The notes under the pieces: generated by a model | Told to the model about the DNA's origin: nothing | The model's input: the letters and a program-made list of their open reading frames with translations, nothing else | Database searches by the model: none | Program-made: the position numbers and the translations under genes | Origin: a virus | Length of the DNA stretch: 24,560 nt | Virus record (IMG/VR): IMGVR_UViG_3300022539_000714 | Location: 1-24,560 of that record | Direction: 5' to 3' (one strand) | In this document: positions 1 to 24,560 of the stretch, piece by piece | Numbering within the stretch: the stretch's first letter is position 1 | Layout: the number at the start of each line of letters is the position of its first letter

Positions 1-2
1 AA

Positions 3-194
3 GTAGACAAAGTAATTGAACAAGCAGCGGAAAACATGAAAGAGCCTCGTAGAGTGGCTGCTCCTACGGAAATGGGAAACAAAATTAGAAAGTTGGTCGA
101 CCAAAGAGATACTGGTAGCTCAAAACCAACCCCAGAAGAAGAAGCAGCGGTTAGAAGGGACAAAAACGTTTCTAATAAAATAAACTGGGTATAA
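3..194 (+). CDS. C-terminal end of an unidentified protein (5' truncated)
   Basis: An open frame runs from the window edge to a TAA at 192-194. The 63 visible residues are charged and hydrophilic (many Glu, Lys, Arg), with no cysteine pair, membrane segment or motif I recognise, and they end in NKINWV. The next gene starts two bases later, so the two are probably co-transcribed. In tailed phages the gene before the head protease is often the portal protein or another head gene, and here a sugar-modification operon sits between. This fragment could therefore be the end of a head-region gene, but that is only position-based inference. Confidence 0.6.
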   Translation, partial: VDKVIEQAAENMKEPRRVAAPTEMGNKIRKLVDQRDTGSSKPTPEEEAAVRRDKNVSNKINWV

Positions 195-196
195 AT

Positions 197-2515
197 ATGA
201 ATGAATTTTTTAATAAAATTAGAGTAGGGTGTCTAAATGACCATTTCGACATATTGGGTGGTGGCACAGTTCACTCTTTTAAGTTTTTAGAATACTTAAA
301 GAAGTATTACGACATAGACGTTTATCTTCCTAAAACTCCAAAAACAAAAGAATGGATGAAAAAATTTTTACATTTAGACGTAGATGGTTTAACTTTCCAT
401 AAATATACTAAAGGAATAGGAGAGAAATATAATTACCTGTTTTTAAATATTTCTCATTGGAAAGCAGAAGAAACAAAAGCATTTAAAAAATATATGCTTG
501 TTTTTTTCCCTCAATTCTATTTTCCTCTTTACGACTACGAGTTTTTAGCTAATTCAAAATACACAAAGAAAAACATTATTAAACGCTGGGGAAGACAAAA
601 AGAAAAAGTTCATGTGGTTTATCCACCAATAATGACTTCTCAATTCAAACCAGCAAAGAAGAAAGAAAACATGATTGTTCATGTTAGTCGTTTTTCAAAT
701 CCCAAGCCAGAAGTAGATAAAGGACATTCTCAAATGATTGAAGCGTTTAGGGCTATGTGTGATGCTGGGTTAAAGAATTGGACATTTCATCTTGTTGGAC
801 AAGTTCAAGACCCAGATTATCTAATGAGGTTAAAACAAGAAGCTGCCGATTATCCAGTTATTTTTGATGAGGGAATTTCATTTAAAAAATTACAGGAATT
901 ATATGCCAAGGCAAAAATTTATTGGCATTATACAGGGAGTACAATGAAAAGCGAACCAGGGGCACAAGAACATTTTGGAATGACAACAGTTGAAGCGATG
1001 AGTAGTGGTTGTATACCTGTGGTATATGCCTCAGGAGGACAATTAGAAATTATTACAGATGGGCAAGATGGGTTTTTGGTGAAAAGCATTGCCTCATTAA
1101 TAAGTGAAACTTCCAAATTAATTAAATCTCCCAAAGCATTGAAAGATATGTCTGAATCGGCAATTAAAAGAAGTAAGTGTTTTGATGAAAGTGAAACAGA
1201 AAAGAAGTTTTGGTCTGTTATTTCTAAAACAGATAAGGTGAGTATTATTATTATTTGTTGGAACAATGCCAAATATACGAAAGAATGTGTTGATAGACTT
1301 TACGAAGTAACACCACCAGGATTCGAATTAATTCTTATAGATAATAATTCACCTGATAATACAAAACAGGTTTTCAAAGAAATAAAGAAAAAATATAAAA
1401 AGCATGATATTAAACTTATTTTTAATAAAAGCAATCTTGGATTCGCAAAGGGAAATAATGTTGGATTAAAGAAGGCAAAGCGTCCATATATTTGTTATCT
1501 CAACAATGACACTCTCCCCCAATGGGGTTGGCTAGAAAGAATGATTGATGTATTGGAAACAAAAAAGAAAGCAGGAGTTGTTGGGGCAAAACTATACTTT
1601 CCTAAACATGATGTAAAAGGATGGCTAGTCCAACACGCAGGGATTGAGTTTAAAAATAAAGAACCAAAACATATAGGAGGAAGACAGAAAGACGAAAATG
1701 TACGCAAAGTAGGAATAGAAGAAGTTGGGGCAGTTACAGGAGCTTGTATGTTAGTTAGAAAGCGCTTTGCAAAATTCAATGAAGATTTTATAAAAGGGTA
1801 TTATGAAGACATTGACCTTTGTTTAAAAGTAAGGGCAAAAGGTTATAAAGTTTATATAAACCACGAAGCAAAGTTAATTCATTATGAAGGCAAAGGTCAG
1901 AGTATTGCTAGAGCAATTGACAAGAAGAAATTCGGCGATATTGCTCGACGCAATAAAGCTCTCTTTCATAAACTTTGGGACAAAAAGATGAAGAAGTTAC
2001 CTAAAGTTTCTCTGAAACTAGATTTAGCAGCAACCAGTAAAGACCAAAAAGTAGAAATAGGTGGAGGAGAAAATCCTTTATACCCGAAATTTGTTCAGGT
2101 AGATTTAAGAAAGTTACCTGGAGTTAAATATCAAAACGATGCTAGGTTGCTTCCTTTTCCTTCTAATTCTCTATCAATAATCTGTGCTTGTTATGTGCTT
2201 CAATGTCTTTCACAAACCGAAGCAGAAAGGGCTTTAAAAGAATGGTTTCGTTGTTTAAGACCAGGAGGAAAATTAGAAATTTATGTACCTGATTTAGACA
2301 AAATAATAAGAATTTATCTAAGTACAACAGAAGAAAAATTCCTAAAAGAAATTTATGGTAATCAAGAACATGAATTGGATTTTTACCAGACAGGATGGAC
2401 ATTTCAAACTTTGGAAAAATTAGTTTCCAAGGTTAATTTTGTCAGATTAAATATGATTGATAAACCGAAACATAGACCTTTTGCTCTATCAATAGCAGTT
2501 TATAAACCAAAATGA
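197..2515 (+). CDS. Trifunctional fusion: GT4 glycosyltransferase - GT2 glycosyltransferase - SAM methyltransferase
   Basis: A 772-residue protein with three recognisable enzymes in one chain. Residues about 1-345 are a GT-B, GT4-type transferase: a glycine-rich N-terminal loop (ILGGGTVHSF) and the donor-site motif EHFGMTTVEAMSSGC near 255-270. Residues about 347-610 are a GT2/GT-A transferase opening with VSIIIICWNNAKY, with a metal-site-like NND in CYLNNDTLPQ near 436 and the acceptor-side motif YYEDIDLCLKVRAKGY near 535-550. Residues about 618-772 match COG4627-type SAM methyltransferases: VEIGGGENP at the cofactor loop, then ARLLPFPSNSLSII and CLRPGGKLEIYVPDLD. Such a chain could add two sugars in sequence and methylate the product, but acceptor and sugars cannot be read. 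It starts 2 bp after the previous gene without a strong Shine-Dalgarno site, and its stop overlaps the next start (ATGA). Confidence 0.9.
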   Translation: MNEFFNKIRVGCLNDHFDILGGGTVHSFKFLEYLKKYYDIDVYLPKTPKTKEWMKKFLHLDVDGLTFHKYTKGIGEKYNYLFLNISHWKAEETKAFKKYMLVFFPQFYFPLYDYEFLANSKYTKKNIIKRWGRQKEKVHVVYPPIMTSQFKPAKKKENMIVHVSRFSNPKPEVDKGHSQMIEAFRAMCDAGLKNWTFHLVGQVQDPDYLMRLKQEAADYPVIFDEGISFKKLQELYAKAKIYWHYTGSTMKSEPGAQEHFGMTTVEAMSSGCIPVVYASGGQLEIITDGQDGFLVKSIASLISETSKLIKSPKALKDMSESAIKRSKCFDESETEKKFWSVISKTDKVSIIIICWNNAKYTKECVDRLYEVTPPGFELILIDNNSPDNTKQVFKEIKKKYKKHDIKLIFNKSNLGFAKGNNVGLKKAKRPYICYLNNDTLPQWGWLERMIDVLETKKKAGVVGAKLYFPKHDVKGWLVQHAGIEFKNKEPKHIGGRQKDENVRKVGIEEVGAVTGACMLVRKRFAKFNEDFIKGYYEDIDLCLKVRAKGYKVYINHEAKLIHYEGKGQSIARAIDKKKFGDIARRNKALFHKLWDKKMKKLPKVSLKLDLAATSKDQKVEIGGGENPLYPKFVQVDLRKLPGVKYQNDARLLPFPSNSLSIICACYVLQCLSQTEAERALKEWFRCLRPGGKLEIYVPDLDKIIRIYLSTTEEKFLKEIYGNQEHELDFYQTGWTFQTLEKLVSKVNFVRLNMIDKPKHRPFALSIAVYKPK

Positions 2516-3378
2516 AAATAGGAGTAGGAATCATATCATGGAATCGTCCACAGTATTTTAAAGAACTTCTAGTAAGTCTAGAGAGAAACACGCTTGATGA
2601 TTTAGAGTTTCATCTTTTTCAAGATGGACATATTTGTAAATTCACTGGAACAGAAAAAACAAAAAAATCTCTGGTAAAAGAAAGTATAAAGTTGTTTGAA
2701 AAATCAAAGCTACCAAAAAAGAAAGTCCACTTACAAAAGAAAAATGTATCAGTAGCAATCAACCAATTTGAGGCGATGAGATTCTTAATGAAGAATTATG
2801 AACAATTTATCTTTTTGGAGAATGATATAGTTGTTAGCAAAAACTTTTTCGGTTTAATGAAACGAGTTTTAATTCAATTTGAAAACGATAGTCGTATAGC
2901 CTGTATTTCACCAGGATTTAGACGTAAGTGTTATGAGGAAAACATGGATTATTTTGCAAATAAATTAATGTTAACTGATGGCCATTTTTGGGCAGAGGCT
3001 TGTTGGTCTAAGAAGTGGAAATTAGTAGAGGATGAATATATGGCTTATTACAATATTGTTCAACATAGGCCATATGGTCAAAGAGATAATGCTTCAATTT
3101 TGGCGTTATTTAAACGTTCTGGAATTAAGAGAGCCGCTACTTCACAAGATAATGGTAAGGATTGGGCAATATTAAAATCAGGAATGCGAAGGGCTAGATT
3201 TATAGTTAATCGGGCTACTGGTATTGGTGATTATGGTATTCACAGCACGCCGCAAAAGATGAAGAAGATGGGAGATGGTCATAATAAAATATATGAATTT
3301 AAGGGAGAAGTTGAATTCAAATCATTTAAAATTTCTACTCTTAAAGAAAAACCTAAAAAAGAAATTAAAGTTAAATAA
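2512..3378 (+). CDS. GT-A fold glycosyltransferase, GT2-like
   Basis: 288 residues. The N-terminus GVGIISWNRPQYFKELL is the usual first strand and nucleotide-binding loop of GT2-type enzymes. FLENDIVVSKNFF places an END triplet (residues 103-105) where the metal-binding DXD sits, and a GHFWAEACW segment follows near residue 160. It resembles the protein at 9683-10543: both have FxxFQDG near residue 38, SKLPxK near 66-71 and an E/D-N-D site at 103-106, so they are probably paralogues. The Lys-rich tail (about the last 20 residues) looks disordered. No membrane segment is visible, so it is expected to be cytoplasmic. It starts within the ATGA overlap with the upstream fusion gene. Sugar and acceptor are unknown. 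Confidence 0.82.
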   Translation: MKIGVGIISWNRPQYFKELLVSLERNTLDDLEFHLFQDGHICKFTGTEKTKKSLVKESIKLFEKSKLPKKKVHLQKKNVSVAINQFEAMRFLMKNYEQFIFLENDIVVSKNFFGLMKRVLIQFENDSRIACISPGFRRKCYEENMDYFANKLMLTDGHFWAEACWSKKWKLVEDEYMAYYNIVQHRPYGQRDNASILALFKRSGIKRAATSQDNGKDWAILKSGMRRARFIVNRATGIGDYGIHSTPQKMKKMGDGHNKIYEFKGEVEFKSFKISTLKEKPKKEIKVK

Positions 3379-3379
3379 G

Positions 3380-4240
3380 ATGAAGCCAACAATATCAGTC
3401 TTCTTATTCACACACGTAGGAGATAAACCTCATTTAACTAATTGCTTAAAATCAATGGTTGATTTGAAACCAGAGGAAGTGTGTGTTTGCGACACGACCA
3501 GGAACCCTGATTTGTCTATTGAATATCAAAAATGGATTAAAAAAGAGGCTGACAAGTTTGGTTTGCCAATTAAGATAGGTTATTACAGATGGGATAAAAG
3601 TTATAAAAACTGTTGTAACGCCGCTCTAGGGATGTGTACGATGAGATGGGGTATTAGAGTCGATTCAGATGAAATGCTTACTAAAGAGCTTTGTAGAGAT
3701 TTGAGAGATAAAATTGCGAGCTTACCACCTAATGTTTTAGTTTTAAGACCAAAAAGAATTAGCATTATTGACGATGACCGTTGTCTCAAGAATTTATGGA
3801 AACCTGACCATCCAAGATTATCAAAGACAGACCATGGAAGAATATTCAAATTAGGATATGGAAAGTATGTAGGAAGTGATATTCATGAAACCTATCAATA
3901 TCCAGGAAGACTTGACATTAAATGGAACTCTCTAAAACATCCCAAGTTGGATTGGCAAGGTTATTATCTTGTTCATTTATGGCTTTACAAAGATAACTTT
4001 ATGAGGCGTTCTTGGGCTACAGGAGATTTCCCTTTCGAAAAAATAATGGATAAGTTAAGAGAATCAAGCAAGTCTAAAGATAAGGTTTGGAAAATAGCTA
4101 GAGATACATTTTTGAAAAAGAGAAAATGGTTAACAACTAAGATTCCTAAAGATAAAGTACATTGGGTGCCGATAGAGTGGGAAATAGGAAAACATTGGGT
4201 CAAAAGGTATGACGATTATTGGAACAATCAAATAGCATGA
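3380..4240 (+). CDS. GT-A fold glycosyltransferase, GT2-like
   Basis: 286 residues starting at the ATG at 3380, one base after the previous stop. An upstream in-frame ATG at 3275 would add a Lys/Leu-rich leader encoded out of frame inside the previous gene, and I reject it. The N-terminus MKPTISVFLFTHVGDKPHL is the GT2 opening strand, and RVDSDEML (DSD at residues 95-97) is a good DXD metal site. The C-terminal half (from about 120) is rich in Trp, His and Lys and includes SDIHETYQYPG, which may form the acceptor site. Family members of this size are usually soluble or peripheral. It overlaps the next gene by ATGA. Confidence 0.8.
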   Translation: MKPTISVFLFTHVGDKPHLTNCLKSMVDLKPEEVCVCDTTRNPDLSIEYQKWIKKEADKFGLPIKIGYYRWDKSYKNCCNAALGMCTMRWGIRVDSDEMLTKELCRDLRDKIASLPPNVLVLRPKRISIIDDDRCLKNLWKPDHPRLSKTDHGRIFKLGYGKYVGSDIHETYQYPGRLDIKWNSLKHPKLDWQGYYLVHLWLYKDNFMRRSWATGDFPFEKIMDKLRESSKSKDKVWKIARDTFLKKRKWLTTKIPKDKVHWVPIEWEIGKHWVKRYDDYWNNQIA

Positions 4241-5241
4241 AAATAAGTCTCTACGATAGTAATGACAAATTAGCCTACAATCCCAATACAGAACAGAGTC
4301 TTGGGGTAGGAGGAACACAGACAATTATAATCAATGTTGCTAGAGAATTGGCAAAAAAAGGACATGACGTTACTGTTTATATTAAATGTAATTTCCCTGA
4401 TATCTATGATGGAGTTAAGTATTATCAGCATTATGATTATAAACCCTTAGATGATGTCTTAATCGGATTTGAAAGTTTGCCAAAACTTCATGATGCTAAA
4501 AAAGTATTTAATTGGTCAACTAGAGTAGCAGTTAGTGAGGTAACAAAATACAGAGATGTTAATAATTTAATTGTTTTAAGTGAATGGCATAGAGATAGAT
4601 ATGCTTCAGAACTTTCATCAGATTTAGTTGAAAAAATGGTAGTAATCGAACCGGGGGTTAGTAAGCAATTCTTTCAAGATGTTAAAAAATGGGAGTTTAG
4701 TATTGCTTATGCAGGACATCCTGATAAAGGAGGAATGGAAGCTCTTATAGAATTAGTCAGACGAATAAAACCAAAGTTTCCTAATTGCGATATCCATGTT
4801 TACGGAGGAGGAATTTTGTGGGGTTGGGACAATGAACAATATCGTTCTCTTTACGACAAAATGATTAAATCAAAAATTCTTTATCATGGTCAAGCTGGTA
4901 AAAGAAAAATTGTTAAACATCTTAATGGTTCACAAATCTTTATTTATCCTGTGGGGAATCAATATCAAGAAACATTTTCTTTAATAGTATTAGAAGCAAT
5001 GGCTGCTGGCTGTGTAGTTATCGCCAGTGATAATGGGAATATTAAAAGTCTAATTGGAGATGCTGGACATATCATTCCAGGGAACATAAAAGACTATAAA
5101 TGGCATTTAGAAGCAGTCGAGAAAATAACACATCTTTTTCAAAACAACTCTGAAATTGAAAGACTAAGTAAACTTGCAATTAGAAAAGCAAAGAGATATA
5201 GTTGGAAAAGGACAGTTGATAATTTAGAAAAACTGTTATAA
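4237..5241 (+). CDS. GT4-family glycosyltransferase (GT-B fold)
   Basis: 334 residues from ATG 4237, which overlaps the upstream TGA. A start 18 bp further upstream is possible but unnecessary. The N-terminal domain has the glycine-rich loop LGVGGTQTIIINVARELAKK typical of GT4 enzymes, and the C-terminal domain has the donor-binding motif ETFSLIVLEAMAAGCVV (about residues 245-261) followed by IASDNGNIKSLIGDAGHI. IAYAGHPDKGGMEALIEL near 150-167 marks the start of the second Rossmann domain. The enzyme should be a retaining transferase using a nucleotide sugar. Length is near the family norm of about 350. No transmembrane helix is visible. A 26-bp gap follows before the nucleotidyltransferase gene. 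Confidence 0.88.
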   Translation: MKISLYDSNDKLAYNPNTEQSLGVGGTQTIIINVARELAKKGHDVTVYIKCNFPDIYDGVKYYQHYDYKPLDDVLIGFESLPKLHDAKKVFNWSTRVAVSEVTKYRDVNNLIVLSEWHRDRYASELSSDLVEKMVVIEPGVSKQFFQDVKKWEFSIAYAGHPDKGGMEALIELVRRIKPKFPNCDIHVYGGGILWGWDNEQYRSLYDKMIKSKILYHGQAGKRKIVKHLNGSQIFIYPVGNQYQETFSLIVLEAMAAGCVVIASDNGNIKSLIGDAGHIIPGNIKDYKWHLEAVEKITHLFQNNSEIERLSKLAIRKAKRYSWKRTVDNLEKLL

Positions 5242-5267
5242 AAGTTTTTAGAAAGAACACTATTGTT

Positions 5268-5735
5268 ATGAAAATAGGATATGCTTATGTCGTTGGCGAT
5301 TTATTACATATCGGCCATTTAAAACATCTTCAATCTTGTAAATCCCTTTGCGATAAGTTAATTGTTGGTGTTCTTACTGATGGGGCTGTTATGGAAAAGA
5401 AAGACAAGCCTATTATTTCTTTTGGTGAGCGTTTAGAAACAACTAAGAATCTTAAATCTGTAGATGTAGCAGTAAAACAAGAAACCTATTCTCCACTTCC
5501 AAACGTAAGACAGCTTCGTGTAGATATTCTTTTTGAAAGCACTAGTCATTCTGACGAAGCCATTGGAGATGCCGAAAGAACAATGAAATATATGAATGGC
5601 AGATTAATAGTAATGCCTTATTTTGCAGGACAAAGTTCTACAAGTATTAAGAATAAGATTTTAAAAAAGTGGAAGTATAAGAGTCAGGAACATCCTAAAG
5701 TTATAAATTTAGAATCTAGAAAGGAGGCAAAATGA
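5268..5735 (+). CDS. Cytidylyltransferase-like nucleotidyltransferase (TagD/LicC type)
   Basis: 155 residues with the two signatures of the HxGH nucleotidyltransferase family: DLLHIGHLKHLQ (HIGH at 14-17) and a C-terminal QSSTSIKNKI equivalent to the ISSTxIR nucleotide-binding motif. VGVLTDGAVMEKKDKPIISF and the FGERLE helix also fit the cytidylyltransferase branch. Known members couple CTP to glycerol-3-phosphate, phosphocholine, phosphoethanolamine or aminoethylphosphonate. The LicD-like gene two genes downstream suggests that a CDP-linked alcohol or amine is made here and passed to a glycan. Which alcohol is not visible. The Shine-Dalgarno for the following gene (AAAGGAGG) lies inside its last codons, and its stop overlaps the next ATG. 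Confidence 0.82.
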   Translation: MKIGYAYVVGDLLHIGHLKHLQSCKSLCDKLIVGVLTDGAVMEKKDKPIISFGERLETTKNLKSVDVAVKQETYSPLPNVRQLRVDILFESTSHSDEAIGDAERTMKYMNGRLIVMPYFAGQSSTSIKNKILKKWKYKSQEHPKVINLESRKEAK

Positions 5736-6115
5736 CAAGTCATAAATTGTCGGTGCTTAAAAGTATTATCTGGCGTATCATGGGCGTTATTGTCCTAGCA
5801 TTAGTAACATACTTTTTTACCAGACATTGGATTACTACTACCTACATCACCTTTGTTCATCACACTACTTTTTTGCTAGTTTTTTACTTGCATGAGAGAG
5901 TGTGGATGAAATTGTACGATAAAGATACAAAGTGGAGAAGGGTCGCTAAGGCTTTTACCTACGAGATTATTTTAGGTATGGGAATTGGTGGATTAATTGT
6001 ATATTTCTTCACAGGTGAATGGTCTAAAGTAACTCAGATAACTGGTACATATACAGTTATCAAATTAATAATGTACTACATTAATGAGAAAGTTTGGGCT
6101 AAAATAGAAAAATGA
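5732..6115 (+). CDS. DUF2061-type four-helix membrane protein (two tandem repeats)
   Basis: 127 residues, and the only clearly membrane-embedded protein in the operon. Two copies of a unit of about 50 residues are visible: residues 10-58, ending in FYLHERVW, and 73-122, ending in YYINEKVW. Each unit has two hydrophobic stretches, giving about four membrane helices. The closing HERVW/NEKVW signature and the K-S/A-x2-xR/E opening match my memory of DUF2061. That family has no firm function and is sometimes found next to sulfate- or sugar-activating genes. A strong AAAGGAGG precedes the ATG. Placement between the cytidylyltransferase and the LicD-like gene, with ATGA overlaps on both sides, suggests work in the same step, perhaps membrane recruitment. 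Confidence 0.78.
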   Translation: MTSHKLSVLKSIIWRIMGVIVLALVTYFFTRHWITTTYITFVHHTTFLLVFYLHERVWMKLYDKDTKWRRVAKAFTYEIILGMGIGGLIVYFFTGEWSKVTQITGTYTVIKLIMYYINEKVWAKIEK

Positions 6116-6612
6116 TTCCATCTAAAAACATAAAAGGGGCAGATGAAATTTTGGAAACGTGTCATGATATTTGTAAAGAATTAAACATTCCTATAATGTT
6201 AATTTACGGAACTGCTCTAGGATTTTATCGAGATGGAGGATTTATTAAAGGAGATAGTGATATTGATATTAGGGTTGTGTGTAATAGAGAAAAATGGGAT
6301 GAGTTGGTAAGAGAATTAGATAAAAAGGATATCAAGCAAACTAATAAGCCAAAAGGGTTTGCTTTTAGGAAGCATGATATTCTTACTTGTATTGAGAGGT
6401 CGGAAAAGGTTGGTATAGTAACTTTTGAAAATGGTTGGGAATATATGGTTCAACCTCTTTATCATGAATTTGATATTATAGAATATAAAGGTAGGAAATA
6501 TAATGTTCCACATCCGATTGAAAAATATCTTGAAAATAGATATGGAGAAGGTTGGAAAACACCTAATCCTAAATTTGATAAAACAAGTGCGATACCGCCA
6601 CGTATAAAATAA
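6112..6612 (+). CDS. LicD-like nucleotidyltransferase-fold phosphotransferase
   Basis: 166 residues. IYGTALGFYRDGGFIKGDSD followed by IDI (about 31-53) is the LicD/nucleotidyltransferase-fold core, with Asp at 48, 50 and 52 as likely metal ligands. The C-terminal YLENRYGEGWKTPNPKFD matches the usual LicD ending. LicD proteins move phosphocholine (in relatives, other phospho-alcohols) from a CDP carrier to a sugar. Together with the cytidylyltransferase at 5268-5735 this makes a plausible two-enzyme phospho-decoration module. The protein is shorter than many LicD proteins (about 260 residues), and the middle is compact. It starts in the ATGA overlap with the membrane protein. Assignment to the fold is firm. 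The transferred group is inferred. Confidence 0.8.
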   Translation: MIPSKNIKGADEILETCHDICKELNIPIMLIYGTALGFYRDGGFIKGDSDIDIRVVCNREKWDELVRELDKKDIKQTNKPKGFAFRKHDILTCIERSEKVGIVTFENGWEYMVQPLYHEFDIIEYKGRKYNVPHPIEKYLENRYGEGWKTPNPKFDKTSAIPPRIK

Positions 6613-6614
6613 AA

Positions 6615-7265
6615 ATGGAAAGAGCTTTTAGCCTTGCCTATATAAAGAAAAATAATCTTATAACTAAAGGTAGAGATATTTACGAATTTGGCGTTTATAA
6701 AGGCAAGAGTATGGTTCATATACACAAAGAGTTAGAAAAACAAAATTTAGAGGTTCATAAAGTTTATGGTTTTGATTCCTTTGTTGGTTTACCATCAGAA
6801 GCAAAAAAAGTCCCTATTCGTAAAGGCTGGATTCCTGGACAATTCAGTGCAGTAGAATATTTCGAAAACGATAATATACAAAGTATAATAAAAATACTAA
6901 AGAAAAAGTTGGCTTTTAGTAAGATTGCGATAGAAATAATACCAGGATTTTTTAAGGACGTATTAAATAAGAATCTAGTAGAAAAATATAAATTTAAACC
7001 AGCTTGTTTTGTAGAAATTGATGTTGATTTATACATATCAGCCTATCAAGTCTTAGATTTCTTAGTTAAAAATGGATTAATTGTTAAAGATACAATAATT
7101 GCCTATAATGATTGGGGAGGGGTAGAAGAATTTAAAGGTGGAGAAAGTAAGGCACATAAAGAAATAACAGAAAAATATGGTATTACAGCTAAAGAAATCT
7201 TTAACTATGGTATTTGGCCTAACACAAGCAAAGCATTTATAATTAAAGAAATTAGAAAGGAATAA
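6615..7265 (+). CDS. TylF/macrocin-type SAM-dependent O-methyltransferase
   Basis: 216 residues. IYEFGVYKGKSMVHI (about 22-36) is the SAM-binding loop of the TylF/MycF group, and VYGFDSFVGLPSEA (about 50-63) is its second cofactor-contact motif. FVEIDVDLYISAYQVLDFL near 132-150 and IAYNDWGGVEEFKGGESKA near 163-181 fit the metal-binding and catalytic region of sugar O-methyltransferases. Characterised members methylate deoxysugar hydroxyls in antibiotics, and many relatives lie in polysaccharide gene clusters. Methylation of a sugar in the phage-encoded glycan is the natural reading here. The ATG is two bases after the LicD-like stop, with no strong Shine-Dalgarno, so translation is probably coupled. 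Confidence 0.85.
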   Translation: MERAFSLAYIKKNNLITKGRDIYEFGVYKGKSMVHIHKELEKQNLEVHKVYGFDSFVGLPSEAKKVPIRKGWIPGQFSAVEYFENDNIQSIIKILKKKLAFSKIAIEIIPGFFKDVLNKNLVEKYKFKPACFVEIDVDLYISAYQVLDFLVKNGLIVKDTIIAYNDWGGVEEFKGGESKAHKEITEKYGITAKEIFNYGIWPNTSKAFIIKEIRKE

Positions 7266-7267
7266 AA

Positions 7268-8224
7268 ATGAAACGTGTACTTGTTACAGGAGCAGGTGGA
7301 TTTATAGGTCATCATTTGGCTCGATTCCTAAAGAATAAAGGTTATTGGGTTCGAGGAGTAGATTTAGAGAAACCTAACTTCAGTGGCATGGAGGACTTCA
7401 ACGAGTTTTATATCAGAGATTTAAGAGACCCTAAAAATTGTCTTGATATGACAAAAAGTATTGATTGGACATACAATTTAGCGGCACTCAATGGAAGTAT
7501 TGAATTTACAACTGATAATAAAGCAGAACTCTCTCACAATAACGCCATGATTAATTTGAATATGGCAGAGGCTTGTTGGAAAAATAATGTAAAAAGAGCC
7601 TTCTATGCCAGTAGTGCTTGTGTTTATCCAATGCGTCACCAAGAAACTGATAAGGTTCATGCCTTAAACGAAGATGATGTAGCTCCAGCAGACCCAGACA
7701 CAGAATATGGCTGGGAGAAGCTATTCTCTGAGCATGTCTGGATGTCTTACGAGGCAGATAGGGGACTTGAAGTTAGGATAGCAAGGTTTATAAACATTTA
7801 TGGACCAGAGTGTTTGATAGACACTCTCAAAAGTAAAGCTCCAATGGCTCTTACAAGAAAGGTTATAGAAGCAGGAGAAGGTGGAGATGTTCATATTTGG
7901 GGAGATGGTGGTCAAAAGAGAACCTTTTGTTATATAGATGATTGTGTGAGAGGAATACAGGCATTAATGGAATCTGATGTAAACATTCCGATAAATATTG
8001 GAAGTGATAGGCTTTTCTCTATTAATGAGTTAGTGGATGTTATCACAGAGATTGAAGGTGTAAATGTAAAGAAGGTTCATCAATTAGATAAGGTACAGGG
8101 AGTTAGAACAAGACAAGCTGATTTAACAAGAGCCAAAAAACTTCTTGGTTGGGAGAATAAAATGGACATCAAAGAAGGATTAACTATTATTAACAAATTC
8201 ACACATGAACAGTTAAAGAAATAG
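7268..8224 (+). CDS. GDP-mannose 3,5-epimerase-like extended SDR epimerase
   Basis: 318 residues. The NAD loop VTGAGGFIG (Gly 8, 11, 14) and catalytic YGWEK (Tyr147, Lys151) mark an extended short-chain dehydrogenase. Beyond that it follows plant GDP-mannose 3,5-epimerase closely. ASSACVYP carries Cys118, and KSKAPMALTRK carries Lys190. From memory the Arabidopsis enzyme uses Cys145, Tyr174 and Lys217. The spacings Cys to Tyr (29) and Cys to Lys (72) are identical here. IPINIGSDRLFSINELVDVI and GVRTRQADL also match the plant pattern. The likely reaction is GDP-D-mannose to GDP-L-galactose (or GDP-L-gulose), supplying a rare L-sugar to the glycosyltransferases. An AAAGGA Shine-Dalgarno precedes the ATG. 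Neighbours are 2 bp away on both sides. The fold is certain and the exact substrate is likely. Confidence 0.88.
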   Translation: MKRVLVTGAGGFIGHHLARFLKNKGYWVRGVDLEKPNFSGMEDFNEFYIRDLRDPKNCLDMTKSIDWTYNLAALNGSIEFTTDNKAELSHNNAMINLNMAEACWKNNVKRAFYASSACVYPMRHQETDKVHALNEDDVAPADPDTEYGWEKLFSEHVWMSYEADRGLEVRIARFINIYGPECLIDTLKSKAPMALTRKVIEAGEGGDVHIWGDGGQKRTFCYIDDCVRGIQALMESDVNIPINIGSDRLFSINELVDVITEIEGVNVKKVHQLDKVQGVRTRQADLTRAKKLLGWENKMDIKEGLTIINKFTHEQLKK

Positions 8225-8226
8225 TT

Positions 8227-9090
8227 ATGAAGAACAAAGTACAATTAATGATTTTTTCTTATAATCGTCCATTACAATTAGAACTTTTAGTAAGCAGTAT
8301 TAGAAAGAACATTACCGATTTTAATAAAATCATTGTTACCTTTAATTATTCCGATGATAGATTTCTCAAGGGATATGAGAATTTCAAGGAAAAAGGATTA
8401 GTTGATGAATGGCATTGTGATAAAGACATTGCCTATACCCCTGAATTTAAGAATTACCTCGTAGAATTAATGGGTGATGAGTATGATTATACTTGTTTGT
8501 TTTCTGACGATGCTATTGTTTATGGAAAAGTTTCTATGGACAATGTTATTGCCCAGATGACAGATGATGTTATTTCTTTTTCTTTGAGGTCAGGTCTCAA
8601 TGCCAAATATAGCTTCTATGGAGGGAAAACAATAATTGAAAATCCATGGGGAGAGTATGAAGATTTGGGGGACTTTATTAAATGGAATTGGACAGAGTAC
8701 AACCCAAAGCGTTGCAATGGTTATCCAATAGGGTTTGGTGATGGTTGTGTCTTCAAGACCAAAATAATCAAAGACTTGTTAGGGAGAGTTGAAGGACAAT
8801 CGCCTAATGAATTAGAAAGACATTTGAATCAAATTGAAAACAGAGAAGTAATAACTCAAAAAAAGTTAGTTGCATACAAACACAGTAAGTTAGTAAGTAA
8901 TCCAGTTAACAATGTACAAACGTTTTCTCCCTTATTTAGTGGTGAAAGATTTAGTTACCCTGTTGAAAAATTGAATGACAAATATTTAGAAGGATATGTA
9001 GTTGATTTTGATAAGATAGATTTTAGTGATATTAAAGCAACGCATCAGGAGTTAGCGCTCCCATTAAAATTATCAAACAATGGAGGATAA
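8227..9090 (+). CDS. Putative GT-A fold glycosyltransferase (divergent GT2-like)
   Basis: 287 residues. VQLMIFSYNRPLQLELLVSS is the standard opening of GT2-type enzymes, and CLFSDDAIVYG (Asp94-Asp95) lies where the metal-binding acidic pair is expected. After residue 100 the sequence is divergent, with NGYPIGFGDGCVFKTKII near 165-182 as a probable acceptor-site loop. The last 60 residues have no recognisable motif. No membrane segment is seen. It begins two bases after the epimerase stop, and the next gene is 5 bp downstream with a GGAGG site inside this gene's end. Glycosyltransferase fold is likely, and donor and acceptor are unknown. Confidence 0.7.
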   Translation: MKNKVQLMIFSYNRPLQLELLVSSIRKNITDFNKIIVTFNYSDDRFLKGYENFKEKGLVDEWHCDKDIAYTPEFKNYLVELMGDEYDYTCLFSDDAIVYGKVSMDNVIAQMTDDVISFSLRSGLNAKYSFYGGKTIIENPWGEYEDLGDFIKWNWTEYNPKRCNGYPIGFGDGCVFKTKIIKDLLGRVEGQSPNELERHLNQIENREVITQKKLVAYKHSKLVSNPVNNVQTFSPLFSGERFSYPVEKLNDKYLEGYVVDFDKIDFSDIKATHQELALPLKLSNNGG

Positions 9091-9095
9091 AAAAT

Positions 9096-9686
9096 ATGCT
9101 TAATTTGAAAATAAGAGCATTTGATTTCTTGCTCAAAGATAAAAAGAATTTGGTTGGTGCAGAAATAGGAGTATTTAAGGGAGGGCATGCTTTTGAAATG
9201 TTAAAATTTCTTGATATAAAAATCTTTTATTTAGTCGAACCCTATCGCACCTATATTGGTCATGGGAATAAAACACATCATCCAGAATCAGCAGAAAAAG
9301 TTGCAAGAGCATTGCTACAACGATATCAACATAAAGTAATATGGATTAAGTCTTCATCAGTTGAAGCAGTCGCTGGTTTTCAAGATAAAAGTTTAGATTT
9401 TGTTTATATTGACGGGAATCATGATTATAAATTTGCGTTACAAGATATTGAATTGTGGACACTGAAAGTAAAGCAGGGTGGAATTATAGGTGGGCATGAT
9501 TATGGAGAAAACTTTCCTGGAGTAGAAAAAGCTATAGAAGAATATTCTAGTAAAAATAAGATTGAGTATAAAACTAATTTCTTTGGAAATGAAAAAGTTA
9601 ATACTGACTGGGCATTTAAAAAAGGTGGTAAGTTAGAAGTCTGGAAAGTTCCTAGACCTGAAGCTTCTAGTTTTAAATCTCTATGA
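9096..9686 (+). CDS. Class I SAM-dependent methyltransferase (Methyltransf_24 type)
   Basis: 196 residues. VGAEIGVFKGGHAFEML (about 20-36) is the SAM loop, and FYLVEPYRTY (about 44-53) supplies the acidic residue that usually holds the ribose. LDFVYIDGNHDYKFALQDIE (about 100-119) is diagnostic of the CmcI/Methyltransf_24 branch, where Asp and His often bind a metal ion. GGIIGGHDYGENFPGV near 128-143 completes the family pattern. Relatives in polysaccharide clusters are thought to be sugar O-methyltransferases. GGAGGATAA precedes the start, and the stop overlaps the next ATG. It belongs to a different subfamily from the other methyltransferases here, so it probably acts on another position. 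Confidence 0.85.
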   Translation: MLNLKIRAFDFLLKDKKNLVGAEIGVFKGGHAFEMLKFLDIKIFYLVEPYRTYIGHGNKTHHPESAEKVARALLQRYQHKVIWIKSSSVEAVAGFQDKSLDFVYIDGNHDYKFALQDIELWTLKVKQGGIIGGHDYGENFPGVEKAIEEYSSKNKIEYKTNFFGNEKVNTDWAFKKGGKLEVWKVPRPEASSFKSL

Positions 9687-10543
9687 ACAATCTTTGTATC
9701 GCAATCAGGAGTTTTAAACGACCCGAATATTTAAAGCAGTGTTTAGAATCTTTAGAGAGCAATTCAGACTTAAATGTTGATTTTTTCTTCTTCCAAGATG
9801 GAGCAGTTAATCCGTTCTCAGGTAAAAGATATGCTACTGATGAAGAAGTAAAGGCATCTTTAAAAGTTTTTCAAGATTCTAAATTACCTAATAAAACAAT
9901 CTTTGTTAGCCAACACAATTTAGGCCCGATTATTAGAAATAGACTTCAACTAGAATATGTATTTCCCTTATATGAATATGGAGTATTTCTTGATAATGAC
10001 CTTGTCTTCAATAAATATTACATTAAAACATTGAAGGTTTTATTTAAACAATTCAAAAATAGCGATGCTGGTTCGATTCAAACATCCTTTAGATATCGTA
10101 GGAATAATATTCAATCTTTAGAAGATGCTATAAAGCTTCAGAATAAAGTGGCTTATGGATTCTCTCATAGATGGGAAATTGGATTGTGGAGAGAGAGTTG
10201 GGAGAAGATTAAACCTATTATTGCACCATATTTTGAGATGACTGCAAGAGTCGATTTTAAAGAGTTTTTATATAATCATTCTGTCTATAAAGACATTCGA
10301 GAAAAAAGTCGAGGCATTTATGGATGTCAACATGGAACAGGAGACACGCCAACAGAAGATTTTGTCCTAGAAAAATCAATAGAAAAAGCAGGATATAAAG
10401 GGTTACATACATTAACATTACGACATAAAACAATTGGTGAAAAAGGAATGTTTAGTTTTAGAGCAACCCGATATAGAGATGGGGGATATATAAAAATCCC
10501 ATTACATGATATCGGGGATATTGATAAATATGAAATACAATGA
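9683..10543 (+). CDS. GT-A fold glycosyltransferase, GT2-like (paralogue of the gene at 2512)
   Basis: 286 residues. LCIAIRSFKRPEYLKQCLES is the GT2 opening, and GVFLDNDLVFNKYYIK carries a DND metal site at 104-106. The layout matches the protein at 2512-3378 (FFFFQDG near 34-40, DSKLPNK near 65-71, an aromatic/Trp-rich middle), which suggests duplication and divergence inside the operon. HRWEIGLWRESWEKI near 163-177 is equivalent to the GHFWAEACWSKKW region of that protein. It is soluble, with no signal peptide. It starts in an ATGA overlap with the methyltransferase upstream and ends in an ATGA overlap with the next methyltransferase. Confidence 0.8.
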   Translation: MNNLCIAIRSFKRPEYLKQCLESLESNSDLNVDFFFFQDGAVNPFSGKRYATDEEVKASLKVFQDSKLPNKTIFVSQHNLGPIIRNRLQLEYVFPLYEYGVFLDNDLVFNKYYIKTLKVLFKQFKNSDAGSIQTSFRYRRNNIQSLEDAIKLQNKVAYGFSHRWEIGLWRESWEKIKPIIAPYFEMTARVDFKEFLYNHSVYKDIREKSRGIYGCQHGTGDTPTEDFVLEKSIEKAGYKGLHTLTLRHKTIGEKGMFSFRATRYRDGGYIKIPLHDIGDIDKYEIQ

Positions 10544-11142
10544 CAAATACTAATTGGCAAAATAACCTTACCAGTGAATTAAGTTTTTGGACTAATTATT
10601 TTAAAACCAAATCTTATAAATATGTTAAAGAAAGCCATCTTCTTTTCTTTAAAAAGTGGTTTAAGGTACCGATTGAAATATTTTCGGAAGCAATTATTTT
10701 AGATGTTGGCTCTGGTCCCTCAAGTCATCTTTATGACATTGAAGCTCGAATAAAAGTTGCTATTGACCCTTTAATGGATAAGTACGAGAAAATAACAAAG
10801 AACTATGAATTTCCAAATGATGATGTTATCAAACTTAAAGGCAGGGGTGAAGAATTACCTTTTACTAGTGAGTCATTCGACTTTGTGTTTACGTTTAATG
10901 GTATTGACCATTGGGCAGATTGGCAAAAAGGGATTTTAGAAATAAAAAGAGTTTTAAAGAAAAATGGCAAGTTATTATTATATGTTGTATTTGATAGACC
11001 TAATCCAAATCCGCATCATCCGTTTTGTATTGATGAAGATTCAATAAAGTGGATTGAAGAACAAGGATTCAAGATTATTCAAAGTGAAATATTACTTATT
11101 GAAAAGAGAAGAAAATTTTATGGGATGTTTAAAAAGTTATGA
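10540..11142 (+). CDS. Class I SAM-dependent methyltransferase (Methyltransf_11 type)
   Basis: 200 residues. IILDVGSGPSSHLYDIE (about 52-68) is the SAM-binding loop, and KVAIDPLMDKYEKI provides the acidic residue after strand 2. GRGEELPFTSESFDFVFTFN near 103-122 is motif II. ILEIKRVLKKNGKLLLYVVF is the typical post-motif region of this group. Residues 1-45 form an aromatic, Lys-rich helical extension. The substrate cannot be told from the fold. The operon context suggests a sugar or a glycan-bound group. Translation is coupled to both neighbours by ATGA overlaps. Confidence 0.83.
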   Translation: MTNTNWQNNLTSELSFWTNYFKTKSYKYVKESHLLFFKKWFKVPIEIFSEAIILDVGSGPSSHLYDIEARIKVAIDPLMDKYEKITKNYEFPNDDVIKLKGRGEELPFTSESFDFVFTFNGIDHWADWQKGILEIKRVLKKNGKLLLYVVFDRPNPNPHHPFCIDEDSIKWIEEQGFKIIQSEILLIEKRRKFYGMFKKL

Positions 11143-11843
11143 AACTAATAACGGATTTACATTTAAAATATAAAGACAAACCAATTTGGATAGTAGGTTC
11201 TGACCCTACTCTTGAAGATTATCCTGATAATTTTTTAGATAATAGATTGGCAATTACTCTCCATTTAGCTTACATAAAGTTCCCAAATGTTACTTATAGA
11301 TATTTCAATGAGAGAGATAGATTTGTTTTCTTAAAAGAGAAATATCCAGAGATTTTAGATAAAGTAAACATTTTTGGTTACCCTTTCTATAATCGTCCAC
11401 AAGCGGTATCTGATGAAGCAATAGGGAAAGCTAAAGAGAAAGCATATTATCTTAATTTAAAGCCCTATCCGCCTAGTGGCAATCCTAGTGCTATCTTTAG
11501 TGATTCGGGTCCTAATGCCATGCGTAGAATGGTTGGAGAAGCTGTTAGTGCCACTTCTAGTACCTTTGGTGGACATGGGACGTGTTTGCATCCCTGTATG
11601 TATGTAGCGCTTATGATGGGGTGTAATCCTGTCAATATTATTGCTTGTAATTTTAAGAATATTGATGGAAAAGAACATTTTGGAGAGACTAATAAGATAG
11701 ACCATGATATGCGACCTCAAACTCCATCATTTACAGGTTACAGAGGCACAAGAATGACTCGCGGATTAGATGCTATTATTGCCGGATGTAATGACCATAA
11801 GATTAAAGTTAATCGGATAGAAAAATATGATAATATAGAGTAA
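11139..11843 (+). CDS. Putative Rossmann-like DUF115/sialyltransferase-like protein
   Basis: 234 residues. After a short N-terminal helix, KPIWIVGSDPTLEDYPDNFL (about 14-33) resembles the phosphate-binding GxGPSL loop of DUF115 (MptE-like) and GT42-type proteins. A second conserved-looking block, CLHPCMYVALMMGCNPVNII (about 149-168), is where those families have a helix followed by a strand. The middle carries a Ser/Gly-rich stretch with a Cys and several His. In other surface-glycan clusters DUF115-type proteins are suspected transferases that use nucleotide-linked acidic sugars. I see only the loop pattern here, so this is tentative. It starts in an ATGA overlap, and 28 bp separate it from the next gene. 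Confidence 0.55.
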   Translation: MKLITDLHLKYKDKPIWIVGSDPTLEDYPDNFLDNRLAITLHLAYIKFPNVTYRYFNERDRFVFLKEKYPEILDKVNIFGYPFYNRPQAVSDEAIGKAKEKAYYLNLKPYPPSGNPSAIFSDSGPNAMRRMVGEAVSATSSTFGGHGTCLHPCMYVALMMGCNPVNIIACNFKNIDGKEHFGETNKIDHDMRPQTPSFTGYRGTRMTRGLDAIIAGCNDHKIKVNRIEKYDNIE

Positions 11844-11871
11844 GTAATATTGAAAGGTATAGGATTGAAGT

Positions 11872-12654
11872 ATGAAAGTAAAAGTAGGAGTCTTTATTTT
11901 AAACTACAAGCGACCAAATACAGTTACTAGAGTTATTGACTCTGCTCTCCATCAAACAATCAAGCCTGAAGCTGTTTATATTTGGAATAACAATCCCGAA
12001 ACCACAATTAACTATCAAGGGTGTATTAATGTTAATTCTCAAGAAAACTTCCTTTGTATTATTCGTCATGTCGTTGCCTTTACTAGAGATATAGATTATT
12101 GGGTTTTTATTGATGATGATGTGGCAATGAAGCCAAAGGCAATAGAAAACTTTTTAGAATATAGTAAAAAGTATCCTGAATCAATTTTAGGCTATTATGG
12201 AAGAAACATTACTAGTGGGCTTTATTCTCTTGACCGTTCTAATTGGTATACAAATAAAGAGAAAGAAGTAGACATGGTTATGGGAATGATTCACTTTTGT
12301 AAAAGAAGTAAGTTGATTAATTCTTTCATTCTTAAAAAAGAGATTCCTGATTTACCATTAACAGAAGATGACATACTTTTAAGTCTTGGAAACAAGTTTA
12401 TTGATAAGCAAAAGAATTATGTAATTCCTTATAGTAATGAGAGTGGACCAATGCCTCTTGATAGTGGTTATGGTGGACTCAGTATTAAAGGAGGTCATTT
12501 ACAAAGAAGGATAGATGCTGTTAGGCGTATATTAGAGTGGGCAGGAAAAATGCCAAAACCAAGTAAAAGAGAACATGGTAAACCAGTTGAACCGATTGGA
12601 GAACTCAAAGAAGTTAAGTTTAGTGCGAAAGCAAAAATATGCCAAGCGAAGTGA
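11872..12654 (+). CDS. GT-A fold glycosyltransferase with GT2/GT64-like features
   Basis: 260 residues. KVGVFILNYKRPNTVTRVID is the GT2-type opening. DYWVFIDDDVAMKPKAIENF gives an Asp triplet at 81-83. The order IWNNNPE, FIDDDV, SILGYYGRNI, DMVMGMIHFC and a late EDD (LPLTEDDILLSLG, about 162-174) also resembles exostosin-like GT64 domains. In those, a C-terminal ED pair is catalytic. Residues 215-260 form a basic, Pro/Lys-rich tail not expected in either family. A GAAAGG site lies upstream of the ATG. GT-A fold is well supported. GT64-like versus GT2 is open. Confidence 0.75.
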   Translation: MKVKVGVFILNYKRPNTVTRVIDSALHQTIKPEAVYIWNNNPETTINYQGCINVNSQENFLCIIRHVVAFTRDIDYWVFIDDDVAMKPKAIENFLEYSKKYPESILGYYGRNITSGLYSLDRSNWYTNKEKEVDMVMGMIHFCKRSKLINSFILKKEIPDLPLTEDDILLSLGNKFIDKQKNYVIPYSNESGPMPLDSGYGGLSIKGGHLQRRIDAVRRILEWAGKMPKPSKREHGKPVEPIGELKEVKFSAKAKICQAK

Positions 12655-12706
12655 TAGAATGTAAATTAAATAAGATTTTAGTAACTGCCTTAGGAAGGAA
12701 ACCATT

Positions 12707-13474
12707 ATGAAAATAGGAATCGTTGGCTACGGAGTTGTTGGAAAAGCTCAAATTGAGTTTTTTGGTGAACATTTTTGTCTTATTCACGACCCTAGCTCAG
12801 GATACAAAAATAGAGCTTTAATTAATAAAGAGTGTGATTTAGCCTTTGTATGTGTTCCAACTCCCTCTAAAAAAGATGATACTTGCGATACTTCGATTGT
12901 TGAAGAATCTGTTAAGTGGTTAGAGACTCCTATTATTGTAATTCGTTCTGCTGTTGTTCCCGGCACAACAGACTATTTAATAGATAAGTACAAAAAGAAT
13001 ATTGTTTACCAACCAGAGTATTTAGGAGAAACCCCTCTACACCCCTATTTAGATTTAAGAAAGCGTGAATTTGTCATCTTGGGAGGCGAAAGAAAATTAA
13101 CCAAAGTACTGATTATGTATTACCAGAAATTTATGCACCCTGATACTCACTTTTACCAAACAGACACAATAACTGCCGAGTTGGTAAAGTATATGGAAAA
13201 TGCTTGGTTAGGAACTAAAGTAACCTTCTGTAATGAGTTCTATGAGATTGCCAAGACTCTTGGTGTTGATTATAATGAATTAAGAGAGCTATGGCTTGCT
13301 GATAAAAGGATTAATCGCAGCCATACTTTTGTCTATCCAGATAAAAGAGGTTTCAGTGGTAAATGTCTTCCAAAAGACATTAAAGCTATAGTTAAAAAGT
13401 TGGAGGAAAAGGGCTATGAAGCAAAGTTCATCAAAAAAGTCCTCGAAGAAAACGAGAGAATCAAAAAGCTCTAA
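12707..13474 (+). CDS. Short UDP-glucose/GDP-mannose 6-dehydrogenase-like enzyme
   Basis: 255 residues. The NAD loop GIVGYGVVG (Gly 7, 9, 12), SAVVPGTTDYL, YQPEYLGE, TAELVKYMENAWLGTKVTF (Lys161, Asn165) and GFSGKCLPKDI (Cys220, Lys223, Asp224) are the conserved elements of nucleotide-sugar 6-dehydrogenases, including the thiohemiacetal cysteine. Such enzymes oxidise a hexose C6 to a uronic acid, for example UDP-glucose to UDP-glucuronate. Usual length is about 390-450. This one stops soon after the catalytic cysteine and lacks the C-terminal nucleotide-binding domain, so it is either a naturally minimal form or has altered substrate binding. AGGAAGG lies before the ATG. Its last 59 bases overlap the next gene in another frame. 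Confidence 0.85.
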   Translation: MKIGIVGYGVVGKAQIEFFGEHFCLIHDPSSGYKNRALINKECDLAFVCVPTPSKKDDTCDTSIVEESVKWLETPIIVIRSAVVPGTTDYLIDKYKKNIVYQPEYLGETPLHPYLDLRKREFVILGGERKLTKVLIMYYQKFMHPDTHFYQTDTITAELVKYMENAWLGTKVTFCNEFYEIAKTLGVDYNELRELWLADKRINRSHTFVYPDKRGFSGKCLPKDIKAIVKKLEEKGYEAKFIKKVLEENERIKKL

Positions 13475-13988
13475 AGTTTGTTATTTAGATTTTGACGATT
13501 TCGGAGAGAAAAATAGTCGTTTAGATTGGTTTTGGAGACTTCATAAAGAATTCCCTCATTTCAAAGTGAATCTATTTGCTATTCCTTGGGACAATCAAAG
13601 GAAAGAGTGGATGAAATATATCCAAAAACTTGATTGGATTCAGTTATGTGTTCATGGGTTTTATCACGAAAATAATGAAGAAGTGGAAAAAGGAATGTTA
13701 GGTGCTTATTGCCCAGACAGAGGGTTTGCTAAAGTTTATCGGGCTCCTTTCTGGCAACTTTCAGACAAAATGTATAACCTTCTTAAAAAGTTAGACTATA
13801 AAATAATGCTTCATCCTGATGACCCAAGAGAGGGAATTAAATACAATTGGAATATTAAAGACTCTCCGCCTTACTTAGATATTCTTTATGGGCATGGCCA
13901 TATTCAAGACACACAAGGAAATGGGTTAGTAGAAGCATTTGAGAACATTCTTAAACTTCCTATTAATACTAAGTTTAAATTTCTATGA
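13416..13988 (+). CDS. NodB-like (CE4) polysaccharide deacetylase-like protein
   Basis: 190 residues. CYLDFDDFG (Asp27-Asp28) corresponds to the TFDDG metal and base motif, CVHGFYH (His80, His84) to the HxxxH zinc pair, and VYRAPFWQLS to the RxPxG motif. LYGHGHIQ (His160, His162) may supply the late catalytic His. These residues fit removal of an acetyl group from an N-acetylated or O-acetylated sugar. The ATG at 13416 lies inside the dehydrogenase gene with GGAGG about 10 bp upstream. No better start exists downstream, so the first 20 Ser/Lys-rich residues come from the 59-bp overlap. The stop overlaps the next ATG. Family assignment is good. Whether it deacetylates the phage glycan or a host polymer is unknown. 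Confidence 0.72.
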   Translation: MKQSSSKKSSKKTRESKSSKVCYLDFDDFGEKNSRLDWFWRLHKEFPHFKVNLFAIPWDNQRKEWMKYIQKLDWIQLCVHGFYHENNEEVEKGMLGAYCPDRGFAKVYRAPFWQLSDKMYNLLKKLDYKIMLHPDDPREGIKYNWNIKDSPPYLDILYGHGHIQDTQGNGLVEAFENILKLPINTKFKFL

Positions 13989-14545
13989 AAATACCAAAAG
14001 GCTATCAAAAAATACAAACAGAAAAGTCTTCTACAAGTCGTGGAACTAAATGGGGACGACGAGCCATACAATCTGTCGACAAATATCTAAAATATTTTAA
14101 GGGCAAGATATTAGAAATAGGCTGTAATGATGGCTTTGCTATGGACTATATTAAAGAAAAAGGATTTGAAGTAGAGGGAATAGATATTGCTAAACATAAA
14201 TTAAAAATTGCCAAAGAGCATGGACTTAAAGTTCAATTTGCTTATCAAGAGAAAATGCCTTTTGGTGATAAATCATTCGATACAATCTTTTCTTCTCATA
14301 CACTAGAACATAGTTATAATGCAGAACAAGCTGTTAAAGAATATCAAAGAGTGGCAAAAAGAGCGATTGTTATTATTCCCATTGAATCAAATAGAATAGC
14401 TTTTCCTGAAGTACATGTAAGCGCTTTTCGTTCAAAAGAAGATTTGATTAACTTATTTAAAGATAAAGGGAAAATAATCTTAGAAGAAGCACGTAACAAT
14501 ATAGAGCCTGAATATATAGTTATTGTTGATTTTTATGAAACCTGA
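13985..14545 (+). CDS. Class I SAM-dependent methyltransferase (Methyltransf_11 type)
   Basis: 186 residues. GKILEIGCNDGFAMDYIKEK (about 40-59) is the SAM loop. VEGIDIAKHKLKIAKEHGLK places an Asp after strand 2. QEKMPFGDKSFDTIFSSHTL followed by EH (about 87-108) is the standard motif II region of Methyltransf_11. RAIVIIPIESNRIAFPEVHV near 125-145 is the post-core segment. The N-terminal 38 residues are basic and probably helical. It is distinct in sequence from the methyltransferase at 10540 apart from the shared fold. It overlaps the deacetylase stop (ATGA), and its own last 11 bases overlap the next gene. Confidence 0.83.
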   Translation: MKIPKGYQKIQTEKSSTSRGTKWGRRAIQSVDKYLKYFKGKILEIGCNDGFAMDYIKEKGFEVEGIDIAKHKLKIAKEHGLKVQFAYQEKMPFGDKSFDTIFSSHTLEHSYNAEQAVKEYQRVAKRAIVIIPIESNRIAFPEVHVSAFRSKEDLINLFKDKGKIILEEARNNIEPEYIVIVDFYET

Positions 14546-15353
14546 AATCTCAGTAATCATCACTACTTATAATAGACCAGTAATGCTTCAAAGGGCATTA
14601 GATAGTGTTTTGGCACAAACATTTAAAAACTTTGAAGTAATAATTGTTGATGACCATTCTGACAAACCGCCTGATATTAAATTTCCTGCTAAAGAAAAGC
14701 GAGTAGTTGCCATGCGGTTACCCTACAACACAGGTTATCAAGTAAGACCTAAGAACATTGGAATTATGATTGCAAGAGGGAAATATATTGCCTATCTAGA
14801 CGATGACAATGTTTATCTTCCCAATCACTTAGAAGTGCTTTACGAAGCAATTAAAAAACATCAAGCCGATGTTGTTTATGGCGATAGAGTCTATAAAAGC
14901 ACCGATAAAAATGAAAAGAGATTTATGGGCAAGATGAGCTATCCTTATGATTTAAACCAATTAGAACATGGTAACTATATTGATACTTCAGATATTATGC
15001 ACACTGTTCAAGCTATTAATGATATTGGGTTTTGGGACATTTTTTGGGAAAGAAAAGGTGATTGGCTCTTAATGACTAAATTTGGCAAAAGAGGGAAAAA
15101 GGTAGTTCATGTGCCTGAAGTAATTACTGAATATTGGTGGCATGGCGATAATATTGGACAATTTAATCCAATGGGAGGAGAGTTTCCTCAATCTGCAGAA
15201 TTTAGAAAAAATGTAAGAGGATTGGCTCAAGACCTTGCTAAAGCAAAAAATGTCCAGTTCAAAGCAAGGAGTGCAAAAGATGCTTCGCCTCACATAGATA
15301 AAGATGCACGTAATCCAATTGGCTTTAAAGCCCAAGATGGTAAGTGGAAATAA
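14535..15353 (+). CDS. Canonical GT2-family glycosyltransferase
   Basis: 272 residues and the most typical GT2 enzyme of the operon. EISVIITTYNRPVMLQRALD, SVLAQTFKNFEVIIVDDHS, GIMIARGKYIAYLDDDN (Asp89-91, the DXD) and FWDIFWERKGDWLLMTKFGK occur in order at family spacing. I use ATG 14535. A TTG 12 bp upstream is in frame but adds nothing to the domain. The last 40 residues are a basic, Ala/Lys/Asp-rich tail outside the GT2 core. Donor could be any nucleotide hexose. It overlaps the methyltransferase upstream by 11 bp and is one base from the cysteine desulfurase gene. Confidence 0.9.
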   Translation: MKPEISVIITTYNRPVMLQRALDSVLAQTFKNFEVIIVDDHSDKPPDIKFPAKEKRVVAMRLPYNTGYQVRPKNIGIMIARGKYIAYLDDDNVYLPNHLEVLYEAIKKHQADVVYGDRVYKSTDKNEKRFMGKMSYPYDLNQLEHGNYIDTSDIMHTVQAINDIGFWDIFWERKGDWLLMTKFGKRGKKVVHVPEVITEYWWHGDNIGQFNPMGGEFPQSAEFRKNVRGLAQDLAKAKNVQFKARSAKDASPHIDKDARNPIGFKAQDGKWK

Positions 15354-15354
15354 A

Positions 15355-16497
15355 ATGAAAAAAGTTTATTTAGACTATGCTTCTACTACTCCGATTGATT
15401 CGCAGGCAGTTCGAGCAATGCAACCTTATTTTGTAAAAAAATTTGGCAATTCAGTTTCTTTGTCTAGTTTTGGCCAAGAAGCGAAAGAGGCTCTAGAAAA
15501 AAGCAGATTAACTATTGCTGAAACACTAGGAGCCGAACCAGAAGAAATAATTTTTACTAGTTCTGCTACTGAGAGTAATAATTTTGCCTTAAAAGGAATT
15601 GGCTTTGCCAATAATTGGGGTGGGCATATTATTGTTTCATCTATTGAGCATGATTGTATTTTGAATAGTGCAAAATGGTTAGGAGAACAAGGCTTTGATG
15701 TTGAACAGTTGCCAGTAAATAGATATGGTTTAGTTGACCCAAGAGATGTCGAAAAAGCAATAAGAAAAGATACATTTTTGGTTTCAGTAATGCACGCTAA
15801 TAATGAAATCGGAACCATTGAACCAATTGAAGAAATTGGAGAAATTTGCCGTCAAAAAAGAGTGTATTTTCATACTGATGCTGCTCAAAGTTTTGGGAAA
15901 ATCCCCATTGATGTAAATAAAATGAACATTGATTTATTGACTGCTTCTTCACATAAAATGTATGGACCAAAAGGAATAGCTTTCTTATTTGTTAGAAAGG
16001 ACACCAAAATTGAACCTCTCTTACATGGAGGAGGGCATGAGTTTGGACAGAGGTCATCAACAATTAATATACCTGCAATTGTTGGTTTTGCTAAAGCGGT
16101 TGAAATTTGCCAAAAAGAAATGGGAAAAGAAAGTCAAAGATTAATAGGACTTCGAGATAAATTAATAGAAGGAATTTTAAACAAAGTCCCCGACTCTCAT
16201 CTTAATGGTCATCCTAAGTTACGATTGCCAAATAATGTTAATTTTTGGTTTAGATTTGTTGAGGGAGAGTCTGTTGTTTTACAATTAGATTCTTATGGTA
16301 TAGCTACCTCTACAGCCTCAGCTTGTTCTTCTCCGAAATTAAAACCATCCCATGTCCTTTCAGCTTGTGGATTAAAAGCTCGACAGGCTTATGGTTCTTT
16401 AAGATTGAGTTTAGGAAGATTAACAAAAGAAAAAGATATTGACTATGTTTTGGAAGTTTTACCTGAGATTGTTAAAAAGTTAAGAAAAATAAGATGA
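15355..16497 (+). CDS. Cysteine desulfurase (NifS/IscS family, PLP-dependent)
   Basis: 380 residues from ATG 15355. An upstream ATG at 15304 lies inside the GT2 gene and adds 17 unrelated residues. All family landmarks are present: YLDYASTTP at the N-terminus, TSSATESNN, SSIEHD (His99), NNEIGT (Asn150), TDAAQSFG (Asp175, Gln178), the PLP lysine in ASSHKMYGPKG (Lys201) and the sulfur-carrying cysteine in SACSSPKLKPSHVL (Cys324). Length and spacing match IscS-like proteins (about 400). The enzyme takes sulfur from L-cysteine as a persulfide on Cys324. No iron-sulfur scaffold, tRNA-thiolation or phosphorothioation partner is visible in the window, so its use in a sugar operon is unexplained. It overlaps the next gene by ATGA. 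Confidence 0.9.
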   Translation: MKKVYLDYASTTPIDSQAVRAMQPYFVKKFGNSVSLSSFGQEAKEALEKSRLTIAETLGAEPEEIIFTSSATESNNFALKGIGFANNWGGHIIVSSIEHDCILNSAKWLGEQGFDVEQLPVNRYGLVDPRDVEKAIRKDTFLVSVMHANNEIGTIEPIEEIGEICRQKRVYFHTDAAQSFGKIPIDVNKMNIDLLTASSHKMYGPKGIAFLFVRKDTKIEPLLHGGGHEFGQRSSTINIPAIVGFAKAVEICQKEMGKESQRLIGLRDKLIEGILNKVPDSHLNGHPKLRLPNNVNFWFRFVEGESVVLQLDSYGIATSTASACSSPKLKPSHVLSACGLKARQAYGSLRLSLGRLTKEKDIDYVLEVLPEIVKKLRKIR

Positions 16498-17171
16498 AAA
16501 TAGCTTTATTCACATTAACTAAAGATAGACTCGAATATACCAAAAGAACACTTAAGAGTCTTAATGAGAAAACTGACCTTACTTTTGACCATTTTGTTAT
16601 TGACCAGGCGAGCAAAGACAAAACAGTTGAATGGCTAAAACAATTCACTTATAACCAAGGGAAAGTCTATGTTTATCCTCTTGCTATGAATATTGGTATT
16701 AATCGTGGTGTTAATTTTGCGATTGATAAAATAGGTGATGACTACGATATTATTATTAAAATAGACAACGATTTAGAGATTGAGACTGATGGGTGGTTAA
16801 AGAAGTGTCTAAAAGTATTAAGACCAAAATTGTTGCTTTCACCTTATGTTAAAGGATTAATTCATAATCGTGGAGGAGTCAATAGGGTCGCTTTTGGAAA
16901 TGGCTCAATAGGATACACACCTTTCATTGGCGGAATTTGTATGATAGGGTTTAAGAAAGCATGGAAAGAAGACTCTGGTGGCTGGGAGTTTCCAGTACCA
17001 AAGCACTCTGGAGGAGATAAAGCCTTCTGTATGAAGCTAGCTCTGGCGGGTTATGGATTTGGTTATGTAGAAGATGTTATAATCAAACACATAGAGTCTA
17101 CTGAAGGACAGCATGAACGCTATCCTGACTACTTTGCCGAACGTAAAGTAGAGCGGACTAAGATTTTTTAG
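16494..17171 (+). CDS. GT2-family glycosyltransferase, compact form
   Basis: 225 residues. IALFTLTKDRLEYTKRTLKS is the GT2 opening, VIDQASKDKTVEWLKQ follows the nucleotide loop, IIIKIDNDLEIETDGWL carries the DND metal site at 91-93, and GGDKAFCMKLALAGYGFGYV near 178-197 is the acceptor-side block. Length is at the small end for GT2. No membrane helix is seen. It is the last gene of the tightly coupled sugar operon: the next gene has its own GGAGA site 10 bp downstream. Confidence 0.87.
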   Translation: MKIALFTLTKDRLEYTKRTLKSLNEKTDLTFDHFVIDQASKDKTVEWLKQFTYNQGKVYVYPLAMNIGINRGVNFAIDKIGDDYDIIIKIDNDLEIETDGWLKKCLKVLRPKLLLSPYVKGLIHNRGGVNRVAFGNGSIGYTPFIGGICMIGFKKAWKEDSGGWEFPVPKHSGGDKAFCMKLALAGYGFGYVEDVIIKHIESTEGQHERYPDYFAERKVERTKIF

Positions 17172-17181
17172 GAGATAAATT

Positions 17182-17412
17182 ATGTCTAATAAACACCATG
17201 TCTGTGAAAAATGCGGACACACATATACACCATCAAGTAGTCCTGCTTTCGTTAAAACAAGCATTAGTCCTTGTCCTAATTGTGGTTCTGGTACAATAGA
17301 TATTGTAGACAACAAACAAGAAGCGAAAGAGAAATCTGATAAAATTAAAAATACAGTGAAGAGTGTTAAAAGAGGCGTAATGGTTAAAAAGGTAACTAGT
17401 AAAATTACTTAG
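17182..17412 (+). CDS. Small zinc-ribbon protein
   Basis: 76 residues. Two CxxC pairs (Cys8/Cys11 in HVCEKCGH and Cys31/Cys34 in CPNCGSG) form a likely zinc ribbon. Residues 45-76 are a Lys-rich helix ending KKVTSKIT. The role is unknown. Small zinc ribbons can bind nucleic acid or stabilise protein contacts. GGAGATAAATT precedes the ATG. It is last before the intergenic regulatory region at 17413-17551, so it is either the tail of the sugar operon or a small regulator. I cannot tell which. Confidence 0.75.
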   Translation: MSNKHHVCEKCGHTYTPSSSPAFVKTSISPCPNCGSGTIDIVDNKQEAKEKSDKIKNTVKSVKRGVMVKKVTSKIT

Positions 17413-17447
17413 GGTTGAATTAACAGTCAAAACATTGTATCGTATAT

Positions 17448-17480
17448 TTGACAAGTAGAGTTACACTTTAATATACTTGT
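17448..17480 (+). promoter_or_regulatory. Sigma-70-like promoter overlapped by an inverted repeat
   Basis: TTGACA at 17448-17453 is a perfect -35 box, and TATACT at 17472-17477 is a one-mismatch -10 box, separated by 18 bp. A 7-bp inverted repeat, ACAAGTA (17451-17457) and TACTTGT (17474-17480), covers the ends of both boxes with centres 23 bp apart, as in repressor operators. Predicted transcription starts near 17484 and reads into the terminator at 17512-17543 and then the head genes. The boxes are seen directly. Activity and repressor binding are inferred. Confidence 0.6.
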
Positions 17481-17511
17481 TTTAGTTTAAGGTTTAGTAA
17501 AGAGTTCCAGT

Positions 17512-17543
17512 AAGAGTCTTTAGGCTCATGGGGACTCTTTTTT
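17512..17543 (+). terminator. Rho-independent terminator
   Basis: A perfect 7-bp stem, AAGAGTC (17512-17518) with GACTCTT (17533-17539), may be extended inward by G-U pairs. It has a 14-nt loop and is followed by a T run reaching 17543. It ends transcription of the sugar operon and zinc-ribbon gene. It also lies only about 30 nt downstream of the start predicted for the promoter at 17448, so it could act as an attenuator for the head operon. Confidence 0.75.
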
Positions 17544-17551
17544 GTTGACAT

Positions 17552-17845
17552 ATGTACTTAGTTTATAATTGCGGATATCACTCAACACTAGGTCGACAAG
17601 GTCCACACACGCGAAAGCAGTACGCTTTTAAAAAGAGATTCGTTACAAAAGTAGACGACAAGGATGGAGAGAAGTTTTTAAAACTTACCTCAAAAGACAT
17701 TTCTTGGTGTCCTACAAACAGTAAAAGCATACCACCATTTATGAGACTTAAAGACTGGTGTGAAGGGAAAGAGGGTAGGTTTGATAGCAAACCTTTTAAA
17801 ATCTACAACCCGAAGAAATATTTAGAGTTATTTTTACTAGAATAG
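17552..17845 (+). CDS. Small hypothetical protein at the head of the morphogenesis block
   Basis: 97 residues, basic, with the opening YLVYNCGYHSTLGRQGPHTRK and three scattered cysteines that form no CxxC motif. I do not recognise a family. The ATG at 17552 has no Shine-Dalgarno site: it follows the terminator T run directly, so it may be translated weakly or from a leader-poor transcript. It fills the space up to the protease gene (9-bp gap), which supports it being real. It lies next to head genes, so a small head or regulatory role is possible, but nothing in the sequence shows it. Confidence 0.55.
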   Translation: MYLVYNCGYHSTLGRQGPHTRKQYAFKKRFVTKVDDKDGEKFLKLTSKDISWCPTNSKSIPPFMRLKDWCEGKEGRFDSKPFKIYNPKKYLELFLLE

Positions 17846-17854
17846 CAGGAGAAT

Positions 17855-19306
17855 ATGACAGATACTAAAATACAAAGATTTAAAATCACTATCCCCATTG
17901 TCAAAACGAGTGTAAAGATTGTTAAAGATGAAGATGGTAATGAAGTAGAAGAAAGATATATTGAAGGCGTCGCTTCAGGAACAGAACTAGATAAACACGG
18001 CGACAGAATGGCTCCATCTGCTATTGAATCCATGGCAAAATCTCTTAAGCAACACGTTATTAACCTCAACAATGAACACGATACTTCTTGGTCAGGAGAA
18101 CTTGGAGATATTACCAAATTAACAATTAGTGACAATGATGATTTAGAAATCAAGTCAAAATTAAACGAGATGAGTTCTGCTAAAGATTTATGGTATGCCA
18201 TAACAGAGCAGAATAAAAAACTTGGACTTTCAATCGGTGGATATGTCAAAGATTATGAAATGGTTAAGGAGGGTGAAGGGGACGACGCAAAATGGGTTCG
18301 TCTTTATAAAAAGATTGATTTAGACCATATTGCTGTCACTTCACGACCTGCTTATCCTAAATCTTGGGTTTCAAATATTGCAAAATCAGTAAAAGATAAT
18401 GACGAAGTATTATTGAGAAAAGTAAAAAAAGAAGAAAAAAGCAAAAGAAGTCAAAAAGAAAAAAGAATGAGAGAATTAGCACGAGCAATAGCTCGCAGTA
18501 TTCAAGAGTTAGAGTCAGATTTGCTGTTAGAACTTTGCTACAAAGGACTTAAATTTTGTAACGAAGAGCAAATATTATTACTAGAAAGGAGTCTTCCTAC
18601 TATGAAAAAGAAAAATGTCTCACTGGAAGCTAAGAAAGCCAAGAAAAAGGCTGATGCCGCCGCCAAGTCCGAAGGCGAGCAGGATGAAACCTTAGCAACC
18701 CCAGATAATGAGTCGTCTAAAGAGAAATCTAAGGAGGATAAGGAAACCAAAGACAAGTCTGGTGATGAGTGTGGGGGAGGGAAATCTGCTAAAAAGAACC
18801 CTGCCAAAGATTCAAAACCAAAAGACGAACCTGAGGAATCTGAATCTGACAAAGAGGAACCAGAAGGCGAATCGGACAATGAGGAAGGCGAGGATAAAGG
18901 CGAAAAAGGGGATAAATCTCCTGAGTCTGATGAAGAAACCAAGTCTGAAAAAGACAAGAAAAAATCTTCAAAAGAGGAATCAGAGAAAAAATCTACCAAA
19001 GGTGACAAAGGAGAACTTGTAAAGGCCGTTAAGGGACTTTCCAAAGGTCTTGAAGATGTTCTTAAAAGCAACGAAGCGCTCGCAGGGCGAGTAAAGGAGC
19101 TTGAAAGTCAACCAGCGGGTCGCAAAACAGTCGAGATTCATAAGGCTCTCGGTGACGAAGATGGAGAAGTAAAAAGCTCCGAGGAACTCACTAAAGCGAG
19201 AGATAAAAAAATCGAGGCAGTAAGAAAAGAGTTTGCAAATGACCCCAACCTTTTCGCTAGGGTTCAAAGAATCCGCGCCGAGTACGCTCAAAAAGCTCAA
19301 GAATAA
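17855..19306 (+). CDS. Head maturation protease (XkdF/HK97 prohead protease type) fused to scaffold
   Basis: 483 residues. Residues about 1-180 form the serine protease: YIEGVASGTELDKHGDRMAP, the catalytic His in NLNNEHDTSW (His75), the nucleophile in KLGLSIGGYV (Ser126), and KIDLDHIAVTSRPAYP (about 153-168). This matches Peptidase_S78-type prohead proteases, which cut scaffold and capsid N-termini during head maturation. Residues 185-250 are helical and basic. Residues 250-395 are low-complexity Lys/Glu/Ser/Asp, and 395-483 are a predicted helical scaffold end with FANDPNLFARVQRIRAEYAQ. AGGAG lies 3 bases before the ATG. The second half is richer in G+C than the first and probably has its own start at 18602. 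Protease-scaffold fusions upstream of the capsid gene are known in phages. Confidence 0.88.
   Translation: MTDTKIQRFKITIPIVKTSVKIVKDEDGNEVEERYIEGVASGTELDKHGDRMAPSAIESMAKSLKQHVINLNNEHDTSWSGELGDITKLTISDNDDLEIKSKLNEMSSAKDLWYAITEQNKKLGLSIGGYVKDYEMVKEGEGDDAKWVRLYKKIDLDHIAVTSRPAYPKSWVSNIAKSVKDNDEVLLRKVKKEEKSKRSQKEKRMRELARAIARSIQELESDLLLELCYKGLKFCNEEQILLLERSLPTMKKKNVSLEAKKAKKKADAAAKSEGEQDETLATPDNESSKEKSKEDKETKDKSGDECGGGKSAKKNPAKDSKPKDEPEESESDKEEPEGESDNEEGEDKGEKGDKSPESDEETKSEKDKKKSSKEESEKKSTKGDKGELVKAVKGLSKGLEDVLKSNEALAGRVKELESQPAGRKTVEIHKALGDEDGEVKSSEELTKARDKKIEAVRKEFANDPNLFARVQRIRAEYAQKAQE
18585..18591 (+). promoter_or_regulatory. Internal Shine-Dalgarno site for a nested scaffold
   Basis: AAAGGAG lies 10 bases before an in-frame ATG at 18602, inside the protease-scaffold gene. 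This is as strong as the sites used by the neighbouring genes and sits exactly where the sequence changes from helical linker to low-complexity scaffold. It decides the start of the nested product listed next. Confidence 0.6.
18602..19306 (+). CDS. Probable nested, separately translated scaffold protein
   Basis: The ATG at 18602 is codon 250 of the protease gene and in the same frame, so translation from it would give a 234-residue protein starting KKKNVSLEAKKAKKKADAA and sharing the protease stop. The content is scaffold-like: a Lys/Ala helix, a long acidic/basic low-complexity stretch, then a helical C-terminus (about 150-234) of the type that contacts capsid subunits. Base composition rises in G+C right after this ATG, as in the capsid gene downstream, fitting higher expression. 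The arrangement parallels lambda C/Nu3, where scaffold is made from a start inside the protease gene. It is not proven and could be only part of the fusion. Confidence 0.58.
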   Translation: MKKKNVSLEAKKAKKKADAAAKSEGEQDETLATPDNESSKEKSKEDKETKDKSGDECGGGKSAKKNPAKDSKPKDEPEESESDKEEPEGESDNEEGEDKGEKGDKSPESDEETKSEKDKKKSSKEESEKKSTKGDKGELVKAVKGLSKGLEDVLKSNEALAGRVKELESQPAGRKTVEIHKALGDEDGEVKSSEELTKARDKKIEAVRKEFANDPNLFARVQRIRAEYAQKAQE

Positions 19307-19354
19307 GTAAAAGTTTCAGATTTCATAATTATTAATGCGTAAAGGAGAAAAAGC

Positions 19355-20371
19355 ATGAAAAATCAAGCACAAGACTTAAGAAAAGCCTTACTTGAAGCTG
19401 CTGCACTCCTAGAAAAGTCAGCAAAGGTATCTCGAGGCGTGGATGAAGCTGCATCTATGCTCATGAAGGATGCCATTTACACTACTACTTCTGGTGCATT
19501 CGCACAGAGGGAGCATCTTGACACGCAAATCGGAGATATTACTCGACGTAATACTCCTTTTTTGGACAGAGTCGCAAAGGTGCAGGCAAATGGTAAAACC
19601 CATGAGTGGGATATGGTTACAGCACTTGGAAGCAACGACACAGCAGTTGCCGAGTGTGGTACTCCAGCCGAGAATGACGCAACAATCACTCGCTATTCAG
19701 CACAAATCAAGACCTACGCCACAAGCGTAAAAGTCTGTGATTTAGCTCAATGGGCGGCAAGTGATTACTTCGACCTGATGAATCTTCATCTGGAGAAGGG
19801 TATGCGTAAAATTCTTCACGACGTTGAGAAAAAGATTTATTACGGTAACAACGCTGGGTTAAGCCCCAACGATTTTACCGGACTATATAAATTAATTGCT
19901 GATTATGCCGGAGCCAGTAACACCGTTAATGCGGCTGGGAATCCAATTTCTCAGACTTACATTGACAACGCCATTCAGGCGGTTGTAGATAACGGTGGTA
20001 TGGTCACCCATATGTTTATGGGGGCAAAAGACTTGAGAGATTTCGCGGCTCTCTGGGCTAATAAAGTCGTTTACAACGACCCAGGTGCTGGGATGACTTT
20101 CGGATACAATGTAGCTCGCTACATGTCTTGGGCGGGACCAATCGAGATTGTTCTCGACCCGTTCTTGGTAGCAGCTAACTCTCCGAACTCACCCAATACC
20201 GATACCTTCCTCGTAGATATGAGTGAGGTTGCTTTAGCACAATCAGAGCCGATGTACAGGCTTCCGCCTTACCGTGCTCTAGACCTGGCAGAAACACAAA
20301 CTGTGGTCTGGAACATCGTGTTGGAAGTACGAGTACCTCAATGGCAAGCAGTAGTCAAGAATTTGGGCTAA
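19355..20371 (+). CDS. Major capsid protein, HK97 fold (possibly SU10-like)
   Basis: 338 residues. Position after the protease-scaffold, length and composition all fit an HK97-fold shell protein. Residues 1-38 are helical (LRKALLEAAALLEKSAKVSR) and may be a scaffold-binding or cleaved arm. Then come IYTTTSGAFAQREHLDTQIG, the long hairpin-like region with THEWDMVTALGSNDTAVAEC (about 86-105), a helical middle with DLMNLHLEKGMRKILHDVEKK, and an Asp/Pro/Ala-rich C-terminal domain with VVWNIVLEVRVPQWQAVV. G+C content is clearly higher than in the sugar operon, as expected of a highly expressed virion gene. AAAGGAG precedes the ATG. A terminator follows 38 bp after the stop. SU10-type similarity is from memory only. 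Confidence 0.85.
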   Translation: MKNQAQDLRKALLEAAALLEKSAKVSRGVDEAASMLMKDAIYTTTSGAFAQREHLDTQIGDITRRNTPFLDRVAKVQANGKTHEWDMVTALGSNDTAVAECGTPAENDATITRYSAQIKTYATSVKVCDLAQWAASDYFDLMNLHLEKGMRKILHDVEKKIYYGNNAGLSPNDFTGLYKLIADYAGASNTVNAAGNPISQTYIDNAIQAVVDNGGMVTHMFMGAKDLRDFAALWANKVVYNDPGAGMTFGYNVARYMSWAGPIEIVLDPFLVAANSPNSPNTDTFLVDMSEVALAQSEPMYRLPPYRALDLAETQTVVWNIVLEVRVPQWQAVVKNLG

Positions 20372-20408
20372 AACTTGAATCGAAGTTAGTATTAGGAAAA
20401 GGTGGTTA

Positions 20409-20443
20409 AAAGAAGGGGTTAGGCTTATTCTTGCCCCTTCTTT
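20409..20443 (+). terminator. Hairpin terminator after the capsid gene
   Basis: A 10-bp stem, with the GAAGGGG arm at 20409-20418 pairing with the CCCCTTC arm at 20434-20443, has a 15-nt loop. The T tract is short and partly inside the stem, so termination may be partial. Placed 38 bp after the capsid stop it would lower expression of downstream genes relative to capsid. Confidence 0.58.
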
Positions 20444-20460
20444 AGACCAAGTGTTATAAT
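20431..20460 (+). promoter_or_regulatory. Putative promoter overlapping the terminator arm
   Basis: TGTTATAAT at 20452-20460 is a perfect extended -10 (TGn plus TATAAT). TTGCCC at 20431-20436, 18 bp upstream, is a poor -35 match and lies in the 3' arm of the terminator hairpin. It would restart transcription for the zinc-finger gene at 20489, whose TAAGGAGG site follows. Confidence is limited because only the -10 is convincing. Confidence 0.4.
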
Positions 20461-20488
20461 AAATTTAGTTAACAGTAAGGAGGTAAAT

Positions 20489-20869
20489 ATGAAAGATTTA
20501 GTTATAGTTAAAAGTAAAACAATCAATAACGAATCCGTTCCGGTTGTTTTCCAAATAGCAGAAGTCTTACAAGGTGGAGTAAAGGACGTAAGAGAACTTA
20601 GCCGAAGCTATATTTTTAAGAAATTTAAGGCAGAAATTCCCTTAAAGCTGGCTAAAATCTTAGTCAAACAAAATCCTGCGGAGTTTTCTATCATAGGCAC
20701 AAAAGAAGAAAACCCAAGTCAATCAGTAAAAAATGTACTGAGGGTTTCTAAAGAAAAGAAAACAGGATTTGCATGTCCTCATTGTAAGGCACAAGCTAAG
20801 ACTAAAGCAGGGTTAAGTGCCCATATTAGGTACAATCACCCTAAAGAATGGAAGCCTAAAAAAGGATAA
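20489..20869 (+). CDS. Small protein with C-terminal C2H2 zinc finger
   Basis: 126 residues. The C-terminus has a well-formed finger: Cys96, Cys99, His112 and His117 (C-x2-C-x12-H-x4-H) in FACPHCKAQAKTKAGLSAHI, followed by a basic end. Residues 1-90 look like a small alpha/beta domain (LVIVKSKTINNESVPVVFQI, then AEIPLKLAKILVKQNPAEFS). I do not recognise the family. Zinc fingers in head-region phage proteins can bind DNA or stabilise a small fold. AAGGAGGTAAAT before the ATG is one of the strongest ribosome sites in the window. It sits between capsid and other small virion-type genes. Confidence 0.75.
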   Translation: MKDLVIVKSKTINNESVPVVFQIAEVLQGGVKDVRELSRSYIFKKFKAEIPLKLAKILVKQNPAEFSIIGTKEENPSQSVKNVLRVSKEKKTGFACPHCKAQAKTKAGLSAHIRYNHPKEWKPKKG

Positions 20870-20874
20870 TAAAT

Positions 20875-21168
20875 ATGGTTGCTGGAAATTTTAAAGTATA
20901 CAACTACACTATTGCTAATGGAGCAAAACAAGCATTAGATTTAGCTTCTATTGTTAGTACAGAAATGCTAGTTAAAATTACCCCTAGTGTTGCTGGAGTA
21001 AGAGTCTTATTTACTCCCTCAAGCAGTACAACAAATGCCAGCGCATCAAACGCTTATGCTCTCCCAGCAGGAGAAACAGAGTTTCCAGTAGGCAGGGGAC
21101 TTTCTAGAATATCTATACTTAACCCAACAGGAAGCTCAATTACAATATCTATTGCAGTACTCTTTTAA
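20875..21168 (+). CDS. Small beta-rich, Ser/Thr-rich hypothetical protein
   Basis: 97 residues in alternating hydrophobic strands (FKVYNYTIANGAKQALDLAS, MLVKITPSVAGVRVLFTPSS, SRISILNPTGSSITISIAVL) with a Ser/Thr/Asn-rich loop. No cysteine and no signal peptide. It looks like a small beta-sandwich, and its place after the capsid and zinc-finger genes would suit a decoration or head-completion protein, but I recognise no family. AAAAAGGATAATAA at the end of the previous gene serves as its ribosome site. Confidence 0.7.
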   Translation: MVAGNFKVYNYTIANGAKQALDLASIVSTEMLVKITPSVAGVRVLFTPSSSTTNASASNAYALPAGETEFPVGRGLSRISILNPTGSSITISIAVLF

Positions 21169-21202
21169 GCAAATTAAATAGTAAAAGGAAAAGGTTCAAG
21201 TT

Positions 21203-22249
21203 ATGAAATTGATATTTTTATTGCCCTCGTTAAGAGCGAGTGGCACAACAGTTTTATTTGAACTAGCAGATAGACTAGCAGAAAAAAATCATGATGTAAG
21301 GATTACTTCGCTAGATGAGTTAGTTTCTCCTGTTTACCCTCTCAAAATAATTCCTCAAAAACTACAAGACAGTTTAGAATTTTTCCAAGAAGCAGATGCG
21401 ATAATCGCATATCAACCTGCTTGTGCTTTTTATGTAAAGGATTTAGAGGTAAAGGCTAAAAAGTTTTATTTTCTTACAGACGATGTTAGAAAGTTTTATA
21501 CTAAAAAAACCATTAAAGCACAGTTCCCCAAAGTAGATGACGATAGAATTAAAATTGAATATAAGGCTCAACAGGAATATATAGAAAAGTCTTATCAACT
21601 TCCTTTTACTTTTTTAGTTACCAATAATGCTTTAGTTGGAATAGTTAAAACTTATAAAAGAAAGGTTGAGGTGATACCAGTTGGAGTAAATCATCAATTA
21701 TTTTACCCTGAAACATTTGTTCCAAAAGATGACACTCCTAAGATTTTATTAGAAGGAAATATGCTTCCATGGAAAGGGGTCGAAGTTGTTAATCGAGCTT
21801 TTTCAGATTTAAGAGGTTTTGTATTGTGGACAGTAAGTAATAGTAAATTTACAATTAAAAGTGATAAACACTGGATGAGTCCTAGTGTTGGTGAAATGAG
21901 GAAAATACTTTCTTCCTGCGATATATTAATTAGAGCATATTACGAAGATGGAACAGCGGACTTACTAGTTCAAGCAATGGCTTGTGGTTGTTCTGTAATC
22001 ACCAGAGAAACAGCAGGGGCAAAAATGTTTTGTAAAGATAAAAAGAACGCCTTGGTATTTAAAACAGGAAAAGATGCAAAAAAAGACTCTAAAAATATTC
22101 AAGTTTGTATAGAAAAATTAATAGAAAATAAAGAATTAAGGGAAAAATTAATCAGAGGAGGACTTGAAACAGCTAAAAAGTTAAACTGGGAAAAGTCAAT
22201 TGATATACTAGAAGGAGTACTCTATGGAAGAAAAAAAGCCAAAAGTTGA
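21203..22249 (+). CDS. GT4-like glycosyltransferase within the structural block
   Basis: 348 residues. KLIFLLPSLRASGTTVLFEL (about 2-21) is the GT4 N-terminal strand and loop, VEVIPVGVNHQLFYPE (about 155-170) the inter-domain hinge, KILLEGNMLPWKGVEVVNRA the start of the second Rossmann domain, and DGTADLLVQAMACGCSVITR (about 251-270) the donor-binding motif, where the usual E of the EX7E pair is not obvious. The C-terminal helix WEKSIDILEGVLY is typical. No membrane helix. It has low G+C like the sugar operon, unlike the capsid gene nearby. AAAAGGAAAAGG precedes the ATG. The next gene starts 26 bp before its stop. Confidence 0.85.
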   Translation: MKLIFLLPSLRASGTTVLFELADRLAEKNHDVRITSLDELVSPVYPLKIIPQKLQDSLEFFQEADAIIAYQPACAFYVKDLEVKAKKFYFLTDDVRKFYTKKTIKAQFPKVDDDRIKIEYKAQQEYIEKSYQLPFTFLVTNNALVGIVKTYKRKVEVIPVGVNHQLFYPETFVPKDDTPKILLEGNMLPWKGVEVVNRAFSDLRGFVLWTVSNSKFTIKSDKHWMSPSVGEMRKILSSCDILIRAYYEDGTADLLVQAMACGCSVITRETAGAKMFCKDKKNALVFKTGKDAKKDSKNIQVCIEKLIENKELREKLIRGGLETAKKLNWEKSIDILEGVLYGRKKAKS

Positions 22250-23396
22250 ACAAATTAGAGGAGCGGTTACTCAAGCAGGCGAAGTAAAAGCCCCAAGTAG
22301 GCTTAAAATACTTTTTATACCAAGAGATAACAAAGGTTGCGGATTTTACCGCATGCTCGTTCCTGCAAATGAAATTAAAAGACAAGACCTAGCAGATGTA
22401 ATAGTAGATTATGGTTGGAATTGGAAAGCGGTAGAATGGGCACACGTTATTGTTATTCAAAGAATGTCAGATATTCAAGCGTATGAAGCAATTGAACAAG
22501 CCCATTCTCTCGGAAAAAGGATAATCTTTGAATTAGACGATTTGGTTCAATGTGTATCTCCTACAAATCCCTCTTTTGATTATTGGAGCCCTTTTGGTCC
22601 CAATGTTGCTAGAAGTCTAAAAATTATTCAGAAGTGCGATGCTGTGCAAGTAACGACAGAAAGAATGAAAAAAGAGTATGCCCTCTGGAATCCAAGAGTT
22701 GAAGTTTTACCCAATTACTTAGACAAAAACCTTTGGGATGTTCCTGCTTGGACAGCAACACATTGGGATAACTACTATAAGAAAAAGAATGATGGTATAA
22801 TAAGAATTGGATGGGGCGGTGCAGCAAGTCATTATGAGGACTTACAGTTAATAGAACAAGTAATCACTAAGATTTGCCAGAAGTACCCAAACGTACATTT
22901 TTGCTTAATGGGATATCACGGAGACTCTAAAAAGGGTCCTAATCTTTTTCAAGATATTTCATCAATGACATCCATCTGTCCACACTGTAAACAGGGAGGA
23001 CAACTTGAAAAGATACCAGGAATTGAGATACTATATTATCCAAGTAAGCTAAAAGAATGTGCATTCGATATTGGGATAGCGCCGTTAATTGAGACTGGAT
23101 TTAACCAGTGCAAAAGTGATTTAAAGATTAAAGAGTATGCAGCATTAGGGATACCAGTTGTAGCTACTAGGATGAAGCCATACAGTTTAAGTGTGAAGGA
23201 AGGATATACGGGGTTCTTGGCTGAATCAGGGAAGGAATGGTTCGATGCTTTAGAACTTCTTATCAAGGATGAAGCTTTAAGGATAAGACTCGGTAAAAAC
23301 AATTATCGATGGTATAAAGAAAATACTATTGATAAGCATATTCGCGAATGGATGACCTTCTACAACCGAGTTGTAAGTTTTAGTATGAAGTGGTAG
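22224..23396 (+). CDS. GT4-like (GT-B) glycosyltransferase with N-terminal extension
   Basis: 390 residues. Residues 1-25 are a charged extension before RLKILFIPRDNKGCGFYRML (about 26-45), whose glycine-rich CGFYR loop is common in GT-B enzymes of this type. KRIIFELDDLVQCVSP near 97-112 is a typical N-domain segment. DGIIRIGWGGAASHYEDLQL near 190-209 opens the second domain. NQCKSDLKIKEYAALGIPVV (about 294-313) with YTGFL is the donor site. A single CxxC (SICPHC, about 252-257) lies in an insertion and could be half a zinc knuckle. It overlaps the upstream glycosyltransferase by 26 bp with GGAG upstream of the ATG. The two probably act together. Confidence 0.85.
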   Translation: MEEKKPKVEQIRGAVTQAGEVKAPSRLKILFIPRDNKGCGFYRMLVPANEIKRQDLADVIVDYGWNWKAVEWAHVIVIQRMSDIQAYEAIEQAHSLGKRIIFELDDLVQCVSPTNPSFDYWSPFGPNVARSLKIIQKCDAVQVTTERMKKEYALWNPRVEVLPNYLDKNLWDVPAWTATHWDNYYKKKNDGIIRIGWGGAASHYEDLQLIEQVITKICQKYPNVHFCLMGYHGDSKKGPNLFQDISSMTSICPHCKQGGQLEKIPGIEILYYPSKLKECAFDIGIAPLIETGFNQCKSDLKIKEYAALGIPVVATRMKPYSLSVKEGYTGFLAESGKEWFDALELLIKDEALRIRLGKNNYRWYKENTIDKHIREWMTFYNRVVSFSMKW

Positions 23397-23430
23397 ATTT
23401 AATTAATATTGTTGAAAGAAAGGAAAACCT

Positions 23431-23937
23431 ATGGCTGCAACATTTCAATGGTGGGGAGAGTACGGGGCGTCTGGTTCTCCAACGACCGCTGACCTCGGTG
23501 TTTCCGGTAATCTTTTCAACTTCAAGACAAGTAACTCATTGGCTGACCCGGCGGATTACACTTCGTATCCGATTACGGCAGGCAATAACTCTTACGATGT
23601 CTGGTTGAAAGGACATTTTACAGGAAGCTTTAACCAAATTCAGAACGCCAAGTTCTGGAAGTCAGCAGGTTCGGAAGGAACAGGTGAATCTTTGTACTGG
23701 GCAGGAACAGTAACTGCTTATGGCCAGCCAACAACTGGCGATAGTGGTGCCGCTGATACTGCTATCCCTACAGCTTCGCCAGGTTCAGCTAACGTTTCTT
23801 TCGGTGGAGACTTGGGTGGTAGCATTACCGCCGCAGGATATTCCGACTTCATAAACCTACAGTTGCGAACAACAACTGCAGCAGAAGCTGGAGACACTGA
23901 AACATTTACGTTTACGCTAACCTACGACGAAAACTAA
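23431..23937 (+). CDS. Ser/Thr/Gly-rich probable virion protein
   Basis: 168 residues, with no Lys/Glu-rich stretches and many Ser, Thr, Gly, Ala and aromatic residues: TFQWWGEYGASGSPTTADLG, KGHFTGSFNQIQNAKFWKS, and FTFTLTYDEN at the C-terminus. The pattern is beta-strand with no cysteines and no signal peptide. The G+C content is high like the capsid gene, unlike the sugar genes, which argues for high expression and a role in the particle, such as decoration, neck or tail protein. Many Ser/Thr residues would be possible sites for O-linked sugars. I do not recognise the family. AAAGGAAA lies before the ATG. Confidence 0.7.
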   Translation: MAATFQWWGEYGASGSPTTADLGVSGNLFNFKTSNSLADPADYTSYPITAGNNSYDVWLKGHFTGSFNQIQNAKFWKSAGSEGTGESLYWAGTVTAYGQPTTGDSGAADTAIPTASPGSANVSFGGDLGGSITAAGYSDFINLQLRTTTAAEAGDTETFTFTLTYDEN

Positions 23938-23961
23938 AGTTTTTAGTAAAAGGAGTGATTT

Positions 23962-24210
23962 ATGGCTAAATACATACCTATTCACCCTAAAGATAAAACC
24001 TTTGTTGGTTTAATGGAAAACGCTGCAAAAGCTTTGCGTACAGGAAACAAGAAGCTTTTGGGAAAGGTAAAAAAGGAATTTGCGGAAGCAAATATTAAAC
24101 TTTTTTACAACCAAGAAACGGATTTCATTAGGGTATTAAAAAAGGATGCGCCAGCAATTGACTTTCCTGTAAGTCAATTCTCAACGCTTCCTGAAAAGGC
24201 CAAAAAGTAA
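23962..24210 (+). CDS. Small hypothetical protein
   Basis: 82 residues, Lys-rich: KYIPIHPKDKTFVGLMENAA, then a helix (AKALRTGNKKLLGKVKKEF) and strand-like segments around NIKLFYNQETDFIRVLKKDA. No cysteine, membrane segment or known motif. AAAAGGAGTGATTT gives it a good start, and the genes on both sides are close. It may be a small virion or accessory protein. The function is unknown. Confidence 0.65.
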   Translation: MAKYIPIHPKDKTFVGLMENAAKALRTGNKKLLGKVKKEFAEANIKLFYNQETDFIRVLKKDAPAIDFPVSQFSTLPEKAKK

Positions 24211-24277
24211 AAGTTAAAGTTAAAGTTTTGGTCATTGGCAATACAATGCACCGACAAGTTCGGAGGAATACAATCCT

Positions 24278-24560
24278 ATGGCTATTAAACCAGTTGATAA
24301 ATTAGACGGAAAAGAAAAGAAACAAAGAAAAGAGTTAGCATACGAATGGATAGCTCGGTACAATGATGGTACTGAACTAAAACAGTATGATGACGAAAAA
24401 AGACTAGTTTATCATTTTGGACATATAGACCAAGAGAAAGTAATTGAGTTTGTACTTGAATCGAAGACGGACCCAAAGTTTACTGTTTCCGTCAATTTAA
24501 AAACAGGCTTATTCTACATCAATAAAAAGCCGATAAGAAAGATTCGAGTTGAAAAGACTC
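24278..24560 (+). CDS. Hypothetical protein, cut at the window end
   Basis: The ATG at 24278 has GGAGG at 24262-24266, and the frame stays open to the window edge (94 residues visible). The start is charged (DKLDGKEKKQRKELAYEWIA), followed by an alternating strand region with KFTVSVNLKTGLFYINKKPI. I see no catalytic motif and do not recognise a family. It follows other virion-type genes on the same strand with short spacing, so it probably belongs to the same block. Confidence 0.6.
   Translation, partial: MAIKPVDKLDGKEKKQRKELAYEWIARYNDGTELKQYDDEKRLVYHFGHIDQEKVIEFVLESKTDPKFTVSVNLKTGLFYINKKPIRKIRVEKT

Follow-up and report, generated by a model that had tools for sequence, protein, structure and literature searches.

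Background

Among the known systems that resemble the locus described here, the lic operon (LicB-LicA-LicC-LicD) groups import, nucleotide activation and LicD-dependent transfer of phosphocholine in a manner similar to the viral module. The operon, however, includes the LicA kinase, a LicC of the PF12804 class and the membrane protein LicB, whereas the viral module carries a nucleotidyltransferase (CyT) that matches PF01467 only and a DUF2061 membrane protein, and neither a PF12804-class LicC nor a LicA-type kinase was found in it. In teichoic acid synthesis of the TagD/TagF type (CDP-glycerol), TagD has the HxGH fold in common with CyT and ties for its best structural match; a TagF-like gene is present in one relative of the module (L190, and weakly in L088) and a GlpT-like transporter occupies the membrane slot of others. 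TagF, however, stands where the locus under study has LicD, and TagD possesses Arg113 within RTEGISTT, Lys46 and a GDDW motif, which the viral CyT lacks. The cytidylyltransferase (CyTase) of Fom1, which forms a CMP-phosphonate, belongs to PF01467 as well, aligns with the lowest rmsd and has the same arginine-less PYxxxxSST segment as CyT, but its GDDW motif is not kept in the core viral CyT family. Phosphonate tailoring pathways in addition need a PEP mutase, which none of 48 viral records contained. The FKRP/FKTN system, supplied with CDP-ribitol by ISPD, follows a similar CDP-polyol donor logic and FKRP is the best solved relative of the LicD-like profile, but the viral protein is a single domain of 166 aa. 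ISPD is a cytidylyltransferase of a different superfamily. Cellular DUF2061 proteins (PF09834) have the same domain, a two-helix unit, mostly in one copy and without CyT neighbors, unlike the viral form, a tandem repeat tied to CyT. The literature mentions of DUF2061 that we found were confined to tables or passing remarks.

Genomic context

The window, i.e., the whole stretch of DNA that was analyzed, is a virus fragment of 24,560 bp from IMG/VR (IMGVR_UViG_3300022539_000714). The presence of a prohead protease (17855-19306, + strand) and an SU10-type major capsid protein (19355-20371, + strand) identifies it as part of a tailed-virus genome; in this region (17855..20371) matches were obtained with Pfam (PF04586, 7.3e-9; PF17236, 1.7e-28) and PHROGs (phrog_752, 1.6e-26), and the capsid protein has about 24% identity to its matches from Bacillus, Bacteroides and Leptospira phages. 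A viral glycosylation island, delimited by Pfam annotation, spans positions 197..17171 (+ strand) and comprises many glycosyltransferases and methyltransferases, an NAD epimerase, a UDP-glucose dehydrogenase-like gene and a class V aminotransferase; it presumably makes the acceptor glycan of the module. Its first gene product (197-2515) is one protein of 772 aa with GT4-type, GT2-type and methyltransferase domains, and the aminotransferase (15304-16497; PF00266, E = 1.2e-80) is cysteine desulfurase-like.

The closest relative from a cellular bin (L027) lies on a contig of viral look in a Bathyarchaeota MAG. In one such MAG (G065, 1.3 Mb), four close CyT relatives were located on contigs C77, C201, C62 and C118, and two more were present among 397 other genomes of the same phylum. 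This suggests that virus contigs were binned into G065, and some members of the virus group may have an archaeal host.

Linkage of the three genes

The three open reading frames of the module are intact and encode CyT, a predicted CTP:phospho-compound cytidylyltransferase of 155 aa (5268..5735, + strand; PF01467, E = 1.6e-10), a long DUF2061 membrane protein of 127 aa (5732..6115, + strand; PF09834, E = 8.7e-18, two matched stretches), and a LicD/FKRP-like phosphotransferase of the NTase fold with 166 aa (6112..6612, + strand; PF04991). Start and stop codons overlap as ATGA at both joints, at 5732..5735 (+ strand) between CyT and DUF2061 and at 6112..6115 (+ strand) between DUF2061 and LicD, and a AAAGGAGG-like site precedes DUF2061. 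An earlier note on this DNA had described an HxGH enzyme and a LicD-like protein flanking a four-helix DUF2061 protein with ATGA at both joints, and open reading frames, Pfam and AlphaFold2 all agree with this description; its view of a nucleotidyltransferase and LicD-type decoration module within a viral glycosylation island is likewise supported.

The same note took the tight linkage as a clue to DUF2061 and expected it to recur in other genomes. Searching IMG/VR with DUF2061 alone yielded the long form on 47 contigs, which fall into 45 clusters at 95% identity and into 36 at 80%, and CyT was found ≤ 0.62 kb from it in every one of them (47/47), mostly overlapping or abutting, with CyT-DUF2061 overlaps occurring in most relatives. 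CyT came first in 30 contigs, DUF2061 in 10, and a single DUF2061-CyT reading frame was present in 7; two gene orders together with fusions point to functional coupling, not inherited gene order. LicD was located within 2.5 kb in 28 of the 47 contigs, and in loci that have it, it adjoined the CyT-DUF2061 pair in 23 out of 29 cases, approximately five times the chance level (4.7 expected under random placement). The core unit is thus CyT-DUF2061, with LicD as a frequent but optional third partner: the claimed linkage stands for the pair, and the suggested survey of DUF2061-LicD neighbors gave a clear excess, while the three-gene version does not hold throughout. Islands of viral sugar genes are mosaic and variable in content, and the gene order could in principle be due to chance, but this is hardly credible given the complete CyT-DUF2061 linkage, the seven fusions, the two gene orders and the repeated exchange at a single slot described below. 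As a clue to the function of DUF2061, the linkage is well founded.

The DUF2061 protein

The DUF2061 protein belongs to PF09834 (64.9 bits, cut-off 23.1), and its AlphaFold2 model (pLDDT 86.9) consists of four long helices (4-30, 33-61, 68-94, and 97-126), the long viral form being a tandem pair of two-helix repeats. The loop charges follow a positive-inside pattern (+4.35 for the middle loop, compared with +0.93 and +0.57 for the others) and an N-in/C-in topology is predicted, the C-terminus being placed inside by this pattern and by the cytosolic CyT that is fused to it in some relatives. Within the helices K10, R15, H43, K73, and E78 are invariant, and H44 and K111 nearly so.

DUF2061 had no sequence matches in PDB, and comparison of the model with PDB folds returned nothing credible (the lowest Foldseek E was 2.6, and the VIA Z did not exceed 4.3). 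Matches in BFVD were only two phage proteins already labeled DUF2061, no match was present in PHROGs or in a phage collection, and a plasmid search gave two weak matches only. The IMG/VR search with the DUF2061 alignment alone separated two classes, long (~125 residues) and short (~70 residues). No short-form contig in IMG/VR had a CyT nearby as in the long form; cellular DUF2061 proteins are mostly a single two-helix unit, and the short ones had mixed neighbors with no common CyT. DUF2061 is a common domain, present in one bacterial phylum in 24 of 80 sampled genomes. A shared role in sulfate activation was considered and rejected, as APS kinase and PAPS reductase, found as 9 and 5 of 69 neighbors, dropped to 1 of 64 each in a broader sample.

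Several short forms occur in other arrangements. In two other phages (L125:4968-5729 and L131:5226-6029) a fusion gene with APS-kinase-like and HxGH nucleotidyltransferase-like parts is directly followed by a short DUF2061, so that the domain is associated with an HxGH enzyme, albeit a distant one, for a second time. An APS-kinase-like P-loop domain is naturally fused to a C-terminal DUF2061 in L120:5569-6189, and archaeal DUF2061 domains are fused to what appear by eye to be paired CBS domains (L248:262-837 and L302:1105-1704). Paired CBS domains are common in regulated transporters.

Exchange of DUF2061 for OPA-like MFS genes

In four CyT loci without DUF2061 (L147, L178, L180, and L210, all on fragmentary virus contigs), the 3' end of CyT shares 8-14 nt with an MFS gene. 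The encoded proteins have 379-391 aa, and the best NCBIfam match of all four is TIGR00881, the OPA family that includes PgtP, UhpC and GlpT (E = 1.6e-59, 1.9e-26, 5.4e-38, and 1.4e-24, respectively). As the scores (202, 93, 131, and 87 bits) remain far below the curated cut-off of 408, the family and exact substrate class of these proteins are tentative; the one from L147 also matched the GlpT structure 1pw4 (E = 9.4e-33). MFS_1 was found in 4 of 49 whole records, exactly these four loci, and in none of the 37 records with DUF2061 (Fisher p about 0.002). A search of IMG/VR with an alignment of the four proteins recovered only the loci from which its patterns were derived. OPA-like genes from the phage database were set aside, since their records either lack annotation or seem to be of bacterial origin (UhpC etc.).

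The four loci fall in four places among DUF2061-bearing enzymes in the CyT tree, and its well-supported branches require four independent exchanges. One case is that of L147, whose CyT is 93% identical over the aligned region to that of the DUF2061-carrying L074; the upstream genes of the two match and the difference begins in the very next gene. Similarly, the CyT of L180 is 84% identical to that of L027. Both DUF2061 and an OPA gene are missing from the loci of seven non-redundant CyTs, which indicates that a transporter is not indispensable. In L069:7889-8978 and L147:8447-9542, which are LicD-less relatives, a split transketolase-like gene pair was seen by eye after the module.

These exchanges are most simply explained if DUF2061 has the same task beside CyT as the OPA-like protein, which would be to move the phosphorylated substrate of the enzyme. 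It is also conceivable that DUF2061 is no transporter and serves as a membrane anchor or scaffold for CyT (and for LicD or glycosyltransferases), as its small size, the direct fusion and tight coupling to CyT, the lack of a fold relative among known transporters and the fusion of short forms to APS-kinase-like (L120) and CBS-like (L248, L302) domains would all fit. A 12-helix transporter of OPA-like type would nevertheless be an improbable substitute for an anchor, yet one is found in the slot four separate times, and the charged residues inside the DUF2061 helices are invariant, so that we regard an anchoring role as rather unlikely, though by a small margin the likeliest of the rivals. Transport, as we read it, is indicated by the gene exchange alone; we propose it for the long form in viruses and extend it to the whole DUF2061 family as no more than a suggestion.

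The HxGH nucleotidyltransferase

Both its profile score (41.7 bits, cut-off 21) and its HxGH motif place CyT in PF01467. The catalytic HIGH motif corresponds to residues 14-17 (5307..5318, + strand), with H14 and G16 invariant and H17 conserved in at least 90% of 61 sequences. At the place of the TagD segment RTEGISTT, CyT has PYFAGQSST (residues 117-125; 5616..5642, + strand), and according to the alignment to TagD and Fom1 its Tyr118, invariant in the 61 sequences, occupies the position of Arg113, a residue essential in TagD (PMC8262930). Fom1 also lacks this arginine in the alignment, as does HldC. Furthermore, Lys46 of TagD is not conserved, and ESTSH stands in place of GDDW.

The profile built from 61 relatives matched Pcyt2 (8.6e-29), the Fom1 CyTase (7.9e-27) and TagD (1.8e-18), and also HldC. 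For the CyT domain of a fused relative (L076, 257 aa; AlphaFold2 model with a mean pLDDT of 93.8), the best structural alignments were those to TagD (Z 19.4, rmsd 1.9 Å, 125 aligned residues) and, with equal Z, to the Fom1 CyTase (Z 19.4, rmsd 1.2 Å, 119 aligned residues, 33% identity). CyT is thus Fom1/TagD/Pcyt2-like, no TagD ortholog by motif, and neither a LicC nor a PntC. The comparison with LicC/LicD pairs made in the earlier note is not supported where the enzyme itself is concerned: PntC and LicC are of the MobA-like class PF12804 while the Fom1 CyTase class is PF01467 (PMC6697681), so that the analogy merges unrelated classes of nucleotidyltransferases, and the active-site comparison, which the note had recommended, showed CyT to be without the essential arginine of TagD.

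As CyT has neither the arginine of RTxGISTT nor a GDDW motif, its CTP specificity is uncertain. An ATP-type HxGH enzyme (HldE/HldC or archaeal RibL-like) that forms ADP-heptose or another ADP-compound, with LicD as a mere neighbor, would agree with the absence of this arginine, as in HldC, and with NCBIfam, where the HldE C-domain model for ADP-heptose (TIGR02199) scored higher than the TagD-type equivalog (TIGR01518), both below their cut-offs (67.2 bits vs. 181.5 and 38.2 bits vs. 165.4, respectively). We consider such an activity improbable, as the profile and structure matches favor the CTP enzymes Pcyt2, Fom1 and TagD, Fom1 uses CTP for its phosphonate and is without the arginine too, and the nearby LicD, TagF-like and CDP-OH_P_transf genes all use CDP-alcohols.

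Other CyT architectures were seen among the relatives. Three proteins (L201:5932-7119, L211:5944-7116, and L096:6806-7795) combine CyT with what looks by eye like a C-terminal methyltransferase-like domain; in L201 and L211, LicD is immediately upstream and DUF2061 is absent. In another locus without DUF2061, a MobA-like NTP_transf_3 protein of the LicC superfamily (L196:6393-6980; weak, below cut-off) comes straight after CyT.

The LicD-like protein, product and substrate

The LicD-like protein belongs to PF04991 with 38.1 bits (cut-off 22.6), the match covering the N-terminal residues 21-55 only. An IMG/VR search with the single LicD sequence gave no matches, and relatives were collected via the DUF2061 and CyT loci; R40, D48, D50, D52, and W148 are invariant in the 39 relatives and G33 is conserved in at least 90%, with D48, D50 and D52 forming the acidic signature of the NTase fold. 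The closest solved relative of the profile is the fukutin-related protein (6kaj, E = 2e-15), and a weak resemblance to the Mf1 cholinephosphotransferase was noted.

The usual gene behind DUF2061 is LicD. In relatives without it, a TagF-like gene (PF04464, CDP-glycerol glycerophosphotransferase) directly follows DUF2061 in L190 (8.6e-15), and a weak match is found after it in L088. The sole CDP-alcohol phosphatidyltransferase among 49 records (L175) is likewise near CyT-DUF2061. As the LicD, TagF-like and CDP-OH_P_transf families all use CDP-alcohols, a CDP-X is supported as the product of CyT. No APH/LicA-type kinase was found in 50 viral records (13 of 14 control genomes positive) and no PEP mutase in 48 (11 of 14 positive), with the reservation that the records may be fragments. 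They thus do not encode a full route to phosphocholine or phosphonate. This is consistent with the import of a ready-made phospho-compound, although the host might furnish the compound or a kinase as well.

The earlier note had proposed phosphocholine, phosphoethanolamine or phosphonate-like groups. This version, in which DUF2061 would be an accessory to a LicC/LicD-type decoration, is favored by the profile search, where Pcyt2 and the CyTase of Fom1 came first among solved structures, by the adjacent LicD-like gene and by the weak Mf1 resemblance. As CyT is outside the LicC/PntC superfamily, neither a LicA kinase nor a PEP mutase was found in the viral records and the OPA-type partners better fit polyol or sugar phosphates, we judge it unlikely; phosphocholine or phosphonate is possible as a decoration but not favored. 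The TagD-like fold, the GlpT-like partner and the TagF-like transferases instead make glycerol-3-phosphate or a similar polyol phosphate our leading guess for the substrate, held tentatively and somewhat short of an even chance.

With regard to direction, DUF2061 might work outward and export or flip CDP-X, the completed phospho-glycan or some leaving group. Products of the glycosylation island could end up outside the cell, and the presence of an MFS protein in the same slot leaves either direction possible. Characterized OPA transporters, however, bring organophosphates into the cell in exchange for phosphate, CyT needs CTP, which is inside the cell, and no kinase that would make the phospho-substrate there was found in the 50 records; export thus has a low probability in our view.

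Proposed module and conclusions

Taken together, we favor by a narrow measure a transport-activate-attach module made of the three genes, with DUF2061 as its probable transporter. The linkage of the genes, the fusions, the exchange for OPA-like genes and the LicD or TagF-like genes in the transferase slot were observed; transport by DUF2061, its direction, the use of CTP and the substrate are what we infer. DUF2061 would carry a ready-made small organophosphate inward across the membrane. The cytosolic CyT, translationally coupled to DUF2061 or fused at its C-terminus, would then join the imported compound to CMP from CTP, yielding a CDP-alcohol (or a CMP-phosphonate), and the LicD/FKRP-like enzyme would move the phospho-alcohol onto the glycan made by the neighboring viral glycosyltransferases. 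In relatives that have it, the TagF-like enzyme may perform this transfer of X-phosphate to the viral glycan. Our verdict is that the module is a CDP-alcohol decoration resembling a kinase-less lic pathway, yet no lic operon.

DUF2061 itself may represent a new minimal transporter family built of two-helix units, for organophosphates or related oxyanions and joined in these viruses to CyT, which would trap the incoming substrate as CDP-X, a proposal to which we give a little less than even weight. The exchange with OPA-type genes is the first real hint of the function of DUF2061 and offers a concrete, testable role, the transport of a substrate for the neighboring nucleotidyltransferase. If this is true, the virus would supply its own import-and-activation route for glycan decoration via DUF2061 and CyT, and the locus suggests that viruses can encode the import, activation and transfer needed for glycan phospho-decoration without the kinase step of lic.

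Follow-up and report, generated by a model that had tools for sequence, protein, structure and literature searches.

Cysteine desulfurases encoded by phages, including phages of Patescibacteriota, are previously known, and nifS and Fe-S genes from phages and viromes already appear in the portions of three published reports considered here (PMC12911398, PMC7785012, PMC8940887). The relevant portion of the first one, devoted to groundwater Patescibacteriota phages, mentions two cysteine desulfurases among the metabolic genes, together with 46 genes for nucleotide sugars, these phages also carrying many O-antigen nucleotide-sugar genes (PMC12911398), and that of the second one reports nifS in Cariaco viromes (PMC7785012). 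These desulfurases are, like the one described here, located on viral contigs as auxiliary metabolic genes, and the gene list of PMC12911398, as far as given in that portion, fits the content of the contig analyzed in this work. The same portions of PMC12911398 and PMC7785012 provide annotations, whereas the present analysis adds the insertion slot, the ancestry of the gene and the loss of the tail; in those of all three reports, we found neither a slot comparison, nor the ancestry, nor the tail pattern of lone viral copies.

Concerning the cellular enzymes, the C-terminal helix (Arg379-Lys391) of Escherichia coli IscS contacts IscU, an IscS variant deprived of residues 376-404 no longer binds IscU, and TusA and ThiI bind to other faces of the protein than IscU (PMC2854127). 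The solved structures nearest to the protein studied here are those of Archaeoglobus fulgidus IscS2 (PDB 4r5f and 4eb5), likewise a group-I cysteine desulfurase; the alignment with solved relatives spans residues 4-378 of the phage protein. Unlike the phage enzyme, IscS2 is a cellular archaeal protein with about seven extra C-terminal residues past the aligned part.

The window, i.e. the whole stretch of 24,560 bases analyzed here, is a linear viral record corresponding to a phage fragment. Its main features are listed in Table 1.

Table 1. Features of the phage window around the cysteine desulfurase gene
Feature	Position	Strand	Remarks
Glycan block (glycosyltransferases, methyltransferases, LicD-like, cytidylyltransferase, epimerase, UDP-glucose-dehydrogenase-like)	197..15353	+	Partly common to relatives devoid of desulfurase
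g19, GT2-family glycosyltransferase	14538..15353	+	Left flank of the slot; 63-77% identity in relatives
Variable cargo slot	15351..16493	.	Desulfurase in the window; sisters have HNH endonucleases or small unknown ORFs, or an empty slot
Cysteine desulfurase (IscS/NifS type)	15355..16497	+	380 aa; predicted catalytic Lys201 and Cys324; devoid of C-terminal IscU-docking tail
ATGA overlap (desulfurase TGA / g21 ATG)	16494..16497	+	3′ junction of the insert; C-terminal tail cut here
g21, GT2-family glycosyltransferase	16494..17171	+	Right flank of the slot; 55-76% identity in relatives
Prohead protease (Peptidase_S78)	17855..19306	+	Identifies the window as tailed phage
SU10-type major capsid protein	19355..20371	+	Query that found 32 sister contigs

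Results

The gene product is almost certainly a cysteine desulfurase. The preliminary description had reported a complete gene with intact Lys201 and Cys324, which our analysis confirmed. The ORF is uninterrupted from its ATG to its TGA, its translation matches Aminotran_5 of Pfam (272 bits), and both residues are found at these positions, in the motifs SSHK(201) and STASAC(324)SS. The score against the IscS subfamily model NF002806 (321.8 bits for a cut-off of 304) passes the sole curated cut-off exceeded among the models listed. The top NCBIfam model is NifS TIGR03402 but its equivalog cut-off is not reached (502.1 bits versus 530.75), so that the protein is a close relative of NifS and not a certified equivalog. 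The scores against the DndA model TIGR03235 (388.8 bits, cut-off 480) and the group II SufS/CsdA model TIGR01979 (152.2 bits, cut-off 475.1) are also below threshold. Among the 53 columns conserved in at least 95% of 56 relatives, 50 are retained, and the closest cellular relatives share two (A209 and A321) of the three substitutions. Group-I enzymes (IscS/NifS, fold-type I PLP) are defined by the PLP lysine, a catalytic histidine, the Asp and Gln of the PLP pocket, the cysteine of the SxxSACSS loop and the substrate arginine; the corresponding set (H99, D175, Q178, K201, C324 and R350) is invariant in the alignment. Judging from these residues, the phage desulfurase is likely catalytically active.

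The preliminary description had placed the gene in a sugar operon and considered that this position favours glycan or nucleotide tailoring. Using the capsid protein as query, we retrieved 32 sister contigs, most of them encoding capsids with 84-92% identity, and mapped every gene of the window onto them. The order g19-slot-g21-g22-protease-capsid is kept on the 18 contigs harboring both flanks, which represent about 15 genotypes (L036, L037 and L038 are alike, as are L024 and L025). None of these 18 contigs carries a desulfurase between the two glycosyltransferase genes, and no class-V aminotransferase was detected in 19 whole sister records, two of which reach about 100 kb. In three contigs, the slot is empty and the flanking genes abut, with only 2 bp (L022), 6 bp (L014) or 13 bp (L015) at this place. 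Therefore, the desulfurase gene is an optional cargo in a hypervariable slot and does not correspond to a step of a glycan pathway. The outcome named beforehand as speaking against a tailoring role, namely close relatives that share the glycan block but are devoid of the gene, was thus observed; "in the sugar operon" holds for the position of the gene only, which is otherwise an insertion specific to this contig within a variable slot.

In two other contigs, the slot encodes proteins with Pfam HNH/NUMOD3 matches (L013, 6646-7275; L018, 1741-2406), and in a third one (L008, 6653-7177) a protein that appears to be of HNH type by eye and has no Pfam match. These genes suggest that the slot is a hotspot where insertion is driven by endonucleases of homing type.

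As an auxiliary metabolic gene should, the desulfurase gene shows cellular ancestry (see below), has flanks conserved across sister phages and lies upstream of the protease and capsid genes. Its GC3 (19%) fits that of its phage neighbours and is lower than in any of the nine cellular relatives considered (21-44%), which makes a fresh assembly chimera doubtful. Given this value, the phage-like codon usage and a 3′ overlap of 4 bases as in sister contigs, we consider such a chimera unlikely; a second, independent copy of the window contig was looked for and none was found. The last 35 residues or so of g19 are private to this contig. Elsewhere in the window, the capsid gene and the gene at 23431-23937 have a G+C content of 46-49% compared to about 34% for the remainder of the window, the capsid gene showing the most deviant codon use among genes larger than 600 bases, and the region 197-2515 encodes a single chain of 772 aa matching a GT4-type glycosyltransferase, a GT2-type glycosyltransferase and a methyltransferase.

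The preliminary description had also noticed that no sulfur acceptor gene is visible, and this was corroborated. Pfam matches of the window include no sulfur-acceptor, sulfur-carrier or sulfotransferase family, and HMM searches were negative for NifU_N/IscU and PAPS-reductase/DndC (PAPS_reduct) in the window and 15 other viral records, for TusA in the window and any relative searched, and for MnmA in the window. This absence concerns the 24.6-kb fragment, and an acceptor gene could be located elsewhere in the phage genome. None of the recipients that had been proposed (a thio-sugar, a modified base or phosphorothioate DNA) gained support from these searches and from the sister contigs. In particular, the MnmA-model matches in two sisters proved to be of QueC type (G010 by Pfam, G004 by eye) and do not correspond to a tRNA-thiolase partner, and the one in G020 is a different, putative PP-loop protein.

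Two sisters harbor genes of another kind. The 102-kb record G010 (locus L162) encodes QueC and GTP cyclohydrolase I, both confirmed by Pfam, of a 7-deazaguanine-type cassette, beside a UDP-glucose-dehydrogenase-like gene and a partial QueE-like frame read from the sequence that has no Pfam match. The record G004 (locus L163) carries a QueC-like gene identified by eye. Such cassettes suggest that the DNA of this phage group may contain a modified guanine.

The species-genome scan gave as best matches a Parcubacteria-group MAG (L043, 69% identity), an Aenigmatarchaeota MAG (L044, 66%) and an unclassified bacterium (L045, 65%); among 379 genomes from the phylum of L043, the closest relative reaches 71% (L127). 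In the phylogenetic trees, the phage protein falls inside a clade of 10 rows (support 100/98) that otherwise includes Patescibacteria, L044 and L045. Its terminal branch (0.27-0.30) is similar to those of cellular genes and therefore does not indicate decay. The gene adjoins iscU in all 15 best Patescibacteria loci examined, as well as in L043, L044 and L045. The IscU gene of L043 (3645-5297) encodes 550 aa, and its NifU_N match is split into two parts separated by about 1.1 kb, probably because of an intein. The Parcubacteria-group IscS proteins, such as those of L127 and L043, share their clade and core length with the phage copy, and L127 has the same active-site loop (STASACSSPKL), but they possess a C-terminal SPxx tail and an adjoining iscU, both lacking in the phage copy. 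Since the Patescibacteria-type relatives examined all have an adjoining iscU, the phage gene most likely descends from the iscS of an operon for Fe-S assembly, and the capture of the desulfurase as cargo from a Patescibacteria-type isc operon appears well supported. This ancestry is the sole indication that the phage host may be a Patescibacterium. Searches of the 379 genomes yielded no close capsid relative or provirus but only weak capsid matches, and the search for a window glycosyltransferase in Patescibacteria yielded only distant ones.

The phage desulfurase terminates by KKLRKIR, its stop codon overlapping the start of g21. In cellular relatives associated with iscU, the sequence almost always terminates by LRx(I/M/L)SP followed by a few to about 20 residues, and an SPxx tail is found in all IscU-linked relatives of its own clade. 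Residue 378 of the phage protein aligns with residue 401 of chain 3lvj, which would correspond approximately to residue 382 of IscS, provided that the additional residues at the N-terminus of this chain are a tag. The phage protein would therefore stop inside the IscU-contacting C-terminal helix of the E. coli enzyme. In the Patescibacteria enzymes, the tail amounts to only about five residues, and its importance there is presumed by comparison. Among cellular loci, 63 show both tail and iscU, 12 the tail only, three iscU only and 10 neither (Fisher p = 2.6e-5, a value that is indicative only since the sequences are related and non-independent). The 66 viral loci include 24 with tail and IscU, four with the tail only, none with IscU but no tail, and 38 with neither, about 29 of which remain after considering that three end at a contig edge and that six contigs were counted twice. 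Many phage-collection matches from unannotated fecal or assembly records were left out because of possible contamination. The tail could also have been lost at the junction of the two genes as a side effect of the insertion.

Most lone desulfurases of other viral contigs are also devoid of the C-terminal tail. In eight contigs (L200, L201, L202, L206, L207, L209, L215 and L218), and alike in L217, the gene is flanked by those of a DnaB-like helicase and of a conserved protein of 340 aa. This L200-L218 group shows a fixed order with a PD-(D/E)XK nuclease gene downstream of the desulfurase, and lacks both iscU and the IscU-docking tail. Other viral contigs of up to 340 kb (L198/L004, L204 and L210-L213/L005) carry a tail-less lone desulfurase with an FtsK-like gene downstream, and in several of L198, L204 and L210-L213 the desulfurase gene directly follows repetitive tail-like genes; their common synteny implies an old acquisition. 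No sugar theme was seen among the recurrent neighbours of lone viral desulfurases. Although the desulfurases of L198/L004, L213/L005 and L200-L218 resemble the phage copy by the lack of iscU in their locus and of the tail, they are less than 45% identical to it, belong to other clades and keep a constant gene order with neighbours of replication or tail-like type; they are acquisitions separate from that of the window gene. An iscR-iscS-iscU-iscA-hscB-hscA-like operon at the end of an IMG/VR contig (L002, 179-5304), with a recombinase-like gene nearby, was rejected as a phage metabolic gene, such a whole isc-like operon being host DNA or the edge of a provirus.

Discussion

We propose, with a probability of about 0.6, that this gene is an auxiliary metabolic gene captured from an isc operon of Patescibacteria type, which occupies the slot as cargo, probably works and provides sulfur to acceptors of the host. 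A phage would have taken up the iscS gene of an operon in which iscS precedes iscU, and this gene would have been placed in the hypervariable slot between the two conserved glycosyltransferase genes. In the encoded enzyme, Lys201 would bind PLP, and Cys324 would accept the sulfur of L-cysteine as a persulfide with release of alanine. During infection, the sulfur would then be delivered to cellular acceptors of the host, proposed here because no acceptor gene was seen on the phage. The gene, its key residues, its ancestry, the slot, its absence from the sisters and the missing tail are observations, and the activity of the enzyme, the timing of its action, the identity of the host and the use of host acceptors are what we infer. 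The host IscU, which assembles Fe-S clusters, would be the ancestral partner of the enzyme. However, since the phage enzyme has lost the counterpart of the IscU-docking tail, acceptors involved in tRNA thiolation, or others using a different site of the enzyme, are no less plausible than the host IscU.

More generally, phages may have repeatedly acquired desulfurases and shed their docking tail, giving a class of lone enzymes uncoupled from IscU and serving another acceptor, of which the window gene would be a separate, Patescibacteria-type instance. This scenario is tentative, and we consider it as possible rather than probable.

One use of the ancestral partnership would be that the enzyme feeds the host IscU and thereby keeps Fe-S enzymes of the phage or the host loaded during infection. 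Its descent from an IscU-linked IscS agrees with this. QueE is normally a radical-SAM Fe-S enzyme, and the sister G010 carries a QueE-like frame with QueC and GTP cyclohydrolase I genes, G004 having a QueC-type gene. However, the sisters carrying these queuosine-type genes are devoid of desulfurase, and the missing tail, comparable to the truncation that prevents E. coli IscS from binding IscU (PMC2854127), argues against a simple supply of the host IscU. We consider such a role in Fe-S supply as rather unlikely.

A captured host gene could also reside in the hotspot without any advantage for the phage. The presence of one copy in one contig could indeed reflect a transient passenger without benefit, and the slot turns over fast and takes up HNH genes. 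Nevertheless, the catalytic set is intact, the codon usage is phage-like and the terminal branch is not accelerated, so we regard a neutral passenger as rather improbable.

Supply of sulfur for a sulfur-containing sugar or glycan of the surrounding block is suggested by the location of the gene, co-directional between two glycosyltransferase genes and overlapping the next one by 4 bases. This role was rejected, the gene being missing from all 18 sister contigs that bear the flanks; furthermore, the relatives of the desulfurase are located in isc operons, Pfam matches of the window include no sulfur-carrier or sulfotransferase family, and the alternative contents of the slot are HNH endonucleases and small unknown ORFs without any recognisable tailoring enzyme. 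We thus hold it to be very improbable. A DndA-type enzyme for phosphorothioate DNA, or a donor for base thiolation, is hardly conceivable and was also rejected: DndA is a related family, but the score is below its cut-off, PAPS_reduct/DndC is absent from the window and the 15 other records, and the phylogeny groups the desulfurase with Isc operons.

The captured iscS-type cargo gene therefore remains our preferred reading, and the tempting story of a viral sulfur-sugar is replaced by that of an optional cargo gene originating from a cellular iron-sulfur operon. Furthermore, the presence or loss of the SPxx tail provides a simple sequence mark that tracks the presence or absence of iscU, and that could be used to sort phage desulfurases into likely users of IscU and possible users of something else. 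Should the host be a Patescibacterium, this gene would be relevant to the influence of phages on the supply of cofactors in cells having a reduced genome.
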